A DNA stretch of 64,000 bases, taken from IMG/VR virus record IMGVR_UViG_3300027779_001743, positions 1-64,000 of that record; one strand, given 5' to 3'. The notes under the pieces are model-generated. The model saw only the letters and a program-made list of their open reading frames with translations, did no database searches and was not told where the DNA came from. Positions within the stretch are counted from its first letter, which is position 1, and each line of letters begins with the position of its first letter. This DNA is from a virus. The translations under genes and the position numbers were made by a program. Shown piece by piece: positions 1 to 64,000 of this stretch.

Positions 1-122
1 ATTACATCACAATAGGTGGTGGTATCAATACTAATGTTGTGGATATATCATTAGCATATCTTTACAATACCGAGAGTTTCCACAACGAAACCTTAATGAT
101 TTCATTTGGGTTTGATTTTTAG
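1..122 (+). CDS. C-terminal end of an outer-membrane beta-barrel-like protein (partial)
   Basis: An open frame enters from the left edge (first full codon at position 3) and stops with TAG at 120-122. About 39 residues are visible. They alternate polar and hydrophobic residues and end in the sequence SFGFDF. A terminal aromatic residue after alternating residues is the usual C-terminal signature of bacterial outer-membrane barrels. The protein at 2072-3058 ends in a similar way (IIFGTNF). Function cannot be stated from this fragment; a secreted or host-envelope protein is the inference. Confidence 0.5.
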   Translation, partial: YITIGGGINTNVVDISLAYLYNTESFHNETLMISFGFDF

Positions 123-131
123 GATAAGATA

Positions 132-215
132 ATGATAGAATACAAATGTGAAAATTGTGATTGTGAAAATTGCGATTGTCAAAATTGCGATTGTCAAAAT
201 TGCGATTGTAAATAG
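132..215 (+). CDS. 27-residue cysteine-repeat mini-protein
   Basis: ATG at 132 opens a short frame ending with TAG at 213-215, between the barrel-protein end and the gene at 227. After MIEYK the peptide is almost wholly a repeat of Cys-(Glu/Gln)-Asn-Cys-Asp, giving nine cysteines and five acidic Asp/Glu residues in the last 22 residues. The spacing CxxCxC recalls small metal-binding peptides such as metallothioneins, but no family is recognised. The DNA is a 15-bp tandem repeat, so a replication-slippage origin is likely. A second reading is that this is a non-coding repeat; the intact frame, fitting stop and compact placement favour a gene. Confidence 0.5.
   Translation: MIEYKCENCDCENCDCQNCDCQNCDCK
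147..209 (+). repeat. 15-bp tandem repeat (four units)
   Basis: Four consecutive 15-bp units of the form TGTSAAAATTGYGAT run from 147 to 206, followed by one more TGT. Units differ only at the third position of the Asn-Cys codons and by a G/C change that switches Glu to Gln. The period is a multiple of three, so the repeat keeps the frame of the small Cys-rich peptide. Confidence 0.85.
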
Positions 216-226
216 AGGAAATTAAA

Positions 227-631
227 ATGGCAAAAGAAGTAATAGATACAGAAAAAATGTTAGATGATGCTCAGAATAAAAAATTCGGATTATCAATAAC
301 AAATATCGTAAGTTTAGTAACGGTGTTATCAGGTTTGATAGCAGGTTGGTATACTTTTACAGGTAGAATAGATTCATTAGAAGAAGTAGTTGAAGGATTT
401 GCAGAAGCAAGTGATATAGAAATAGTCACTAACAAAATTCAAAGTTTTGATGATGATATCGTTTACCTAAGAGAAAAATTAGATACCGTAGGTAATGTTG
501 ATTTATCACCATTAGAAAAGGATATCGTAAATCTTAATCGTGATATTAAAGAACTTAAAGGTTCTATTAAGAATCTTAAGGTAATGATTGAAGAGTTTCA
601 CGGTGACCCATTAGCAAGGTTTAAAAAATAA
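227..631 (+). CDS. Membrane-anchored coiled-coil protein, unknown function
   Basis: 134 residues. The start is supported by AGAGGAAATTAAA just upstream. After a polar stretch of about 20 residues there is one hydrophobic segment (roughly residues 24-44, including SLVTVLSGLIAGW). Beyond it the protein is acidic and heptad-like with no cysteines, ending in DPLARFKK. This is a single-pass membrane protein with a probable coiled coil on one side. In a phage such proteins can be lysis (spanin-type) or envelope-modifying proteins, but no motif decides this. The stop overlaps the next start (ATAATG). Confidence 0.75.
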   Translation: MAKEVIDTEKMLDDAQNKKFGLSITNIVSLVTVLSGLIAGWYTFTGRIDSLEEVVEGFAEASDIEIVTNKIQSFDDDIVYLREKLDTVGNVDLSPLEKDIVNLNRDIKELKGSIKNLKVMIEEFHGDPLARFKK

Positions 632-768
632 TGCAAATATTTAAAACAAAAGAAGCAAAACTCAAACACATACAAAATGAATTGAAACGAGATGATTTAT
701 CTTTAATTAAAAGATTAATTCTTATGGTACAATTGATGATGTTAGGGTTTGGTAAAACAGAAAAATGA
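631..768 (+). CDS. Small protein of 45 residues, unknown
   Basis: ATG at 631 overlaps the TAA of the upstream gene, and its TGA (766-768) overlaps the ATG of the ferredoxin gene at 765, so it sits snugly in an operon. The product is basic in its first half ([18 protein letters not shown]) and has a Met/Leu-rich amphipathic segment near the end ([13 protein letters not shown]). No family is recognised. The perfect overlaps at both ends are the main reason to accept it as a gene. Confidence 0.6.
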
Positions 769-1052
769 CTTTTATCATAACAGACCCGTGTATTGGTACT
801 TGTGATACAGCTTGTGTATCGGTTTGTCCAGTGGATTGTATTCACGGACCAGACGACCCAACAGGATTAGGAGCAGAAGTTATTGGTATGAAAGACCTTT
901 CTGGAAAACAACTTTATATTGACCCAGAAGAATGTATTGATTGTGGAGCGTGTGAACCTGAATGTCCAGTTGACGCTATTTGGGATGAAGATGACGCACC
1001 AGAAGATATGGAAAAATTTATAGAAATTAACGCAAACTTTTTTAAGGGATAG
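765..1052 (+). CDS. Two-cluster bacterial ferredoxin (7Fe/8Fe type)
   Basis: 95 residues. The first cluster motif near residues 9-25 reads [18 protein letters not shown], the pattern of seven-iron ferredoxins (C-I-G-x-x-D-x-x-C-x-x-x-C-P). The second, near residues 57-67, is [12 protein letters not shown], a classic [4Fe-4S] motif. The C-terminal tail with FIEINANFF is also typical of this family. An extra Cys at position 13 could allow a [4Fe-4S] rather than [3Fe-4S] first cluster. Ferredoxins carry single electrons in the cytoplasm. Two radical-SAM enzymes encoded downstream would need such a donor, although a link is only inference. ATG at 765 overlaps the upstream stop. Confidence 0.93.
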
Positions 1053-1054
1053 AA

Positions 1055-1351
1055 ATGAAAAATTTAAAAGAACAATACACGAGATTTTTTGGTCCACTAA
1101 CAGAACAAAAAGTATATGTCGATGCTATTGAATGGTTTGGAAGTAGAAGTGAAGCAAGTGGATTTGCCAAAAGATATAAATTAAAAATGGATTCTTTTGG
1201 TTATTCGGGTGGACATAATACTTTTGGTTTGAAAGGTGATAAAAAAGATTTACTAAAAGCATTTACGAGTGATGAGTTTGCACAAAGTTCTGATTTACCA
1301 AAAACACTAAACAAACAACAAGCTTTAAAAATGTATCCAGAAATAAAATAG
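1055..1351 (+). CDS. Conserved-looking small protein, unknown
   Basis: 98 residues, starting 2 bp after the ferredoxin stop; AAGGGATAGAA precedes the ATG. The product is rich in Lys, Phe and Gly, has no signal peptide, membrane segment or Cys pair, and contains an aromatic-glycine stretch (SFGYSGGHNTFGLKG). I do not recognise it. It is probably cotranscribed with the ferredoxin and the CsgG-type gene that follows. Confidence 0.65.
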   Translation: MKNLKEQYTRFFGPLTEQKVYVDAIEWFGSRSEASGFAKRYKLKMDSFGYSGGHNTFGLKGDKKDLLKAFTSDEFAQSSDLPKTLNKQQALKMYPEIK

Positions 1352-1361
1352 GAGTAGAAAA

Positions 1362-2066
1362 ATGAAACATATATTAAATTTATTTATATTAATGTTTTTA
1401 TTAGGTTGTGCAACTTCATCAGTTGAAGCACAATCAGGTAAAACAAAAGTTCAATCTAAAATAGCTTCCTATGAAGCAGAAAAAACTCTTGATGATATCA
1501 AGTGGTTTGATGGAGAACCTGAAGGAGTTCAATTGATTCAGATTTCCATTTCAGAAAATATTCTAAATGCCTATCCAGAACTTCGTGATAAACGAGTTGG
1601 ATTTGGTGTAACTAATAGAATTATTGAAGTCTTGGAAGAAGCAGGACGATTCTACTTCGTTGAAGAAAAAGAAGAAGTATTAAATAAAATGGTTCAAGAG
1701 TGGGAAAGAAGTGTTAGTGGATTACTTGACAATGAATTAGATAGTGTTGGACAATTTGCGCAAACTAAATACTTTGTATATGCAGAATTGTATGACTTTG
1801 CAGTATCTAATCAAGAAGAAATATCAAGAAGAAAAGCAAAATTAAAAAATACCACAATGGTTGGTATTCAAGTTCGTCTTGTTTCAGTTGAAACAGGTAA
1901 GTATATTACGGGTAGTGGTTTAGGAACTTCAGCAAAAGAAGGTGAAGGACTATTAAAAAATCTTGATATGTCATTTGACCAATCTACCGTTTCATTTGCA
2001 ACAACGGGTGCAGTAATAACTGCAGTCGCAAATGTATTAAGACGAATGGAAAAAAGAGGTTGGTAA
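1362..2066 (+). CDS. CsgG-type outer-membrane lipoprotein
   Basis: 234 residues, with AGGAG before the ATG. The N-terminus is a lipoprotein signal (hydrophobic core followed by LLGCATS, so Cys16 would be lipidated). The remainder fits the CsgG family: the segment around RVGFGVTNRIIEVLEEAGRF, a central QFAQTKYFVYAELYDF strand, and a late VRLVSVETGKYITGSGLG strand pair followed by a helix ending in VANVLRRMEK. CsgG forms the secretion pore of curli systems. CsgG-like genes are known in T4-like marine phages, including pelagiphage HTVC008M. The role during infection is unknown. The neighbours are other envelope proteins, suggesting a shared envelope task. Confidence 0.8.
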   Translation: MKHILNLFILMFLLGCATSSVEAQSGKTKVQSKIASYEAEKTLDDIKWFDGEPEGVQLIQISISENILNAYPELRDKRVGFGVTNRIIEVLEEAGRFYFVEEKEEVLNKMVQEWERSVSGLLDNELDSVGQFAQTKYFVYAELYDFAVSNQEEISRRKAKLKNTTMVGIQVRLVSVETGKYITGSGLGTSAKEGEGLLKNLDMSFDQSTVSFATTGAVITAVANVLRRMEKRGW

Positions 2067-2071
2067 AATGA

Positions 2072-3058
2072 ATGAAATGGTTACTCACATTATTATTAGT
2101 AAGTAGTTTATATGGACAAGGTTTTGGTTATAATTATATAGACCCTTGTAATCAACAAGCGGTTAATCTTAATTATACAACTGAAACAACAGAGAATGGA
2201 TTTTGGGTTACTTATTATAACCAAAGAGCATTTTTTACTTGGGAACAAGTAGCAGACGGAACATTACAAGCTTGGACACAACAAGTATATAGAGACTTTG
2301 AAAATTTATTTCCTTGTGCGGTCAATATTGCAGAAGAAGCGTTAGCATCAGCCAGCACATTGGGTTTGACAGAAGAATTAGAGTCAGACGAAGAAGAGGA
2401 TATATCAACATCAGAACCAAGTTTTATCGGTGGAGATATCGTTAATACTTTTTATGATTATGGTTCAGTAGCAACATTTAATTCGGTTTATTCACAAGAG
2501 AATTTTGATTTAACACAAGAATTTAATTATACAATGAACATTACTTTGGATTTAAAAAAGATATTGGGATTGTATGGTAGGTCACAAAAGAATAAAGACA
2601 AAAAACAAAGTTCTTTTTGGAATGCAGGAGCATTATATTATAGAACCTTTGAGGGTAGTGATTGGTTGATAACAGGTAATTACGGAAAAGTAATCAAAGG
2701 TGATTTAAACCAAGTTGGATTATTGAGTTCATCAGTTGGACAAATATCCAAAGAAAACTTTTTAAATATGAATTTGATGTATGGGTATAGATATCCAATA
2801 AAAATGAGAAACAATACCTTAAACTTGCAGACTTTTGTAAGTTATACGATTTTTCGTTATTATGAGGGATTAAAAACAGAAAACAAATATTTATTACTGG
2901 AAAGTCCTATATTGATTTATCCAGGGTTCAATATAGATATTAATTTTACCGAAACATTTAAGATGAATTTTGGATTTAATGTAGGATACAATACCTTAGT
3001 CAATGACTTAGGTGAAAGAAATATTAATTATTCCATTATATTTGGAACTAATTTTTAA
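2072..3058 (+). CDS. Secreted outer-membrane beta-barrel-like protein
   Basis: 328 residues. A signal peptide is clear (MKWLLTLLLVSSLYGQ, cleavage likely near Gln16-Gly17). Residues of about 20-110 form a soluble part with two cysteines and an acidic stretch (ESDEEEDISTSE). The rest alternates polar and hydrophobic residues with many Tyr/Phe/Asn and ends in SIIFGTNF, which has the aromatic C-terminus expected of barrels. It starts 5 bp after the CsgG-like gene. A porin, adhesin or receptor-blocking protein are all possible; no specific family is recognised. Confidence 0.65.
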   Translation: MKWLLTLLLVSSLYGQGFGYNYIDPCNQQAVNLNYTTETTENGFWVTYYNQRAFFTWEQVADGTLQAWTQQVYRDFENLFPCAVNIAEEALASASTLGLTEELESDEEEDISTSEPSFIGGDIVNTFYDYGSVATFNSVYSQENFDLTQEFNYTMNITLDLKKILGLYGRSQKNKDKKQSSFWNAGALYYRTFEGSDWLITGNYGKVIKGDLNQVGLLSSSVGQISKENFLNMNLMYGYRYPIKMRNNTLNLQTFVSYTIFRYYEGLKTENKYLLLESPILIYPGFNIDINFTETFKMNFGFNVGYNTLVNDLGERNINYSIIFGTNF

Positions 3059-3068
3059 GGAGAAGAAA

Positions 3069-3584
3069 ATGAAGAAACTATGGTTAATCGTATTACTAAT
3101 TGGATTAGTAAATGCACAAATGCCAGAACCAACAATGGTTGGTCAAGACAAACTACAATTCCCAACTTTGACTATTAACAATTTTGTTAATCAAGCAGAG
3201 ATTGCGGGATTAGAAGACTCAAGAGTTTTCTTAGGTATAACGAATATACTTACAGAAAATGTGATGGATTCAAGATATGATTTAGTAGAAAACGAATCAG
3301 ACTTTGAATTAACAGCAAGAGTTGTTTATCTTGGAAGACCAAGAACATCAACAACAATACTTGGAATATTTAAAAAGCAAACCACTACAACAGAAATTAG
3401 AGTTGTGGTTGAATTATTAAATAAAAAGACAGGTACAGTCGTTAGTGGTAATGGAGTAGGAACTATTGATAAAGAAATAAGTGCTACTGGTTTTCAAATA
3501 AACGAAGAATTACCTTTCGATAGAAGTGAACTCGGTGGAGCTTTGAAAGAGGCAATAGGTAATGCGGTTCAAGAAATATTATAA
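3069..3584 (+). CDS. Secreted CsgG-like protein without lipobox
   Basis: 171 residues from the ATG at 3069, which follows AAGGAGAAGAA. A longer in-frame start at 3012 would bury the gene in its neighbour and lacks a binding site. The signal peptide is MKKLWLIVLLIGLVNAQ. The mature part resembles the CsgG core: a TNILTENVMDSRYDLVE helix, then strand pairs around TEIRVVVELLNKKTGTVVSG and a terminal helix (GGALKEAIGNAVQEIL). It lacks the lipidated Cys of the protein at 1362 and looks like a divergent partner. Its last 23 bp overlap the next gene in another frame. Confidence 0.6.
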   Translation: MKKLWLIVLLIGLVNAQMPEPTMVGQDKLQFPTLTINNFVNQAEIAGLEDSRVFLGITNILTENVMDSRYDLVENESDFELTARVVYLGRPRTSTTILGIFKKQTTTTEIRVVVELLNKKTGTVVSGNGVGTIDKEISATGFQINEELPFDRSELGGALKEAIGNAVQEIL

Positions 3585-4275
3585 AGATATACTTTCATTA
3601 ATAGCATCGTTATCTTTATTGGCATCAGTTTATTTTGCAAATCATTATGATATAAAACAATTATATCGTGAATTTGTAGGATTGAGATTGAAAGTTCAAG
3701 TTCAAGAAAAACTAATAGATAGTTTAGAAGATAGAGTTAATTTATTATCTGAACAAAATGAAGTTCTATTGGTTGACTTGGAAGAACACAATGAAACTCG
3801 TGGTATTGAGAATGCAGTATTATTAGAAAGATTACAAAATTTAGAATACAAGATTGAAGTCTTAGGAATGAAGTCAACATTATCTAATATATCAGGTAAT
3901 GATAGATTTGAATTTACAGATAAACAAGTCAATCGTGTCGGTCAATACGAAACTAAAGGTCAAGTATTGGTTGCGTGGAAAGATGATTATCTAACAACTA
4001 AGAAAGTTAATGTCAATACAATTGGTGAAATTAATTTAACACCAAAGATAGAAAAGATTAATAAAGATGAATTTGTTTCGTATATTGATGAAACGTATAT
4101 TGGTGGTATAACAATAAGAGGTAGGGGTGAAATCCAAAAGATACAACCACCAAGAAACCAATTAACAATTGGGCCATTTTTGGGTGTAGCATACAATAAC
4201 ACAACGGGTATGACCGAACCAGTAATTGGAATTGGTATAACCTACAATTTAATTAAACTATGGGACTGGAGATGA
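3562..4275 (+). CDS. Membrane-anchored coiled-coil protein with a beta-rich C-terminus
   Basis: 237 residues. One hydrophobic segment near residues 10-28 (ILSLIASLSLLASVYFANH) is followed by a heptad region of about 60 residues (VQVQEKLIDSLEDRVNLLSE and onwards). After residue 120 it becomes mixed, and the last 40 residues are Gly/Ile/Thr rich (GPFLGVAYN, GIGITYNL), like short membrane-inserting strands. A protein that spans the inner membrane and reaches outward by a coiled coil would suit a spanin-like role, but this is only inference. It overlaps both neighbours (23 bp upstream, 4 bp downstream). Confidence 0.65.
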   Translation: MRFKKYYKDILSLIASLSLLASVYFANHYDIKQLYREFVGLRLKVQVQEKLIDSLEDRVNLLSEQNEVLLVDLEEHNETRGIENAVLLERLQNLEYKIEVLGMKSTLSNISGNDRFEFTDKQVNRVGQYETKGQVLVAWKDDYLTTKKVNVNTIGEINLTPKIEKINKDEFVSYIDETYIGGITIRGRGEIQKIQPPRNQLTIGPFLGVAYNNTTGMTEPVIGIGITYNLIKLWDWR

Positions 4276-4790
4276 TTAAGTTAAAAACATTATTAGAACA
4301 AAAGTTAAGAGTATTTGATTTTGATGATACATTAGTTAAGTCTAATTCAAGAATACACGTAACGAATAAAGGAAAGAGAAAAACATTAACAACTGGTGAA
4401 TACGCAATATACAAAGCTAAACCAGGTGATGAGTTTGACTTTACTGATTTTAGTAAAGTAATTGAACCCAAAAAGATTAAAGCAATGTTTAGGGTTTTTA
4501 AGAATATTTATAAAGCTTCTGGCAATAGAAGATTAACAATTTTAACAGCAAGAGCTGCATACAAGCCAGTTCGTCAATTTTTTAAAGACATCGGATATGA
4601 TGTTTATGTTGTTGCATTATCAAGTTCTAATCCAAAAGATAAATCAGATTGGATTGAAAAGCAAATTAAAGGTGGGTATGATGATGTATTATTCTTTGAT
4701 GATTCAAGAAAAAATATAGAAGCAGTAAAGAAATTAGAAAAACAATATCCTGATATCAAAATGGTAACCAGGTTAGTTAATTATGATTAG
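4272..4790 (+). CDS. HAD-superfamily hydrolase (phosphatase-type)
   Basis: 172 residues from the ATG at 4272, which overlaps the preceding TGA. Motif I is FDFDDTL (Asp16 nucleophile, Asp18 acid/base), motif II is TILTARA, and motif IV is DVLFFDDSRKN. These are the signatures of HAD phosphatases; T4 Pnkp carries such a domain for 3'-phosphate removal. The gene lies in the nucleic-acid region. The first nine residues (MIKLKTLLE) match the start of the P-loop kinase at 47985 and of the protein at 50703, and precede the HAD fold directly. I read this as a possible capsid-targeting peptide. The natural substrate cannot be read from sequence. Confidence 0.85.
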   Translation: MIKLKTLLEQKLRVFDFDDTLVKSNSRIHVTNKGKRKTLTTGEYAIYKAKPGDEFDFTDFSKVIEPKKIKAMFRVFKNIYKASGNRRLTILTARAAYKPVRQFFKDIGYDVYVVALSSSNPKDKSDWIEKQIKGGYDDVLFFDDSRKNIEAVKKLEKQYPDIKMVTRLVNYD

Positions 4791-4989
4791 ATTAGAAATC
4801 AGAGGTGGTGTTCAAAAACTCAAACAAATATGTAGTGTTTGTAAATCTGAACTTAAAACTTTACATCCTGATGAGATAATGATAAAGCCACCAAATGCCG
4901 ATATAACTATAGCAGATTCGAGTGGTAGTGTAGTTACAAGAACTGAAATAGATAGTATAAATAATTATATATGTGAGGAGTGTGAATAA
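4783..4989 (+). CDS. Small zinc-ribbon-like protein
   Basis: 68 residues, overlapping the HAD gene by 8 bp. CSVC near residues 17-20 and CEEC at the C-terminus make a two-pair CxxC arrangement as in zinc ribbons, with about 45 residues between the pairs. The middle is Asp/Ser/Thr rich. No specific family is recognised. Its TAA overlaps the next ATG (TAATG). Confidence 0.65.
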   Translation: MIRLEIRGGVQKLKQICSVCKSELKTLHPDEIMIKPPNADITIADSSGSVVTRTEIDSINNYICEECE

Positions 4990-5153
4990 TGGGTTGGTTC
5001 GGAAGTAAAAAAGTAGAAGAAAAGCCAGTAGAGAAAAAGGTTGAGCAAAAAGTAGAAGTAAAGGATACTAAATCTACAAATATAATTTATCAGGGTCCAA
5101 TGTCTGGAATGAAAGAAGCATTGGATACGTGGAACAAGGAAAATAAAAGATGA
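4989..5153 (+). CDS. Small Lys/Glu/Val-rich protein of 54 residues
   Basis: ATG at 4989 overlaps the upstream TAA, and the TGA at 5151-5153 overlaps the next ATG at 5150, so both ends fit the operon. The product starts MGWFGSKKVEEKPVEKK, runs through charged Lys/Glu/Val repeats, and ends with a short amphipathic helix (GMKEALDTWNKENKR). It resembles short linker-like phage proteins, but no family is recognised. Confidence 0.6.
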   Translation: MGWFGSKKVEEKPVEKKVEQKVEVKDTKSTNIIYQGPMSGMKEALDTWNKENKR

Positions 5154-5566
5154 AAGAATTAACTAAAATACATTTACTAATGGAAAGAACAGACTTACAA
5201 TATGTAGCTGAACAATTAGTAGATTACTATGAGTTATCCTCAAAGGTAAAGATAAAAAGAGGAAGATATAAAGATGAAAAGGCTTTCTATCATTGGCACG
5301 ACAATGTAATTCACATAGACCCAAGTCAAAGTTCTAAACAATTTATCATTTCAGCTCTACACGAGATATTCCACGCAATACAAACCGTTAAAGCAGGTGG
5401 ACCAAGTAAAATGCAACGAATGGCAGAAGAGGAGTGGGGTAAAGCGGCTAATGGTGATTATGGTAAACGAGGAGAGAAGAATCCTTATAAGTATGTTCCA
5501 TTCGAAATAGAAGCTGAGAAGTGGGCACAAACAGAATATCGTAAAAGATGGAAAGGTAATTTCTAA
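5150..5566 (+). CDS. HExxH zinc metalloprotease-like protein
   Basis: 138 residues. The segment SALHEIFHAIQ gives an HExxH zinc site (His71, Glu72, His75), and a downstream FEIEAEKWA helix near residue 120 can supply the third ligand Glu. Such small proteases occur in the ImmA/IrrE and SprT-like groups. The first residues (MKELTKIHLLMER) again look like a hydrophobic peptide ending in Glu, as in other proteins of this phage. The role could be virion maturation or attack on a host regulator; the sequence does not decide. Confidence 0.75.
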   Translation: MKELTKIHLLMERTDLQYVAEQLVDYYELSSKVKIKRGRYKDEKAFYHWHDNVIHIDPSQSSKQFIISALHEIFHAIQTVKAGGPSKMQRMAEEEWGKAANGDYGKRGEKNPYKYVPFEIEAEKWAQTEYRKRWKGNF

Positions 5567-5699
5567 TACTGGTATAACTTTTGCTTTATCAGTACCTACC
5601 TACAATTATATATATGGTTAAAAATACTGAAAATCAATTATTTCTTTTTTAAATAAAATAAATTAAGTTTTAGAAGTTTTATCTTATACTTATTACTAT
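5567..5699 (+). promoter_or_regulatory. Intergenic region, probable promoter for the replication genes
   Basis: This is the first clear gap in the tight operon (133 bp, very A+T rich). A -10-like TATACT lies at 5685-5690 with a weak -35-like TTAAGT at 5663-5668 (16-bp spacing). TTATACTTATTA recurs in nearly the same form on the minus strand in front of the gene at 10821-11000. The next gene has no evident Shine-Dalgarno site. No tRNA or convincing hairpin is seen. Confidence 0.3.
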
Positions 5700-6035
5700 A
5701 TGAAAAGTCGTTCAGCAAAGAACAAGGGCAAAAGGTTACAGAATAACGTCCGAGATTTAATCTTGGAAAAATTCCAACAATTAGAAGAAGATGATGTTCG
5801 TTCAATCACAATGGGTGATTCGGGTGAAGATATCTTATTATCACCTGCCGCAAGGAAATTGTTTCCATTCTCGGTAGAATGTAAAAATCAAGAAAAATTA
5901 AACATATGGAGTTCATTAGAACAAACCGAAACCAACGCAGGTAAGCATACACCTTTACTGATATTTAAAAGAAATAGAAGTAAAACATATGCAGTCTTAC
6001 AATTAGATGACTTAATGGAGATGTTAGATGAGTAA
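5700..6035 (+). CDS. PD-(D/E)xK-like nuclease (resolvase-type)
   Basis: 111 residues. After a basic start (MKSRSAKNKGKRLQ) comes GDSGEDILLS and then FPFSVECKN, the spaced acidic-Asp and ExK motifs of PD-(D/E)xK nucleases; the next helix holds Gln and Asn residues. Small phage enzymes of this type include Holliday-junction resolvase-like and repair nucleases. It begins the replication/recombination cluster and is followed, with 8 bp overlap, by the cytidylyltransferase-type gene. Exact substrate (branched DNA or other) is inference. Confidence 0.7.
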   Translation: MKSRSAKNKGKRLQNNVRDLILEKFQQLEEDDVRSITMGDSGEDILLSPAARKLFPFSVECKNQEKLNIWSSLEQTETNAGKHTPLLIFKRNRSKTYAVLQLDDLMEMLDE

Positions 6036-6576
6036 AGAACAAAAAATAGTTATAGCAAGTGGATATTTTGACCCGATACACGTTGGTCATTTAGAATATT
6101 TAAAAATGGCAAATGAGTTAGGTGATAAGTTAGTAGTTATCATCAATAATGATGAACAAGCTATACTGAAAAAGGGTAAACCCTTTATGGCAGAAAAAGA
6201 TAGATTGGAAATTGTTTTTGCGTTAGGTATAGTGGATGAGGTTATGATAAGTGTAGACGAGGACGCAAGTGTGTCTAAATCACTCGAGATGGTGGCTAGG
6301 TTCCACGAACTCTCAAGTCTTACCTTTTGTAAGGGTGGAGATAGGAACTTCGGGGAAGTTCCAGAAGTTAAAACTTGTGAACGATTAAATATTGAAATGG
6401 TAGACGGATTAGGTGAAAAGATTAGAAGTTCATCGGAATATACGGGCTTAAAAGAAAAGCTACCTACATTGAGTGATATGGAGATGATTGCTCAAGGCAT
6501 TAAAAATTTAGATTTAGAAGAAGAGTTAGAAGCTCGTGATTTAAAAGCTAGGGAATCGGGTCTATTGGAAGTATGA
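6028..6576 (+). CDS. Cytidylyltransferase-type nucleotidyltransferase
   Basis: 182 residues. GYFDPIHVGHLEYL carries the HxGH motif and KIRSSS the second conserved motif of the nucleotidyltransferase superfamily that includes glycerol-3-phosphate cytidylyltransferase and the RfaE heptose adenylyltransferase domain. The enzyme would activate a phosphorylated small molecule with CTP or ATP. It lies between a nuclease and the primase, overlapping the primase by 4 bp, so it is coexpressed with replication genes. A sugar or lipid head-group substrate would fit the large glycan island elsewhere in the genome; NMN is less likely from the sequence. Confidence 0.8.
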   Translation: MSKEQKIVIASGYFDPIHVGHLEYLKMANELGDKLVVIINNDEQAILKKGKPFMAEKDRLEIVFALGIVDEVMISVDEDASVSKSLEMVARFHELSSLTFCKGGDRNFGEVPEVKTCERLNIEMVDGLGEKIRSSSEYTGLKEKLPTLSDMEMIAQGIKNLDLEEELEARDLKARESGLLEV

Positions 6577-7511
6577 ATTTAAGTTTAATACAATTATTAG
6601 ATAAAGTATTGAATTCCAAAGGACAATCTTTAAGCAAGACCAATGAGTATATGTATTGGAGTCCTTTTGTTCAACACCACAAACCAAAACTACAAGTCAA
6701 TATCCAAACGGGTAAATGGCATTGTTGGGTAAGTAATCAAGGTGGCCACAATCTATATCAATTATTTAAGAAAGTTAGCGCGGGATATAATGAGTTCAAA
6801 GAGTTAAATACATTACTCGGAGATACATCTTTTTATCAGAAAGACGATGATACAAAATTAGAAGTAATACAATTACCAAAAGAAATGAAATCATTGGCAG
6901 ACCCATTCGATACATCAGTCATTAAAGAACACGCATTAAGATTTTTAAGAAAACGAGGATTCAATTCAGAAGACATTGAACGATACAATTTAGGATATTG
7001 CTCAGAAGGTATATATAATAATAGAGTCATTATACCGAGTTATGATTCAGATGGAACATTAAATTACTTTGTAGGACGAGATTTTTATAATTCAAACTTC
7101 AAATATAAAAACCCACCTTTCCCAAAAGATGTTATCGGATTCGACCTATATGTTAATTGGTCATTACCGATTATTTTGGTAGAGGGAGTATTTGACGCTA
7201 TGAGCATTAAATCCAATTCAATCCCTTTGTTCGGGAAAAGTATTTTACCTAAACTTTCAAAAAAGATTATCGAAAAACGAGTTAACTCTATATTTATTGT
7301 TTTAGATGGAGATGCTTTTAACGATGCTATCCAAATGGTTGAGAAGTTTACCGACAACGGAATCTCGGTTAACTTTGTTAAATTGGACGGAAACGACCCC
7401 AACGATTTAGGTTATCGTAAAATGATTGATAAAATCCACGAAGCAGTTCCAATGAACTTTAAAACACTAATGGAAATGAAATTATATGGAAAACAATACT
7501 TGGCAAATTGA
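6573..7511 (+). CDS. DnaG-type DNA primase (T4 gp61-like)
   Basis: 312 residues. The N-terminal part has the degenerate zinc-domain pattern with KWHCWVSNQGGHNLYQLF, followed by a linker with HALRFLRKRGFNSEDI and the Toprim core: LVEGVFDAMS (catalytic Glu) and FIVLDGDAF (Asp-x-Asp). The length is close to that of T4 gp61. It would lay RNA primers on the lagging strand. No helicase gene lies beside it in this window. The TOPRIM acidic residues are all present, so it should be active. Its end overlaps the next small gene by 26 bp. Confidence 0.88.
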   Translation: MNLSLIQLLDKVLNSKGQSLSKTNEYMYWSPFVQHHKPKLQVNIQTGKWHCWVSNQGGHNLYQLFKKVSAGYNEFKELNTLLGDTSFYQKDDDTKLEVIQLPKEMKSLADPFDTSVIKEHALRFLRKRGFNSEDIERYNLGYCSEGIYNNRVIIPSYDSDGTLNYFVGRDFYNSNFKYKNPPFPKDVIGFDLYVNWSLPIILVEGVFDAMSIKSNSIPLFGKSILPKLSKKIIEKRVNSIFIVLDGDAFNDAIQMVEKFTDNGISVNFVKLDGNDPNDLGYRKMIDKIHEAVPMNFKTLMEMKLYGKQYLAN

Positions 7512-7689
7512 TGACGACTTATACAAGGTGCATATTAGCGCTGAGGTATTTGAAGAATTGGTAAAAGAATTTAGTATGACGGATACTGCCAAATATATGA
7601 AAGATGGAGAGATATTCGCATACGACATAATGGTTACAAAAGAGAAATTAAAAAGAGTGAATAAAAAGCTCAAGGAGATTGATTGTTAG
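7486..7689 (+). CDS. Small acidic/basic protein of 67 residues, unknown
   Basis: The gene starts inside the 3' end of the primase gene and ends inside the start of the gp47/gp46 gene. The product is charged, with a helical C-terminus (KEKLKRVNKKLKEIDC). No family is recognised. It could be an accessory factor of primase or of the recombination nuclease by position only. The overlap at both ends and good codon use support it. Confidence 0.6.
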   Translation: MENNTWQIDDDLYKVHISAEVFEELVKEFSMTDTAKYMKDGEIFAYDIMVTKEKLKRVNKKLKEIDC

Positions 7690-10600
7690 AATCAAAAATG
7701 AAGGTTCCATTTAGGAAACTAAAACACATACATCACATTAGTGATATCCAAATCAGAAATTTACAACGACACAAAGAATACGAACAAGTATTTGAAGGAC
7801 TATATAAAGAAGTAAGAAAGAATCCAAAGAATGCCATATCGTATATCGGTGGAGATATTGCACACTCTAAGACAGAAATGTCACCTGAGTTAGTAGACCA
7901 ATTATCAAGGTTGTTTAAAAACTTAGCAGACATATGTCCATTAGTAATTATAGCAGGTAATCACGACGCTAATCTAAATAATTTAAATCGTATGGATGTT
8001 CTAACACCAATCGTAGAAAACTTAAATCATCCAAATCTACATTATCTAAAAAAGACAGGTGTTTACACTTGTGCAGATACTGACTTAATTGTATGGGATG
8101 TTTGGGATAACGAAAAAGATTACATCAAAGCAAAAGATGTTCCAGGTGATAGAAAGAAAGTTGTATTGTTTCACGGAACCGTAGATAGAAGTGAAACCGA
8201 TTTAGGATTCAAGCTACCATCTAAAGTCAAAATGAAAATGTTTGATGGGTATGATTTAGGATTACTTGGAGATATTCACAAAAGACAACATTTAAATAAA
8301 GAAGAAACCGTATCTTATTGTGGTTCATTAGTTCAACAGAATCACGGAGAAGATGTCGGTAAAGGTTATTTACTTTGGGATATGGAAACCCTTAAATCAC
8401 AATACATTGAAATACCAAATGAATATGGTTATTATACAATCGATATCGATAATGGTAAATTGCCAAAACTACCCAAGTTTCCTGATAAACCAAGAATAAG
8501 AATACGGGTATCAAATACCAAACCAGCAGAACTAAAACGATTGATGACCAAGATTCAAAAAATGGCAAACATTCAAGAATCAGTCATTACAAGAGTAGAT
8601 GGATTATCAACAGAAAAGATTCGTGATAAGAAAATTAATATCGGTGATGTCAATAGTGTTGATTACCAATTCAAATTGATACAAGAATACTTAAATAACA
8701 ATTATATGGTTGATGAAGACACTATGATTAAGGTTAAGAAAGTTCTTGAAGAAGTAAATCAAGTCATACCAGAATCACAAATACAAAGAAATATAAATTG
8801 GAAACTAAAGAAGTTTGAATTTAGTAATTTGTTTAGTTACGGGGAAGACAATGTAGTTGACTTTACTAAACTAAATGGTATCATTGGATTATTTGCACCA
8901 AACGCAAGTGGTAAGTCTGCATTATTAGATGCGTTATCATTTTGTTTATTTGATGTATCAGCAAGAGCAACAAGAGCATCAGATATTATCAACACCGCAA
9001 AGAACAATCTACATTGTAAATTGAACTTTGAAATAGACGGAACAGATTATTGGATAGAAAAGACAGGTAAAAAGAATTTAAGAACAGGACACGTTAAAAT
9101 TGATATTAATTTTTGGATGGTAGATGAAAACGGAGATACCACAAGTCTTAATGGTGACCAAAGAAGAACTACACAATTAAACATCAGAAAAGTAATTGGA
9201 GATTTTGAAGACTTTATATTAACATCAATGTCAAGTCAAAACGATTCTACGGTGTTTATTAATAAAACACAGAAAGAAAGAAAAGAATTGTTATCTCAAT
9301 TTATGGGATTAAAGATATTTGATAAATTGTGGATTCAAGCAAACGAAGATATCAGAGAAGTAAATGCTTTGTTGACTGACTTTAAGAAAGCAGACTATGA
9401 TTCAGAGTTGGCACAAATTACCAACGAACTTATCATATTAGAATCTAAGGAAAAAGAATTAAAAAGTCAAGAGAAAAAGTTAAAAAGTAGCATAAATTCT
9501 TTACAAGATGATATAGAGGAAGAAGTCAAAAAATTAAAACCAGTTGACGATACCATTAGAGATATCAAAACATTAGAATCTGAAAAGAATAAAACTAATG
9601 AAATGCAACAAAGTATTAGAGCAGATATGGACGGAGCTACTACGGAACAATATGATTGTGAAAGACTTATAACGGACATTAAAAACAAGATAGCAACATA
9701 TGAAAAAGATAATGTTCAAGAGAAATATGCACAATTAGAAAAACTTGAAGAAGAAAGAGATTTATTCCAATTAGAAATAGACAAGTTAAAAGCAGATGTA
9801 AGAGTTAAATTAGACAAGATTGAAAAACTTGGTAATCTAACTTATGATGAAAATTGCAACCATTGTATGAGTAATCCATTTACATTAGATGCTATGGAAA
9901 ATAAGAAAACATTGGAAAAAGATAAAGAGTTAGCAGGAAAGTATTTAACGAAGAAATCTCGTATGGACGACAAGATACAAAAGATGTTTAAGATACGAGC
10001 ATTTAAAAAAGATTTAGATGATTTAGGACAATCATATGTTGAGGGTAATTCAAGACATACTCACTTAGTGTCCAATCTAAAATATCTACAAGAAAGAGAT
10101 AATAATTTAGAAAATCAATTGACACTAATCACTACTGAAATACAAAAGTCAATCGACCAACAACACGATGTAGTTTATAATCAAAGTATTGGAAAACAAA
10201 TAGAAGACTTAAAAGGAAAGAAATATTTGTTAGATGATGACGCATCAGACTTATCAATACATATGACCACATTACACGGAAATATCCAAGTGTTGAAAAC
10301 AAAAGAAACACAAATCAATGATAACATCAATAAAGTAGAAGAACTTGAAGGCGATTATCAAGCATATCAATATCTATTAGAAGCAATCAAACGTGACGGA
10401 GTTCCTTATGATTTAATCAGTAAGTCATTACCTACCGTAGAGGGTGCAGTAAATGATATTCTTGCACAGATAGTTGATTTTAGTATTGTGTTTAATATGG
10501 ATGGAAAACAAATAGATACTCACATTGTTTATGGTGATGATAGAGTATGGCCTTTAGAATTATCAAGTGGTATGGAACGATTCATTAGTTCATTAGCAAT

Positions 10601-10841
10601 TCGTATTGGATTGATGAATGTAAGTAATTTACCACAAAGTAACTTTTTGGCAATAGACGAGGGTTGGGGAACAATGGATAGTGAAAACTTAAATTCAGTT
10701 TCACAATTGTTCCAATATCTAAAAACACAATTTCAATTTACATTTGTAGTATCCCATATAGAAACTATGAGAGACTTTGTTGATACACTATTAGAAATCA
10801 AAAAGACAAACGGAAGTTCATCAGTTAGATTTAGTAGATAA
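7683..10841 (+). CDS. Fused recombination endonuclease: gp47 (SbcD/Mre11) plus gp46 (SbcC/Rad50)
   Basis: 1052 residues. Start is TTG at 7683, placed 5 bp after AAGGAG (7672-7677); the first ATG (7698) is too far from it. Residues about 12-380 are a calcineurin-type nuclease with GGDIAHS, AGNHDAN, LFHGTVD and GLLGDIHK. Residues about 385-1052 are a Rad50-type ATPase: Walker A APNASGKS (Lys411), long coiled coils, a zinc-hook CNHC (Cys725-Cys728), signature LELSSGMERF and Walker B NFLAIDEGWG. In T4 these are two separate proteins (gp47, gp46). The pair resects DNA ends for recombination-dependent replication. In nuclease motif I the expected Asp-x-His is Asp21-Ile-Gln23. Confidence 0.95.
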   Translation: MLESKMKVPFRKLKHIHHISDIQIRNLQRHKEYEQVFEGLYKEVRKNPKNAISYIGGDIAHSKTEMSPELVDQLSRLFKNLADICPLVIIAGNHDANLNNLNRMDVLTPIVENLNHPNLHYLKKTGVYTCADTDLIVWDVWDNEKDYIKAKDVPGDRKKVVLFHGTVDRSETDLGFKLPSKVKMKMFDGYDLGLLGDIHKRQHLNKEETVSYCGSLVQQNHGEDVGKGYLLWDMETLKSQYIEIPNEYGYYTIDIDNGKLPKLPKFPDKPRIRIRVSNTKPAELKRLMTKIQKMANIQESVITRVDGLSTEKIRDKKINIGDVNSVDYQFKLIQEYLNNNYMVDEDTMIKVKKVLEEVNQVIPESQIQRNINWKLKKFEFSNLFSYGEDNVVDFTKLNGIIGLFAPNASGKSALLDALSFCLFDVSARATRASDIINTAKNNLHCKLNFEIDGTDYWIEKTGKKNLRTGHVKIDINFWMVDENGDTTSLNGDQRRTTQLNIRKVIGDFEDFILTSMSSQNDSTVFINKTQKERKELLSQFMGLKIFDKLWIQANEDIREVNALLTDFKKADYDSELAQITNELIILESKEKELKSQEKKLKSSINSLQDDIEEEVKKLKPVDDTIRDIKTLESEKNKTNEMQQSIRADMDGATTEQYDCERLITDIKNKIATYEKDNVQEKYAQLEKLEEERDLFQLEIDKLKADVRVKLDKIEKLGNLTYDENCNHCMSNPFTLDAMENKKTLEKDKELAGKYLTKKSRMDDKIQKMFKIRAFKKDLDDLGQSYVEGNSRHTHLVSNLKYLQERDNNLENQLTLITTEIQKSIDQQHDVVYNQSIGKQIEDLKGKKYLLDDDASDLSIHMTTLHGNIQVLKTKETQINDNINKVEELEGDYQAYQYLLEAIKRDGVPYDLISKSLPTVEGAVNDILAQIVDFSIVFNMDGKQIDTHIVYGDDRVWPLELSSGMERFISSLAIRIGLMNVSNLPQSNFLAIDEGWGTMDSENLNSVSQLFQYLKTQFQFTFVVSHIETMRDFVDTLLEIKKTNGSSSVRFSR

Positions 10842-11000
10842 AGTATTTCTTGGTTCAGAAACACTATGTTCTCTATATAGCTTAAAAATTTGATTATTCA
10901 ATGCTGCGGATGCAGTCAACCTATTTTCCCTACAATATAGTTTAAACCAAGACATTAAGTCTTCATCTAGCGTAAAATTATATCTTTTCTTTTTACTCAT
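10821..11000 (-). CDS. Probable ribbon-helix-helix DNA-binding protein (only minus-strand gene)
   Basis: 59 residues reading leftward from the ATG at 11000; TAAGG lies about 10 nt before it. A GTG three codons earlier is less well placed. The product starts MSKKKRYNFTLDEDL, a basic strand followed by two helices (MSWFKLYCRENR and ASAALNNQIFKLYREH). This is the order of Arc/MetJ-type dimeric repressors. The 3' end overlaps the end of the gp47/gp46 gene by 21 bp in convergent orientation, while the fibre gene diverges from it. A regulator of one of these units is the natural guess. Confidence 0.6.
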   Translation of the reverse strand: MSKKKRYNFTLDEDLMSWFKLYCRENRLTASAALNNQIFKLYREHSVSEPRNTLSTKSN

Positions 11001-11073
11001 CTTATACACACCTTATACATATTAATAAGTATATAAATTTAAAATTTTCATATTTATATACGAGAGAAAAAAT
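11001..11073. promoter_or_regulatory. Divergent promoter region between the minus-strand gene and the fibre gene
   Basis: The 73 bp are almost all A/T. On the + strand, TATAAAT at 11032-11038 resembles the T4 late promoter element TATAAATA and lies about 35 bp before the fibre ATG. On the minus strand, positions 11058-11051 read exactly TATAAATA, about 50 bp before the minus-strand ATG. A recurring motif ATATTTATATA (11050-11060) contains this element. GAGAGAAAAA before 11074 is the ribosome site of the fibre gene. Confidence 0.4.
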
Positions 11074-14000
11074 ATGCCAATAAGAAAAAATATATTAAGA
11101 AAAGGGACAGCACCCAAACAAAACCTATTAGGGTTTGATGTATTGCAAGAAGAAACAGGTGTTTTAGGTGATTTATCAACATCAAAGTTTTTTAAGATTA
11201 GTGAATTCCCATCAGTTTTACCAACAGGTAATAGTTCATTTTTAATTGAAGGTTCTGATTTACTTAAACCTAATGTAGAATTAAAAACAGAAATCCTTGA
11301 TTCACAAGGTAATCCAATATTCCATTATGGTATTCCAAATTATGATAAGGAATTGCCAGCCAGAAGAATGACCATCGAAGTTTATGAAGATGATGTTGTA
11401 AATGGCATTGGTTCATTTACCATATTGGCAGAATTAGACCCAAGAAAAGTTTCTATTCCAACGGCATTTCAAGATACATATAATGTTCGTTTTTCAGCAC
11501 CAATCAACATAAATAAATCAATAAAGAATACAAGACCTATTCGTTTCTATGGAGACCCAACATTATCAGTTTCAGAATTGGTAAAGGGTGTTATTGAAGG
11601 GGTATACACGAGTAATCAGAAAACAGCAACCATAACAGGTAGTGTATCATTAAATATACCAACACCAACAACTGCTCAATATGGTGCTACTGATTCAACA
11701 ACAGCAGACTCAACAGGAATAAATGAAGTTGGTAATAACCAAACTGCTTATATTTCTCAAAATGTAGGAGAAGCACAAAGTTCTATTTTGGGTAATTTAG
11801 TAAAATCACCAAAACCATATGCAACTTATATTGTAAATGCTATGGAAGCCGGTATTGATAACGCTGATGACAAGATAACAAGCACTATGAAGGGTGCAAC
11901 ATTTTCTATCACTTCACCTGACGGATTAGTTGACTCAACGGTTTATCCAGATGCGGATTGGACTAAACCAACAACATTCTCTACAAAGATTTTAGACATA
12001 GTTAATTCAACTACATTTACCACTACCACTCAATATAAAATAAAAAGTAAAAAGAATAATCAAGAATTAATTGTTCCACTACAAGCATCGGCAAGTAATG
12101 TGAGTATAACTCATAATGTTGGTAGTGTAACAAACACAGCAAGTCAAATATTCCAACGCTCTTATGCAAATATGACCGTAGGTAATTTAAGAACATTTAG
12201 TGGTGATACCTATAAAGCAAAAGTTTATATGAAAGAGGATGGAAGTTCTGGTGAATTTGAAAAGATTTATGAAACATTAGTTGAGTCACCAAATGAATTG
12301 ATTGACCAAAATAGTGATACGGGATTTAAAAGTGTAGGTATATTTCCAACACAATCAATCATAGATAACTTTTGGGTAACATCATCAGCCACATTTGCCG
12401 CAACACAAGACGACGATACAATTATAGATGGAGTAATTCTAAGTGGTTCTACGGAACCGCACGCAAATAGTTTTACATTTGAAACAAGTCAATCATATAG
12501 TTTAGAGAAAAACGAACCTTATCTTGTTGACTTTGATTTAGCATTTAAACCAACAAATAAAGTTCAATCTGACGGAACAGAAAAGAAAGACGCAAAATTA
12601 GAAGTATTTTTAACAGGAACATTTTTATCAGAAACATCACAAGAAGTTCCATTAGGTGAAGTTGAATTAAATGAATACGATTTTAATAAAATAAATTCGT
12701 TCACAAAAGTTAAAAAGAAACAAATTACTGATTTCTTAACCCACAACATAACAGGTGGAGTTGCAACAGGTAGTTTAGGATTCAGAGTTAGTTCAGGTGA
12801 ATTTATATTATCTGATGTAAGGTTAAGACCTTTTAGTGAAACTAATTTCAGTCCTGGATTCTTCAAAGCAAATGTTCCAATGCAAAGAGCAATAAAAAGA
12901 GGACAAGCATATGACTTTGTTGTTGAATTTTATGACGCTAATAATAATTTAGCAGAAGCAGTCGCACTCGCAGATGATGTTACATTTGCAGGACCAAGAC
13001 AAGTTCTCGGAGACGGAAACGACGGAGTATTGACGGGTTCAGTATTTTTAAGTAATACTGAAGATACTGGTATTGAGTTTCACGGTGGTTCAGCTTATAT
13101 TCGTTCAGTAGGATATAATGGATTCAATAGAGCATTAGATTCTGGTGGTAGTGGATTTATGATGTATAGTGGTTCAGTATCAAAATCATTAAACACAAGT
13201 GAAAGTTATCAAGGAGTTGGTTTAGAACTTATGGATAATAGTGGAGCTAATCCATCATCAAGTAGATTTTTAAAATTTAGAACAAATGCAGAAGGAGAAC
13301 AATCTGAGTTTGAAGTCAGAACAGACAATTTCTTATTCGGTGTAAAGGGAATAACAAACAATTATATAAGTGGTAGTAATGGTAATTTAGAAATATCATC
13401 ATCTAATTTTGCACTACAAGAAGACGGAGATGTTATTATTGAGGGAACCATTACGGCAGCAGTCGGTGGAACAATTGGTGGTTTTGATATCACAACGGGT
13501 TCATTGGCAGGTGCAGACGGACACTTCTTCATTAGTGGTAGTGCTAGTGGTAGTGTTGGTAATTTTGATAAAACAAATTTATTCATATCATCAAGTGGTT
13601 TCGTAGTAAATTCACAAGGTGATTTAATAGCACGAAGTATCAATTCAATTATATTACCAGCAGGAGCAGATTTTAGTAATACAAAGTTTTATACTGACCA
13701 TAATGCACAATCAGCTTCAGTAATGGCAATAACAGGTTCATTAATCGTATCATCATCACAAGCAAGTAGTTCGTTAGAATTTGTGAAGCTTACAACAGGT
13801 TCATTAGTTATTTCAAGAGACGCAGTAAATGCAGAAACTGCTTCTTTACAAGGAAATGTTACAGCTCTTGGAGTTGCAACCGCATCATTAAGTGGTTCAG
13901 TTCAATCAATAAATTCAGAAACTGCTTCCTTACAAGGAAATGTTACGGCACTTGGAATTGCAACGGCATCTTTAAGTGGTTCAGTCGAATCAATAAATTC

Positions 14001-17000
14001 AGAAACTGCTTCTTTACAAGGAAATGTTACGGCACTTGGAATTGCAACAGCTTCACTAAGTGGTTCAGTTGAAGACATAAACACTACAACAGGTTCATTA
14101 TTGGCAGCATCCGAATCAATGCAAACACAACTCGTATTAACATCAACGGGTATGGATTTAAAAAATGAAACGGGTGGAGTATTATCAAGTTTTGGATTAA
14201 GCACTAAATTATTTGGAAGTGCAAGTAACGCTACAGACTATGCAGAAATAAATCCAGACGGATTAATTATGGTAGCAAATAGTGAAACTGCAAGTATATT
14301 CAATGCAGGTGGAACAACAATTCAAGGTGGAACAGCCACTGCTTCACTTAATGCAGGTGGTTTAGCACTAATTTCCGCTGGAGTTACAGGTAGTTTATTT
14401 AGTGCAACTGGCGCAGAAATTTATGGGGCAGCTGATAAAAACGAAAGAATAACTATAAGTCCAGTTGGAGTATCATTAATAGCAAACAATGTAACAGGTA
14501 GTTTCATTGATGCTAATGGTATGGAAATTTATGGAGCAAGTGACAAAAAGGAAAGAGTATTAGTTAATTCCACTGGTGTAAGTATTTTAGCAAATGATAT
14601 TACTGGTAGTTCATTTACAAGCGCTACTTCAAGTATATTTGGTTCAAACGATAAACACGAACGAATAGAACTTGTTGGTGAGGGTATGAAAGTTTATCAA
14701 AACAATACACAAGTTGGAAGTTTTGGTTCAGACATAACACTTACGGGTGGAACACTAACTATACAAGGAACAGCGGGAACAATCGGAGATGATAAAATAA
14801 CCGTTGGTAGTGCAGCTATCGCAGCGTACGCAGCCAATGCAAAAGTTTTAGATATAGTTGACGCAAAAATTAATATCGGCCCAGCAGCAGTTGCTGGAAC
14901 AGCCGTAACGGGTAATGTAAGGGTTGAAGCAGGTAATGTTTACATTTATGGAGATGCTACTAATACATTTTCTCAAATGTCAAGTGCTGGATTAGAAGTT
15001 ACAGATGACGGAACTAAAATAGCTGTTTTTGCAGGAACAACCACTATCGGAAATACATCAGGACAACACATAAGTATTGATGCTAATTCCATAGATATAA
15101 AAACAGCAGCTAATGTTACGGTATTATCAGCATCTGCTGCCGGAATTTCTATGTCTGGTAGTATAAATGCCGGAGATGGAACAATAGGTGGATTCACAAT
15201 CAATAGCACCGAAATAAGTGCAAGTGGATTAGTATTAAAATCAGGTGGACAGATTACAGGTTCAAGTGTGCAATTAACTGGTGAGATAAATGCATCTACT
15301 GGAACAACAGCGACATCAATCACAGCAATAGGAGTAATAACAGGTTCATTAATCTTATCATCTTCCAATATTCAGTCGCAAACTACTGCACTTGGAGTTG
15401 CAACGGGTTCATTATTTACTTCAGCTACCGCACTTGGAGTTGCAACGGCATCTTTAAGTGGTGCAGTTGAAGCAACAAATACGGTTACAGGAGCATTATT
15501 AGAATCATCGGAATCGATGGCAACACAACTTGTATTAACTTCAACGGGTATGGATTTAAAAAACACTTCGGGTGGATTCCATACAAGTTTTGGTAAAAGT
15601 GTTAAAATGTTTGGAAGTGCTTCAAATGCATTACAAACAGCAAGTGCTAATGTAAATTATTCAGAAATATCACCAGACGGAATGATAATTGTTAATTCAA
15701 GCACAACTTCATCATTCTTCGGAGACGATGTAAGAATATATGGTGGAGCTATTTCATTCTTTAGTGGTAGTGTAACTGCAAGTTCATTTTCATCTTCTGC
15801 AGCAGGGTTTACCGCAAGTATATTCGGTTCGGCAGATAAAGAAGAAAGAGTAGAAGTAACAGACGAAGGTATGAAAGTATTTGCAGGTGACGCTCAAGTA
15901 TCGAGTTACGGAACAAATACAGTTCTTACTGGTGGAACAATAACATTAAGAAACTCTACTAATAATAATGATAAATTGGTTTTATCTGAAAATAGTATGG
16001 TGATATTCGACAACAATAATGAGGTCGCATCATTCGGAGCAAACACCGTATTAGAGGGTGGTACCGTAACAATTCAAAACACGACAAACAACAACGATAA
16101 AGTTGTATTGAGTGAAAATAAATTAGAAATATTTGACAACAATAATGTTGTGGCAGAATTTGCAGCAAACACCGTAATTGAAGGTGGAACAATTACATTA
16201 AGAAACACCACAAATAATAATGATAAATTGGTTTTATCTGAAAATAGTATGGTGATATTTGATAACAATAATGAGGTCGCATCATTCGGAGCAAATACCG
16301 TATTAGAAGGTGGAACCGTAACAATTAGAAATACCACAAATAACAACGATAAAGTAATATTAAGTCAAAATAAATTACAAGTATTTGATAACAATACTGA
16401 TGTAGCATCATTTGGAGCAATAACAAGAATTGGAGCTATAGCAAATAATCATATATCAATGAGTAGTGATGGACTTTCAATAAAAACCGCAGCCAATGTT
16501 ACGGTATTATCAGCATCAGCTGATGGAATTACAATGTCAGGTAGTATAACCGCTGGAGCAGGTAGTATTGGTGGTTGGGCTATATCTGACTCGGTCTTAA
16601 CATCAACAGTAGGTACAAAAATAATAACACTTGATACTGGTAATTCATTAATTAAAGTTCTTAGTGGTTCTGCAGCAGATGCGGATAGACACGCCGTAAT
16701 ATTAAATGGAGCAAAAGGAATTATTGAAGTTTCACAATCTGGAATTGGTATATTTGATACGGGTAGAAGTGAAACATTTACCAAAAATACAATTGTTGAA
16801 CCAGCAATATTTAAACCAAATCTTTCAGCTAGGGGGGATATTGTTTCATCATCAGTTGATGTTACCAGACCAGTTCCAACGATGGATAATCTAAGTGTAA
16901 TAAGTTCTTCTAAAATGAATAGATTGGAAACTCAACAATTCTTCCAAGATACGACAGCTGCAGGTGCAACACTACAAGATTCATTAACACCTTTCTTCTA

Positions 17001-17778
17001 TATGGATAGAGGGACAAGAATGAATCCAACATCACCAAACGGAGCAGCCCCACATCAAAATCCAACAGCAAGTTTTGTAGTTGCAACCACACACGATATG
17101 ACAGGATTAGAGTTTACTGGAAGTTTATTCCCACCTAATTTTATATTTAGTTCAGAATATGTAACAAAGCCAGTTGAAACTCCAGGTACTTTTGGATTCG
17201 TATCGGCATCAGCTTCGGGTTCAAATATATTTACGATTATGGGAAAGGTTTCGGGTTCTACTCACGACGATGAGGACGGAGATAGTGATGACTTTTTTGA
17301 CGCAAAGTTCAACCTATTGGGATTAGAAGCAAACACAAGAGGATTACCAACAGCAAGACAAAATGAATATACATTCTTCCAAGCAAAACATAGTGGTTCA
17401 ATTAGAGCACAATTACAACACGATGGAGATTTTATATCAGCTGGAAACATTACGGCATTCGGAACATCATTCTTAGCAGTTTCCGATAAAAGATTAAAAG
17501 ATGATATACAGACAATTAGTGAATCATTAGATAGAATATTAGAATTACGACCAACAGGATTCAAATGGAAAGACTCAAATAAGAGAGATGTAGGGTTTAT
17601 TGCACAAGAAGTTGAATCTATCATACCAGAAATTGTTGAAACATCAAGAGGATTTATCAATACAGATAATGACCAAGAAACCAAGACAATCGCATACTCA
17701 AAACTTACAACTTATTTGGTAGGTGCGATACAAGAATTAACAAAACGAGTAGAAGAATTAGAGGAAAAAGATAAGTAA
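11074..17778 (+). CDS. Giant tail fibre/adhesin with repeats and C-terminal S74 chaperone
   Basis: 2234 residues, the longest gene here. The first 600 residues look like a structural base (SISEFPSV-type strands); residues about 800-1900 are Ser/Thr/Gly/Ala/Asn-rich repeats of the kind that form trimeric beta-helical shafts. Two tandem repeat arrays are listed separately. The last 100 residues are an intramolecular chaperone of the peptidase S74 family: FLAVSDKRLKDDI, RPTGFKWK, VGFIAQEVE and a final coiled coil (LTKRVEELEEKDK). In this family the chaperone helps trimer folding and then cuts itself off just before the Ser of SDKRLK (Ser2137). It would recognise the host surface. The gene is followed by two further structural proteins. 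Confidence 0.9.
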   Translation: MPIRKNILRKGTAPKQNLLGFDVLQEETGVLGDLSTSKFFKISEFPSVLPTGNSSFLIEGSDLLKPNVELKTEILDSQGNPIFHYGIPNYDKELPARRMTIEVYEDDVVNGIGSFTILAELDPRKVSIPTAFQDTYNVRFSAPININKSIKNTRPIRFYGDPTLSVSELVKGVIEGVYTSNQKTATITGSVSLNIPTPTTAQYGATDSTTADSTGINEVGNNQTAYISQNVGEAQSSILGNLVKSPKPYATYIVNAMEAGIDNADDKITSTMKGATFSITSPDGLVDSTVYPDADWTKPTTFSTKILDIVNSTTFTTTTQYKIKSKKNNQELIVPLQASASNVSITHNVGSVTNTASQIFQRSYANMTVGNLRTFSGDTYKAKVYMKEDGSSGEFEKIYETLVESPNELIDQNSDTGFKSVGIFPTQSIIDNFWVTSSATFAATQDDDTIIDGVILSGSTEPHANSFTFETSQSYSLEKNEPYLVDFDLAFKPTNKVQSDGTEKKDAKLEVFLTGTFLSETSQEVPLGEVELNEYDFNKINSFTKVKKKQITDFLTHNITGGVATGSLGFRVSSGEFILSDVRLRPFSETNFSPGFFKANVPMQRAIKRGQAYDFVVEFYDANNNLAEAVALADDVTFAGPRQVLGDGNDGVLTGSVFLSNTEDTGIEFHGGSAYIRSVGYNGFNRALDSGGSGFMMYSGSVSKSLNTSESYQGVGLELMDNSGANPSSSRFLKFRTNAEGEQSEFEVRTDNFLFGVKGITNNYISGSNGNLEISSSNFALQEDGDVIIEGTITAAVGGTIGGFDITTGSLAGADGHFFISGSASGSVGNFDKTNLFISSSGFVVNSQGDLIARSINSIILPAGADFSNTKFYTDHNAQSASVMAITGSLIVSSSQASSSLEFVKLTTGSLVISRDAVNAETASLQGNVTALGVATASLSGSVQSINSETASLQGNVTALGIATASLSGSVESINSETASLQGNVTALGIATASLSGSVEDINTTTGSLLAASESMQTQLVLTSTGMDLKNETGGVLSSFGLSTKLFGSASNATDYAEINPDGLIMVANSETASIFNAGGTTIQGGTATASLNAGGLALISAGVTGSLFSATGAEIYGAADKNERITISPVGVSLIANNVTGSFIDANGMEIYGASDKKERVLVNSTGVSILANDITGSSFTSATSSIFGSNDKHERIELVGEGMKVYQNNTQVGSFGSDITLTGGTLTIQGTAGTIGDDKITVGSAAIAAYAANAKVLDIVDAKINIGPAAVAGTAVTGNVRVEAGNVYIYGDATNTFSQMSSAGLEVTDDGTKIAVFAGTTTIGNTSGQHISIDANSIDIKTAANVTVLSASAAGISMSGSINAGDGTIGGFTINSTEISASGLVLKSGGQITGSSVQLTGEINASTGTTATSITAIGVITGSLILSSSNIQSQTTALGVATGSLFTSATALGVATASLSGAVEATNTVTGALLESSESMATQLVLTSTGMDLKNTSGGFHTSFGKSVKMFGSASNALQTASANVNYSEISPDGMIIVNSSTTSSFFGDDVRIYGGAISFFSGSVTASSFSSSAAGFTASIFGSADKEERVEVTDEGMKVFAGDAQVSSYGTNTVLTGGTITLRNSTNNNDKLVLSENSMVIFDNNNEVASFGANTVLEGGTVTIQNTTNNNDKVVLSENKLEIFDNNNVVAEFAANTVIEGGTITLRNTTNNNDKLVLSENSMVIFDNNNEVASFGANTVLEGGTVTIRNTTNNNDKVILSQNKLQVFDNNTDVASFGAITRIGAIANNHISMSSDGLSIKTAANVTVLSASADGITMSGSITAGAGSIGGWAISDSVLTSTVGTKIITLDTGNSLIKVLSGSAADADRHAVILNGAKGIIEVSQSGIGIFDTGRSETFTKNTIVEPAIFKPNLSARGDIVSSSVDVTRPVPTMDNLSVISSSKMNRLETQQFFQDTTAAGATLQDSLTPFFYMDRGTRMNPTSPNGAAPHQNPTASFVVATTHDMTGLEFTGSLFPPNFIFSSEYVTKPVETPGTFGFVSASASGSNIFTIMGKVSGSTHDDEDGDSDDFFDAKFNLLGLEANTRGLPTARQNEYTFFQAKHSGSIRAQLQHDGDFISAGNITAFGTSFLAVSDKRLKDDIQTISESLDRILELRPTGFKWKDSNKRDVGFIAQEVESIIPEIVETSRGFINTDNDQETKTIAYSKLTTYLVGAIQELTKRVEELEEKDK
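13834..14085 (+). repeat. Three tandem 84-bp repeats in the fibre gene
   Basis: Three units begin at 13834, 13918 and 14002, each encoding 28 residues of the form ETASLQGNVTALG followed by (V/I)ATASLSGSV and a variable SIN or DIN. The nucleotide sequences are nearly identical, which indicates recent duplication or gene conversion. A more diverged relative is seen near 15385-15480. The repeats build part of the shaft. Confidence 0.88.
15961..16464 (+). repeat. Four 126-bp repeats in an A-B-A-B arrangement in the fibre gene
   Basis: Units start at 15961, 16087, 16213 and 16339, each 42 codons. Units 1 and 3 (type A, with LVLSENSMVIFDNNNEVASF) match each other far better than they match units 2 and 4 (type B, with VVLSENKLEIFDNN or VILSQNKLQVFDNN). 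The true duplication unit is therefore about 252 bp. The last third of unit 4 diverges. Confidence 0.85.
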
Positions 17779-19019
17779 TGTCATTACCGTCAGCAGGAAG
17801 TCCAATGTCAATGTCTATGATTAATACCGAACTCGGTGATGGAACATTTGATACTATAGATTTAAAAGCAGCTTCAACTACATTAGGTGAGGGAGACGCA
17901 CCATACGGAATGGATGAACTTGCAGGATTATCAGGAACTACTGCACCTGGTTTTAGTGCTTTTGCTGCAACAGCAGGAGATGGAGAAATAGTTATTACTT
18001 GGACAATAACAAATTCACCAGACTCAATATCTTTAAAAGTTTCAAACGCTTCAAATATGAGTAGTCCATCAGAATTGTCAACGGTTAATGACGGAACTCA
18101 TACTCAAGGAAGTTTGAATCCATCAACTCAAAAATTTTATCAATTATCAGCAACAAACGATGGTGGAACAACTAATAGTAGTATCATAACCGCAACATCA
18201 AACGGCACTACTTGGGGTACAATTGCTGACTTTGATTTACATTTATCAAGTGGTGGAAGTGCACAATCTGAAGAATCAGGAGAAAAATCATTAACATTAG
18301 CAAACTTTAATGGAAACACAGATGTTACCGTTGAACAACCTTCCAATTCAAGTCCACCACACGAACTATTAGTTAAAATTGGTAATGCAAGTGGAACTTA
18401 TAATTTAGTAGGAACATACACGGCATCACCAGGTACGATAAATCCCGCATCAACATACTTTATGAGATTTAAACTACTACAAGTTGGAAGTAAAACTAAT
18501 ACAGAAGAAGATTGTACCGTATCTTTTACCAATAATAGTGTTGCAAGAACCTTTGAAATTAATGCATTAATTACATCAGGTATAGGTGGTAGATGTATTC
18601 ACGAGTTGATGTTAGTAGATACACCTATGGGACAAAAGTCAATATATGATTTAAACATAGGTGATTTAGTCAATTCATATAATTATGAATTAGATATGAT
18701 GGAAAATGTTCCAATTAAAGAAATTATACAACCAACACACGAAAATTTATATAAAGTAAATAGATTAATCCTAACAGAAGACCACCCGATATTTGATGAA
18801 AATGGAAAACTATTATCATTAAATCCAGAACTATCAAAAGAACGATATGGTCTTAAAGCAGATAAACTTGAAGTAGGACATAAGTTAAAGACACTAAATA
18901 ATGAAGAACTCATTGTAAACCAAATAAGAAAATACAACGGAGTCCATAAAACTTATACCATAATAACACAGAACGATAACTTCTATGTTGATGGGATATT
19001 AGTTCACTCGGAAACATAA
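17778..19019 (+). CDS. Virion-type structural protein with a C-terminal Hint (intein-like) domain
   Basis: 413 residues, start overlapping the fibre stop. Residues about 50-260 are Ser/Thr/Asn-rich beta sandwich segments like Ig/fibronectin-type modules. From Cys273 (GGRCIHELMLVDTP) the sequence follows the Hint fold of hedgehog and intein proteins: the IYDLNIGDLV strand, LILTEDHPIF (block B Thr333 and His336), LKADKLEVGHKL, and a final FYVDGILVHSET. A functional intein end would be His-Asn; here it is His410-Ser411, so C-terminal cleavage is not expected. The Cys could still support an N-S acyl shift, cleaving or joining the preceding part. The next gene but one has the same design. Confidence 0.8.
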   Translation: MSLPSAGSPMSMSMINTELGDGTFDTIDLKAASTTLGEGDAPYGMDELAGLSGTTAPGFSAFAATAGDGEIVITWTITNSPDSISLKVSNASNMSSPSELSTVNDGTHTQGSLNPSTQKFYQLSATNDGGTTNSSIITATSNGTTWGTIADFDLHLSSGGSAQSEESGEKSLTLANFNGNTDVTVEQPSNSSPPHELLVKIGNASGTYNLVGTYTASPGTINPASTYFMRFKLLQVGSKTNTEEDCTVSFTNNSVARTFEINALITSGIGGRCIHELMLVDTPMGQKSIYDLNIGDLVNSYNYELDMMENVPIKEIIQPTHENLYKVNRLILTEDHPIFDENGKLLSLNPELSKERYGLKADKLEVGHKLKTLNNEELIVNQIRKYNGVHKTYTIITQNDNFYVDGILVHSET

Positions 19020-20026
19020 TGGAAAAATACGACATATATTATAGTACAGGCGGTGGTTCAGTAATTGGTGGTGGAGCAGATGTTTGGGTCAATGATTGGA
19101 TTGAAAACATAGCACCACATTTAGATACAAAGCCAATCTTAGCAATTCATAGAACAAGACCACCTGAATTTAAAGATGATTTAGGTATTGAAGTGGTATG
19201 GCAAGGAGATGATGTAAAGGGATTTGGAGAACTATTAAACAATGCCAGAAGAATTAATATTCTACACGGATATTACTCACCACATAGATACATTACGGAT
19301 AACTTTGATAAAATACACACAGCAGGTATTCATTGTAATGTAGAGCAAGCAATAAAAGCAACACTCGTATTAGATTTAGAAAAGTCTTTTCATTTCCATA
19401 TGGAACAAGCGTGGGAAGATACAATTGTAGAAAAAGCTAAGTATCCTTTTTGGATAGGTATTGATAAACCAAAATTGAAAAATAACTATGACCACTTATT
19501 ACATATACCAAATTTTTACGAATTCAAACACAACAAAGATGTCGTGGACAATAATATCGTAGGTTTCGCCGCCAGAATGGAAACACGAAAATGTCCACAC
19601 TTCTTACAAGGTATTAAATCAGAACTCACCACAGACCCAAAAGATGTATTGTGGTGGAAACGAAATCTTAATATCGATACAACGGATTGGAAAATCTATA
19701 AATTTAATTATGAGTTTTTAGGTAAGTTCTACAATAGAGATTGGGGAATATCACATTCGGCACATATCTTTGAACCATTTGGATATGGTATATTTCAAGC
19801 AATTGATTATGGAAAACTACCTATATTGGCACAAGATTGGTTAACCGAATATGATTATCCATTTAGAGCACAATCACCGAAAGAATTTAAAGAGCAATAT
19901 GAAACAATATGTAAGTTATCCACAAAAGAACGACAAGAGTATTTAGTTCCTTTAAGAGATTACTTACGAAAATTTGACAACAAAAAACAATGGAGAGATA
20001 AATTACTCAAATTATACAATGAGTGA
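19019..20026 (+). CDS. GT-B-type glycosyltransferase
   Basis: 335 residues, sharing one base with the previous stop. Near the N-terminus there is a Gly-rich loop (YSTGGGSVIGGG) and near residue 250 the segment HIFEPFGYGIFQAIDYGKLPIL, which matches the nucleotide-sugar-binding EPFGxxxxEA pattern of GT4-like enzymes in the GT-B fold. No signal peptide or membrane segment is seen, so it should act in the cytoplasm. Lying between the two Hint-domain structural genes, it may glycosylate tail or fibre proteins, or modify host glycans; position favours the first. Confidence 0.75.
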   Translation: MEKYDIYYSTGGGSVIGGGADVWVNDWIENIAPHLDTKPILAIHRTRPPEFKDDLGIEVVWQGDDVKGFGELLNNARRINILHGYYSPHRYITDNFDKIHTAGIHCNVEQAIKATLVLDLEKSFHFHMEQAWEDTIVEKAKYPFWIGIDKPKLKNNYDHLLHIPNFYEFKHNKDVVDNNIVGFAARMETRKCPHFLQGIKSELTTDPKDVLWWKRNLNIDTTDWKIYKFNYEFLGKFYNRDWGISHSAHIFEPFGYGIFQAIDYGKLPILAQDWLTEYDYPFRAQSPKEFKEQYETICKLSTKERQEYLVPLRDYLRKFDNKKQWRDKLLKLYNE

Positions 20027-20037
20027 TATTTATTAGT

Positions 20038-21075
20038 ATGAGCACAGCAGTAAAACAAAACTTATCATTAGGAAAACTTCGTAGAGCAGTAGACGGAAAC
20101 AATTCGTATACCGCAGCTATGAGTATGTCGCAAGCAACAGGTTCTTTTGCAACAATTCCAGTAAAGATGAGTGACTTTTCAATATCAGCAATGGGTTCAT
20201 TGACTGGCTTTGTATACTTGTGGGAGTCAACGGCAGAAGATTATACCGTAGCATTCACAAATGCAGGAAAAGGATTTACAAACGTAATATCTACAAGAGC
20301 AGAAAACTTTACTTGGAGTAAAACGGGAACATTAGATGTTGCATTTAGTTCAGCAGACGCAACCGCAACCGTAACTGCCGCAGCAATTTCAAACGCAAAT
20401 ACAGGAACGGGTGCAGATGATGACTTTTATGCAGCAGGAACTCACAATCAATCTGGTAGTTTACAAGTTAAGTTTCACGAAGACGGACAATCAGATGGAT
20501 TCAATGACCACGCAACAAATTACAATACCAATATAACAAAAGCAATTGTTATTGTTGATGCTTATGGTGGTTCACCGAGTTGTTTATTAGAAGGAACAGA
20601 TATTCAATTATCGGACGGAACATACAAAAAAGTAGAAGATTTAGAAGTAGGAGATTGGTTACATACATTAGATTTACCAGGTGCTATTGACGAGGATTAT
20701 GATAATTGGAGACAATCAAGATTTGAAGCAGGATTCGACAAAGTAGTTCATTCAGCAAGTGTTCAAGATATTAACTTTGATTATGCACAAAATTATTGGA
20801 ACATCAATGATGGATTAGAAAAGATTACAGGTGAACACGAAATGTTATACAAACCAATCGGAGAAAACTTTTGGATGTGGCAATTAGTTCCCGGTATGAA
20901 AGTTGGTGGACAATTAATGGGTAAAGATGGAAGTTCTATTGAAATTACTTCATTAGAGCAAGTTCATAGTGAAGACGGATTTGAAGTAGTTCAGATTGAT
21001 GTAGAACCATTAGACTTTTACTTCGGTAATACATTCTTAGTTCACAATAAGGGAAGCAATTCCGACCCATTTTAA
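20038..21075 (+). CDS. Second structural protein with a C-terminal Hint domain
   Basis: 345 residues from the ATG at 20038. A GTG at 20023 overlaps the upstream TGA and adds five residues; neither has a strong ribosome site. About 180 residues of Ser/Thr/Ala-rich beta structure precede the Hint domain, which starts SCLLEGTDIQLSDGTYKKVE (Cys187 counted from the GTG), has KITGEHEML as block B (His272) and ends FLVHNKGSNSDPF. Here the His-Asn pair (His341-Asn342) is present, followed by eight residues. Both halves of the self-cleavage chemistry are therefore in place. A weak terminator-like hairpin follows the gene. Confidence 0.8.
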   Translation: MSTAVKQNLSLGKLRRAVDGNNSYTAAMSMSQATGSFATIPVKMSDFSISAMGSLTGFVYLWESTAEDYTVAFTNAGKGFTNVISTRAENFTWSKTGTLDVAFSSADATATVTAAAISNANTGTGADDDFYAAGTHNQSGSLQVKFHEDGQSDGFNDHATNYNTNITKAIVIVDAYGGSPSCLLEGTDIQLSDGTYKKVEDLEVGDWLHTLDLPGAIDEDYDNWRQSRFEAGFDKVVHSASVQDINFDYAQNYWNINDGLEKITGEHEMLYKPIGENFWMWQLVPGMKVGGQLMGKDGSSIEITSLEQVHSEDGFEVVQIDVEPLDFYFGNTFLVHNKGSNSDPF

Positions 21076-21076
21076 T

Positions 21077-21099
21077 AAATAATCCATTTTGGTTATTTT
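21077..21099 (+). terminator. Weak terminator-like hairpin
   Basis: AAATAATCC at 21077-21085 pairs with GGTTATTT at 21091-21098 (eight pairs, one bulged T) around an ATTTT loop, with a further T after it. It is weak because most pairs are A-T and the T run is short. It sits at the boundary between the adhesion module and the glycan island, just before a recurring A/T motif. Confidence 0.35.
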
Positions 21100-21103
21100 G
21101 AAT

Positions 21104-21115
21104 TATATTTATATA
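21104..21115. promoter_or_regulatory. Recurring motif TATATTTATATA
   Basis: This copy ends 7 bp before the ATG at 21123, with AAGG in between as ribosome site. It is one of seven near-identical copies, almost all in gaps between gene groups. The reverse strand reads TATAAATA, the T4 late promoter element, but facing away from the gene. Confidence 0.4.
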
Positions 21116-21122
21116 CAAGGTT

Positions 21123-21842
21123 ATGACAATATTAAATCACGATTACATTAAAAACAGCATTACAACAAATGACGGAAACGAAGATGTCAAATATCGTTGG
21201 TCTCACGGCGCAACCGATAAACATCTCGGTGATGGTATGCTTATATATTCTCTAATCTATTTTCATAAATTTAAAACTTGTGTTTGTTTAGGTAGTGGTG
21301 GTGGACTAATCCCAAGAATAATGACACAAGCAAAAATGGATTTATATCAAGAGGGATTCGGTAAAGATGATAAGATTGATTGGGAAGGTTTTGGTAATAC
21401 GATATTGGTTGATGCGGTAAACGGAGTCAATGGAGAACCAGATTGGACTAAGAAAGATAGTTTTCTAAGAAGTAATTTCCGTATAGAATTTTTAAAAAAT
21501 ACAACAGAAAAAGCATACTATGATTACTTTGTAAAACGAGATATTAAAATTGATTACCTACACATAGACGCAGACCATACATTTGAAGGAGTAAAATTAG
21601 ATTTTGATTTATATTCAAAAATAATGAATAAAGGTGGAATCATTACAATACACGATACTGATAGGAATTATGTGGACAACTTTATTGAAGTAGAGGGGCA
21701 CGAAGATTACGATTTATCAGGTCCAAGTCAATTTATCAAAACAATAGACAAAAGAAAATTTGAAGTGATGAACTTTTTTAACTACGGAATAGAAAAAGAT
21801 TTCCCAAGTTCATCAGGATTAACCATAGTGAGAAAAAAATGA
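21123..21842 (+). CDS. Class I SAM-dependent methyltransferase (Methyltransf_24-like)
   Basis: 239 residues. The segment FKTCVCLGSGGGLIPRIM fits the SAM-binding Gly-rich loop, and IDYLHIDADHTFEGVKLDFD followed by KGGIITIHDTD is the typical acidic core of the Methyltransf_24 group, whose members often act on sugars or small molecules in glycan clusters. It begins the glycan island and overlaps the next methyltransferase by 4 bp. Substrate unknown. Confidence 0.8.
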   Translation: MTILNHDYIKNSITTNDGNEDVKYRWSHGATDKHLGDGMLIYSLIYFHKFKTCVCLGSGGGLIPRIMTQAKMDLYQEGFGKDDKIDWEGFGNTILVDAVNGVNGEPDWTKKDSFLRSNFRIEFLKNTTEKAYYDYFVKRDIKIDYLHIDADHTFEGVKLDFDLYSKIMNKGGIITIHDTDRNYVDNFIEVEGHEDYDLSGPSQFIKTIDKRKFEVMNFFNYGIEKDFPSSSGLTIVRKK

Positions 21843-22591
21843 AAAGAAATAATGACCACATAACAATGTTATCAAATGGTAAACCACTTGAACCAAAATA
21901 CTTAAAATCATATTACGATATGTCAGACGCTGGAACTCATTATGATTTTAGAGATTATAGAGATGTTCCTGGTTGGGTAAATGACGCTGAATATGTATAT
22001 GAAAAAGCCGTAAGTCAAGCAGAAGATGGAGCACACTTTGTAGAAATAGGAGTTCTATACGGACAATCAGCAACACGAATGGCAGAGTTAATAAAAAAAT
22101 CTGAAAAGGATATAAAGTTTGATGCTATTGATATTTTTTGGGGTATTGAACACGGAACTAAAAATTATTTAACTCAAAATCAACCATATCAATTTCTACA
22201 ATATTTGGAACAACCAAGGTTTGAAAATTGGACAATAATGCAAATAGTTCAGTTCCCGGTAAAACATTTTGGATTATCAGATTATGTAAACTTTATAACT
22301 TGTGATGAACGATATGCACATAGATTGTATGATGACGATTCATTAGATTTTGTATGGATTGATGGAGACCATAATGAAAGTGTTGTTTATAATGATTTAG
22401 TAAACTTCTGGCCAAAACTTAAAAGTGGAGCTATGATAGCAGGAGATGATATGAAATCTTCTGGAGTTTATAGAGATGTCCAAACATTTATAGATGATTA
22501 TGATTTGAGAGACTATTATAATCAAACACCACTCAATATAGGAAAAGACGGAATCAATCAAAGTAATGGGTTCAGGATAACAAAAAAATGA
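21839..22591 (+). CDS. Class I SAM-dependent methyltransferase (Methyltransf_24-like)
   Basis: 250 residues. HFVEIGVLYGQSATRMAEL is the SAM-binding motif; LDFVWIDGDHNESVVYNDL and KSGAMIAGDDM complete the family pattern. It is clearly related in type to the genes at 21123 and 37113 but diverged from both. ATG overlaps the upstream TGA, so translation is coupled. The substrate is probably a sugar or a nucleotide-linked intermediate, inferred from context only. Confidence 0.8.
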   Translation: MKRNNDHITMLSNGKPLEPKYLKSYYDMSDAGTHYDFRDYRDVPGWVNDAEYVYEKAVSQAEDGAHFVEIGVLYGQSATRMAELIKKSEKDIKFDAIDIFWGIEHGTKNYLTQNQPYQFLQYLEQPRFENWTIMQIVQFPVKHFGLSDYVNFITCDERYAHRLYDDDSLDFVWIDGDHNESVVYNDLVNFWPKLKSGAMIAGDDMKSSGVYRDVQTFIDDYDLRDYYNQTPLNIGKDGINQSNGFRITKK

Positions 22592-23439
22592 AACCAAGAG
22601 AAAACTTAGTAACGGTTTGCGGTCATAACACGACAATGTTATACCATATGTTACGACATTATCAATACAATGTCAAGGAAATTTTTGTAATTTTATACGC
22701 GCATCACGAAAAAGACCCCGTAATAGAACAAGGACTACACGTGTTGGAACAATTTAATTTAAAACCACACAAGATAGTTTATGAAAGACCTTTTGATTGG
22801 GCAAGAGTTACACAACACTACAATGAAACAAAGTTATTAAAACCAGATGAGTGGTGGATAGTAGCAGATGACGATGAATTGCAATTATATTCTAAACCAA
22901 CATATCAGATTATAGATGAGTGTGAAGAATTTGGATATGAATTCGTTACAGGTGGTTTCGTAGATAGAATAGGAGAAGATGGAACATTTCCAATCATAAC
23001 AAATGAATCAAATATATGGGAAGAAATGCCAGAAGCAGGATTTTTCAGATATCCATTGAGTTATGCTTGTCCTAATAAAGTTACATTGATGAAAGGTAAT
23101 GTCAAAGTGTCAAATGGACAACACTATGTTCAATTGGATGATACTAAAACAACTTGTCAAATGGAACACCCAAAAAAATACCCGATAGAAAAGAACTTTA
23201 CGCAAGTTCATCACTTTAAATGGGATTCATCAGTATTGGATAGATTACAGCAAGTCGGTAAATCATCAATAGGTGAATCTTGGGGTGAAGAATATCAATT
23301 AATGTATAACGAAATAGAAAAAAATGATTTCAAAATAGACTTGACAAAAGAAGAATTTATGTTTCAACGATTAAATTATCCTAATTATCATCATTTGAAA
23401 ACTTGGGATAGTTTAAGAAAAAAAATCGTAACAATTTAA
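22588..23439 (+). CDS. Glycosyltransferase, GT-A type (family 2/92-like)
   Basis: 283 residues. The N-terminal half has KEIFVILYAHHEKDPV and WWIVADDDELQLY, where the acidic DDDE acts as the metal-binding DxD site of GT-A enzymes. The C-terminal half has QVHHFKWDSSVLDRLQQVG, which resembles the end of GT2/GT92-like transferases in marine phages and bacteria. No membrane segment. It is coupled to the preceding methyltransferase by an ATGA overlap and ends just before a 47-bp gap with the recurring A/T motif. Confidence 0.7.
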   Translation: MKPRENLVTVCGHNTTMLYHMLRHYQYNVKEIFVILYAHHEKDPVIEQGLHVLEQFNLKPHKIVYERPFDWARVTQHYNETKLLKPDEWWIVADDDELQLYSKPTYQIIDECEEFGYEFVTGGFVDRIGEDGTFPIITNESNIWEEMPEAGFFRYPLSYACPNKVTLMKGNVKVSNGQHYVQLDDTKTTCQMEHPKKYPIEKNFTQVHHFKWDSSVLDRLQQVGKSSIGESWGEEYQLMYNEIEKNDFKIDLTKEEFMFQRLNYPNYHHLKTWDSLRKKIVTI

Positions 23440-23447
23440 CACAACAC

Positions 23448-23459
23448 TATATTTATATA
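23448..23459. promoter_or_regulatory. Recurring motif TATATTTATATA
   Basis: It lies in the 47-bp gap between 23439 and 23487 and forms part of the inverted repeat CTATATTTATATATAG. The gene at 23487 starts about 28 bp later, with AGAGGG as ribosome site. Confidence 0.4.
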
Positions 23460-23486
23460 TAGTTATAACAAAAGAGGGTTATTAAT

Positions 23487-23684
23487 ATGGCAAAAACAGC
23501 AACAGACGAACATATGGTAATGTTAGAAGAACGCAAAGTAAAATCATTAGAGAAGATAGCTAATGTATTGGATGCTTTAACACTTTGGTTTGAAGACATT
23601 GACAAAACAGAATGGTCTGAAAGAATGCAGTGGTATCTAGCTGAATTTCACAAAAAATACTTAGAAGAAACAGATAATAAATAA
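23487..23684 (+). CDS. Small helical protein of 65 residues, unknown
   Basis: AGAGGGTTATTAAT precedes the ATG. The product looks all-helical and acidic (KSLEKIANVLDALTLWFEDI, WYLAEFHKKYLEE). It carries no motif I recognise. It opens a new transcription unit and its last base is shared with the first base of the galactosyltransferase gene. Confidence 0.6.
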   Translation: MAKTATDEHMVMLEERKVKSLEKIANVLDALTLWFEDIDKTEWSERMQWYLAEFHKKYLEETDNK

Positions 23685-25114
23685 TGAAACTTGGAATAAT
23701 TGTCCCGTATCGTAAAAGACCAGGACATCTTCGTAAGTTTCGTGAATCTATTGAATCGTATTTAAAAGACCAAGATTATGAACTAATCATAGTTGAACAA
23801 AATGATGATTTACCATTTAATCGTGGTAAGTTATTAAATATTGGATTCCAACAAGCAACAAGAAAACTATGTGATTATGTCGTGTTTCACGATATTGATA
23901 TGTTACCAATTGATGTAGATTATTCTTATTCAGATGTTCCAATTCATCTTGCTACAAATTTCACAAATTCCAAACGAGAAATATTTAAAACTTACTTCGG
24001 TGGAGTAACAATGTTTCCAAGTGGATTATTCAAAAAAGTCAATGGCTTTTCAAATGAATATTGGGGTTGGGGATTTGAAGATGATGATTTGTTAATGCGA
24101 TTAACAGAACAAAATGTATTTACAGACTTTGAAATCTATAAAGTTCCAAAAGAATCTACATCAGGATTAAATCTGCACGGAAACAATAGTTATGTAGAGT
24201 GTTTGAATACGATTGATATCACAAAAGACTTTACGCTTCACATTACATTTAAACCAGACGATATAATTCCAAGTTACGACAAAGACTTTGATGAGTATTG
24301 TATATTTAGTATTCCTGGTTGGGATACAACGATAGGATACAATTCTTTCAATAGATATAAGTTTGAATGTTGGGATATTGGAAACGAGTGTCATCAAATT
24401 ACTTCTGAATATAGTTATCCACACTTAACAAGAATTACAGTAACTTACGATAAGTCAAATAGATTGCTAACAATGTATCAAGACGGACAAGAAGTCGGTA
24501 AAAAAACAATAGCAAGAAAATTATTAGATACAAAAGAAAAGAATTTTTATATTGGAATCGCAACACCAAACAGAAAAGAAGACCAAAAAAGTTTTATTGG
24601 ATTCGTGAGTGATTTCGCATATTGGAATAAAGCATTACAAAAAAATGAAGTTCAAGAATTAACAGACACATTTGGACTAAGTTATTTAACCGATACTGGA
24701 CAATATAGTAGTTCAGAAAACTTAAAGATTTACTATGATTTCAAACACATACAATTAAATCAACCTTATCAATATGAAGAGGGTGAGATTGTAGATATGG
24801 TAAATCCAAGACTATCAAAGTGTTATGGTAAAGTATATAATGCAATACCAAAACCATTCAATGAATTAGAACAAAAGAGAATATCTATTCCCGCCAGAAG
24901 AAGTTCTAAATTTGAAATGATTAAGCACGAAGCAGAGGGTTATTTTCAAGGTGGTTGGAAATCCAAATCTACGAGAATAAATCAGATAAGGTTTTATAAC
25001 GAAATCATTAACAATGAATCCAATCTTGAACAAGATGGACTTTCTACACTTAAATATACGAAAGTTTCTTCAACAAGTCAAGACAATTTTACATTTATTT
25101 CGGTGAAGTTATGA
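23684..25114 (+). CDS. Galactosyltransferase-like enzyme (GT7 type) with inserted LamG-like domain
   Basis: 476 residues. The GT7 (beta-1,4-galactosyltransferase) signature is complete: FNRGKLLNIGF, FHDIDMLP (DxD Asp70-Asp72), YFGGVTMF and WGWGFEDDD (127-135). After residue 155 comes a jelly-roll, LamG-like region (FTLHITFKP, RITVTYDKSNRLLTMYQDG, FIGFVSDFAYWNKAL) up to about 385. Only then follows the last part of a GT7 enzyme (KFEMIKHE, then DGLSTLKY). The lectin-like domain is thus inserted into the catalytic domain. It should transfer a hexose onto an acceptor glycan; donor and acceptor are unknown. A close paralogue with the same design follows. Confidence 0.85.
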   Translation: MKLGIIVPYRKRPGHLRKFRESIESYLKDQDYELIIVEQNDDLPFNRGKLLNIGFQQATRKLCDYVVFHDIDMLPIDVDYSYSDVPIHLATNFTNSKREIFKTYFGGVTMFPSGLFKKVNGFSNEYWGWGFEDDDLLMRLTEQNVFTDFEIYKVPKESTSGLNLHGNNSYVECLNTIDITKDFTLHITFKPDDIIPSYDKDFDEYCIFSIPGWDTTIGYNSFNRYKFECWDIGNECHQITSEYSYPHLTRITVTYDKSNRLLTMYQDGQEVGKKTIARKLLDTKEKNFYIGIATPNRKEDQKSFIGFVSDFAYWNKALQKNEVQELTDTFGLSYLTDTGQYSSSENLKIYYDFKHIQLNQPYQYEEGEIVDMVNPRLSKCYGKVYNAIPKPFNELEQKRISIPARRSSKFEMIKHEAEGYFQGGWKSKSTRINQIRFYNEIINNESNLEQDGLSTLKYTKVSSTSQDNFTFISVKL

Positions 25115-26565
25115 AGCTAGGAGTTTGCATACCATATAGAGATATCGGTGATGGAGTTCGTAAAGAACACTTAGATACATTAGTTCCACACTTAGAAAAG
25201 TTCTTAGGAGAACGAAACATTGACTTTACTTGTTATGTAGGACATCAAGTAGATGATATGACATTCAGTAGAAGTGGAACTAAAAATGTTGCATATCTTG
25301 AAGCAAAGAAAGACGGATGTGATTACTTTGCATTTCACGATGTTGATATGTTGCCAGAAGACGGATGTGATTATAGTCATCCAGGTGATACACCAAAACA
25401 TATAGCAACTTTCTTATCACAATGGAATTATACTTTACGAGATATAGAATATTTCGGTGGAGTAGTGGTGTTTACGGGCGAACAATTTGAAAACATCAAT
25501 GGATACCATATGGATTATTGGGGTTGGGGTATGGAAGATGACGACTTATTTTGGAGATGTGTTAGAAAAGGATATTATAAAGAAGAAGTTATTCAAAAAA
25601 TTAAACAGAAAATGGTTTTAGTATTGGACGGAAAAACCACATACATTGAAATTCCATCAACAAGAACATTACAATCAGTTCCACAAGATTCATTCGAAAT
25701 AGAGATTATTTGTAAAGGAGAAATACCAGAACACGAAGACGAATACTTAATCGGTGATGAAGATATACAATATGTAAAGTATCCGATTATTTCTAAACGA
25801 GGATATGACTTTGAAATAGATTTTAATAATTCAAATGCTTATGCAAGTTCTATGTGGGACTTTAAAAATAAACATTATTACCAATGGGTAAAACAATATC
25901 AAGATAAATGGACAAAGGTAAATTTAAAATCAGATACAGATAAGAATCAAATTTTATTTACAATTAATGACAAAGTATTAGACGGACAATTCGGTATACA
26001 AAAATCTAAAATAAGATATCGTGATAGATTGAAACGATATGGAAGAGTTCCATTTTATATTGGTTGTAATTCACCACAATCTTGGGGTGGACAACGATTC
26101 TTTAAAGGTGAGATTGCAGAAATTAAAATAAAGAATCAGTATGGTGAATTACTTTTACATTACGATATGACTAAATCAATATGTTGCGACCAAGATTGTA
26201 AGAAATGTAAAGAAAATATGGTAAAAGATTTAAGTGGAAATGACAATCACGGAATAATCCACGGCAGAAGCACAAAATTTTATAATGCTCCAGGTCGTGA
26301 GTCAATATCAGTCAAATCCGCAGTAGTTCCTGACAGGCGCTACGGAAGAATGCTTTGTATGGAACACGAAGACGAGGGGATAGTCAACAATAAGTTTCAA
26401 GGAGACCCTGAGCAGACTGCAAAAAACGAAATTATATATCGTAGAAAAATGCAAAAAGATTTAATCGATATCGATAAAGATAGTGGATTAAAACAAATGG
26501 AATACAAGATAGATAGTATTGATACTATTTATAATAGACACAAGTTAATTAATGTGAGATTTTAA
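25111..26565 (+). CDS. Second GT7-type galactosyltransferase-like enzyme with inserted LamG-like domain
   Basis: 484 residues, ATG overlapping the upstream TGA. Motifs match the preceding gene: FHDVDMLP (Asp77-Asp79), EYFGGVVVF and YWGWGMEDDD (136-145). A lectin-like insert (about 155-400) has KWTKVNLKSDTDKNQ, VPFYIGCNSP and FFKGEIAEIKI, plus a small Cys group (ICCDQDCKKC) absent from the paralogue. The GT7 tail resumes with RMLCMEHE and SGLKQMEY. Sequence identity between the two is low outside the motifs, so duplication was not recent, and they may use different donors or acceptors. Confidence 0.83.
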   Translation: MKLGVCIPYRDIGDGVRKEHLDTLVPHLEKFLGERNIDFTCYVGHQVDDMTFSRSGTKNVAYLEAKKDGCDYFAFHDVDMLPEDGCDYSHPGDTPKHIATFLSQWNYTLRDIEYFGGVVVFTGEQFENINGYHMDYWGWGMEDDDLFWRCVRKGYYKEEVIQKIKQKMVLVLDGKTTYIEIPSTRTLQSVPQDSFEIEIICKGEIPEHEDEYLIGDEDIQYVKYPIISKRGYDFEIDFNNSNAYASSMWDFKNKHYYQWVKQYQDKWTKVNLKSDTDKNQILFTINDKVLDGQFGIQKSKIRYRDRLKRYGRVPFYIGCNSPQSWGGQRFFKGEIAEIKIKNQYGELLLHYDMTKSICCDQDCKKCKENMVKDLSGNDNHGIIHGRSTKFYNAPGRESISVKSAVVPDRRYGRMLCMEHEDEGIVNNKFQGDPEQTAKNEIIYRRKMQKDLIDIDKDSGLKQMEYKIDSIDTIYNRHKLINVRF

Positions 26566-27992
26566 TGGCAGATGATAAAAAACAGATAACATATGGTTCC
26601 GACAATCCATATTATGTAGAAACAAAAGAACAATTGGATTCAGTCGGTAAAGGTTTTTGTTTAGCAAAATGGACACAAGTAACTTTACAATTACAAACAG
26701 GACATAATCATAGTTGTCACCATCCGAGAACACACAAAATCAATTTAAAAGAAATTGAAAGAAATCCGAGTGCTTTGCACAACACCCAATACAAAAAGAT
26801 TCGTAGAAAAGAAATGTTAGATGGTAAACGACCAGAAGAATGTGATTATTGTTGGAAGATAGAGGATAATTCAGATAGATTTAGTGATAGAGTTTTTAAA
26901 TCAGCAGAAAGTTGGTCTAAACCACACTTCGATGAAATAAAAAATTCAGATTGGAGAGCAAACATCAATCCCAAATATGTAGAGGTTGCTTTCTCAAATG
27001 CTTGTAATTTCAAATGTAGTTATTGTGGCCCACCATATTCATCTACTTGGATGAACGAAATCAAAGAACACGGTGGATATCCAACAGATGATAATTTTAA
27101 TGGTATGGAAGGTATGGTTCGAGAGAACAAAGTTCCTATTCCACATAGAGAACCAAATCCATATGTAAAAGCATTTTGGAAATGGTGGCCAGAACTATAT
27201 CGTGATTTACATACATTTAGAATCACGGGTGGAGAACCTTTGTTATCAAAAGATACTTGGGGTGTATTGGATTATATCATTGAAGAAAAAAATCCAAATA
27301 AGAATTTACAATTAGCAATCAATAGTAATTTGGGAGCACCAGATGAATTGATTGATAAATTTATTGAAAAAATACAACGAATAGAAGACGAAGAACGAGT
27401 TCGTGAATTTATTGTTTTTACATCAGTTGATGGGTGGGGAAAACAAGCAGAATATCAAAGACACGGATTAGAGTTTAATAAGTTTTGGGACAATCTAAAT
27501 AAAATATTAGAAAAATGTCCACGAGTAAACACTACAATTATGTCAACATATAATGCACTATCAGTTCCGAGTTATAAAAAACTACTTGACGGAGTATATG
27601 GATTAAAGAAAACATATGGTTCAGATGATAGATATTGGAATTCTGCAGTATTTTTAGATGCGAGTTATTTAAGATATCCAACACACCAAACCGTACAAGT
27701 ATTACCACAAAAGTGGTCTAATGAAATATTACAACAAGCACAATATGCAGATTATTTAGGAGTTCCATTGTTTGACAACAAACATATAGGTTATTCCGAT
27801 ATAGAAATACAAAAATTAAAAAGAATATTTGATTGGATGATATCAGCAGACGATAAAGTTGCAATAAATAGACAACGATATAACTTTGGTAAATTTTTCA
27901 AAGAACACGATATAAGACGAGGAACAAATTTTAAAGAAACATTTCCAGAATTCGCAGACTTTTATAATGATTGTCAAAGGATAAAACTATGA
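26565..27992 (+). CDS. Radical-SAM enzyme
   Basis: 475 residues, start overlapping the upstream TAA. The radical-SAM motif is NACNFKCSYC (Cys147, Cys151, Cys154). The N-terminal part has further cysteines (Cys51 with two His, and ECDYC at 92-96) that could hold an auxiliary cluster. FRITGGEPLLSKDTW supplies the SAM-binding GGE motif. Such proteins in phages and marine bacteria resemble twitch-domain radical-SAM proteins. The chemistry (epimerisation, coupling or methylation of sugar or peptide) cannot be read. It needs a one-electron donor, and the phage encodes a ferredoxin. Confidence 0.85.
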   Translation: MADDKKQITYGSDNPYYVETKEQLDSVGKGFCLAKWTQVTLQLQTGHNHSCHHPRTHKINLKEIERNPSALHNTQYKKIRRKEMLDGKRPEECDYCWKIEDNSDRFSDRVFKSAESWSKPHFDEIKNSDWRANINPKYVEVAFSNACNFKCSYCGPPYSSTWMNEIKEHGGYPTDDNFNGMEGMVRENKVPIPHREPNPYVKAFWKWWPELYRDLHTFRITGGEPLLSKDTWGVLDYIIEEKNPNKNLQLAINSNLGAPDELIDKFIEKIQRIEDEERVREFIVFTSVDGWGKQAEYQRHGLEFNKFWDNLNKILEKCPRVNTTIMSTYNALSVPSYKKLLDGVYGLKKTYGSDDRYWNSAVFLDASYLRYPTHQTVQVLPQKWSNEILQQAQYADYLGVPLFDNKHIGYSDIEIQKLKRIFDWMISADDKVAINRQRYNFGKFFKEHDIRRGTNFKETFPEFADFYNDCQRIKL

Positions 27993-28657
27993 GTTTAAAA
28001 ACACATAAAGAAAACTTTTATTTTATTCCAACAAGAAATAAAAATAGTTTAAATTTATATAGTGTAGAAGATTTATTCCAAAATGATTTTGAAATAATGG
28101 TTAAGGTCAAAGTTGATTGGGAAAAATTCCCAACGGGTGAAGAAGTTGGTGGCATTGTTTCAAAGAACGGAGAACATATGGGATTGTTTGCATTTAAAAG
28201 TTGGATTGAACAAACTTGTGAATATATTCTAATGGCAAAGATTTGGACAGAAGAAAATGACGAAATTATTATGAAAGATTTATGTTTTAAAGTAGGTGAA
28301 GCACCAAAACCACACGAAGTTGGAAAGAAAGCAGATTACATTTATAATGTTAAATTAACACATAATTTAAATGATAAAATGATTACATTTACTTGTGATG
28401 ATAAAATTGAAGAGTATAATTATACTGGAAAGATTCGTGATTATACCGATAGTATATTGTGGTTTGGTTGTGGTATGGGTATGGGAGATGAGTGGAACCA
28501 ACATTTTTATGGAGAATTCCTTGAGTCATACATATCGGTCAAAGATGGGTATAAAATTTTTGAATCCGATTTCACACAAGTAACAGAATTTAAAGTGTTT
28601 GACCAGAGTTGGAACGGAAACCATTTAGTTAAATTTGATGAGGCAAACATAATATGA
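27989..28657 (+). CDS. Stand-alone LamG/lectin-like domain protein
   Basis: 223 residues from the ATG at 27989, preceded by AAAGGATAAAACT and overlapping the upstream TGA. It is a beta-rich protein with strands FEIMVKVKVDWEKF, IYNVKLTHNLNDKMITF, DSILWFGCGMG and a late FYGEFLESYISV, similar in layout to the inserts of the two galactosyltransferase-like enzymes. There is no catalytic motif. It may bind the same glycan and help bring enzymes to it. Confidence 0.6.
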   Translation: MSLKTHKENFYFIPTRNKNSLNLYSVEDLFQNDFEIMVKVKVDWEKFPTGEEVGGIVSKNGEHMGLFAFKSWIEQTCEYILMAKIWTEENDEIIMKDLCFKVGEAPKPHEVGKKADYIYNVKLTHNLNDKMITFTCDDKIEEYNYTGKIRDYTDSILWFGCGMGMGDEWNQHFYGEFLESYISVKDGYKIFESDFTQVTEFKVFDQSWNGNHLVKFDEANII

Positions 28658-29370
28658 TTTTATGGGAAACAAATAATAAAAAAAGTGAATTACTATCTTT
28701 ATTGTATGGTGTTGATGTAACTCAATACAAAACCGAAGAAGAATTAAACGAAAGACTATCAGAATTAAAAGAAGAAAAAACTTCTATAATTGAAAATATG
28801 ATAGTTTCTAACATATTAGAAAATTATGATGTTCCATTAGATAAATGTAATGCAATTGAAATCGGACCCGGCGCAGGTATTATGTTGGATTGGTTAGCAC
28901 CACAAATAAATCATTTAGATTGTGTGGATATTAGTGAAACAATATTGAACGGATGTAAAGAACAAAGCAAACAACATAAAAATGTATCATATCATTTAAT
29001 TGAAAAACTTGAATTTCCAAACTTAAAAGATATTGATTTTGTTTATTCACAAAGTGTATTTATTCATTTGAGTATTTTAGATTTTTACTTATATTTTAAA
29101 GAATTATATAAAGTATTGAAACCAAATGGTTTGATATATATTGATATAATTGATTGTGATGTTGAGGAATTTACTTTAGAAGAAGATGAGTTTCAAAAAC
29201 AACTATATTACTTACAACAAGATTACACAATGGGAATTAAAACATTATACCACGTTAATTCAGGTAAGGCATTGAATAGAGTAGCAAAAGAATTGGGATA
29301 TGAATTAGTATGGCGTTTAAGTTCTATATTTAATCCAGCAAATGTAAGTTTAATTTATAAAAAAATATAA
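28654..29370 (+). CDS. Class I SAM-dependent methyltransferase
   Basis: 238 residues, ATGA overlap with the upstream gene. NAIEIGPGAGIMLDWL is a clear SAM motif I, LDCVDISE motif II, and DIDFVYSQSVFIHLS with LKPNGLIYIDII the rest of a Methyltransf_11/25-type fold. The first 60 residues form a helical extension. The radical-SAM gene that follows lies only 1 bp away. Confidence 0.82.
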   Translation: MILWETNNKKSELLSLLYGVDVTQYKTEEELNERLSELKEEKTSIIENMIVSNILENYDVPLDKCNAIEIGPGAGIMLDWLAPQINHLDCVDISETILNGCKEQSKQHKNVSYHLIEKLEFPNLKDIDFVYSQSVFIHLSILDFYLYFKELYKVLKPNGLIYIDIIDCDVEEFTLEEDEFQKQLYYLQQDYTMGIKTLYHVNSGKALNRVAKELGYELVWRLSSIFNPANVSLIYKKI

Positions 29371-29371
29371 T

Positions 29372-30424
29372 ATGAAAAAACAATGGAAAGAAAATTGGGA
29401 TTTACCACCTATCGTAGAAAACGATACACCATTTGAGGATAGATATCCACACGAGATAGGTATGCAAATAATGGACATTTGTAATTTAAGATGTGCACAT
29501 TGTTATTTAGAAATCTTAGATGAAGATGGAGTGCCTTGGCAAGTCGGTAAAAACGCAAAAGGACATATGCCAATAGAGTTATTTCACAAGATAGTAAATA
29601 ACCTAAAAGGTATATTACCACACGTCAAAACAGTAAACTTCACGGCAGTTGAAGGATTATTTCACCCACACATTTGGGAAATCATAGATACTTTACGAGG
29701 TATAAATCCAGAGATTGGAATCAGAATTGATTCAAATGGTATGTTATTGAATGAAAAAAATATCTTGAAGTTAAAAGAACGAGGTAATATTGACTTAGGT
29801 GTATCATTGGACGGTTGCACAAAAGTAGGTGTAGAAAGTTTTAAAACAGGTGTTAAGTTTGATAGGGTAATTCGTAATATGAAATTACTACAAAAACACG
29901 ATATGTCAGTCAGAACAATCTTTGTTTCACATAAAGATAATATTGAAAGTATGTTAGATTATGTTGATTTTTGTGCAGACTTAGGGGTTGAATCAATTAA
30001 AGTCAATACACTAATACCTTATGAAATTAAGTTCTCACCATTTACATTAGCAGGAGAAAAACCAATTGAGTATGTTGATAATATTTACAAAGAAGCAAAA
30101 CTAAGAGCATATAACAAAGGTATGGATTTCTTTTATCGTAGAACATTTGTAAAACCATTAGGTTGTGGTGGAGCATCATATACTTTACAGATTGATGTCG
30201 ATGGAAGTGTATCACCTTGTAGTTGGTATTCAAAACCAACACCATTTAGTTTGTTTGGAAAAACAACAACTACGAAACAAGTGGTGTGGGGAAATGCCGC
30301 AACAGACGACATTATGGAATTATGGACAAAAAAGAATTGTGTAGGGTTTAGAAAAATACTACATAATAGAATACTACCAAAAGGGTGTAAAGGTTGTCCA
30401 CAAGGGGAATTGGGTGTTACTTAA
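29372..30424 (+). CDS. Radical-SAM enzyme with SPASM-like C-terminus
   Basis: 350 residues. The motif CNLRCAHC (Cys37, Cys41, Cys44) binds the radical-SAM cluster. Near the end, LGCGGASYTLQIDVDGSVSPC and KGCKGCP carry the cysteines of a SPASM/twitch auxiliary cluster. SPASM proteins modify peptides, sugars or small molecules. It resembles phage and bacterial MoaA/PqqE-like enzymes only in architecture. Its TAA overlaps the next ATG, so it is coupled to the PLP-type enzyme. Confidence 0.88.
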   Translation: MKKQWKENWDLPPIVENDTPFEDRYPHEIGMQIMDICNLRCAHCYLEILDEDGVPWQVGKNAKGHMPIELFHKIVNNLKGILPHVKTVNFTAVEGLFHPHIWEIIDTLRGINPEIGIRIDSNGMLLNEKNILKLKERGNIDLGVSLDGCTKVGVESFKTGVKFDRVIRNMKLLQKHDMSVRTIFVSHKDNIESMLDYVDFCADLGVESIKVNTLIPYEIKFSPFTLAGEKPIEYVDNIYKEAKLRAYNKGMDFFYRRTFVKPLGCGGASYTLQIDVDGSVSPCSWYSKPTPFSLFGKTTTTKQVVWGNAATDDIMELWTKKNCVGFRKILHNRILPKGCKGCPQGELGVT

Positions 30425-31299
30425 TGAAGGGAGCAAGGCCAATACCAGATAAAACTTCTTATAATTTTATCACTAAAAATATCAACGGAAAATCACTATA
30501 TGAAAAAAATCTTGTAAAAGACTTTTGTAATTCATATTCAGAGTGGATTCAATCATCCAAATTAAACAATTTAGAAAATCTAAACAAATTCAAATCATTA
30601 CAATTTGTTCACGGAACAGCACAATCATTTGATTTCTTTTATTTACAAAACCACAATAAACAATTCAGAATACTAAGGGGTGACTTTATGTATCATCAAA
30701 TAATGTTCAGAAATAATCTGAAGTGGGAATACATTTTAGATAACAAATTGAAAAAAGGTGATGCGGTAATCTTATCATTACCATTTAGTGATTATGGAGA
30801 TATCCATCCACTTACAGATATGATTTTAAATCAATGTGATAAATTAGATATACCAGTATTTGTTGATTGTGCTTATATGATTATGTCAAGAAACATTGAC
30901 TTTGATTTCAATAGAAAATGTATTCAAGGCATTTCATTTAGTATGAGTAAAGGATTTTATGGAGCAGAACATTTAAGAATAGGAATAAGATTTACAAAAG
31001 AATACATTGATGATGGAGTAGAAGTATTTAATTCATTTGAAATGGTAAATTGGACAGGTCCAGATATCGGATTAAAGTTAATTAATAGGTTTGATACTGA
31101 TTATCTACAAAACAAATATCATAAGAAACAATTAAAGGTTTGTAAAGAGTTAAATATACAACCAAGCAAATGTGTAATATTCGGTATAACTGATAAAAAC
31201 CACAAAGAGTTTGGAGAGTTTGATAGAGGAACAGATTGGAGAAGAGTTTGCATTGCTAATCAGATTGGAGATATGAAGGATTTACATAATGCAAAATAA
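30424..31299 (+). CDS. PLP-dependent aminotransferase-like enzyme (fold type I)
   Basis: 291 residues from the ATG at 30424 (TAATG junction); an upstream TTG frame would lie within the neighbour. FVDCAY supplies the Asp (Asp148) that contacts the PLP ring nitrogen, and SFSMSKGF the Schiff-base Lys (Lys176) with an Arg-x-Gly (LRIGIRF) shortly after, as in class I/II aminotransferases. It is shorter than typical members (about 350-400 residues). A role in amino-sugar synthesis or in aldol/decarboxylation chemistry would fit the cluster; this is inference. Confidence 0.7.
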   Translation: MKGARPIPDKTSYNFITKNINGKSLYEKNLVKDFCNSYSEWIQSSKLNNLENLNKFKSLQFVHGTAQSFDFFYLQNHNKQFRILRGDFMYHQIMFRNNLKWEYILDNKLKKGDAVILSLPFSDYGDIHPLTDMILNQCDKLDIPVFVDCAYMIMSRNIDFDFNRKCIQGISFSMSKGFYGAEHLRIGIRFTKEYIDDGVEVFNSFEMVNWTGPDIGLKLINRFDTDYLQNKYHKKQLKVCKELNIQPSKCVIFGITDKNHKEFGEFDRGTDWRRVCIANQIGDMKDLHNAK

Positions 31300-32197
31300 A
31301 TTGACAAAAGATGAGGTATTGAATCACTTTAATATTTTGTATGATGATTTACCACAATCTATACAACTTCAATTAGATAAGTTTTTTCCAATTCAATACG
31401 ATGAACTTAATTCCGAACAATATAAAGAATATTACGAATTATGTTTAGAGATGTTAAATAAGAAACTTGAAATTGATTGGCAAGACGATTGGTTTAGCGT
31501 CTTACAGAATTTACGAACAAATAATGAAAATGTCAAGTCAATTATTCGCCCGAAATGGTTTAGAGAAAGTGCATTTGTAAATATACATAATTGCTTATCA
31601 TTAACCAAAACACCTTATGTGGATTGGGAATATCAATTGATTACGAGACAAATGTTATTCTATACACACTTAAAGGATATAGAAAATATATGTGAATTTG
31701 GTTCTGGTAGTGGAGCAAACTTTTATCTAATTAACGAAATCCTACAAGACAAAAGTTTTATTTTATCTGATATCTCGGTTACATCATTAAAAATTATTGA
31801 AGAATTAAAACAAAAACTAAATAGAAATAATTTAACATATAGCAATATAGATATAGAACAAGATATAAATTTAGAATTGCCAGATAATACAGCAGTGATT
31901 ACAACTTCAGTATTGGAACAAATAGGAGATAATTACAAGAATTTTATAAATTTTATACTAAAAGAAAAACCACAGATAGTTATTAATGTTGAACCGATAG
32001 TAGAATTGTTAGATTCTAAAAATGGATTTGACAATGTTATGAATTTGTATTGTGAGAAAAGAAAATATTTAGCAGGTTATTTAACCGAACTTGAAAAGTT
32101 AGAAAAACAAAAAAAGATTAAAATAATTATGAAGAAAAGAACAATGGTTTCTGGAACATTTATAGAAAATTCAGTTCTGATATGGAAAGTATTATGA
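31289..32197 (+). CDS. SAM-dependent methyltransferase-like protein
   Basis: 302 residues, overlapping the PLP gene by 11 bp. NICEFGSGSGANFYLINEIL is SAM motif I and FILSDISVTSLKII motif II; ITTSVLEQIGDNYKNFINFI corresponds to the later core strands. The 125-residue N-terminal extension is helical and without a recognised fold. Substrate unknown. Confidence 0.75.
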   Translation: MQNKLTKDEVLNHFNILYDDLPQSIQLQLDKFFPIQYDELNSEQYKEYYELCLEMLNKKLEIDWQDDWFSVLQNLRTNNENVKSIIRPKWFRESAFVNIHNCLSLTKTPYVDWEYQLITRQMLFYTHLKDIENICEFGSGSGANFYLINEILQDKSFILSDISVTSLKIIEELKQKLNRNNLTYSNIDIEQDINLELPDNTAVITTSVLEQIGDNYKNFINFILKEKPQIVINVEPIVELLDSKNGFDNVMNLYCEKRKYLAGYLTELEKLEKQKKIKIIMKKRTMVSGTFIENSVLIWKVL

Positions 32198-33360
32198 AAA
32201 TTTATGCACTTGACTTAGAAGCTGAATTTTATAAACCTGAAAATGCTTTAAAGTGGTTAAACATACCATACACAACCATTACCGATATGGATAATATTCC
32301 TACTTGTCCAGATGATATCATTATAGCATCACCAAAGCAATTCAAGGCCCAAAAAGATAATTGGGACGAGGAACAATTAGAAAGAGCTATGAAAATCTTA
32401 TCACCTAAATTTAAAAAAGTTATAATGTTTAATGACGATTATACGGGAAATTCAGGTATTGCACAAGGATTTCCATTTAAATTAAATAATGTTTATATGT
32501 TGGGTTTGGAAAAACGAGTCAATAAGAATTACAACGGAAAACGATATAGAAGGTTACTAAAAACAAATTGGAATTTTAACTATGTTCATTGTAGAACTCA
32601 CTATGATTATCCAAACACAGACAAACCCAATAAGGACAAAAAAAGAAGTAAGATGTATATAAATTTAAACAGAGTTCCTAAAGCACATAGAATCAGATTA
32701 ATGATGAGATTAATGGAAAATAATTTATTAGACAATGGATACAATTCTCTTATGAGTTTTCCACTTGGTGTTGGAAAAATAAACAAACTTTTATTAGATG
32801 ATAAAGAGGAAAGAAATTCCGTAGAGGAATATAATATTAAGTTTCCAAAAGAAAATAAGGAAAGTATTCGTAAAATTAACAAACTATTACCTATGACTGT
32901 TGATTTTACTAAACCAGGTGGTTCAGGTTTTGCTTTTGGAAGTGCTCTATCCGGCCCATCAAAATTTACGAACGATTCATATTTTAGTATAGTTACTGAA
33001 AGTCATTATCGTGAATGGGGTGGCTTTTTATCAAGTGAAAAGATTATGAAACCTTTGATTAGTATGCAACCATTTTTTGTATTGGGGCAACCATACACAT
33101 TAAAGTATTTAAGAGATTGTGGATTTAAAACTTTTGGTGATATTATTGATGAATCATATGATAATGAAGTTGATGATGTTAAAAGATTTAATATGGTAAC
33201 AAATGAAATCATAAAACTTTTTACAGAAAATACATTAGATGAAATTCACGATATATATTACAGTGTATTTGATAAATTAGAACATAATCTTAATCACTTG
33301 GAAATATATTGTCAAAAAGAATTACAGATAATACAGGATATAATTGATGACAAACTATAA
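32194..33360 (+). CDS. Member 1 of a three-copy GT-like family
   Basis: 388 residues from the ATG at 32194, which overlaps the upstream TGA; an ATG 12 bp earlier is also possible. The C-terminal third holds a pattern shared with the genes at 35030 and 39720: YFSIVTES, then SEKIMKPLISMQPFFVLG, then LRDCGFKTF and IDESYDNE. A TEK/SEK motif followed by a Pro-Phe-(hydrophobic)-Gly strand recalls the donor-binding end of GT10-like (fucosyltransferase) GT-B enzymes. The N-terminal half is diverged between copies. A glycosyltransferase role is likely but unproven. Confidence 0.55.
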   Translation: MKIYALDLEAEFYKPENALKWLNIPYTTITDMDNIPTCPDDIIIASPKQFKAQKDNWDEEQLERAMKILSPKFKKVIMFNDDYTGNSGIAQGFPFKLNNVYMLGLEKRVNKNYNGKRYRRLLKTNWNFNYVHCRTHYDYPNTDKPNKDKKRSKMYINLNRVPKAHRIRLMMRLMENNLLDNGYNSLMSFPLGVGKINKLLLDDKEERNSVEEYNIKFPKENKESIRKINKLLPMTVDFTKPGGSGFAFGSALSGPSKFTNDSYFSIVTESHYREWGGFLSSEKIMKPLISMQPFFVLGQPYTLKYLRDCGFKTFGDIIDESYDNEVDDVKRFNMVTNEIIKLFTENTLDEIHDIYYSVFDKLEHNLNHLEIYCQKELQIIQDIIDDKL

Positions 33361-34120
33361 ATTAAAAACGATATCAACAACAGAAAAGAATTTACTTAAT
33401 AAGAAATCAAGTTGGTATACTTACGAGAAATCTATTTCTGAAGAATATAAAGAATTCTTTTATGATGAATTACTATTTGATTTAGCAAGACCTTGGCCAT
33501 TAGAAATAAAAGATTGTAAGTTCTTCGTTGGTTCAGGAAAAGATGAAGAAGAAAAAGATGATGATAGGTGGGCATTTCGTGGCCACGGGGGAACAATATC
33601 AGTTAACGATTATCCGAGTTCACTTAAAAATATAGAAAATTGGGAATATATCTTTAATAAATACAAACCGAAATCAATATTAGAAACAGGAACAAATAGT
33701 GCAATTTTTGGATTCTTATGTTACAAGTTTTTAGGTAATGATTTTGAATTAACAACGATTGATTGTGAACCAAATAGTAAAATTTGCGTAGATAAAGTAA
33801 ATGAATACTTTAATAATGATTTAATTGAATTTCACGAAATGAATATACCCCACGATTTAAAAGATTTTTATATAGAGACACAATTTGATTTTGTATTTAT
33901 AGATTCTGGACACGACGAGGAAACATTAACAGCTGAACTTGAATTTTGTATTAATGAAGATATCCCAATTATAGCTTTTGATGACTATTCTTTACCACAA
34001 GTTGATAAAATGATTAATAAATTTTTAACGGAAAATACAAATTACCAACTTGTTGATGTGTTTAATGGAATATCTGGTAGTGGTATGGGTGATATAAAGA
34101 TTGTGAAACGAGATGAATAA
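33347..34120 (+). CDS. Class I SAM-dependent methyltransferase-like protein
   Basis: 257 residues from the ATG at 33347 (AGGA 8 bp before it); the gene overlaps the previous one by 14 bp. SILETGTNSAIFGFLCYKFL is the SAM motif and FDFVFIDSGHDEETLTAEL the acidic core of Methyltransf_24-like enzymes. The N-terminal 95 residues are helical with an RPWPLE segment. It overlaps the next gene by 8 bp. Confidence 0.72.
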   Translation: MTNYKLKTISTTEKNLLNKKSSWYTYEKSISEEYKEFFYDELLFDLARPWPLEIKDCKFFVGSGKDEEEKDDDRWAFRGHGGTISVNDYPSSLKNIENWEYIFNKYKPKSILETGTNSAIFGFLCYKFLGNDFELTTIDCEPNSKICVDKVNEYFNNDLIEFHEMNIPHDLKDFYIETQFDFVFIDSGHDEETLTAELEFCINEDIPIIAFDDYSLPQVDKMINKFLTENTNYQLVDVFNGISGSGMGDIKIVKRDE

Positions 34121-35045
34121 AAACAAGATATTAATAACAGGCGGATGTAGTTTTTCAGATGGTTATCGGTCATCCGATAGTGAAAATTTATATAGACAAA
34201 CTTGGTCACCTTATATTCAAAAAAAGTATGATTTCAAACGATATGTTCATATGGGAAATCCAGCAGCAGGTAATGAGTTAATTGCAGAACGAGTTATTTA
34301 TGCATTACAAACATTGTTGGATAAAGGACACTCATCAAATGATTTATATCTTGGTGTAATGTGGAGTGGTATTGAAAGAAAAGAGTTATTTGTTTCAGCA
34401 CAAGAAACAGACAAGTATACTGAATTAGATGATTCAGTTAGACGAGAGGGTGAGAATACACTTATAATGTCAAATCGTAGTAATATATTTTCAAATACAA
34501 CATCCATCAGGCCAGGAATAGAAAACAATCCTAATGGATATTTAAAATCTGGTGGATTACCTTATAAAGATGATTGGTGGAAAATTAAATCACAACGAGA
34601 TTACTTTAATTTATGGTATGATAATTTTTATACATTAGAAAAGCAATTCATAGATACTTTAAAATCAATTTTATTAGTTCAAACATTTTGTGAAAGGCAT
34701 AATATCAAATACTTTATGTCGGTATGGCAAAATATATTTAATGCCAGAAATCCACAAGGAGATTTACCACCAAAATCATATGGTGATGATTGTGTAGAAT
34801 CACGATTAAAGCCAAAATTTGTAGACATTTTTAATAAAAATTCTCAATTCCTTTGGAATGCGATAGACTTTGATAGGTTTATTTTTTATGAAAGTGATAA
34901 AGTGATTTATGGTGGATTAACTGAATATGCAAATGTAAACAAATTAGAATTTTGGGAAGATAATGGACACGTTTGTTATAGTGGACATAAGAAATTTATA
35001 GATGAATATTCAGAACAGATAGAGGAACAATGGAAGATAAAATAA
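34113..35045 (+). CDS. SGNH-hydrolase-like protein
   Basis: 310 residues. TGGCSFSDGYRSS near the N-terminus resembles block I of SGNH esterases (Gly-x-Ser replaced by Gly-Cys-Ser), GNPAAGNELIAE may be block III with its Gly-Asn, and DNGHVCYSGHKKFID near the end offers the His of the final block. Such esterases remove or transfer acyl groups on glycans. The same layout is seen at 36373. Catalysis is likely but the Asp-x-x-His order is imperfect here. Confidence 0.6.
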   Translation: MNKNKILITGGCSFSDGYRSSDSENLYRQTWSPYIQKKYDFKRYVHMGNPAAGNELIAERVIYALQTLLDKGHSSNDLYLGVMWSGIERKELFVSAQETDKYTELDDSVRREGENTLIMSNRSNIFSNTTSIRPGIENNPNGYLKSGGLPYKDDWWKIKSQRDYFNLWYDNFYTLEKQFIDTLKSILLVQTFCERHNIKYFMSVWQNIFNARNPQGDLPPKSYGDDCVESRLKPKFVDIFNKNSQFLWNAIDFDRFIFYESDKVIYGGLTEYANVNKLEFWEDNGHVCYSGHKKFIDEYSEQIEEQWKIK

Positions 35046-36376
35046 TATTCGGATTTGATAGGAAGGTTGGTGATGATTGGATTCCAAATGGATATCCACT
35101 ATTATTAGATAAACTCATTACAGATTTTTCAGAATATGTCATCCATACAGGATTAAATCCAGCAGTTTATCCATTAGGTGTTGTTCCATACGAAACTATG
35201 AATAAACAATTAATTAGTGATATCGGTGATAAACCATTTTTATATTATGTAGAACAATTTGGTGCGATAGGAAAAGTTGTCGGACAAGATGAGGGTTATG
35301 AAAATAGTAGTCTTTTAAATAATATGTTGGAAACTACAAAGGAAAAGATACGAAACAAACAAGGTGTCGTATTGATTGTAGCTCACACAGAAAGCACTAT
35401 TGAACCGAGTTCATTTATACATTTACATAAAACTCTTGTAGAGCAAAATATAAGTCCCGAAAGAGTTGCATATGTAATGGGTAATAATTGGAGTGTTGGT
35501 ATTGAATATAATGAGTGGTGTGATGAAAATAATTTCCACCAAAGACTAACATTGATAAATTGTTATGAACAAGTTCACAATAAAGGTATGCAATTATTAA
35601 AAAGTGAAGACAATGGAAATACATTTGTATCAGATGAGGAGTTTCAAGATAAATCTAAAAAAAGAAAACATCAATTGGTATGTTTGAATAGAAGAATACG
35701 ACCACATAGATACGCTATGATAGCAATGTTACACCATAATAATTTATTAGAAAATAACTTGGTTAGTTTTTCATTGGAAACGGGTAAAGATTTAAATTGT
35801 ATGGGTAGAAAAGGAAGACCCGATATAGATACAATGAGAAGAATACTCGGAAAGACAAAACTAATGCAAAAGTATATGTCTTACTATGACGACTTAGATA
35901 AGATGTCACCACGAACAATAGATTTTGACAATTTACAAGAAATAATGGGAATAGGATTTGAAAGTAAAGAACCTTATTTAGATTCTTACTTTTCAATAGT
36001 AACCGAAACAGGTTTTCCAGAACCAACTAAGTTTGCTACGGAAAAAGTATTTAGACCAATGTTACATTTTCATCCATTTATAGTTTATGGTTCACACGGA
36101 ACACTAAAAATGTTAAAACAATTAGGATTTAAAACTTTCAGTCCATTTATAGATGAAAGTTATGATGAAGAAGAATCGTCATTTAAAAGAATGCAAAAAA
36201 TAACATCAGAAGTAAAACGAATATGTAGTATGAGTCAAGATGAAATGCACGAATGGTATTATGAAATGCAAGATATATTGATTCACAATAGAGAATTGAT
36301 AAAGAAATATGGTGAACGATATCACGAATCACAAAGAGAAGTAATTGATACTGCATACGAGGAGTTAATGAAATGA
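35030..36376 (+). CDS. Member 2 of the three-copy GT-like family
   Basis: 448 residues, overlapping the previous gene by 16 bp. The shared C-terminal pattern is DSYFSIVTETGF, ATEKVFRPMLHFHPFIVYG, LKQLGFKTFSPFIDESYDEE and an acidic helical end. The middle has KRKHQLVCLNRRIRPHRYAM, an arginine-rich stretch that could bind nucleotide-sugar phosphates and is weakly echoed in the third copy (MRGMHHHRIALASYF). Function is inferred as glycosyl transfer by analogy with GT10-like ends only. Confidence 0.55.
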   Translation: MEDKIIFGFDRKVGDDWIPNGYPLLLDKLITDFSEYVIHTGLNPAVYPLGVVPYETMNKQLISDIGDKPFLYYVEQFGAIGKVVGQDEGYENSSLLNNMLETTKEKIRNKQGVVLIVAHTESTIEPSSFIHLHKTLVEQNISPERVAYVMGNNWSVGIEYNEWCDENNFHQRLTLINCYEQVHNKGMQLLKSEDNGNTFVSDEEFQDKSKKRKHQLVCLNRRIRPHRYAMIAMLHHNNLLENNLVSFSLETGKDLNCMGRKGRPDIDTMRRILGKTKLMQKYMSYYDDLDKMSPRTIDFDNLQEIMGIGFESKEPYLDSYFSIVTETGFPEPTKFATEKVFRPMLHFHPFIVYGSHGTLKMLKQLGFKTFSPFIDESYDEEESSFKRMQKITSEVKRICSMSQDEMHEWYYEMQDILIHNRELIKKYGERYHESQREVIDTAYEELMK

Positions 36377-37116
36377 TATTATTTGTAGGATGTAGTTTTA
36401 CTTGGGGAGCAGGATTACAATTTGAATATTTGTCAAAGAAAAGAGGTTGGACATCAGATGAAATCAATGCAATCAATCCACCAAAATCACATTTGGAACA
36501 TTTGGATTATAAATGTGATGAATACAGAAAGAAACACCATTATCCTAATTTAGTTGCAAAAGAAATGAATATGGGGTATGGAATGGGAAAACTTGGAAAT
36601 GGTGGAAACAATTACGAGATTGGAAAAATACTTCACCACACTTCAACAGAATTAGCAGGAGAAGACGCAATTGAATTAGTAGTGATACAATTTACAGATT
36701 GGACAAGAAGTTGTCCTGAAATAACACATAGAGCAGATTATGGTGGAACAGACAATATAGATTTTTTATCAAATAACCATATTAGAAAAATTATTACAAC
36801 GCAAATAGATAATATTAACGTTGGTTGTGAAAGATTGAAATCCAAGTGGATAGGTTGGTCTTGGAGAAATGATTTTGCACAAATATTGAAAACTAAAAAT
36901 CCACAGAACTTTATACCACTTTACCATAAAGGAAAAGAATACGATTCAATGGAAGAATTAATAGTAGTTGATGGGAATTGGAGATTTGATGATTTTTCAT
37001 TTCAACATAAAGATAAATTAAGAATATGTGATGTTATACAAGGTGTAGATGATACACATCTAAGTTCAACAGGACATAAAGTAATAGCAAACTCAATAAT
37101 AAGGAGATTAAAGTGA
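36373..37116 (+). CDS. SGNH-hydrolase-like protein
   Basis: 247 residues, ATG overlapping the upstream TGA. It has a clearer SGNH layout: FVGCSFTWGAG as block I, GNGGNNYEIG as the Gly-Asn block, and DDTHLSSTGHKVIA as the final Asp-x-x-His with the usual Leu-Ser and Gly-His context. A small-molecule or glycan acyl-esterase role is likely. The gene alternates with GT-like and methyltransferase genes, so decoration of a glycan is the probable theme. Confidence 0.68.
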   Translation: MILFVGCSFTWGAGLQFEYLSKKRGWTSDEINAINPPKSHLEHLDYKCDEYRKKHHYPNLVAKEMNMGYGMGKLGNGGNNYEIGKILHHTSTELAGEDAIELVVIQFTDWTRSCPEITHRADYGGTDNIDFLSNNHIRKIITTQIDNINVGCERLKSKWIGWSWRNDFAQILKTKNPQNFIPLYHKGKEYDSMEELIVVDGNWRFDDFSFQHKDKLRICDVIQGVDDTHLSSTGHKVIANSIIRRLK

Positions 37117-37856
37117 ATCAATATTGGATAACAAGTTTCGTTCAAACTAAATTAAATGGTGGTGGAGATTGGCAAGCGTATGGTAAAGAAATGCCATTAG
37201 AGTCAGAAAGAACATTAGATAAATTCTATGAACCATTGGTGGTTCAAATCGGTGTAGGAGAAGGACACGATACGTGTGAATTGACACGAGCAATAAATTA
37301 TCATAATGGAAAGTTAATAGCCATTGACTGGTTTGAGGGAAACATTTCTACACCCGAAGGTGAATTGATAGACGCTCACAATCATACAGAAGATACAACT
37401 AAAATTGATAAACGATATAAAGGTGTTTTAAACAAGTTAAGAACTGAAACTGATTGTTCAGAAATCACAACATTAATTAAAGGTAATTCACACGACGAAT
37501 TAGAAAAACTTGAAGATGAATCAATTGATATATTGTTTATTGATGGTGGACACGAATATAGTATTGTCAAGAAAGACATTGAAATCGGTTGGAGAAAACT
37601 AAAACCAGGTGGTTATATTTGTGGAGATGATTATTCAGGTGACTATCATTATCATAAGATAGATGAAGTGAGTGAAGAACGATTAGAACAAGATACCATT
37701 AAGGGTGACGGATATATTAAAATTGCAGACGGAAATGGTATATTGGTAAGTGTGAATAATGTTCACGCAGGAGTCATTAAAGCAGTTCACGAATTCTTTG
37801 ACGGACAAGCAAATGTAAATAATTGGGGTAGATATTGGCATTACAAAAAAAATTGA
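37113..37856 (+). CDS. Class I SAM-dependent methyltransferase (Methyltransf_24-like), GTG start
   Basis: 247 residues. The GTG at 37113 overlaps the upstream TGA and follows a perfect AAGGAG at 37101-37106, which fixes the start. VVQIGVGEGHDTCELTRAI and KLIAIDWFEG are the SAM-binding parts; IDILFIDGGHEYSIVKKDIE and KPGGYICGDDYSGDYHYHKI complete a Methyltransf_24 pattern. It is the last gene before a 144-bp leader region and may mark the end of a transcription unit. Confidence 0.8.
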   Translation: MNQYWITSFVQTKLNGGGDWQAYGKEMPLESERTLDKFYEPLVVQIGVGEGHDTCELTRAINYHNGKLIAIDWFEGNISTPEGELIDAHNHTEDTTKIDKRYKGVLNKLRTETDCSEITTLIKGNSHDELEKLEDESIDILFIDGGHEYSIVKKDIEIGWRKLKPGGYICGDDYSGDYHYHKIDEVSEERLEQDTIKGDGYIKIADGNGILVSVNNVHAGVIKAVHEFFDGQANVNNWGRYWHYKKN

Positions 37857-37876
37857 TAGTTTTTCAAAGTTCTAAC

Positions 37877-37888
37877 TATTTATATATA
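37877..37888. promoter_or_regulatory. Recurring motif (TATTTATATATA form)
   Basis: This copy of the recurring A/T motif stands at the start of the leader region, two bases before the first structured element. If it marks a promoter, the transcript would begin with the riboswitch-like leader that follows. Confidence 0.4.
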
Positions 37889-37889
37889 T

Positions 37890-38000
37890 AGAAGTCAAGT
37901 GGTGCTAACAGGTAACAAACCAAAGACCCAACCGACCACACAAGACTATAAAATTAACGGGGGCACTTTATAGTGTCCTTCATTTATGAAGGATTTTTTT
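37890..38000 (+). ncRNA. Riboswitch-like leader RNA
   Basis: The leader holds paired elements that fold into a compact shape: AGTC (37893-37896) with GACT (37944-37947), GTGGT (37899-37903) with ACCAC (37935-37939), and GGT (37911-37913) with ACC (37919-37921). CCC at 37927-37929 could pair with the G run at 37959-37963 as a pseudoknot. The same Gs also form the hairpin GGGCACT/AGTGTCC (37961-37978), whose 3' arm shares TCC with the next hairpin. Two exclusive states downstream of a folded domain is how riboswitches act. wcaG and manA RNAs are known candidates in phages near sugar genes, but I cannot test a match. Confidence 0.55.
37976..38000 (+). terminator. Terminator / ribosome-site-sequestering hairpin
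   Basis: TCCTTCA (37976-37982) pairs with TGAAGGA (37987-37993) over a TTTA loop, followed by seven Ts (37994-38000). This is a textbook intrinsic terminator shape. The 3' arm also contains AAGGA, the ribosome site for the ATG at 38001 with 7-bp spacing, so the same hairpin can block translation. Its 5' arm is shared with the preceding hairpin (37961-37978), so the two cannot form together. Confidence 0.7.
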
Positions 38001-38501
38001 ATGTTTAAATATTCAAGAGAAGAAAGTAAATTACCAGGAGTTGATGTTTTCACTCCCGACCCATACACAGATTATCGTGGAACAATGTGGACTCATTGGG
38101 AGAACTCAATGGATACACCACAATCTAAAATATCCAAATTCACTCGTTCAAGAAAAAATGTCCTAAGAGGATTGCATGGAGATACTGAAACTTGGAAACA
38201 CATTACGTGTGTGTATGGTGCTTTTTATTTAGTTGTAGTAGATTACAGAGAAGATAGTATAAATTATTTAAATTCAGTTAGTTTTACTTTAGATGATAGA
38301 AATATGAAAAGTGTATTGGTTCCACCAGGTTATTTAAACGGACATTTATGTTTATCCAATGAATGTGTATTTCATTACACACAATCCTATCCAAATGATT
38401 ATGTTGATTCGCAAGACCAAATATCAGTCAAATGGAACGACAAAGATTTAAACCTTAGTTGGCCAATAGATAATCCAATATTATACGGGAGAGACAAATG
38501 A
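38001..38501 (+). CDS. dTDP-4-dehydrorhamnose 3,5-epimerase-like cupin
   Basis: 166 residues from the ATG at 38001, which has AAGGA seven bases upstream. An in-frame ATG at 37986 lies inside the hairpin and lacks a binding site. RGLHGD (His59), VVVDYRE (Asp81), LVPPGYLNGHLCL (His115) and LSWPI follow the RmlC pattern, in which a His and an Asp pair epimerise C3 and C5 of the nucleotide-sugar. The family often has about 180 residues, so this one is near full length. The regulated leader suggests that its level responds to a metabolite. Confidence 0.82.
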   Translation: MFKYSREESKLPGVDVFTPDPYTDYRGTMWTHWENSMDTPQSKISKFTRSRKNVLRGLHGDTETWKHITCVYGAFYLVVVDYREDSINYLNSVSFTLDDRNMKSVLVPPGYLNGHLCLSNECVFHYTQSYPNDYVDSQDQISVKWNDKDLNLSWPIDNPILYGRDK

Positions 38502-38917
38502 GTAAAGAAAGAAAATATTTACCAACGATAGAAGATTTGATTGATAGATTGTCAATCTTTCAATTAAAAGAAGTTAAAATGCCAGAACATAAAGAAAAAT
38601 ATGCACAAGACATACACGATATATTAAATGATATTGATATCATTTTAGAAGAAAGTCCTGGTAAAGTTGATGCTAAATTGATTAGAGCAATCGTAGTATT
38701 GTCACAAATGAACGCACATATTTGGTATAATGAATCAGATGTAAGAAGTGGTGTAAAAGGTAGTGACAATTTACTACTAACACACGGACTAAATGGAATC
38801 AGAAATACAGCAAAGAATTTCATTACTGATATCTTGGGTGGTAGAAAAGACCACAAGATAGATTGTTTAGCAGCAGATTTTAAAGAATGGGAAGTAAGTT
38901 GGGAAAATGAAGTTTAA
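38498..38917 (+). CDS. Small conserved-looking helical protein, unknown
   Basis: 139 residues, ATG overlapping the upstream TGA. The N-terminus has LPTIEDLIDRLSIFQLKEVKMPEH, a pattern I have seen associated with glycan gene clusters but cannot name firmly; DUF4254-like is possible. The rest is helical with a NAHIWYNESDVRSG segment. It sits between the epimerase and a DUF2061-type membrane protein and is cotranscribed with them. Confidence 0.6.
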   Translation: MSKERKYLPTIEDLIDRLSIFQLKEVKMPEHKEKYAQDIHDILNDIDIILEESPGKVDAKLIRAIVVLSQMNAHIWYNESDVRSGVKGSDNLLLTHGLNGIRNTAKNFITDILGGRKDHKIDCLAADFKEWEVSWENEV

Positions 38918-39125
38918 AGAAACTAAAACACGTTCAACACAAAAGTCAATCAGTTGGAGAGTTATTGCTTTCCTAAACTCTTGGTTTATATTAGCAGTAA
39001 GTTTAACTGAAGTACCACTTTGGAACGCAATCATAATGAACTTGACAGGTATATTATTTTTCTATATACACGAAAGAGTTTGGAACAATGTAGATTTTGG
39101 GAGATATAGTGAAAAATCTAAATAA
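38907..39125 (+). CDS. DUF2061-type small membrane protein
   Basis: 72 residues with two hydrophobic stretches. RSTQKSISWRVIAFLNSWF at the start, and FFYIHERVWNNVDFGRY at the end, match the DUF2061 family of two-helix membrane proteins, which is found in bacteria and phages and whose function is unknown. It overlaps both neighbours (11 bp upstream, 17 bp downstream). Confidence 0.75.
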   Translation: MKFKETKTRSTQKSISWRVIAFLNSWFILAVSLTEVPLWNAIIMNLTGILFFYIHERVWNNVDFGRYSEKSK

Positions 39126-39735
39126 CTACAACAAGGTAAGAGATGTAACTCTCACGAAACAAGATTTGATTCAGTTTGAAGAACACATTGTTTCATTGTG
39201 GGAGAGTGGTAAAATAAAAGCACCAGTTCATTTATCTCACGGAAACGAAGATGAATTGATAGAAGTGTTTTCACACATTGATACAGATGATTATGTATTT
39301 TCTACTTGGAGAAGTCATTATCACGCATTACTTCACGGAATAACATCAGAGTGGATTGAGGATAAAATTTTACAAGGTAAATCAATATCATTATGTAATC
39401 TTGACCACAACTTTTATTCATCAGCAATCGTTACAGGTGTGATACCAATTGCACTTGGAACTGCTATTGGATTAAAGAAACAAAAGTCAAAACAAAAGGT
39501 ATGGTGTTTCGTTGGTGATATGACCTTTGAAACAGGTATATTTTATGAAGTCCATAAATATGCCAGAAACTTTGACTTACCATTATATTTTGTCGTAGAG
39601 GACAATAAGGTTTCTACACAAACACCAACAAAAGCAACTTGGAATAAAACAAGAGATATTCCTGATGATGTAATTCATTATAATTACAAATCAAAATATC
39701 CACATTACGGGACAGGCAAATGGGTAATATTTTAA
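39109..39735 (+). CDS. Thiamine-diphosphate enzyme, alpha-type (PP) subunit, GTG start
   Basis: 208 residues from the GTG at 39109, five bases after GGGAG (39099-39103). SHYHALLHG and NLDHNFYSSAIVTGVIP precede the ThDP-binding signature GDMTFETGIF..., which ends in VVEDN about 26 residues later (GDG to NN pattern). This is the E1-alpha/transketolase N-terminal half. It is shorter than typical subunits (about 320 or more residues), so it is a minimal PP domain. The Pyr partner is encoded at 42777. The pair would act on a 2-keto acid or ketose; a two-carbon transfer onto a sugar would fit the neighbours. Confidence 0.75.
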   Translation: MKNLNNYNKVRDVTLTKQDLIQFEEHIVSLWESGKIKAPVHLSHGNEDELIEVFSHIDTDDYVFSTWRSHYHALLHGITSEWIEDKILQGKSISLCNLDHNFYSSAIVTGVIPIALGTAIGLKKQKSKQKVWCFVGDMTFETGIFYEVHKYARNFDLPLYFVVEDNKVSTQTPTKATWNKTRDIPDDVIHYNYKSKYPHYGTGKWVIF

Positions 39736-40943
39736 ACATAATAGATAGTAGAACTCATCACAAAAAAACTGATGGTATTATTCCTTTACAACACGGACCA
39801 TTTTTTTCTCAAGAGTTTGATAATAGTTTTGAATACAAATTTTATAATTTAAAATATATTTCAAAAACAAATAACTATTTTTACATAGTTGAAATTGCTC
39901 ACAATTTTGGGATAACCGATGCTATAAATGATATTTTAAAAATGGATAAACTTATTAAGTTAATTAATAATGATAAATGTAAAGTTATATTAGCATACGA
40001 ATCCGAGGGTGATATAGATATGTCTGAATTTAATAATTGGTATTTGGAAGTTTGTAAACCAGTTGAGAACCAAGTTAAGTTTTCTAATTTTTATATTTTT
40101 CATAGTGATTTAAATTGTAAAAAAAACAATAAGACAAAAATTAATTTTTATCCATCAATTTATTTTTTAGAAAGCACATCACATACATTAAATGACATAA
40201 TATCAAAAGAGGGTGGAGTACAAGTTACTGAAATGGATTATGATTTTCAACACAAGACAATTCAAGATATAGATATTGATAAAAAAACAAAACATTTCTT
40301 ATCATTTATGAGAGGAATGCACCACCACAGAATAGCATTAGCTTCATATTTTGAACATAATGATGTGTGGTATGACAATATTATAAGTTTTTTAAAGATA
40401 GAGTGGAATTATACTGGCGTTATACCAGAAATGTTACCTGAAAAATATTGGGAAAGTGCTAATAAATTGGGTGATAGAGAGGCCGTAGAAATAGACACAC
40501 AAAATTTAAAAAATAAAGGTGGATTTTCAACAATGTTTACAAGTAAGTGGGAATTCTACGAAGAAACTTTTTTGAGTGTAGTTTCTGAAACAATTTATAA
40601 TAGTGATACACTATACTTTACTGAAAAAATATGTAAACCTTTGATGTGTTTACATCCATTTATATTAGTGACTTCACCACACTCTTTAAAAAGATTACAA
40701 AAGTTTGGATTTAAAACATTTCACCCGTTTATTGATGAGAGTTATGATAATGAAGAAGATGGTTTGAAAAGAATGCAAATGATATTTAATGAGTTGGATA
40801 AATTTAAAGCAAGACCAATTCAAGAATTAAAAGATTGGTGGAAAGAAATATTACCTATATTGGAACATAACCAAAAAGTATTTTTAAAACTCGGAAAGAA
40901 TAAATCAAAAAGAATAAAATATATGGAGAAATTAAATGACTAA
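39720..40943 (+). CDS. Member 3 of the three-copy GT-like family
   Basis: 407 residues, overlapping the previous gene by 16 bp. The shared end is FLSVVSETIYN, FTEKICKPLMCLHPFILVT, LKRLQKFGFKTFHPFIDESYDNE and WKEILPILEHN. The N-terminal 200 residues, A+T-rich and Asn/Lys-rich, differ from the other copies. It lies between the two halves of the ThDP enzyme. A GT-B-type glycosyltransferase is the best guess, based on the TEK-Pro-Phe pattern. Confidence 0.55.
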   Translation: MGNILNIIDSRTHHKKTDGIIPLQHGPFFSQEFDNSFEYKFYNLKYISKTNNYFYIVEIAHNFGITDAINDILKMDKLIKLINNDKCKVILAYESEGDIDMSEFNNWYLEVCKPVENQVKFSNFYIFHSDLNCKKNNKTKINFYPSIYFLESTSHTLNDIISKEGGVQVTEMDYDFQHKTIQDIDIDKKTKHFLSFMRGMHHHRIALASYFEHNDVWYDNIISFLKIEWNYTGVIPEMLPEKYWESANKLGDREAVEIDTQNLKNKGGFSTMFTSKWEFYEETFLSVVSETIYNSDTLYFTEKICKPLMCLHPFILVTSPHSLKRLQKFGFKTFHPFIDESYDNEEDGLKRMQMIFNELDKFKARPIQELKDWWKEILPILEHNQKVFLKLGKNKSKRIKYMEKLND

Positions 40944-41862
40944 AATATTAATAACAGGCGCATCAGGTATGGTAGGAAAACATTTAGTGGATATGTGTTT
41001 ACAAAAAGGATACTTTGTAAAAGGAACGGATATTCGTTATGATGATAGATACAGAACATATTCAGAAAACTTTCATTTTGAACTTGGTAATTTAAACAAT
41101 TATCAAAGATGTCTTGAATTGGTAAGTGATGTTGATGTGGTGTTTCACGTAGCAGGAGTTAAAGGTTCACCAAAGAGAGCGGCAGAACAACCAAACGATT
41201 ACTTTACACCAATGTTACAAATGAATACCAATATGGCAGAAGCTGCAAGAATTGGTAAAGTTGAATGGTATGTTTATACTTCAACAATTGGAGTATATCA
41301 ACCAGCAGATTATTTCAGAGAAGATGATGTATGGAAAACATTTCCAAGTGAAAACGATAAATACGCAGGTTGGGTAAAACGAATGGGTGAATTACAATTA
41401 GATTGTTTTGAAACTCATTACGGATTAAAGAATTATTCAATTGTCAGACCAGCAAACATTTACGGAGAATACGATAACTTCGGTGAAGAATCCACGGTAA
41501 TCGCATCATTAGTAAAAAAGGGTTGTAATGATAAACTATTATCAGTATGGGGAGACGGAACACCAATAAGAGATTTTATACACGCAGAAGATGTAGCAAG
41601 AGGTATATTGATGTCGTATGAAAATGAAATTACAGAACCTATCAATTTAGGTAGTGGTGATGGAGTTCGCATTAGAGATATCGCAAGTATCGTAGCAACA
41701 CATTATGGAAAAGAAATAGAATACGATTTAACAAAACCAAACGGAGATAAAAAAAGACTTATGGATATGACACGAGCAAATAGCTATGGGTTTCATCCAA
41801 AGGTAGATTTAGAAACAGGAATAAAAAGGGTAATAAAATATTATGAACATTTACAAAGATAA
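40936..41862 (+). CDS. NAD-dependent sugar epimerase/dehydratase (extended SDR)
   Basis: 308 residues, overlapping the previous gene by 8 bp. TGASGMVGKHLV is the NAD-binding Gly motif, FHVAG and TSTIGVY follow, and KYAGWVKRMGEL holds the YxxxK active pair. WGDGTPIRDFIHAEDVARGI and the later NLGSG motif are typical of the GDP-fucose synthase / NDP-sugar epimerase group. It makes or converts a nucleotide-activated deoxysugar; exact sugar unknown. Two further enzymes of this kind are encoded at 41843 and 44776. Confidence 0.85.
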   Translation: MTKILITGASGMVGKHLVDMCLQKGYFVKGTDIRYDDRYRTYSENFHFELGNLNNYQRCLELVSDVDVVFHVAGVKGSPKRAAEQPNDYFTPMLQMNTNMAEAARIGKVEWYVYTSTIGVYQPADYFREDDVWKTFPSENDKYAGWVKRMGELQLDCFETHYGLKNYSIVRPANIYGEYDNFGEESTVIASLVKKGCNDKLLSVWGDGTPIRDFIHAEDVARGILMSYENEITEPINLGSGDGVRIRDIASIVATHYGKEIEYDLTKPNGDKKRLMDMTRANSYGFHPKVDLETGIKRVIKYYEHLQR

Positions 41863-42793
41863 AAAAGTAGTCGTAACGGGTGGAAGTGGTTTCATTGGAA
41901 CACACTTCATACAAGAGTTATTGGAAAGAGGTGCTATCGTTAAAACATCAATACACAACTCACCACTAAAAATACAAGATGATAGAATTGAAGTATTGGA
42001 AAATATTGACTTAACAAAACAAGAAGACGCTTTTAAACTAATTGACGGAGCAGATATTGTTATTCATTGCGCAGGATATATTGGACACCCATCATCAATA
42101 GCAGATGACTTCCAAATTGCATTAAATCAAATTAATGTGATTACCAATGTATTGGAAGCTTGTTATAAATTTAATGTAAAAAGATTTTTAGATTTGAATA
42201 GTTCAACGGGTTATCCAGACAAAGAACACGCAATTACAGAATATGAGTATTTTGATGGAGAACCATTTATTTCTTATTATGGTTATGGGTGGATGCGAAG
42301 ATATAGAGAAAAACTTATGGAACACACTTCACATCTTACAGATATACACATTGGTATCGCTCGTGGAACTGCAATATTTGGTCCTTATGATAATTTTGAT
42401 TTAAAAACTTGCCACGTTGTTCCAGCATTAATTAAAAGACATTTGAGTGGAGAAGACCCATTTGTAGTTTGGGGAAGTTCAGATGTTGTTAGGGATTTTC
42501 TATATGTAAAAGATGTGGTTGATGGAGCATTGTTAATTTTACAAGACGGAGTATCAATGCGACCATATAATCTTGGATATGGTTCAACAATAACAATCGG
42601 TGATATCGTTAATACGATATTAAAAATTACAGATAAATCACCAGAAATTCAATGGGATAATTCAAAACCAACAACAATTCCATTTCGCGCTTGTTCAACT
42701 GAAAGAATTAAAACTGAATTGGGATTTGAACCAGACTATACTTTTGAACAAGGTATGAGAGAAACAATAGAGTGGTATGAAAACAACTTATAA
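41843..42793 (+). CDS. NAD-dependent sugar epimerase/dehydratase (extended SDR) with altered active site
   Basis: 316 residues, overlapping the previous gene by 20 bp. TGGSGFIGTHFIQEL binds NAD, and DLNSSTGY and VRDFLYVKDVV follow the SDR pattern. In the usual YxxxK position the best match is YGWMRR, giving Tyr with Arg instead of Lys unless a different Tyr is used. The family is otherwise intact, so a reductase or epimerase of a nucleotide-sugar is likely. Its end overlaps the ThDP subunit gene by 17 bp. Confidence 0.8.
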   Translation: MNIYKDKKVVVTGGSGFIGTHFIQELLERGAIVKTSIHNSPLKIQDDRIEVLENIDLTKQEDAFKLIDGADIVIHCAGYIGHPSSIADDFQIALNQINVITNVLEACYKFNVKRFLDLNSSTGYPDKEHAITEYEYFDGEPFISYYGYGWMRRYREKLMEHTSHLTDIHIGIARGTAIFGPYDNFDLKTCHVVPALIKRHLSGEDPFVVWGSSDVVRDFLYVKDVVDGALLILQDGVSMRPYNLGYGSTITIGDIVNTILKITDKSPEIQWDNSKPTTIPFRACSTERIKTELGFEPDYTFEQGMRETIEWYENNL

Positions 42794-43304
42794 AGATGAA
42801 TTAATTAAATCAATGAATTATTTGGCAGAAAAACCAAATACTATATTTGTAGGACAACAAACAGCTTACGCTGGAAATCCAATGTCCACAACAATATTAG
42901 ATGTGCCAATGGAGAAGATGATTGAAACACCAGTATTTGAAGAAGTTCAAATGGGAATGTCAACAGGATTAGGTATGACTAATATGTGCGTAGTTAGTTT
43001 TTATCCACGATGGGATTTCTTGATATGTGCAGCAAATCAATTAATAAATCACTTGGATAAATTTAAACATATGACAGGTTATGATTCACACGTTATCATT
43101 AGAGTTAGTAAAGGTAGCGATGACCCATTAGACCCTGGCGTTCAACACAAAGCAGATTACTCGGAAGAATTTAAAAGTATATTAAGTGATATTGAAGTAA
43201 TAAATCTTTACGATAAGTCTAATATCTACGAAACTTACAAGAATGCATACCAAAATAAAAAACCAATTATATTGGTGGAATATACGGAGAAATATAATGA
43301 TTAG
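42777..43304 (+). CDS. Thiamine-diphosphate enzyme, beta-type (Pyr) subunit
   Basis: 175 residues. FVGQQTAYAG opens the domain and FEEVQMGMSTGLGM carries the conserved Glu that activates ThDP in the Pyr domain; SFYPRWDFLICAANQLINH follows as in E1-beta and transketolase middle domains. The C-terminal transketolase-type third domain is absent, so this is the minimal Pyr unit. With the PP subunit at 39109 it would form the active site at the interface. Both subunits are separated by four kb of other sugar genes. Confidence 0.72.
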   Translation: MKTTYKDELIKSMNYLAEKPNTIFVGQQTAYAGNPMSTTILDVPMEKMIETPVFEEVQMGMSTGLGMTNMCVVSFYPRWDFLICAANQLINHLDKFKHMTGYDSHVIIRVSKGSDDPLDPGVQHKADYSEEFKSILSDIEVINLYDKSNIYETYKNAYQNKKPIILVEYTEKYND

Positions 43305-44124
43305 AGATTTATTAAAAATTGAAAAAATTGACGCATTTTGTGGTAAAAATGTTTCCATTGGTTCTTGTGCAAAAATGGGAAGTTCTACTTTAGGTACTGA
43401 ATGTGCTAAAGATAGTAATTCTTTATCGTTAAAAAAAGTTAGTTTAATAAATAATAATACTCACAATATAGTCTTGATTAGAGATGTTTTTGATAAATGG
43501 TTAACAGGAATGTATCAGGAAATGTTTGAACCAAAATATCTAAATTCTGATTTACTAGATTTATTAAAAACTGGCTATTGGGAAAATCAATCAATAGTAG
43601 AATCACTTGATTCAGATGATTCTCAACGAGTAAAACATACTAAAAAATTTATTAATTCTATGGTAAAACTATATGAGTGGAACGGAGCAACAGATTTAAA
43701 TTGGATGATAGAGGGACACGCTAAATTTTGGGCGTGGAACGATGAAGGGCTAGCCAATGATTCTACTCAATCTCATATGGGACTCTTATCATATACAGAG
43801 TTAGAAAATTATTATTTTTTAGAATTAAAAGATTTGAGTAATCCAAAATTTATAAAATGGTTGGGTGAACAAGATAGTTCTTGGGAAAATGCTAAGTTTG
43901 AAATTGAAAATCAACGACCACCACACATTAAATTACAATTTAAAAAGTTTTGGGATGAATATAACGAACAAAAGATTTGTAAAGGTTCTTTTTTAGTTTC
44001 ACCATATGCCAACATTTTAGAACTGAAAACAGTTACAATGTCACTGGTACAAGAGAAATTCTATTTTAATCGTGACGTAGTTGAACACATTAGAAACTCA
44101 CACCCAAGATATTTAAAATTTTAA
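43297..44124 (+). CDS. Sulfotransferase-like protein (tentative)
   Basis: 275 residues from the ATG at 43297, placed after ACGGAGAAATATA; longer in-frame starts lie within the neighbour. The N-terminal GSCAKMGSSTL resembles the 5'-phosphosulfate-binding loop, and IVLIRDVFDKWLTGMYQEM the 3'-phosphate-binding Arg-Asp-Pro motif of PAPS sulfotransferases, although the Pro is replaced. A kinase or other P-loop-like use cannot be excluded. If right, it would sulfate the phage's glycan product. Confidence 0.42.
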   Translation: MIRDLLKIEKIDAFCGKNVSIGSCAKMGSSTLGTECAKDSNSLSLKKVSLINNNTHNIVLIRDVFDKWLTGMYQEMFEPKYLNSDLLDLLKTGYWENQSIVESLDSDDSQRVKHTKKFINSMVKLYEWNGATDLNWMIEGHAKFWAWNDEGLANDSTQSHMGLLSYTELENYYFLELKDLSNPKFIKWLGEQDSSWENAKFEIENQRPPHIKLQFKKFWDEYNEQKICKGSFLVSPYANILELKTVTMSLVQEKFYFNRDVVEHIRNSHPRYLKF

Positions 44125-44132
44125 GGAGATAT

Positions 44133-44783
44133 ATGATTAAAGAATACAAACAAAATGGATATGTAATTTTAGATAATTTATTACCAACAGAACAATACAA
44201 TAAGATTGTTGATATTTGTAGAAATGCAACATATGAAGAAGTAGACCAAGTCAGACCAGATAGGTATGAAATGTGGGAAACACCAGATGACAATTTCTTT
44301 CCATCAACAGATGAAGTATATCAAAATCATATGTGGGGAAGTTCAGATGTTCCTAATTCAAAAGAAGTTCAAGATATGTTTAATCAATATATTAAACCAT
44401 TAATTATTGAGATGTCAGAAGGACAAGCAGGTAAGTTTATGCACCAAACCAATATGTATGAAAATAATGGTAAAGACTTTTTAAGAATCCATTATGATGA
44501 TTATATGGGATTATGTGGTTATATATTTTATGTCGGAGAACACCAATGGAAATATGATTGGGGTGGATTACTACAAGTCAGTATTGATAAAAGAATTGAA
44601 ACAATTCTACCTAATCCAAATAGATTAGTTATAATTAATCATTCACTTCGTATGGGACATTGGGTTACACCAACGAATCATTGGGCAAAGGAAAATAGAT
44701 ACACATTAACAGGTTTTTGTATTGACAAAGATAGAGAATTGCCAGAAACTTGGGGAAAAAGAGAGGACGCAACAATTGAGTAA
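44133..44783 (+). CDS. 2OG-Fe(II) oxygenase (hydroxylase-type)
   Basis: 216 residues, with AAGGAG before the ATG. FLRIHYDDYMG provides the HxD iron ligands (His120, Asp122), MGHWVTP the distal His (His176) and NRYTLTGF the Arg (189) that binds 2-oxoglutarate. YDWGGLLQV between them is typical. Such small oxygenases occur in many marine T4-like phages, where they may hydroxylate proteins or small molecules. Here it sits among sugar genes. Confidence 0.85.
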   Translation: MIKEYKQNGYVILDNLLPTEQYNKIVDICRNATYEEVDQVRPDRYEMWETPDDNFFPSTDEVYQNHMWGSSDVPNSKEVQDMFNQYIKPLIIEMSEGQAGKFMHQTNMYENNGKDFLRIHYDDYMGLCGYIFYVGEHQWKYDWGGLLQVSIDKRIETILPNPNRLVIINHSLRMGHWVTPTNHWAKENRYTLTGFCIDKDRELPETWGKREDATIE

Positions 44784-45732
44784 AATACTAATAACAGGCG
44801 GAGCAGGATATTTAGGTTCAGTATTGACAAGAAATTTATTAAAAAAACACGAAGTAATCGTATATGATAATTTGATGTATAATCAAACTTCATTAGTTGA
44901 TTTATCAAGTAATCCAAACTTTACATTTCATTATGGAGATGTTCGTGAATGGAGTAAATTAAAAAAATTAGTAGAGCAAGTTGATATAGTAATTCCATTA
45001 GCAGCATTAGTAGGATTTCCGTTGTGTGAAAAGGATAAGGAATTAGCAACAAGTATCAACACTACACAAATTAAAAATATAGTCGATACATTAACATCAG
45101 ACCAAAAGATATTATATCCAAATACCAATAGTGGCTATGGTTCAAGAGGTGAGGGAATGGTCACCGAAGAGGACAAGCTATCGCCAATCAGTCATTATGG
45201 AGTAACAAAGTGCCAATCAGAAGACTATATTAAAAATAATAGTAATGGGATATCATTACGATTAGCAACCGTATTCGGTGTATCAAGTCGTATGAGAACA
45301 GACTTACTGGCAAATGACTTTGTATATAAATTATTAACGGATAAATACATCACATTATTCGAACACGAATTCGTTAGAAATTTTATTCATATACAAGATG
45401 TTAGTAGTGCATTTGAATTTATGATTGAAAATTATGATAAACATCAAAATCAAATATTTAATTTGGGGTTAAGTGATACAAACATTACAAAAAAGGAATT
45501 AGTAGAAAGAATACAAAAGTATATTCCAAAAACATCAGTAAATTATTCAGATTACTATGTTGACCCAGATAAACGAGATTATATCGTTAGTAATAAAAAA
45601 ATTGAATTAACAGGTTGGAAATCACTATTTACTTTAGATGATGGAATTAAAGAATTAATTCAGTCATATAAAATGATAGTTCCAACACAATCACAATATA
45701 GAAATACAACACCACTATCATATGTGGTTTAA
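44776..45732 (+). CDS. NAD-dependent nucleotide-sugar epimerase (extended SDR), TTG start
   Basis: 318 residues read from TTG at 44776, which leads directly into SKILITGGAGYLGSVLT, the NAD motif; AGAGGA lies about nine bases upstream. An ATG is not available near this point. PNTNSGYG and HYGVTKCQSE (YxxxK) form the active site, and RNFIHIQDV and FNLGLS follow. It resembles UDP-glucose 4-epimerase-like enzymes. It overlaps the oxygenase gene by 8 bp and is the last gene of the glycan island. Confidence 0.83.
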   Translation: MSKILITGGAGYLGSVLTRNLLKKHEVIVYDNLMYNQTSLVDLSSNPNFTFHYGDVREWSKLKKLVEQVDIVIPLAALVGFPLCEKDKELATSINTTQIKNIVDTLTSDQKILYPNTNSGYGSRGEGMVTEEDKLSPISHYGVTKCQSEDYIKNNSNGISLRLATVFGVSSRMRTDLLANDFVYKLLTDKYITLFEHEFVRNFIHIQDVSSAFEFMIENYDKHQNQIFNLGLSDTNITKKELVERIQKYIPKTSVNYSDYYVDPDKRDYIVSNKKIELTGWKSLFTLDDGIKELIQSYKMIVPTQSQYRNTTPLSYVV

Positions 45733-45743
45733 TAGTAAAATAA

Positions 45744-47387
<1,644 letters not shown>

Positions 47388-47432
47388 TCTTATGGAAATT
47401 AAAAAATATCAACAACAAAATAGGAGATTATT

Positions 47433-47537
47433 ATGTTTAACAAAGTAAAACAATGGTTTGAAAACTGGAAAAAGAAGAGAAAACTAAAAAAGAAACTTGA
47501 AGCTCTGAAAAAAAGAGACCCGTTTATTTACAAATGA
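47433..47537 (+). CDS. Small, highly basic protein of 34 residues
   Basis: TAGGAG stands six bases before the ATG and the TGA overlaps the next start (ATGA at 47534-47537). After MFNKVKQWFENW the peptide is mainly Lys/Arg and Leu (KKKRKLKKKLEALKKR), with an amphipathic helix character. Nucleic-acid or membrane binding are possible. Confidence 0.6.
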   Translation: MFNKVKQWFENWKKKRKLKKKLEALKKRDPFIYK

Positions 47538-47941
47538 ACGAGAAAGAGTTCTTTTTAGAATTATTTCCACAACAATATGAACTTCTTGATATAAAAAACT
47601 TCAAAGATTTTGACGGAGAGCAATTTTACTTCGCTAAAAACATAGAAGAGTTGGATATATTGAGAAGTTCAAATGAAGGTGGAGTTTGCAATTGTGTAAA
47701 AGAAAACACAAACAAGGCATTAGTTGAGTATTTTCACTCAATTATCAATCAAGGTATTGAATTACCTATCTTTATCAATTTCAAAAATCAAGTAATGGAC
47801 GGACATCACAGAATGCAAGCATATAATTTACTTGGTAGAACCGAAATACCAATATATCGTAACAAATTACATAGAAAACACGGATTTTGTTGGAAAAAGG
47901 GTGTAGAAGGTAAGCGCCGTTTACGACATAAAATTTGGTAA
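47534..47941 (+). CDS. ParB-like (ParB/sulfiredoxin-fold) protein
   Basis: 135 residues. The segment IFINFKNQVMDGHHRMQAYN, followed by LLGRTEIPIY, matches the core of ParB N-terminal domains (DGhHR with a following Gly and Ile-Pro). There is no helix-turn-helix, so it is not a full partition protein; phages use such domains as nucleases, CTPases or modifiers. The C-terminus is basic. Confidence 0.7.
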   Translation: MNEKEFFLELFPQQYELLDIKNFKDFDGEQFYFAKNIEELDILRSSNEGGVCNCVKENTNKALVEYFHSIINQGIELPIFINFKNQVMDGHHRMQAYNLLGRTEIPIYRNKLHRKHGFCWKKGVEGKRRLRHKIW

Positions 47942-47944
47942 TTT

Positions 47945-47954
47945 TATATTTATA
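47945..47954. promoter_or_regulatory. Recurring motif (TATATTTATA form)
   Basis: It lies 30 bp before the kinase gene at 47985, in the 43-bp gap. TTAGGACGAA just before the ATG supplies the ribosome site. Confidence 0.4.
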
Positions 47955-47984
47955 GTTGTATAGATATATTTAAATTAGGACGAA

Positions 47985-48857
47985 ATGATAAAACTTAAAA
48001 ACATATTATTTGAAGCAAGCATAACAGGCCAAACCCAAAGTTCAGAAGAACTTGGTGGATATAAAGGTTTCTTTAAATTATCTGAAATGGAAAAGTATAA
48101 GAAGTGGATAAAGAAAACACTTCGTGTAGAATTAGTAGAGGGTGTTGATGACCCAGGAATATTGAAGGCAGTATTCTTAGCAGGTGGACCAGGTTCAGGT
48201 AAAACTTATATTGCAAAAGGATTATTCGGAATACCTGATAGAATTAATGTATCTCAAACAGGTATGAAAATGGTCAATTCAGATAAAGAATTAAAATACT
48301 TATTGAATAAGTTTGGATTCGGTACTGATTTAGATTCCTTACCAGATGAAGTATTTGCCAATTTAACAAACCCATCAGACCCAAAGTATAGTGGTTTGAG
48401 AAGTTTCGCAAAAGACTTAACGGGTCAAAGAAGAAAATTATATCAAAACGGAAGACTCGGTATGATTATTGACGGAACCGGCGATGAGTTTAATAAAATC
48501 TCAATGGAAAAGAGAGAATTGGAAGCAGTCGGATATGATTGCTATATGGTATTTGTTAATACATCATTAGATGTAGCACTTGAAAGAAATGAAAAACGAG
48601 ATAGAATATTACCAGAAAAGATTGTAAAAGATTCACACAAAGCAGTAACTCAGAATATGGGTGGATATCAAGGATTATTCGGTGGTAGTAACTTTATGAT
48701 AGTGGATAATAATAAAACACTAGATGAGGACGCAGCAACAAAAAGATTTAATATGTTGGTTAAACAAGGTATTGGAAAATTTATTAAAACACCGCTCAAG
48801 AATAAACGAGGTTTATCTTGGATTAGAAAAAATAAAATACTAAAAGGGAAAAAATAA
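47985..48857 (+). CDS. Zeta-toxin/polynucleotide-kinase-like P-loop enzyme with targeting-like N-terminus
   Basis: 290 residues. FLAGGPGSGKTYIAKGL is the Walker A loop, MVNSDKELKYLLNKFG and MIIDGTGDEF the lid and metal-site regions, and LERNEKRDR holds the Arg residues that grip phosphate. The fold family covers zeta toxins and nucleoside or polynucleotide kinases. The first residues, MIKLKNILFEASI, resemble T4 capsid-targeting peptides (as in internal protein III, cut after FIAE). They match the start of the HAD gene at 4272. With the ligase-like domain at 53400 onward this could be part of an end-healing set. Confidence 0.8.
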   Translation: MIKLKNILFEASITGQTQSSEELGGYKGFFKLSEMEKYKKWIKKTLRVELVEGVDDPGILKAVFLAGGPGSGKTYIAKGLFGIPDRINVSQTGMKMVNSDKELKYLLNKFGFGTDLDSLPDEVFANLTNPSDPKYSGLRSFAKDLTGQRRKLYQNGRLGMIIDGTGDEFNKISMEKRELEAVGYDCYMVFVNTSLDVALERNEKRDRILPEKIVKDSHKAVTQNMGGYQGLFGGSNFMIVDNNKTLDEDAATKRFNMLVKQGIGKFIKTPLKNKRGLSWIRKNKILKGKK

Positions 48858-49339
48858 TGTTAACATCATTTGACGAAATTATAGAAATAACTTTAGAACA
48901 CGAAGGTGGATATGTCCACGACCCAAAAGATTTAGGCGGAGAAACAAACTTCGGTGTAGCAAAAAGATTTTATCCAGATGTAGATATCAAAAATCTTACA
49001 AAGGAAGAAGCAACAGATATTTACAGAGCAGATTATTGGGACAAGAATAGAGTAGAAGAACTACCAGAACATCTTAGACATATATTTTTTGATATGTGTG
49101 TAAATCAAGGTAGAGGAACTGCAGTAAAGATTTTACAACGAGCGTGTGTAGCAAAAGGAGCCAACATAGCAATTGATGGGGGTATGGGTGCAGGAACAAT
49201 GAATGCAATCACCACATACAAACCTTCAGACGAAAGAGTTCGTTGTTATAGATTAAAATTTTATTACGATTTAGTAAATAAAAAACCCGAACAAGAACGA
49301 TTTTTGTTTGGATGGTTTAAACGAGCATTATCAGTATAG
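48857..49339 (+). CDS. Endolysin (glycoside hydrolase 108 type)
   Basis: 160 residues, start overlapping the upstream TAA. EHEGGYVHDPKDLGGETNFG is the catalytic signature of GH108 lysozymes, with Glu as acid; the C-terminal part with GGMGAGTMNAI resembles the attached peptidoglycan-binding region. It would cut peptidoglycan at lysis. No signal peptide is seen, so a holin or other export is needed. The surrounding genes are head-related, so a virion-associated role is also possible. Confidence 0.9.
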   Translation: MLTSFDEIIEITLEHEGGYVHDPKDLGGETNFGVAKRFYPDVDIKNLTKEEATDIYRADYWDKNRVEELPEHLRHIFFDMCVNQGRGTAVKILQRACVAKGANIAIDGGMGAGTMNAITTYKPSDERVRCYRLKFYYDLVNKKPEQERFLFGWFKRALSV

Positions 49340-49349
49340 GAGATAAAAA

Positions 49350-49691
49350 ATGGCAGTAAAAGATGTAGAAGGAACACAAGCAAGTTCCTTCGTTGGTAGA
49401 ACAAAGTCAATAGATAGATTGGTAGGAAGTGAAACTATCACTAAATTACTTAAACACGTTGGTGGAACAGCAAACGCAATCTATGAAGCAACAAGTTCAC
49501 AAGGTGAAGCATTGTCAACACACTTTATGGTAGCATCACAAAGTAATGTTGAATCATTGAATAGTTTTAGTGGTTCATTAGCAGACGGTGGAGCTTATAA
49601 CGCAAAAGGATTGGTAACAGGAACATTGTATCCAATATCATTGAGTTATGTAAGCGCAAGTACACACACACAAGTAGATTTATTTAGATAA
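49350..49691 (+). CDS. Small structural-type protein, unknown
   Basis: 113 residues, after AGGAGATAAAAA. It is Ser/Ala/Thr/Gly-rich with few charges, like many minor virion proteins (TASSFVGRTKS-type segments, LVTGTLYPISLSYVSAST). No family is recognised. It starts the series of head-region genes. Confidence 0.55.
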   Translation: MAVKDVEGTQASSFVGRTKSIDRLVGSETITKLLKHVGGTANAIYEATSSQGEALSTHFMVASQSNVESLNSFSGSLADGGAYNAKGLVTGTLYPISLSYVSASTHTQVDLFR

Positions 49692-49693
49692 CA

Positions 49694-50071
49694 ATGAATC
49701 AAGAATTACGACAAATCGTTAGAGAGGTCATCACAGAACTCGTAGACGATAATATTTGCATACATTGTGGAAATATCGTAGATGAGGACTTGAGAAAATG
49801 GTTCGGTAAAGGTGGAGCAGGTGGAACAACCAAAGGTGGTTGGGATAGATATGGTTCAGACGGACAGAAACTCGGTAAATGTGGTGGTGGAAAAGAAGGT
49901 GGTGCATATGCCGCTTGTTTGAGTGCCGAAAAAGCTCGTAAACTCGGTGCAGACGGAAGAGCAACATTTGTTAATCGTAAAAGACGTGACCAAAAGAAAG
50001 CTGGCGATAGTAAAAAAGGAAAACAGCGAAGTAAAGGTAAAAAACCAGTAATGAGTAAAACAGGAGTATAA
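49694..50071 (+). CDS. Small conserved zinc-like/basic protein (DUF5872-like)
   Basis: 125 residues. An N-terminal amphipathic stretch (MNQELRQIVREVITELVDD) is followed by CIHC and later by WFGKGGAGGTTKGGWDRYG and LGKCGGGKEGGAYAACLS, a pattern known from phage and some eukaryotic proteins of unknown function. The C-terminus is very basic (KKGKQRSKGKKP). The N-terminus is similar to the prohead-protease-sensitive starts of its neighbours. Confidence 0.6.
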   Translation: MNQELRQIVREVITELVDDNICIHCGNIVDEDLRKWFGKGGAGGTTKGGWDRYGSDGQKLGKCGGGKEGGAYAACLSAEKARKLGADGRATFVNRKRRDQKKAGDSKKGKQRSKGKKPVMSKTGV

Positions 50072-50072
50072 A

Positions 50073-50279
50073 ATGAGTTTAAAGTCATTAGTTAAAGAAG
50101 TAATCGCAGAAGAAAAGATAAATTTATTTGTTGAGAAGAACATTCCAACAAATCCAAGCAAGTGGTCTTATTACAAATCACAAGCTAAAAGTAAATTTGA
50201 TGTATATCCAAGTGCATATGCAAATGGTTGGGCAGCAAAAAAATATAAAGCCGCAGGTGGTGGTTGGAAGAAAGGATAG
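50073..50279 (+). CDS. Small basic protein with targeting-like N-terminus
   Basis: 68 residues. MSLKSLVKEVIAEEK looks like a capsid-targeting peptide with a Glu-ending site (VIAE). The rest contains SKWSYYKSQAKSKFDVYPSA, which is shared by a family of small phage proteins of unknown function. The gene starts 1 bp after the upstream stop and is probably a head-internal or DNA-binding protein. Confidence 0.6.
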   Translation: MSLKSLVKEVIAEEKINLFVEKNIPTNPSKWSYYKSQAKSKFDVYPSAYANGWAAKKYKAAGGGWKKG

Positions 50280-50283
50280 AACT

Positions 50284-50709
50284 ATGAATGAAGCATGTTG
50301 GGTAGGATTTAAACAAGTAGGAATGAAAGACAAGGGTGGTAGAAAAGTCCCTAATTGTGTAAAAGAAGAAATGGAAATCTTTTATGAAGTGGATGGAAAA
50401 GGACACGGATATACTTTTGAATATCTTAGATTGCCAGAAGATATCAATGAAGCAGAGTATCAAGGAAGAAAAGTAAAACTCGGTAAGCCAATGCAGGGCG
50501 ATATCAAAAAATTTAAAGTCTATGTTAAGAATCCAGCCGGTAATGTCGTAAAGGTAAACTTTGGACACGGTGGAACATCAGTAAAGGGTAAAGCAATGAG
50601 AATTAGAAAATCTAATCCTGACGCTCGTAAGAATTTTAGAGCAAGACACAATTGTGATACACCAGGTCCAAGACATAAAGCAAGATACTGGAGTTGTCGT
50701 AAATGGTAA
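50284..50709 (+). CDS. Conserved-looking basic protein, unknown
   Basis: 141 residues from the ATG at 50284 (AAAGGATAGAA before it); a longer overlapping frame would start inside the neighbouring gene. CWVGFKQVGMKDKGGRKVPNC lies near the N-terminus, and the C-terminal RKSNPDARKNFRARHNC with YWSCRKW is rich in Arg and Cys. A zinc-stabilised nucleic-acid-binding role is plausible. Not recognised by name. Confidence 0.55.
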   Translation: MNEACWVGFKQVGMKDKGGRKVPNCVKEEMEIFYEVDGKGHGYTFEYLRLPEDINEAEYQGRKVKLGKPMQGDIKKFKVYVKNPAGNVVKVNFGHGGTSVKGKAMRIRKSNPDARKNFRARHNCDTPGPRHKARYWSCRKW

Positions 50710-51071
50710 AGCTTAAAGACTTATTAAAAGAAGATGTAAAAATTCAAGTATCAAAGAAAGATGATGGGTATATTTACCAATGGAAAGAAGAAATGAAAGC
50801 AGGTAAATTTGACCCGAAAAATCCTACACTTGTAGTATCTGGTATGGGTTCATATGATTTGAAAACATTAAAAAGTAGTATTGCAGGACAATTATTAGAT
50901 TTATCAAAGAGATTAAAAAAAGGAGATGATATGGATGTTGATAATGTATATCATTTATTGATAAAGAACGATTCACTATTATATAAAGTAAAAGCTTTGA
51001 AAGATGTTCAAGATGAACTAAGAACATCAGTATGGAAAAGAAGAATTACAATCTATAAAAATAAGAGATAA
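50703..51071 (+). CDS. Unknown protein with targeting-like N-terminus
   Basis: 122 residues, overlapping the previous gene by 7 bp. The start MVKLKDLLKEDVK repeats the pattern of the genes at 4272 and 47985. The remainder, with KAGKFDPKNPTLVVSGMGSY, is mixed helix and strand with no known motif. It may be packaged in the head. Confidence 0.55.
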   Translation: MVKLKDLLKEDVKIQVSKKDDGYIYQWKEEMKAGKFDPKNPTLVVSGMGSYDLKTLKSSIAGQLLDLSKRLKKGDDMDVDNVYHLLIKNDSLLYKVKALKDVQDELRTSVWKRRITIYKNKR

Positions 51072-54000
51072 ATGTTGAAAAGTAAATTAACAGAATGGTT
51101 AGTTAGACCACTCATAAATGAGGTAGAATTACCAATCAAAGTTGGTGATACGGTCTTGATGGGTAGGTTTAAAAATAAAAAAGTTAAAGTCAAGTCAATC
51201 ACTTGGAACGAAAAGGGTGATTTACAAATCAACGGCAGACCTGCACTCAAATTCAGAATACCAACATCAGATAAAAAGTTATTACCACAAAAGAAAAGTG
51301 GAAAAGATTCAGCAGAACCAGATTCAGATAGAAAAGGTGTTGAAGATGAATATCCACATTACAAATTAAAAGAATCACCAGCAAAATTTCAATCAGTTCA
51401 TCTTACATCAACATTTGATTCATTGTTCGGTAGGTGGTATTCAAATCACGTTCCACTAACTACTAAATTTATGCAAAGTATATTGGGTAGAGAACGAGTA
51501 AGTGTATTTCACGTTGGTAATGCAGAACTATCCAGCGATGTAGAAAATGTTGGAAGAATTGTTGGTAAGAAAAGTGCACTATCCACATTCTCATCAGTAG
51601 ATAAAGGTGAGAAACTTGCAAAAGGACAAGGAATACAAACCAAAGGTGGTATCATATATGAATTAGAAGGAAGTTTGTTAGTAGCAAGTATACGAGATAT
51701 GCAAACACATCCAGACAAAACAGGTCGTAGATGGGTTTCACCAGAATATTTAGCAGGTAAAGGTGCTGGTATGAAAATGCATAATGAATTAAAAAAATTC
51801 GTCCAATCAAATAAAAGAACCCGCCGAGATTTTGACTCCATAATGGGTGAATTTGATATCGAAATTAGTAATCAAAATGATGACTTAGATTATTCAGACC
51901 CTAAACGCATCGGACACGAAGAACGAAGAGCAATAGTTAAAAAGGAAGGGAATAGAATAAAACGAGAGTGGATTGTTAAGTATATTAATTTTTGTATGAA
52001 AATGATGAAAAAATATGCACCACAAATCAAACGACATATATTGAGTCAAAAAGATAAACCATCAGAACACGGGTGGAACGAAATCATTGTAAATCAAATT
52101 AAAGTAAAAGATATTTTTATATTGAAGAGAGCGGTCAATTCCGCAGTCGAAAAGGCAGCTGAAAAAGTTGCAACAGGTCAAGTTACCGTAGGTTCACCAG
52201 CACAATTTAGAAAATGGTATAATGAACGAGGTGGTGTGATTAATGAAGAGTTTGGTGCACCAGCAGGAGTTATTCCTTCACCAAGTCGTAAAGCAGTGAA
52301 GAAAAACAAAACTGACAAATTATCTGGATATAAAAAGGTTGATGAAATCGCAGTAGATACAAGAGTTAAAAAGGTTGTAGCAATTTATCCAGGTAGATTC
52401 CAACCATTTGGCCCACATCACAAAAAAGTATTTGAGGCATTAAAGGGAAAATTTGATGAAGTATATATAGCAACATCAAACATACAAGGAATGCCAAGAC
52501 ACCCACTCAATTTTAATGAAAAGAAAAAACATATGATAAAAATGGGTATTCCTGGAAAAAATATAATTCAAGAGAAAAATCCATACAAAGCTGATATATT
52601 GAGAAAATTCGGAGATGATACAGCAGTAGTTTATGTAGTGGGTAAAAAAGACGCAGGTAGATTATCATCGGGAAAATATTTTAAAGATTTCAAATTTGCA
52701 GTAAAGAGAAAAGATTTAGTTGGATATCAAGATAATGGTTATGTTTACTCGGCACCACACCAAAAAGTTAGTGGTATATCAAGCGGAACAGAAATCAGAA
52801 ATCTATTAGGTAGTCCCAAGGTTGATGAAAAGAAAAGACAACAAATATTCAAACAAACATTTGGATACTTTGATAAGAAAACTTACGAAATGATGACTTC
52901 ACGATTCGGTAAGTTATTTGAATTTATTCAACAACCACAGATAAAAAAAATTATAAAAGAAGTTAGTGGATTTGGAACAAGTGTAAACGCAAGTGATATG
53001 TCAGATGAAGGTATGTATGATTTCTTTGGTTCATTGGATGATTACTTTAGAATATCACCAGAACACGCAAAAATATTAGGTTGGGAAGTTATTGATTTTC
53101 CAGTTAAAGATTCAGAAGATATGATGTTTACCATTATGGCAGACGATTATGAAAAGGATAGAGCAAAAACCGTAACATACGGAAAGACAATAAATCAAAA
53201 TAGAAAAAATACTGATTCGGTAGATAATCCATTTCCCAAATATAAAGAACTAATGATAAAGAATTTAAGTAATTTGAATTGGGAAATAGTTAAGTTCTTC
53301 GGAGAAAAATCAGTTAAAATTAAAGACTCACCAACAATTGATAAAAAAGATGTTGCAAAGGGTATTACACACATCAAGAAGATTCAAGAAGAATTTGCAC
53401 AAGAAGTTAACTTATTAATAGAAGGTGGAGCATACGGACATATGAATCATCCATTTGATGATAATAATTTGATGTTTTCAGACTTGAAGAACATAGTTAT
53501 TATAGGGTTAAATGGAAAGCTAAATCGAGAAGATAATGTTTCTGAAAAACTCGATGGACAAAACCTAATGATAAGTTGGGTTGATGGAAAGTTAAAGGCA
53601 GCACGAAACAATGGACACATTAAAAATCGTGGTGCAAGTGCATTAGACGCCAAAGGAATGGCAAGTAAATTCGCTGGACGAGGACAAATCAAGAAAGCAT
53701 TTTACGGAGCTATGGTAGATTTAGAAAAAGCAATAGGTTCTTTATCCGACGCACAAAAAGAAAAGGTATTTGGTAATGGAACCAAATGGATGAATTTAGA
53801 GGTTATATATCCACAAACAAGTAATATAATAGACTATGATGTTGCAGAGATTGTATTCCACGGAGCATTAGAATATGATGAAAGTGGGAAATCAATAGGA
53901 CAAGCAAAAGATAGTGCAAGAATTTTACAAGGTATGATTAAACAAGTAAATCAAAATATACAGAAAACATTTAAAATTTCAAGACCTAACTTTTTAAGCG

Positions 54001-54647
54001 TTCCAAAGTCACAAAACTTCGGTAAATTAAAGAGTCAGTTTATAGGTAAATTAAATAAATTACAATCTCGATATGGATTAAAAGATAGTGATAGATTAGG
54101 TATGTATCACGAATCATTTTGGAAAGAATATGTATTCAAAGCAGGTAAACAATTTAAAGTGAATATTAAACCAGACCAATTCGTTAAGTTGGTTAATCGT
54201 TGGGCATACTTTGATAAGTCTTATAAGATACCACAAATTAAGAAAGATTTTTCACAAAGTCAAGACTTTTTAAATTGGGTATTAGATACGGACAAAAAAA
54301 ATCATATGAGTATCTGGAAAGAAAATGTAAAACCATTTGAAATATTATTTTTTCAAGTTGGAGCAGAAATATTAAAAAATATACAAGGGTTTTTAGCAGT
54401 ATCACCCGACAAAGCAACACAAAAAATTAGACAAGATGTTATCAGTGCGATGAACGATTTAAGAAAACCTGGTAATGTAGAAAAGTTAAATAAGTTAAAA
54501 ATACAAATAGAAAAATTAGAAGCTATCGGTGGATTAAATTCAGTTGTCCCGAGTGAAGGTATCGTTTTCAAGTATAAAGGAAAGATATATAAGTTCACAG
54601 GAGCATTTGCACCAATTAATCAAATACTCGGTAGTTTAAGATTTTAA
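51072..54647 (+). CDS. Multi-enzyme (polyprotein-like) protein: possible ART-like part, NMNAT-like domain and KxDG ligase-like domain
   Basis: 1191 residues, starting directly after the upstream stop. Residues 1-17 (MLKSKLTEWLVRPLINE) look like a capsid-targeting peptide. Residues about 18-392 hold FHVGN, ALSTFSSVDKGEKLA and GRRWVSPEYL, a weak ADP-ribosyltransferase-like layout. Residues about 435-600 are a nucleotidyltransferase: PGRFQPFGPHHKK (His449, His450) and GISSGTEIRN. Residues about 805-1191 are a covalent nucleotidyltransferase: motif I SEKLDGQN (Lys826), WMNLEVIY (III), SEGIVFKYKGKIYKF (IV/V). Glu-ending sites VINE (392) and LLIE (784) separate the domains. Family membership is clear for the second and third domains, weak for the first. 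Confidence 0.7.
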   Translation: MLKSKLTEWLVRPLINEVELPIKVGDTVLMGRFKNKKVKVKSITWNEKGDLQINGRPALKFRIPTSDKKLLPQKKSGKDSAEPDSDRKGVEDEYPHYKLKESPAKFQSVHLTSTFDSLFGRWYSNHVPLTTKFMQSILGRERVSVFHVGNAELSSDVENVGRIVGKKSALSTFSSVDKGEKLAKGQGIQTKGGIIYELEGSLLVASIRDMQTHPDKTGRRWVSPEYLAGKGAGMKMHNELKKFVQSNKRTRRDFDSIMGEFDIEISNQNDDLDYSDPKRIGHEERRAIVKKEGNRIKREWIVKYINFCMKMMKKYAPQIKRHILSQKDKPSEHGWNEIIVNQIKVKDIFILKRAVNSAVEKAAEKVATGQVTVGSPAQFRKWYNERGGVINEEFGAPAGVIPSPSRKAVKKNKTDKLSGYKKVDEIAVDTRVKKVVAIYPGRFQPFGPHHKKVFEALKGKFDEVYIATSNIQGMPRHPLNFNEKKKHMIKMGIPGKNIIQEKNPYKADILRKFGDDTAVVYVVGKKDAGRLSSGKYFKDFKFAVKRKDLVGYQDNGYVYSAPHQKVSGISSGTEIRNLLGSPKVDEKKRQQIFKQTFGYFDKKTYEMMTSRFGKLFEFIQQPQIKKIIKEVSGFGTSVNASDMSDEGMYDFFGSLDDYFRISPEHAKILGWEVIDFPVKDSEDMMFTIMADDYEKDRAKTVTYGKTINQNRKNTDSVDNPFPKYKELMIKNLSNLNWEIVKFFGEKSVKIKDSPTIDKKDVAKGITHIKKIQEEFAQEVNLLIEGGAYGHMNHPFDDNNLMFSDLKNIVIIGLNGKLNREDNVSEKLDGQNLMISWVDGKLKAARNNGHIKNRGASALDAKGMASKFAGRGQIKKAFYGAMVDLEKAIGSLSDAQKEKVFGNGTKWMNLEVIYPQTSNIIDYDVAEIVFHGALEYDESGKSIGQAKDSARILQGMIKQVNQNIQKTFKISRPNFLSVPKSQNFGKLKSQFIGKLNKLQSRYGLKDSDRLGMYHESFWKEYVFKAGKQFKVNIKPDQFVKLVNRWAYFDKSYKIPQIKKDFSQSQDFLNWVLDTDKKNHMSIWKENVKPFEILFFQVGAEILKNIQGFLAVSPDKATQKIRQDVISAMNDLRKPGNVEKLNKLKIQIEKLEAIGGLNSVVPSEGIVFKYKGKIYKFTGAFAPINQILGSLRF

Positions 54648-54656
54648 GGAGTTATA

Positions 54657-55223
54657 ATGGCAGGTAAGTCAAAAGACGCAGAAAGAGAGAATAAAGCACT
54701 AAGTGCTATTCTAAAAGGTCAAGATGTAGAACAAAGGTCAATGGTTGGATATACACCTGAAGCAGAAAAAAACTTGGGTGGTAAAACAAGACAATCAGAT
54801 TTGACTGATATTATGGCAGAAGTTAGAATGCCTTGGTTTTGTCCGAATTGTAAAAAAGCAATGAAGAAAAAACTTGATGATAAATTTTGGAGAATTGAAG
54901 GACATTGTTTTGATTGTCAAGTAGACTTTGAAAACAAACTAAGAATTGATGGTAAATATGAAACATATGCAAGAGCAAAAGTTCTTGAAAACCAAAAAGC
55001 ACAACTAAAAGACTTGGAACAAAGTATTGATGACTTTGAAAAAACAGGTGGTAAGAAAAGTTGGTATAATAATGTAGGTGTGAATACACCAATGTTAGAA
55101 GAAGACAAGTGGGAAATGGGTGAAAAGGAATTTGATAAGACTATCCAAGAAGCAAGAGATTTTATTAGAAGTAATAAAGACAAAGTAGAAGAAGCAGAAA
55201 AACAACTAACGGGAGTAAAATGA
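54657..55223 (+). CDS. Zinc-ribbon protein of the packaging region
   Basis: 188 residues, with AAGGAGTTATA before the ATG. FCPNCKKAMKKK and HCFDCQVDFENK form a CxxC...CxxC zinc ribbon near residues 62-85; the rest is charged and helical. It lies upstream of the terminase gene, where small terminase subunits are found in T4-like phages, but its sequence does not show that role. Ends with a 4-bp overlap. Confidence 0.6.
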   Translation: MAGKSKDAERENKALSAILKGQDVEQRSMVGYTPEAEKNLGGKTRQSDLTDIMAEVRMPWFCPNCKKAMKKKLDDKFWRIEGHCFDCQVDFENKLRIDGKYETYARAKVLENQKAQLKDLEQSIDDFEKTGGKKSWYNNVGVNTPMLEEDKWEMGEKEFDKTIQEARDFIRSNKDKVEEAEKQLTGVK

Positions 55224-55504
55224 TGAAGTTCATACAAATGATACTTAACATTTTCTTTGGTGGCAACAAGAAGAAAGAAGTTAAAGAACTTGACAAAGCA
55301 ATCAAAGTAAAAGATACTGAGGTTAAGGAACTTGAAAAAGAAGTAAAAGTTCTTGAATCAAAGAAACGAGTTAACAAAAAAGAAGTAGCTAAATTAAAAA
55401 GAAAAGTAACTACTACTAAAAAACAACTAGAAAAAGCATCAGAAGCAGTAAAAGAAGATAATGCTGATGACGCAGTAAAATATTTGAAGAAGTTTTCTAA
55501 ATAG
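55220..55504 (+). CDS. Small coiled-coil protein
   Basis: 94 residues; two adjacent ATGs (55220, 55223) can start it and GGGAG suits both, the second slightly better. A short hydrophobic start (FIQMILNIFFGG) is followed by a Lys/Glu heptad region of about 70 residues. This may be a membrane-anchored coiled coil, perhaps an accessory lysis or structural factor. No family is recognised. Confidence 0.6.
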   Translation: MMKFIQMILNIFFGGNKKKEVKELDKAIKVKDTEVKELEKEVKVLESKKRVNKKEVAKLKRKVTTTKKQLEKASEAVKEDNADDAVKYLKKFSK

Positions 55505-55506
55505 TA

Positions 55507-55518
55507 TATATTTATATA
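55507..55518. promoter_or_regulatory. Recurring motif TATATTTATATA
   Basis: It ends one base before the ATG at 55520, so no Shine-Dalgarno site is available for that gene. Either the message is leaderless or the motif acts in another way. Confidence 0.4.
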
Positions 55519-55519
55519 T

Positions 55520-55906
55520 ATGAGACATATTATATACATACTATTTGTAGGACTTTTGTTCGCACAAGATGTCCAAGAACCTAAGACTTATTCTTTCACG
55601 GAAGAACAGGTATTGGGATTTACTAATGCAATTCAAGAATTGGAACTAAAAGATAGCTTAAATGTATCGTTAGTTTTTGATTATGAAGCAATGGTAAAGA
55701 GATTGGAAGCAACAGCAGCAATAGATTCTATGTTAATAGCAAATAAAACATTTCAAATTAGTTTACTTAAAGACACCAACAAACTTCTTGAACAAAAAGT
55801 AAAACTTGTTAGACCTAAATGGTATGAAAACAAGTGGATATACTTTACATTCGGAGTAGTAGCAACAGCAGGTTCAGTTAAACTCGCAGGTCAAATAGTA
55901 AAGTAA
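55520..55906 (+). CDS. Secreted/membrane coiled-coil protein
   Basis: 128 residues. A signal peptide-like start (MRHIIYILFVGLLFAQD) is followed by a helical, heptad-like middle and a hydrophobic segment near the end (WIYFTFGVVATAGSVKLAG). With both ends in or at a membrane it might be a lysis protein or an envelope factor. Its ATG follows the recurring A/T motif directly. The TAA overlaps the terminase ATG. Confidence 0.55.
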   Translation: MRHIIYILFVGLLFAQDVQEPKTYSFTEEQVLGFTNAIQELELKDSLNVSLVFDYEAMVKRLEATAAIDSMLIANKTFQISLLKDTNKLLEQKVKLVRPKWYENKWIYFTFGVVATAGSVKLAGQIVK

Positions 55907-57483
55907 TGGCAGAACCAATAAAAGATGTAATCAAACAAGAATACATAAAATGTGCAAAAAATCCTGCATATTTTATGAGAAAATATTGTATGATACAACA
56001 CCCGATACGGGGTAAGATACCATTTGATTTGTATGAATTCCAAGATAAAATTGTTACTGAGTTTTCAAAAGAACGATTTAATATCATTCTGAAAGCTCGT
56101 CAGTTAGGAATATCAACATTAACAGCTGGATATAGTTTGTGGATGATGACTTTCCAACAAGACAAAAATATCTTGGTAATTGCAACAAAACAAGAAGTAG
56201 CAAAGAATTTAGTAACAAAGGTTCGTGTGATGCATTCAAATCTACCGAGTTGGTTAAAGCAAAGGTGTGTGGAAGATAACAAATTGAATTTGAGATATCG
56301 TAATGGTTCTCAAATCAAGGCAGTATCATCAGGACCTGAAGCCGCTCGTTCCGAAGCTCTATCATTATTGATATTGGACGAGGCAGCATTTATCGATAAG
56401 ATAGATGACATTTGGACAGCAGCACAATCTACCTTAACTACTGGTGGACAATGTATAGCACTTTCAACACCAAATGGTGTTGGTAATTGGTTTCATAAAC
56501 ATTGGGTAGAGGCAGAAGAAGGTCGTGGTATGTTTAATCCAATCAAATTGCATTGGACCGTTCATCCAGATAGAGAACAAGAGTGGAGAGATGAACAAGA
56601 TGTTTTACTTGGACCAGGTAGTGCGGCACAAGAATGTGATTGTGACTTCTTAACATCAGGTACTGGTGTGATTGACGCAGTCTTATTAGAACGATTGCGA
56701 GAACGAAGTGTTAAAGACCCAATAGAAAGGAGAGGAATTGATAGTAATTGTTGGGTTTGGGAACCTGCAAATTACTCAAAGAATTATATTGTATGTGCAG
56801 ATGTCGGTCGTGGAGATAGTGCAGACTATTCTGCTTTCCACGTAATTGATATTGAAACCTTAGAACAGGTCGCAGAATACAAAGGTAGGTTAAGTACCAA
56901 AGATTTTGGAAATATGTTGGTAAGTATAGCAACGGAATATAATGATGCGATACTTATAGTAGAGAACAATAATATTGGTTGGGCAACAATCCAACAAATT
57001 ATAGATAGGGATTATCCTAATTTATTTTATACAAGTAAAGACTTACAATATGTTGATGTTCAACACCAAATGAACAATAAAATCAACAGCCAAGAAAGAA
57101 AAATGGTTCCTGGATTTTCAACGACTTCCAAGAGTAGACCACTAATTATTAGTAAGTTAGAAGAATTTTTTAGAGAAGAAAGTGTAGTGGTTCATAGTAA
57201 TCGTTTGATTGATGAATTACAGACTTTCGTCTATATAAATAATAGAGCAGAAGCAATGCGAGGATACAATGATGACCTCGTTATGTCTTTTGCTATTGGA
57301 CTTTGGGTTCGTGATACAGCGTTACGACTAAAAACCGAAGGTATTGAGTTAACAAAAAAGACATTGACCAGAATGATGGACAATGATGGTTTATACAATT
57401 CCAACGAGCCAAACAGAAATGATAGTTGGGAATGGGAAACAGGACAAAATAAAGAGAAAGAGTCATTAGAATGGCTCTTATAA
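55906..57483 (+). CDS. Terminase large subunit (T4 gp17-like)
   Basis: 525 residues. The ATPase half has the Walker A-like KARQLGIST (63-71) and Walker B LLILDEAAF (Asp158, Glu159). The nuclease half has IVCADVGRGDSADYS (Asp299), LIVENNNIG and a final GYNDDLVMSF that bring the acidic metal ligands. This is the packaging motor and DNA-cutting enzyme. It is a little shorter than T4 gp17 (610). The gene order (terminase, portal, core, protease) matches T4. Confidence 0.95.
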   Translation: MAEPIKDVIKQEYIKCAKNPAYFMRKYCMIQHPIRGKIPFDLYEFQDKIVTEFSKERFNIILKARQLGISTLTAGYSLWMMTFQQDKNILVIATKQEVAKNLVTKVRVMHSNLPSWLKQRCVEDNKLNLRYRNGSQIKAVSSGPEAARSEALSLLILDEAAFIDKIDDIWTAAQSTLTTGGQCIALSTPNGVGNWFHKHWVEAEEGRGMFNPIKLHWTVHPDREQEWRDEQDVLLGPGSAAQECDCDFLTSGTGVIDAVLLERLRERSVKDPIERRGIDSNCWVWEPANYSKNYIVCADVGRGDSADYSAFHVIDIETLEQVAEYKGRLSTKDFGNMLVSIATEYNDAILIVENNNIGWATIQQIIDRDYPNLFYTSKDLQYVDVQHQMNNKINSQERKMVPGFSTTSKSRPLIISKLEEFFREESVVVHSNRLIDELQTFVYINNRAEAMRGYNDDLVMSFAIGLWVRDTALRLKTEGIELTKKTLTRMMDNDGLYNSNEPNRNDSWEWETGQNKEKESLEWLL

Positions 57484-57495
57484 AGTGAGGAAAAA

Positions 57496-59355
57496 ATGGC
57501 AGACAAAACATTATTTGGAAGATTACAGCGATTATTTAGTACGAATGTAATTGTAAGAAACGTAGGTGGTAAGAAATTAAAAATTGCCGATACGGACCAA
57601 GTTCAAAAGCAAGTTAAATCACATCTTGTAGATAGATATTCTAAATTACATACTAATTTAAATTTAGTTGGAACGGGATATTCAACCGTCCATCAAGTGA
57701 TGGCAGCAAGATTAGCATTATTTAAAGATTATGAAGCAATGGATTCTGACCCAATCATATCAAGTGCATTGGATATATATTCCGATGAATCAACAATGAA
57801 ATCTGAATATGGAAAAGTTATTGATATTAAAACCGATAATGACAACATTAAAGATATTTTAAACAATTTATTTTATGACATTATGAATATTGAGTTCAAT
57901 CTATGGCCTTGGGTTCGTAATATGGTAAAATATGGAGATTTCTTTTTATACTTAGACATTAGTGATAAATACGGAGTTACAAATGTTGTTCCGTTATCAC
58001 CATATGAATTAGTTCGTGCAGAGGGAGAAGACCCAGAGAATCCTTATTATACAAAGTTCTATATGGAATCAATTGAGGGAGCACACCCGTATTTTGGTCA
58101 AAAGTCAAATAAAGGGAAGATTGAATTTGAAAACTTCCAAATAGCACACTTCAGATTAGCAAACGATAGTAATTTCTTACCTTATGGTAAATCTATGGTT
58201 GAATCTACGAGAAAGATTTGGAAACAATTAACTTTAATGGAAGACGCTATGTTAATTCACAGAATTATGAGAGCACCTTCAAAACGAGTATTCAAGATTG
58301 ATATCGGAAACATCCCACCAGCAGAAGTTGACAATTATATGCAAAGAATCATCAACAAGATGAAAAAAACACCTATTATTGATGAAGCAACAGGTGATTA
58401 TAATTTAAAATACAATATGCAGAATCTAACAGAAGACTTCTTTATGCCAGTTCGTGGTGGAGATAGTGGAACAAGTATAGAGGAATTGGGTGGTATTGAT
58501 TATGACTCAACAGAAGATATTGAATATTTGAAAAACAAATTATTAGCATCACTAAGAGTGCCAAAGGCATTTTTAGGTTTTGATGAAAATGTCGGTGGTA
58601 AAGCAACCTTAGCAGCAGAAGATGTTAGATTTGCAAGAACCATTGAAAGAATACAAAGAATTCTCGTATCAGAACTAACAAAAATCGCAGTTGTTCATTT
58701 ATATTCACAAGGATATACAGATGAAGACTTGGTAAACTTTGAATTAACCTTAGCAAGCCCGTCAACAATGTATGAACAAGAAAAGATTGAACTATGGGGA
58801 CAGAAAGTTTCCTTAGCTCGTGATATGATACAAGATAAAATTTTACCTACTGATTGGGTTTACGATAATGTATTTAATTTTTCCGCAGATGAAAAAGTGG
58901 AAATTGAAGGTAAAATTATTGAAGACCAGAAACAGAAGTTCAGACACTCACAAATCGAAATGGAAGGTAATGACCCACAAGCATCAGGAGAATCAATTGG
59001 AACACCAAGTGATATGGCAGCAGTTGGAATATCAGCAGATGATACTCAAACACCACCTGATACCTTAGCAGGCTCAATTTTTGACCCATTTGATGACGGA
59101 GAAGATGAACGACCAGAGGACGAACAAGGTGGACGACCACAGGAAATGAATAAACCATTCAAAGATAGTGGAGCAAGAGGACGTGACCCATTAGGGAAAC
59201 AAACCAAGAACAGAAGACCACTTGCATTGGCACATTACGACGCATTGAAAAAAACGATGGGTAATAAGTCAAAGGACATAATTAACGAAACGAAAAAAGT
59301 AGATGAAATGGAACAAGAATATGATAAATATAAAAAGGAAAATAGTGTAGATTAA
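57496..59355 (+). CDS. Portal protein (T4 gp20-like)
   Basis: 619 residues, with GTGAGGAAAAA before the ATG. ISSALDIYSDESTMKSEYGK and FNLWPWVRNMVKYGDFFLYL match the conserved core of T4-type portals; the C-terminal 150 residues are acidic and disordered-looking (Pro/Asp/Glu rich). The dodecamer forms the unique vertex through which DNA enters. It follows the terminase by 12 bp, as expected from head modules. Confidence 0.93.
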   Translation: MADKTLFGRLQRLFSTNVIVRNVGGKKLKIADTDQVQKQVKSHLVDRYSKLHTNLNLVGTGYSTVHQVMAARLALFKDYEAMDSDPIISSALDIYSDESTMKSEYGKVIDIKTDNDNIKDILNNLFYDIMNIEFNLWPWVRNMVKYGDFFLYLDISDKYGVTNVVPLSPYELVRAEGEDPENPYYTKFYMESIEGAHPYFGQKSNKGKIEFENFQIAHFRLANDSNFLPYGKSMVESTRKIWKQLTLMEDAMLIHRIMRAPSKRVFKIDIGNIPPAEVDNYMQRIINKMKKTPIIDEATGDYNLKYNMQNLTEDFFMPVRGGDSGTSIEELGGIDYDSTEDIEYLKNKLLASLRVPKAFLGFDENVGGKATLAAEDVRFARTIERIQRILVSELTKIAVVHLYSQGYTDEDLVNFELTLASPSTMYEQEKIELWGQKVSLARDMIQDKILPTDWVYDNVFNFSADEKVEIEGKIIEDQKQKFRHSQIEMEGNDPQASGESIGTPSDMAAVGISADDTQTPPDTLAGSIFDPFDDGEDERPEDEQGGRPQEMNKPFKDSGARGRDPLGKQTKNRRPLALAHYDALKKTMGNKSKDIINETKKVDEMEQEYDKYKKENSVD

Positions 59356-59376
59356 ATACACATTTCTTAAAAGTTT

Positions 59377-59385
59377 TATATTTAT
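59377..59385. promoter_or_regulatory. Recurring motif (TATATTTAT, degenerate copy)
   Basis: This copy in the 63-bp gap after the portal gene is the only one without a full TATTTATA core. The next gene starts about 33 bp later, with TTGGAG as ribosome site. Confidence 0.3.
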
Positions 59386-59418
59386 TATTGATAAAACACA
59401 AAAATAGTTGGAGCTCAA

Positions 59419-60297
59419 ATGTCTTTAAATGTTAAACATAACAAGATAAAGAATACTGCTATTCTTTATGAATTACTATCTCGTCAAATAACAGCTGACG
59501 TGATAAATGATTCAAAAAGTCCTAAATCGGTGAAGATTTTCAAGGAATTCTTCAATAAAAATACCGAATTGGGTAAAGAATACGCACTTTATCAAGTTTT
59601 ACTTGAAAAAAAATACAAAAACGATTCTCATGCCGCAACATTAGTTGAAGCAGTGATTAAAAGTCGTAGAAAATTGTCTAATCGTCGATTAAACAGTGAA
59701 AAATTTAATCTAATTAAAACCATAAAAGAAAGTTATGATATAAAGGAGTTCTTTAATACTCGTTTACCTAATTTTAAAATTATGGCTTCAATTTATAAAG
59801 TTTTCGGAACAGAAACAGGTAAAGAAGACTTTGGTCCAGTTCAAAGAACAGATTCAGTCATTACTATAACTGAACATATCAGTCAGAATACTAATAAAAA
59901 AACTAAATCAAATAAACTTGTTGAGGATTACGCTCAACAAGATAAAGATTTGAGATTATTGAGTTATCAGTTATTAGTTGACAAATTTAATACAAAATAC
60001 AAATCTTTAAATGAAAGTCAAAGAAACTTATTGAAAGAATATATCAATAATGTATCTAATACTAATTCATTGAAAGAATTCATAGACAATGAAGTAATTA
60101 AAATTAAAAGAGCTTTAAAGAAATTATTACCAAATGTCAATGACAAGATTACAAAAATAAAATTAGCAGAAGCTATTGATTATACAGATAGCGCTACTAA
60201 GGGAAAAGTCGTGAAAGATAAACACGTGGTTGCTTTAATGAGATATTATGAACTAATTAAGGAAATTAAAAGTGTCCAAAGCACAAAAAATAGCTAG
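59419..60297 (+). CDS. Head-core candidate 1, unknown
   Basis: 292 residues, mainly helical and Lys/Asn-rich, with many Leu-Lys pairs (IKRALKKLLPNV, YELIKEIKSV). Position between portal and protease corresponds to T4 gp67/gp68, which build the prohead core. There is no sequence similarity that I can see. Its 3' end overlaps the next gene by 26 bp. Confidence 0.55.
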   Translation: MSLNVKHNKIKNTAILYELLSRQITADVINDSKSPKSVKIFKEFFNKNTELGKEYALYQVLLEKKYKNDSHAATLVEAVIKSRRKLSNRRLNSEKFNLIKTIKESYDIKEFFNTRLPNFKIMASIYKVFGTETGKEDFGPVQRTDSVITITEHISQNTNKKTKSNKLVEDYAQQDKDLRLLSYQLLVDKFNTKYKSLNESQRNLLKEYINNVSNTNSLKEFIDNEVIKIKRALKKLLPNVNDKITKIKLAEAIDYTDSATKGKVVKDKHVVALMRYYELIKEIKSVQSTKNS

Positions 60298-61369
60298 ACT
60301 CAAAGAAATTATACGAGAGTTAATTAAAAAGAACCTTGCAGAAGTTTCCACAACAGCAACAGCTGGTATTGATGGAACAGGAACAGGACATTACGATACA
60401 CCAAAAGCATTTGCAAGTTCTGCAAGTGGTTCACAAGGTGGTCATCCTAATCCAGATGTTCTTGGATATACAAAAGTAAATGAAGATGTAATTAACGAAT
60501 TCGTTAGTGTGGATAACTTCAACAAAGACTTTAATACAGCTATGAACTTAGTTATGAAACAGGCCAAAAATTTAAAAGGCCCATTAGCAAAGCACCCAAT
60601 CAAAAGAAATATCAACAAGTTAACTGCAGTTCAAAAACTATTCAATAAATTTATAGCACCAGCTCTTGTAAAAAAAGATAGAAGTTTAGGAAAAGGTTTT
60701 GATTTAACCAGAATAAAAAAAGAATTATCGGATGGTAAGTTTAAATCAGTCGTTCAATATTTAATAATGCCTCAAATTGGTGGTCAAAGTTACGATAGTA
60801 ATTCATTTTTTATGTTAGATGATAAAGAGAAAAAATTATTAGATAGAATATGGAGTGAATTAAAAAAACTAACAAACATTATGGACGACGCACAATTAGA
60901 ATCAGTAAATGAAGTTACTGATAAAGAAGTCAACGCATTAAAAAAATTCATAAGAGATTTTGATAAAATGCAAAAACAATATTGGAATATTGCTAAAATG
61001 GGTGACCAAGAAATGAAAAACCCAAAATACAATAAACATTACGAAACTATTTTAGCAGCTCAAAAATCAATCGTTGACCTTACAAGAACAATGCAAGGTT
61101 TAAAATCTATGGGTGAGGGTTTAAACGAAGGTCGTTATCACAATTGGAGAAATGACGAATCAATGACACCGAAACAAAAAATTGGTATATCGGTTAGAGA
61201 AGTTCGTGACGCATTGACCGAATTAGACAAAAGAATTAAAATGAATTTACAATTAAAGACAGAATTAAATATGGACGGAAGTGCATATTGGAAAAACACA
61301 CACAAAGCATTAACTAAAATTTCAGAAAGATTAGTTAAATTAGCAGGTAAAGTAGGAAATTTAAAGTAA
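60272..61369 (+). CDS. Head-core candidate 2, GTG start
   Basis: 365 residues from the GTG at 60272, seven bases after AAGGAA. A helical, basic first segment (SKAQKIARLKEIIRELIKKN) runs into LAEVSTTATAGIDGTGTGHY and YDTPKAFAS, a Gly/Ser/Thr linker. The remainder is Lys-rich and helical and has several Glu-ending sites (TKVNE, VINE, LESVNE, GLNE) that could be cut by the prohead protease. The position suggests a core or scaffold function. Confidence 0.55.
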   Translation: MSKAQKIARLKEIIRELIKKNLAEVSTTATAGIDGTGTGHYDTPKAFASSASGSQGGHPNPDVLGYTKVNEDVINEFVSVDNFNKDFNTAMNLVMKQAKNLKGPLAKHPIKRNINKLTAVQKLFNKFIAPALVKKDRSLGKGFDLTRIKKELSDGKFKSVVQYLIMPQIGGQSYDSNSFFMLDDKEKKLLDRIWSELKKLTNIMDDAQLESVNEVTDKEVNALKKFIRDFDKMQKQYWNIAKMGDQEMKNPKYNKHYETILAAQKSIVDLTRTMQGLKSMGEGLNEGRYHNWRNDESMTPKQKIGISVREVRDALTELDKRIKMNLQLKTELNMDGSAYWKNTHKALTKISERLVKLAGKVGNLK

Positions 61370-61980
61370 TGAAACAAGTAATAGTAGATTATATACCATT
61401 TAATATAACACCGCAACAGATTACTGAAGCGCTGAAAGAAAACAACGGAAAGTTAGTTGTTAAAGGTGTATTACAAAGAGCAGAAGCAAAAAATCAAAAC
61501 GGAAGAGTATATCCAAGAGAAATCTTGATGAGAGAGTCAAAAAGATATGATGAAAATTTTGTAAAACAAAATAGAGCACTCGGAGAACTTGACCATCCAG
61601 ATTCATCAGTAGTGAATTTAACAAATGTATCTCACAACATTACTGAAATGCACTTTGAGGGTGATAATTTATTAGGTACGGTAGAAATACTTACAACACC
61701 AAGTGGAAACATCTTAAAAGAATTATTTAAAAATGGTATTAAATTAGGTATCAGTTCAAGAGGATTGGGTAGTGTTGAACAAGTTAGAGAAGCAAATGGT
61801 GATGATGTAACTAAAGTCGGAGATGACTTTGAGTTAATTGCATTTGATTTCGTATCAAATCCATCTACACACGGAGCATTTTTATATCCGATGAATGAAT
61901 CAGTAGATAAACAAGGTAGAACTTGTGGTCAGTATTGTAAAGCAGAAGATATCATCAATCATATTATTAGAGGTGAGTAA
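61369..61980 (+). CDS. Prohead protease (T4 gp21-like)
   Basis: 203 residues, TAATG overlap at both ends. GELDHPDSS provides the catalytic His (His76), LGISSRGLGS the Ser (129/130) and AFDFVSNPS the Asp (160), as in the gp21 family. It cuts scaffold and capsid proteins after Glu in sites of the Leu/Ile-x-Glu type in T4. Its own N-terminal ITEALKE may be a self-processing site. Many proteins of this window carry matching sites, listed below. Confidence 0.92.
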   Translation: MKQVIVDYIPFNITPQQITEALKENNGKLVVKGVLQRAEAKNQNGRVYPREILMRESKRYDENFVKQNRALGELDHPDSSVVNLTNVSHNITEMHFEGDNLLGTVEILTTPSGNILKELFKNGIKLGISSRGLGSVEQVREANGDDVTKVGDDFELIAFDFVSNPSTHGAFLYPMNESVDKQGRTCGQYCKAEDIINHIIRGE

Positions 61981-63413
61981 TGCCAGCAGTTTCTAAGAAA
62001 CAGCAAAAATTTATGGGTATTGTTAGAGCAATACAAACAGGTGACGCAGACTCAAAGAATTTTACACCGAGAGTACAAGCAGTAGCCAAAGATATGAAAA
62101 AGAAAGATGTGAAAAAGTTCGCATCAACTAAACACAAGGGATTACCAATGAAAAAAGAGATGTTAGATAAGCTTAAAGAAATGGTTCGAGTAGAATTAGA
62201 ATCTTGTGGTTATACACATTCAGTTTCGGGTAAAAAACTTAAGTCATCTGGTGGAACTGGTCCAGAAGATAGGTATTTAAAAGAAATGTCAGACAAATCT
62301 AAAAAAATTATCAGTAAATTAGGTAAGAAAGAAAAAGAAATGTTTTCAACTATGGTTGATATGATGGGGTTTGACCAGGTAATGGCAGACTACAAAAAAG
62401 ATAAGAAAGCATTTAAACAAGCATTAGCAGATATGAGTGAAAACATCAATGAAAAAAAGAAAATGTTTCCACCATTGAAAATGACACCAAAACAAGCAAA
62501 AGAATATAAAAAGTTTATAGGATATGCAAAAATGGGAGTAGAATATCAAATAGATATGTCTTTGTTTGAATCAGTAAATGAAAGTATTTTAACAAAGCAA
62601 CTATCTAAAATGATTAATGAACCAGATAGTTCCATTGTCAAATTTATGAAAAAATCAGGATTGGATGAAGCATCTCTATTAGATTTTGTTGAAAAACTTA
62701 CAAGAAATAGTTCAAGTTTAAGAAAAAAACATATCCAAATTATGAAATCAGCAATTAAAGGTGATAAAAAATCAGAAAAATTTATAAATAAAACTCTATT
62801 TGGAGAATCAGTAAATGAAGCCCTTACAGGTGGAGATAGAAAAGTATTAATGGTAATCGGTAAAGAAATAAAAGATAATATCTTAAAGAAACATACAGGT
62901 GTTAAAGGACAACAATTAATGAAAGTAATTTCAAGTGTATTTATGTCTATGAGATTTACACCAGATAATATAAATTATAAAAACTTTAAAAAATACTTTC
63001 CAAAAAAATACAACGACAAGTTACTCAAAAGATTAGGTGATAAATTACAAGGTGAAAATGATTCAGTTAGACAAACATTTTTTAAGCAACTTGTTGGTGA
63101 ATCAGTAAATGAAGCCAGATTAGACCCAAAACAATTACTACAACAATTAGGTGGTAATAAATTTGTCGCAATGACAGGAGCAAAAAATCTCGCAGTCGAT
63201 AAGTCAAAAAATGAATTACATATGAAAATAGGTAGAAATTCAAAAAGTATATCACACGTTATCATTAGATTGACATCAGGAGATTTATACGATATGGAAT
63301 TTTTAAGTATTCGTGGGAGTTCAAGAAAAATTAAATCAAAAGAAAAAGGAGTTTATGCCGACCAATTAGGTAAAATGTTCAAAAAGAACACCGGTTTAGA
63401 CGTAAGATTATAA
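61980..63413 (+). CDS. Modular scaffold-position protein with DUF3008-like start and repeated ESVNE sites
   Basis: 477 residues. The first 55 residues (SKKQQKFMGIVRAIQTG, KKFASTKHKGLP) match the short DUF3008-type phage protein. The rest is Lys-rich, with the pentapeptide ESVNE three times, each before Ala or Ser: residues 197-201, 276-280 and 374-378; ENINE stands near 158. These resemble prohead-protease sites and divide the protein into blocks of about 40-100 residues. In T4 this slot holds the scaffold gp22. The last block has beta-like strands (HVIIRLTSGDLYDMEF). Confidence 0.65.
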   Translation: MPAVSKKQQKFMGIVRAIQTGDADSKNFTPRVQAVAKDMKKKDVKKFASTKHKGLPMKKEMLDKLKEMVRVELESCGYTHSVSGKKLKSSGGTGPEDRYLKEMSDKSKKIISKLGKKEKEMFSTMVDMMGFDQVMADYKKDKKAFKQALADMSENINEKKKMFPPLKMTPKQAKEYKKFIGYAKMGVEYQIDMSLFESVNESILTKQLSKMINEPDSSIVKFMKKSGLDEASLLDFVEKLTRNSSSLRKKHIQIMKSAIKGDKKSEKFINKTLFGESVNEALTGGDRKVLMVIGKEIKDNILKKHTGVKGQQLMKVISSVFMSMRFTPDNINYKNFKKYFPKKYNDKLLKRLGDKLQGENDSVRQTFFKQLVGESVNEARLDPKQLLQQLGGNKFVAMTGAKNLAVDKSKNELHMKIGRNSKSISHVIIRLTSGDLYDMEFLSIRGSSRKIKSKEKGVYADQLGKMFKKNTGLDVRL

Positions 63414-63421
63414 GGAATACA

Positions 63422-63847
63422 ATGGATAAAAAACAAATAATGAAAATGAGTGATACTTGGAAAGACTTCCGTTTAACAGAAGCAAAACTATTTCAAGATG
63501 GAGCACAACACGGATTTGATTTGACAGACTTTAAACCAGGTGGATTTAAAAAGTTTTTAAAAGCATTAAACATTCCAATGATAGCAAAAGGTTCATCATC
63601 AGGTGCAAGTTGGTCCGGTGGAAAGAATTTCTTTTGGAGAAACAAAGATGTCATTATTATAACTGCAAACAATCCAATTACAGGTCAATATAATGCACCC
63701 GATAGAAGAAGTCCAGAAAAGAATTACGCATCATACGTGGGAATTGAAACAAAAGACCCAAAAGATATGGACAAAGTAGTTAAATTATTTAAACAAAATA
63801 CATCTTATCGTAAAGGTGAATCAAAAGGTAGAAGGGACTTTGTATAA
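63422..63847 (+). CDS. Unknown protein with Glu-ending N-terminal peptide
   Basis: 141 residues, with AAGGAATACA before the ATG. The start MDKKQIMKMSDTWKDFRLTEAKL holds a LTE-Ala site like those cut by prohead proteases. The middle (GSSSGASWSGGKNFFW) is Gly/Ser rich. Not recognised. It is in the head gene series. Confidence 0.55.
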   Translation: MDKKQIMKMSDTWKDFRLTEAKLFQDGAQHGFDLTDFKPGGFKKFLKALNIPMIAKGSSSGASWSGGKNFFWRNKDVIIITANNPITGQYNAPDRRSPEKNYASYVGIETKDPKDMDKVVKLFKQNTSYRKGESKGRRDFV

Positions 63848-64000
63848 TGAGCTTAAAAGAATTATCAAATATTAAAACACGATACGGAAATATCGGAGTA
63901 GACAGGAAATTAACCGTAGAGTCATTCAAAGCAGGTAAACTTCGTGCATTGACAAATGATTTTAGAGGAATAGACTCTAACTTTTGGTCATACGGAGCAA
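63847..64000 (+). CDS. Start of a further head-region gene (partial)
   Basis: ATG at 63847 overlaps the upstream TAA and 51 codons are visible before the window ends. The product starts MSLKELSNIKTRYGNIGVDR and continues with a Phe-rich stretch. It is not recognised; the next T4-type genes would be scaffold, capsid and vertex proteins. Confidence 0.55.
   Translation, partial: MSLKELSNIKTRYGNIGVDRKLTVESFKAGKLRALTNDFRGIDSNFWSYGA

Follow-up and report, generated by a model that had tools for sequence, protein, structure and literature searches.

The window, the whole 64,000-nucleotide stretch of DNA that was analysed, comes from a marine T4-like phage, related to phages of T4 type, whose genome encodes a gp23-like capsid protein alongside a gp21-type prohead protease. 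As predicted from the sequence, it contains a real, uninterrupted open reading frame for a protein of 1191 residues (Table 1). The protease had been placed about 7 kb downstream; a PF03420 match confirmed it, approximately 6.7 kb away. The capsid protein of this phage has LIQE/ASVTGG at the expected maturation site. Across homologous loci, a terminase gene lay close downstream of the polyprotein gene in 135 of 136, and the protease gene was downstream in 10 of the 12 with enough room. A leader of the form MxxKLKDLLxE was present in five head-region genes and in none of 49 others.

Table 1. Features of the polyprotein gene and of related genes in the window (a slash marks a putative cut site).
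Feature	Residues	Coordinates	Strand	Basis
P-loop kinase gene, leader MIKLKNILFE/, internal ELVE/GVDDPG		47985..48857	+	Zeta_toxin PF06414, E = 7e-8
Small gene directly upstream of polyprotein, leader MVKLKDLLKE/		50703..51071	+	ORF list, leader comparison
Modular polyprotein gene	1-1191	51072..54647	+	ORF; 57 homologous loci plus >500 further matches
Capsid-targeting-like N-terminal leader MLKSKLTEWLVRPLINE/	1-17	51072..51122	+	Conserved in homologues
Module A, SH3/Tudor/KOW-like, ends LKE/	18-101	51123..51374	+	AlphaFold2 model, Foldseek
Module B, ends VINE/	102-392	51375..52247	+	Stand-alone homologues, fold model
Module C, disordered linker EFGAPAGVIPSPSRK..KKVDE/	393-425	52248..52346	+	pLDDT ~30
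Module D, NMNAT/PPAT-type nucleotidylyltransferase fold, ends IIKE/	426-630	52347..52961	+	PF01467, Foldseek, profile
Module E, poorly ordered, ends LLIE/	631-784	52962..53423	+	Low pLDDT stretches
Module F, KxDG covalent nucleotidyltransferase (RNA-ligase-like), ~200-aa helical insert	785-1191	53424..54644	+	PF09414, conserved motifs
gp21-type prohead protease, presumed processing enzyme		61369..61980	+	PF03420, E = 2e-27; phrog_207, E = 8.7e-54

The original prediction had divided the protein into three blocks at the sites LINE, VINE and LLIE, which indeed end at residues 17, 392 and 784. The borders at 392 and 784 held, but the division was incomplete, as additional borders follow LKE101, VDE425 and IKE630. 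Structure models placed disordered linkers at or beside the module borders. Disordered stretches in the models and mosaicism among homologues split the first two blocks further. Block 1 comprises the SH3/Tudor-like module (18-101) and a separate module of about 290 residues (102-392), and block 2 comprises a linker, an NMNAT-like domain and the weakly folded module E. On the basis of homologue mosaicism and of disordered stretches in the models, the three-block model was dropped for one of approximately six modules.

The short N-terminal peptide MLKSKLTEWLVRPLINE/ ends in L/I-x-E, as in the CTS-tagged substrates of gp21, and LTEWLVKPxxNE is kept at the starts of homologues irrespective of the module that follows. 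The AlphaFold2 model of module A gave a Tudor match in Foldseek (probability 0.82), and a relative of this module (L004) is a stand-alone protein with the leader LMKFIKPFALFE/. Stand-alone homologues of module B (L066, L073, L076 and L080) begin with MIKLKDLLKE/ or MIKLKDLLNE/. Module C is swapped as one unit among homologues, module E occurs in them as a separate module, and module F has a stand-alone copy (L003). Modules B and E gave no confident match in Pfam or PHROGs, and the match of module F was weak.

The predicted NMNAT-like motifs of module D, PGRFQPFGPHH and SSGTEIR, matched the cytidylyltransferase-like superfamily (PF01467, E = 2.9e-4, residues 438-577, above the cutoff). Further, the model of this module matched NMNAT/PPAT in Foldseek with a probability of 1.00, and profile comparison pointed to archaeal NMNAT (E = 1e-3). 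An NMNAT fold of module D is supported by these models and profiles. The module shares the fold and the GRFQPF and SGTxxR motifs with archaeal/NadM-type NMN adenylyltransferases, but HxGH, the catalytic signature of NMNATs, is replaced with GPHH. Of 112 distinct D modules, 88 have the same GPHH and about 11 a canonical HxGH; SGTxxR, the C-terminal motif of ISSTxxR type, was present in all 112. Because HxGH is altered to GPHH, NAD-making activity of module D is uncertain.

Module F contains the predicted motifs of the KxDG superfamily, and SEKLDGQN, WMNLEVIY and SEGIVFKYKG/IYKFTG were invariant or nearly so across 139 homologous modules. Ligase motif I (EK[LT]DG), which includes the nucleophile Lys, was found in 139/139, and motifs III, IV and V in nearly all. 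Rnl2-type RNA ligases (PF09414) share KxDG, motif III, EGxVF and YKFTG with module F. In contrast to them, module F carries a long helical insert ahead of motif IV, and its score is below the family cutoff (16.5 bits versus a curated cutoff of 27; 8 of 11 members matched, the best at 8e-4). Foldseek matched the model to 3qwu with a probability of 0.69.

Block 1 had been suggested, weakly, to be ADP-ribosyltransferase (ART)-like. Searches of module B against Pfam, PHROGs, PDB (sequence and profile) and Foldseek (PDB and viral), and profile-profile comparison, gave no ART match and did not confirm this assignment. An hhalign comparison with the YRGM/ART-like array of Atu_ph07 yielded no usable result and had little power, the sequences being few and similar. 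The order FH..STF..NE is conserved in module B (the ART triad is R/H-STS-ExE), without fold or profile support. LSm4 matches (E = 0.007) covered an unrelated stretch and were disregarded.

Homologues from more than 500 marine viral contigs combine the same set of modules in mosaic fashion. Cultured phages with genes of this kind include Microcystis phage Mel-JY01 (WWT39297, NMNAT plus ligase, with module starts predicted after MGKLINILLSE/ and NNNIIAE/), Pelagibacter phage HTVC008M (AGE60463, MIPFILKE/GLYDPG), Flavobacterium phage immuto_2-6A (gp079 and gp088) and Agrobacterium phage Atu_ph07 (gp53, AUZ94865); virion mass spectrometry of Atu_ph07 identified 29 proteins within CDS 31-76 (PMC6102473). 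Among complete ORFs, modules A, B, D, E and F occurred in 28 arrangements, some of them permuted (D-x-AE-x-F; EDAF), and P-loop kinase, CCA-transferase-like, Nudix, C45/Ntn hydrolase, HD and PAP2 modules were found in addition (family matches of inserted modules: PolyA_pol, 8e-31; NUDIX, 3e-16; PAP2; HD). Module borders coincided with [ILVM]xE. A module encoded by a separate gene in one phage starts right after a leader-like peptide (MIKLKDLLKE/), and its fused version in another phage starts with the same residue, preceded by an internal xE. The kinase module was directly preceded by [ILVMF]xE in 27/27 distinct contexts, separate and embedded alike, and the ligase module in 52/56, the other four reading LLLM/GG. 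A site was likewise absent from both A-F junctions and from two of four D-A junctions, and one homologue (L002) had lost it. In the inserted C45/Ntn-hydrolase module (NF040521, E = 1.3e-10; PF03417, E = 4.7e-6), the nucleophile Cys was the first residue after the cut site in 5/5 contexts.

Breakpoints were initially defined by HSP ends, which were noisy (45% within 8 residues versus 19% at random), and a sharper definition was used instead. Sharp breakpoints fell within 2 residues of [ILVM]xE in 32% of cases, compared with 6% at random (z = 44), and the control motifs [ILVM]xD and [ILVM]xK showed no excess. No more than about half of these breakpoints lay within 4 residues of a motif, which counts against cutting, as do the junctions without a site. 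Relative to shuffled sequences, [ILVM]xE occurred 1.45-fold in linkers (z = 13), 0.67-fold in module interiors and 1.12-fold in the same phage's own non-head proteins, which served as the control. In the window protein itself, the frequency was that expected by chance (16 [ILVM]xE sites versus 15.8 in shuffled sequences; 10 versus 9.2 for strict [IL]xE). The three predicted sites had been chosen among these 16; therefore, motif counting in this protein lends no support, and it was dropped as evidence. Several of the sites also fall within predicted folded domains and would need shielding, a further point against cutting. The idea that the protease separates the blocks thus gains from mosaicism at [ILVM]xE and from the equivalence of leader and internal sites, but not from the site count, and a scheme of three fragments is too simple.

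T4 gp21 is specific for L/I-X-E (PMC9026906). The internal head proteins of T4 (IPI, IPII, IPIII and Alt), which carry a CTS and are processed by gp21, resemble the polyprotein in their common leader ending in L/I-x-E, gp21-type protease, head-gene neighbourhood and expected co-delivery with DNA (PMC9026906, PMC3012670). However, each is a single cargo with terminal propeptides, whereas here several putative enzymes share one chain, and each border has a site. Disparate enzymatic domains in a long, strongly mosaic chain, presumed to be injected at the start of infection, are also a feature of polyvalent proteins (Iyer et al., 2017; PMC5512222), and the window protein has at least two domains of disparate biochemistry in one mobile-element chain. 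Their proposed processing is by zincin metallopeptidase domains (PMC5512222), in contrast to the prohead-protease sites at borders seen here; such a domain is frequent but not required in polyvalent proteins, and no peptidase family was found in the window protein. Unlike those of polyvalent proteins, the modules here also occur as leader-bearing single genes, and a search of the text of Iyer et al. (2017; PMC5512222) turned up no NMNAT. The SPN3US/phiKZ head proteins (cut by gp245/gp175) also involve a gp21-related head protease and many packaged ejection proteins, but the cuts identified in SPN3US take off propeptides, either N-terminal ones or the C-terminal one of the protease itself, and do not separate enzymes (PMC10052503). 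Among open-licence papers, we found no published enzyme polyprotein cut by a prohead protease.

Sequence comparison strongly supports a multi-enzyme protein processed by the head protease. Cutting by the gp21-type protease into approximately six pieces plus the leader is likely, because borders coincide with the motif, leader and internal sites are equivalent, and the site directly precedes the kinase, ligase and C45 modules (27/27, 52/56 and 5/5 contexts, respectively). Our main reading, with a probability of about 0.72, is that the polyprotein is head cargo that is cut by this protease in the capsid and ejected in pieces with the DNA. The GPHH in place of HxGH and the sub-cutoff ligase score count against this reading. 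The N-terminal peptide ending in LINE/ would act like a T4 capsid-targeting sequence and take the entire chain along into the core of the prohead. The downstream protease would then cleave after the Glu of [ILVM]-x-E in flexible linkers, after residues 17, 101, 392, 425, 630 and 784. Within the capsid, this would release modules A (SH3-like), B, D (NMNAT-like nucleotidylyltransferase), E and F (RNA-ligase-like enzyme) as separate proteins. From two features, the gene position and the leader, we infer that the freed proteins would be ejected along with the DNA at infection. A single gene would thus probably supply the head with a set of individual enzymes for delivery to the host. The cut sites may double as exchange points, so that phages could add, drop and reorder modules, either fused or as leader-bearing separate genes. 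The likely role is to protect, early on, the RNA/NAD state of the host against defence, in which ligase, kinase and CCA-transferase-like modules may repair cleaved (t)RNA and NMNAT-like, Nudix and ART-like modules may handle NAD/ADP-ribose.

If this is true, proteolysis during capsid maturation would be, beyond a structural step, a delivery route for many separate enzymes from one gene. Further, the [ILVM]xE/ grammar would provide a simple rule to find and divide unannotated injected proteins of marine and jumbo phages, and what phages inject, and why, would become a directly testable question (virion N-terminomics). For this abundant marine T4-like group, we are evenly divided on a broader proposal: that the prohead protease is a general splitter of swappable early-infection enzyme cartridges in the capsid, and that in some phages the cut also activates a C45/Ntn hydrolase without its own propeptide by exposing the N-terminal Cys.

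The chain might instead be a polyvalent injected protein that stays whole on flexible linkers and loses its leader alone, like ordinary internal head proteins, the internal xE being remnants of fusions between CTS-tagged genes. Polyvalent proteins with 2-15 domains have been described, some of them packaged unprocessed (PMC5512222), observed prohead cleavages in SPN3US take off propeptides only (PMC10052503), and an xE at each junction is what the fusion of leader-bearing genes alone would produce. However, the sequence leading up to the cut is otherwise entirely different from context to context, yet [ILVMF]xE persists, always so ahead of the kinase, and the motifs have not decayed. Depletion of the motif in module interiors and the position of the Cys exactly after the site in a C45 module that needs a free N-terminal Cys also argue for cutting, and T4 gp21 does cleave core proteins to several fragments (PMC9026906). 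We consider an intact chain unlikely.

An invariant nucleophile Lys in ligase motif I, inserted modules that are recognisable enzymes, and a widely varying module set, ill-suited to a structural role, all argue against a scaffold or core protein of the prohead that is mostly expelled in fragments and whose enzyme domains were exapted as bulk, inactive as cargo. Such a role is improbable to us, even though the gene lies among the clustered head genes ahead of the terminase, T4 core proteins are fragmented and lost (PMC9026906) and GPHH replaces the NMNAT motif. We regard as very improbable that the chain is cut autocatalytically, through a C45 module or another protease module, or by a host protease instead of gp21: C45 enzymes are autoproteolytic (NF040521 description) and zincin metallopeptidases are a theme of polyvalent proteins (PMC5512222), but Pfam identified no peptidase module in the window protein, and one motif is shared by the leader, the module borders and the maturation site of the capsid protein.

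The leader of the small gene directly upstream of the polyprotein gene is of the type found in stand-alone module B genes. In other phages, the polyprotein contains the module that the P-loop kinase gene encodes here.

Translation of the window (viral record of 70,695 bp) gave an uninterrupted ORF of 1191 aa. The motifs named in the original prediction were found at the residues claimed, and the gp21-type protease gene was confirmed downstream (Peptidase_S77, E 2e-27). In the window protein, [ILVM]xE (16 observed, 15.8 mean after shuffling) and [IL]xE (10 observed, 9.2 after shuffling) occurred as often as in shuffled sequences; therefore the choice of three xE cut sites was unsupported by this sequence alone.

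A tblastn search of 50,697 phage records returned four relatives: Microcystis phage Mel-JY01 (NMNAT-ligase protein, 639 aa), two huge phages, one of which carries the ligase on its own in a 421-aa protein (N-terminus MKFLKSYEEFLNE/NLILE/GGSYGH), and a fourth record that has just module A. Whole-protein matches in IMG/VR were obtained at 57 loci, and profile searches detected module B at 31 loci and at least 562 and at least 558 relatives of modules D and F, respectively. When profiles of A, B, D, E and F were applied to all ORFs of 237 loci, 28 module arrangements were observed in complete ORFs, including permuted orders (D-x-AE-x-F and EDAF) and single-module genes. Between these modules sat additional ones with xE sites on their flanks, matched in Pfam/NCBIfam as CCA/poly(A)-polymerase-like (PF01743, E 8e-31), Nudix (3e-16), PAP2 (6e-10), HD (2e-9), putative Zn_protease (PF05618, 5e-8) and C45/AAT Ntn hydrolase (NF040521 1.3e-10, PF03417 4.7e-6). 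By eye we also spotted a ParB-like insert, which had no Pfam match, and a second ART-like insert, with a weak Peptidase_M28 match only in Pfam. The P-loop kinase of the window, a separate gene, is part of the polyprotein in other phages.

Comparison of homologues yielded 1,325 sharp breakpoints; of these, 32% lay within 2 residues of [ILVM]xE (6% at random) and 49% within 4 residues (11% at random); the controls [ILVM]xD and [ILVM]xK showed no excess there, and other E-containing motifs 1.3-1.6-fold. [ILVM]xE was enriched in linkers (1.45x; z 13.4, overstating independence as the compared loci share ancestry), depleted inside modules (0.67x) and at 1.12x in the phage's non-head proteins, and D-E junctions carried a site in 77 of 77 cases versus 40 predicted by shuffling. 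Because the loci are related, distinct-context counts are the safer evidence. [ILVMF]xE ended all 27 distinct non-empty 8-mers upstream of the kinase module, in both separate genes (KLSELLHE/G) and embedded copies (FDNENVNE/G), and 52 of 56 distinct contexts upstream of the ligase module, the rest being LLLM/GG. As its own gene, module B starts with MIKLKDLLKE/ or MIKLKDLLNE/ (MVKLKDLINE/ in more distant ones). The window gene immediately upstream of the polyprotein gene has a leader (capsid-targeting-like peptide) of the same type, MVKLKDLLKE/, and KLKDLL-type leaders occur in four more head-region genes and in 0 of 49 non-head ORFs. The expected capsid protein maturation site is LIQE/ASVTGG in the window phage and IVSE/ANVTG in the related Flavobacterium phage immuto, which suggests that these phages tolerate Val at P3. 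Where loci had room, a terminase gene lay downstream of the polyprotein gene in 135 of 136 (median 1.2 kb) and a protease gene in 10 of 12.

The C45 module was absent from the window protein. C45 Ntn hydrolases require a free N-terminal Cys, and in 5 of 5 distinct contexts (VDE/C, IDE/C, MHE/C, IHE/C) the module starts with Cys immediately after xE. Its NCBIfam match begins at model position 101; thus the usual propeptide is missing. Most simply, the head protease would do the job that autoproteolysis does in cellular relatives, although autoproteolysis at Glu-Cys may occur instead of the head-protease cut.

AlphaFold2 predicted module A, disorder (~73-111) and module B in residues 18-392 (mean pLDDT 78), and disorder at 393-429, 634-650, 674-719 and 743-789 in residues 393-1191 (mean pLDDT 76). 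Sites 101 and 425 therefore lie in predicted flexible linkers and 630 at a linker edge; of the borders originally proposed, 784 falls in such a linker and 392 at an edge. Foldseek matched module D to NMNAT/PPAT (probability 1.00) and F to a ligase (3qwu, 0.69); A resembled Tudor/KOW barrels (0.82) and B had no convincing match. The predicted ligase motif set held, with Lys-x-Asp-Gly in 139 of 139 F modules and motifs III, IV and V in almost every module. The proposed NAD-making enzyme agreed in fold and in SGTxxR (112/112 D modules), but HxGH was replaced by GxHH in 95/112 and canonical in ~11, so NAD synthesis by module D is uncertain. Module B retained FH..STF..NE in an order compatible with ADP-ribosyltransferase, an identity that received no support in profile or fold comparisons.

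We consider it likely (probability roughly 0.7), from sequence comparison, that the 1191-aa protein is a cargo polyprotein that the prohead protease cuts; a role of the cargo in repairing RNA and handling NAD/ADP-ribose would be plausible. In T4, gp21 cleaves after L/I-X-E, leaders bring cargo to the core, Alt is among the ejected cargo, and core proteins are cleaved to several fragments (PMC9026906). SPN3US cleavages identified by MS represent propeptide removal (PMC10052503), polyvalent proteins are injected and multidomain, with metallopeptidases proposed for processing (PMC5512222), and ARTs and Nudix proteins packaged in heads have been described (PMC9503650). Our search of open-licence papers found no swappable multi-enzyme polyprotein cut by a head protease.

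Coordinates of the polyprotein gene and of further features (L and number, compared viral locus; G000, whole source record; slash, putative cut by the gp21-type prohead protease after Glu of [ILVM]xE)
Source	Position	Feature	Observation
Window	45759-47387	GroEL-like chaperonin ORF, 542 aa	Reads as full-length by eye; adjoins head region upstream
Window	47985-48857	P-loop kinase	
Window	48857-49339	Short muramidase-like ORF (EHEGGYVHDPKDLGGETNFGVAKRFYP)	By eye; among leader-bearing genes
Window	50128-50709	Possibly also cargo	Residues ~52-84 (ACWVGFKQVGMKDKGGRKVPNCV) match short stretches in many otherwise differing PHROG families, hence a widespread small module
Window	51072-54647 (+)	Polyprotein	Modules A (18-101, SH3/Tudor-like), B (102-392), C (393-425, linker), D (426-630, NMNAT-like), E (631-784, poorly ordered), F (785-1191, KxDG RNA-ligase-like)
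Window	60272-61369 and 61980-63413	Two more head-region genes; the second begins with DUF3008 (PF11450)	Repeated ESVNE/ or xVNE/ (LFESVNE/S, LFGESVNE/A, LVGESVNE/A, LESVNE/V); look like the same bead-and-cut design as the polyprotein
Window	61369-61980	Protease	
G000	65399-66707 (L063:2000-3308)	Three small adjacent genes past window end	Leaders MIKLKDILNE/, MAKLKDLVKE/, MKLKDLLSE/; probable additional capsid-targeted cargo
L130	ORF residues 764-1177	~330-aa insert between modules E and F	Weak Pfam matches only
L160, L206, L110, L030, L128, L129, L196		C45/AAT-type module	Nucleophile Cys exactly behind putative prohead-protease site
L240 (immuto_2-6A)	7132-9855	907-aa protein including NMNAT	Upstream of terminase
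L240 (immuto_2-6A)	14007-16532	841-aa multi-xNE/ protein	Upstream of terminase
L242 (Atu_ph07)	39484-48752	Array of at least 8 genes	N-terminus M[KR]WxQL[NT]E/; YRG[MI] motifs

The two proteins of the cultured Flavobacterium phage immuto_2-6A possibly represent the same system with other modules. The YRG[MI] genes of Agrobacterium phage Atu_ph07 were ART-like by eye and matched no Pfam family. In gp53, which belongs to this row, VTE/GVNDKHIF leads into the kinase module described above (Zeta_toxin 1.5e-14), and this gene row with gp53 would be an independent case of the same design. gp53 lies inside CDS 31-76, for which PMC6102473 reports 29 proteins detected in virions.

Follow-up and report, generated by a model that had tools for sequence, protein, structure and literature searches.

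Internal head proteins of bacteriophage T4 are the textbook route by which proteins are delivered together with phage DNA, and T4 IPI demonstrates that such molecules can counter host defences. In the same phage, genes 67 and 68 sit between those encoding the portal and the prohead protease. IPI-IPIII and Alt possess a capsid targeting sequence and undergo cleavage by gp21 (PMC9026906, PMC3012670), a protease that cuts after L/I-x-E, fragments gp22 and gp67, and trims off the leaders of internal proteins (PMC9026906).

The window considered here comprises the first 64 kb (64,000 nucleotides) of the 70,695-bp virus record IMGVR_UViG_3300027779_001743, the remainder of which is designated locus L005. 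Head genes are arranged in the order gp17-like terminase (55906), gp20-like portal (57496), an ORF at 59419, the 60272 gene, the gp21-like S77 protease, the directly adjoining 61980 gene, small genes, a gp22-like scaffold and a gp23-like capsid protein (Table 1). The product of the 61980 gene is probably a modular precursor in which gp21-type prohead-protease sites link several small internal head proteins head to tail, and that of the 60272 gene a second, smaller one; as such, the 61980 gene would represent a variation on the T4 internal-protein and prohead-protease scheme. Specifically, we infer that the precursor would enter the prohead core as a single chain, that gp21 would cut after the Glu of every [V/I/L]-N-E joint, and that the freed domains would remain with the DNA in the capsid or leave with it on ejection. 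As the 15-bp joint DNA is common to many joints, it would double as a seam for in-frame gain, loss and reordering of modules.

Table 1. Features of the head-gene cluster within the window; a slash in a peptide, here and in the text, marks the presumed position of cleavage.
Feature	Position	Strand	Details
Second modular gene (N-terminal piece ending LAE at 60335-60343; WVE, VTD and GRY modules)	60272..61369	+	365 aa, GTG start; between portal and protease
ESVNE joint of the 60272 gene (LESVNE before Val; WVE/VTD), GAATCAGTAAATGAA	60899..60913	+	
gp21-like prohead protease (Peptidase S77)	61369..61980	+	PF03420 E 2e-27; phrog_207 E 8.7e-54
Putative modular precursor gene, DUF3008-CGY-MSA-KKM-B-C-D	61980..63413	+	477 aa; between gp21 and gp22
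Module DUF3008 (PF11450)	61980..62153	+	aa 1-58; Pfam 24.9 bits vs cut-off 24
Module CGY, ends in joint LKE (62277-62285)	62193..62285	+	aa 72-102; recurs with varied neighbours
Module MSA, ends in joint ENINE (62439-62453)	62286..62453	+	aa 103-158
Module KKM, ends in ESVNE joint 1	62454..62582	+	aa 159-201; module catalogue
ESVNE joint 1, GAATCAGTAAATGAA, before Ser	62568..62582	+	aa 197-201 of 61980 protein
Module B	62583..62819	+	aa 202-280; placed after C in L007, missing from near-identical L006
ESVNE joint 2, GAATCAGTAAATGAA, before Ala	62805..62819	+	aa 276-280 of 61980 protein
Module C	62820..63113	+	aa 281-378; five-helix domain (predicted); relatives carry it in 60272-type genes as well
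ESVNE joint 3, GAATCAGTAAATGAA, before Ala	63099..63113	+	aa 374-378 of 61980 protein
Module D	63114..63410	+	aa 379-477; phrog_9437; predicted alpha-beta domain
Small head-cluster gene, leader-like N-terminus FRLTE/AKLF	63422..63847	+	sequence; inference

As with T4 IPI-IPIII and Alt, small and mutually dissimilar bodies are encoded among head genes, a leader or joint ends in a gp21-type x-x-E site, and relatives present as separate genes carry leaders (e.g., MIKLKDIL.E and MINLVDLLKE). T4, however, employs one gene with its own leader per protein, whereas here one DUF3008-headed chain combines several bodies through a near-standard joint, in an order that changes from one relative to the next. 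Several gp21 sites per precursor and a location near gp20-gp21-gp22 are shared with T4 gp22, gp67 and gp68, but those core proteins are cut up and mostly removed, the sections of the source drawn upon describe no shuffled, independently occurring domains (PMC9026906), and the window phage has a separate gp22-like gene besides the 61980 gene. Similarly, a distant gp21 homologue cuts the head-protein precursors of phiKZ and SPN3US at several x-x-E sites each; there, in contrast, the motif is S/A-x-E or A-x-E, most cleavages release N-terminal propeptides, and neither standard joint DNA nor module reshuffling is described in the sections concerned (PMC10052503, PMC9026906). Lastly, a DUF3008 protein lies beside an NMNAT-like protein in the virion cluster of S-SCSM1 (PMC9602691), and the window phage has both DUF3008 and an NMNAT-like gene, although the DUF3008 of S-SCSM1 stands alone and lacks ESVNE joints. 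A literature search, partial in coverage and weak as evidence of novelty, returned no earlier description of DUF3008, phage polyproteins or prohead-protease polyproteins.

The label "scaffold-position", originally given to the 61980 protein, is inexact because the gp22-like scaffold is another ORF in the L005 part of the record, namely a separate acidic ORF (~67054-68274) located beyond the window and just 5' of the gp23-like major capsid gene; the identification of the 61980 product as gp22 was rejected on this finding. Immediately 3' of the capsid gene lies a GIY-YIG-like endonuclease-type ORF (L005:11979-12614, record ~69978-70613), and a similar ORF is found 3' of the major capsid gene in locus L017. 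Comparison of gp20 and gp21 places Microcystis phage Mel-JY01 and Flavobacterium phage immuto closest among isolates (50-55% identity), and neither has an ESVNE protein after gp21.

The original prediction further held that the pentapeptide ESVNE recurs beyond chance, three times in the 61980 protein before Ala or Ser and once in the 60272 product before Val. All of these copies are present, and a degenerate ESVNE pattern (TCN serine codons) run across the whole 70,695-bp record yields four matches only, identical in DNA; on the reverse strand, and with a reversed-pattern control, the same record gives no match. An open-frame scan of the record likewise found no further ES[VI][NDEK]E sites in frames of at least 100 aa. 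Among 903 non-redundant ORFs of related loci (192,629 aa), ESVNE is the top pentapeptide with 61 copies, whereas the 59 remaining permutations of its letters average 0.19, and ESINE contributes 29 more copies. The permutation control takes out composition as a cause of this excess, which bears out recurrence beyond chance; since the loci were gathered through these proteins, the count describes this gene group.

Two of the joints within the 61980 protein are spelled otherwise (LKE/MSDK and ENINE/KKKM), such that one part of the claim of a standard dividing site stands, in that modules are separated by protease-type sites, while the other does not, ESVNE being merely the commonest of several spellings. 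Searches of the modules against Pfam, PHROGs and PADLOC gave nothing firm except DUF3008, phrog_9437 and other DUF3008-type PHROGs. The PF11450 match (aa 3-59, profile 1-57 of 57) is above the curated cut-off and covers the N-terminal module only, and the phrog_9437 match (E 4.3e-22, profile 5-98 of 98, protein 384-477) covers the C-terminal module only.

Comparisons among relatives relied upon viral contigs found by scans with pieces of both proteins (loci L006-L162), and upon 21 modules defined by profiles whose seeds were picked by eye; an earlier clustering of segments at ESVNE-type sites alone had over-merged modules, and profile-based modules were used instead. A contig binned in a Flavobacteriales MAG (L169) displays the same architecture. 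Across this set, a [VILM]-x-E site is found at 85 of 107 module joints, versus approximately 11 in random stretches of the same length, and 34 of the 85 are ESVNE-type sites. DUF3008 is the first module in every polyprotein architecture and D is a last module in relatives, no module of the catalogue preceding the former or following the latter in any relative, and the middle modules differ: MSA is found in 15 proteins with 7 different left neighbours, and CGY precedes C, D, KKM or MSA, depending on the relative. The search for reordered modules that had been proposed was also productive, as the order KKM-B-C-D of the window becomes KKM-DGH-x-C-B-D in L007, with B before C in the former and after it in the latter.

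Module boundaries coincide with the joints. Protein alignments between relatives begin exactly at the first Glu of the site 28 times and end exactly past its last Glu 26 times, as compared to 1-8 for each neighbouring offset; overall, the enrichment of such ends in the vicinity of sites is modest (6.7% versus 2.7%) because many of them fall at other joints or elsewhere. Of 118 pairs of sites matched by homology on the right, only 17 (14%) were also homologous on the left, while co-conservation 45 aa from the site, on either side, is 76-78% (tests at +/-25 aa were dropped, as flanks there include the site itself). At the DNA level, L006 and L007 share 99.3% identity across the 1000 bp that precede the joint on its left and 100% across the 700 bp on its right, with a 237-bp module B between C and D in L007 and a direct C-D connection via a single linker in L006. 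More generally, DNA matches (at least 90% identity, 110 de-duplicated loci) have 619 internal ends, and 90 of these fall within linkers, which make up 0.28% of the sequence. Taken together, these data support a modular reading of the 61980 protein in which modules are exchanged exactly at the joints. A second clean difference between the same two loci is an extra segment of ~490 bp at the start of the next gene in L007 (L007:4744-5235), which includes the N-terminus MKKLSQILESINE. Elsewhere in the window, the product of 50128-50709 ends in an AEYQGRKVKL module with DINE/A just before it, and this module is also seen in Pelagibacter, Roseobacter, Methylophilales and Flavobacterium phages, podovirus-sized small genomes included.

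Several of the modules also exist as separate genes, as had been proposed as a check. D is free-standing in many phages: in L017 it lies behind a T4-like leader (MINLVDLLKE/WNAQDVLKQLGG) just 5' of gp22 and gp23, and in L141 it forms the gene immediately 3' of the polyprotein, with an N-terminus starting MIKLKDILE and an SVDE/GMTKQQ stretch ahead of the domain. L064, L063 and L129 each have DGH as a free-standing protein behind a leader, together with VNE/DGHTDV in L064. A paralogue of B is a gene of its own in the window phage (L005:6927-7241); in L006 its counterpart is fused to the next gene via LDE/AVNIRGN, and the unfused form of that next gene in the window phage starts MIKLKDILNEKNE/AVNIRG. 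These free-standing and fused forms indicate that what stands before a given body can be a leader in one case and a different module in the next. DUF3008, anticipated to be a free-standing protein elsewhere, is indeed found alone in cyanophages, and in S-SM2 it lies ~32 kb from gp21.

With regard to the nature of the joint, it can be compared with the probable maturation sites of capsid proteins. Those of relatives include LVNE/AS (several, as QLVNE/AS), LINE/NS and LIQE/AS, and that of the window phage is LIQE/ASVTGG; across the clade, P3 is Ile (5), Val (4) or Leu (1), P1 is Glu, and P1' is mainly Ala. The joint matches this site type, although with Val at P3 it deviates from L/I-x-E, the strict motif of T4. 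Moreover, ESVNE or ESINE is found in relatives at the end of a leader (MKKLSQLLESINE), within gp22-like proteins and near the C-terminus of gp21, which are the substrate classes expected of a gp21 site. The assignment of ESVNE to the prohead-protease type is thereby upheld, V-x-E/A being a probable capsid maturation site in several relatives, and because LVNE/A stands at that site in several related capsid proteins, gp21-type cleavage appears to be the best explanation for the joints, which the gp21-like protease presumably cuts. Within the gp22-like scaffold of immuto (L164:9949-11190), a tandem duplicated block (GFEQWLDSVSAQMDKFGKNNPTIQ...) has copies preceded by VNE/G or LEE/G, the same joint type within a scaffold. 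Counted against the precursor reading are the Val at P3, the nearest isolates without the gene, some free-standing D outside head clusters, the lack of any module with a confident PDB fold match, and the start of the 61980 precursor, which opens with DUF3008 and lacks a short (~10-residue) T4-type N-terminal leader ending in a protease site.

The DNA of the linker is conserved beyond codon use, a finding new relative to the original prediction. Specifically, the exact 15-mer is present at 49% of ESVNE sites, where codon use in these proteins would predict 7%, the Val codon is GTA in 95% of distinct contexts versus 50% in other Val-Asn pairs (and GTC or GTT in capsid-protein LVNE), the Ser codon is never AGY, and linkers within one genome are identical in 51% of cases versus 27% for shuffled ones (p ~0.0002). 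The Ser codon agrees in 81% of comparisons among sites with the same left module versus 49%, and the Asn codon in 81% among sites with the same right module versus 53% (permutation p ~0.001 or less, uncorrected for twelve tests); a weaker link between Ser codon and right module has an equally uncorrected p of 0.03. As the two ends of the linker track their own flanking modules, crossovers inside the linker are suggested.

A distinct possibility, falling only a little short of probable, is that linker DNA is alike solely through co-copying with modules and shared codon habits, with no role in recombination. Such passive descent is consistent with the 15-mer being in frame at 30 of 30 places, with Asn codon use that across all sites equals the background, and with site pairs that are not independent in uncorrected codon-tracking tests; it is at odds with the excess of the exact 15-mer, the preference for GTA and the differing codons of capsid VNE, the likeness of linkers within one genome, and the separate allegiance of Ser and Asn codons to left and right modules. 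A recombination role is accordingly suggested rather than proven, as lineage effects and the non-independence of pairs qualify these results. An autonomous DNA element lying outside the coding frames was rejected on the basis of the in-frame placement, few chance copies being expected in any case. We tentatively propose, as something possible though not probable, a dual use of the 15-bp linker, in which the peptide serves as capsid-protease site and the DNA as standard homology for in-frame recombination of internal-protein modules, yielding combinatorial, rapidly rearranged proteins delivered with the genome. Mobile regulatory cassettes of T4-type phages, reportedly intergenic cassettes of promoter and stem-loop described in a study of modular shuffling, are said to have a short repeat at module borders as well; the repeat described here, unlike theirs, is intragenic, in frame and encodes a protease-type site.

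It is rather unlikely that both modular genes encode prohead core proteins like T4 gp67 and gp68, fragmented by gp21 mainly for exit before DNA packaging, with modules as spacers instead of cargo. The 60272 gene does occupy the position of T4 67 and 68, and short, lysine-rich, fast-varying modules would fit a filler. Cleavage of T4 gp22 and gp67 yields several pieces each, most of which exit the head (PMC9026906). Yet C and D, each modelled alone, are predicted as compact folded domains (pLDDT 87.2 for C, with residues 95-98 disordered, and 88.9 for D), for neither of which a PDB match at E<=0.001 was found; the best VIA-align Z for D, 6.3, is within the range of common arrangements, and D matches viral proteins without a named function. 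Furthermore, D and DUF3008 occur alone in unrelated phages, some D homologues (e.g., in phiM12 and Paride) lying outside head clusters, which suggests functions of their own. In S-SCSM1, from which 45 virion proteins were identified by mass spectrometry, the annotation counts the DUF3008 protein and an NMNAT-like protein close to it among the virion proteins, and cyanophage virions are reported to contain NMNAT-like proteins (PMC9602691). Given the folded predictions for C and D and the virion annotation of DUF3008, cargo is favoured over core filler with moderate confidence.

That ESVNE is an uncut flexible spacer copied with the domains, the protein acting as one multidomain chain, is improbable: the joints are acidic, polar and linker-like, the last residues of C are predicted disordered and cleavage is deduced from sequence, but joint spelling varies while keeping [VILM]-x-E, the joint resembles the capsid-protein site and recurs at N-terminal leaders, and the same bodies exist as separate genes.

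If the reading of the 61980 gene as a precursor of internal head proteins is true, a phage could exchange delivered proteins without new leaders or promoters, and cutting at [VIL]NE joints beside gp21 would offer a route to candidate delivered proteins in uncultured viruses. The two genes would also supply an S77 protease with putative natural substrates that contain multiple sites, and point to a natural way of packaging several proteins encoded together in a single gene.

The NMNAT-like gene of the window phage (51072-54647) specifies a protein of 1191 aa, in which a PF01467 domain (cytidylyltransferase/NMNAT-like) is accompanied by a stretch, spotted by eye, that resembles a polynucleotide ligase (EKLDGQN ... 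EGIVFK); LINE/VELPIKVGD is present within its N-terminus. Lastly, the cyanophage virion protein encoded by S-SCSM1 gene 92 (L167:4436-5998) and S-PM2p142 contains a DPVGKED..DNDG..KSDKYL module; this module is shared by 225 phage records, mainly of cyanophages, and possibly belongs to another set of shuffled virion modules.
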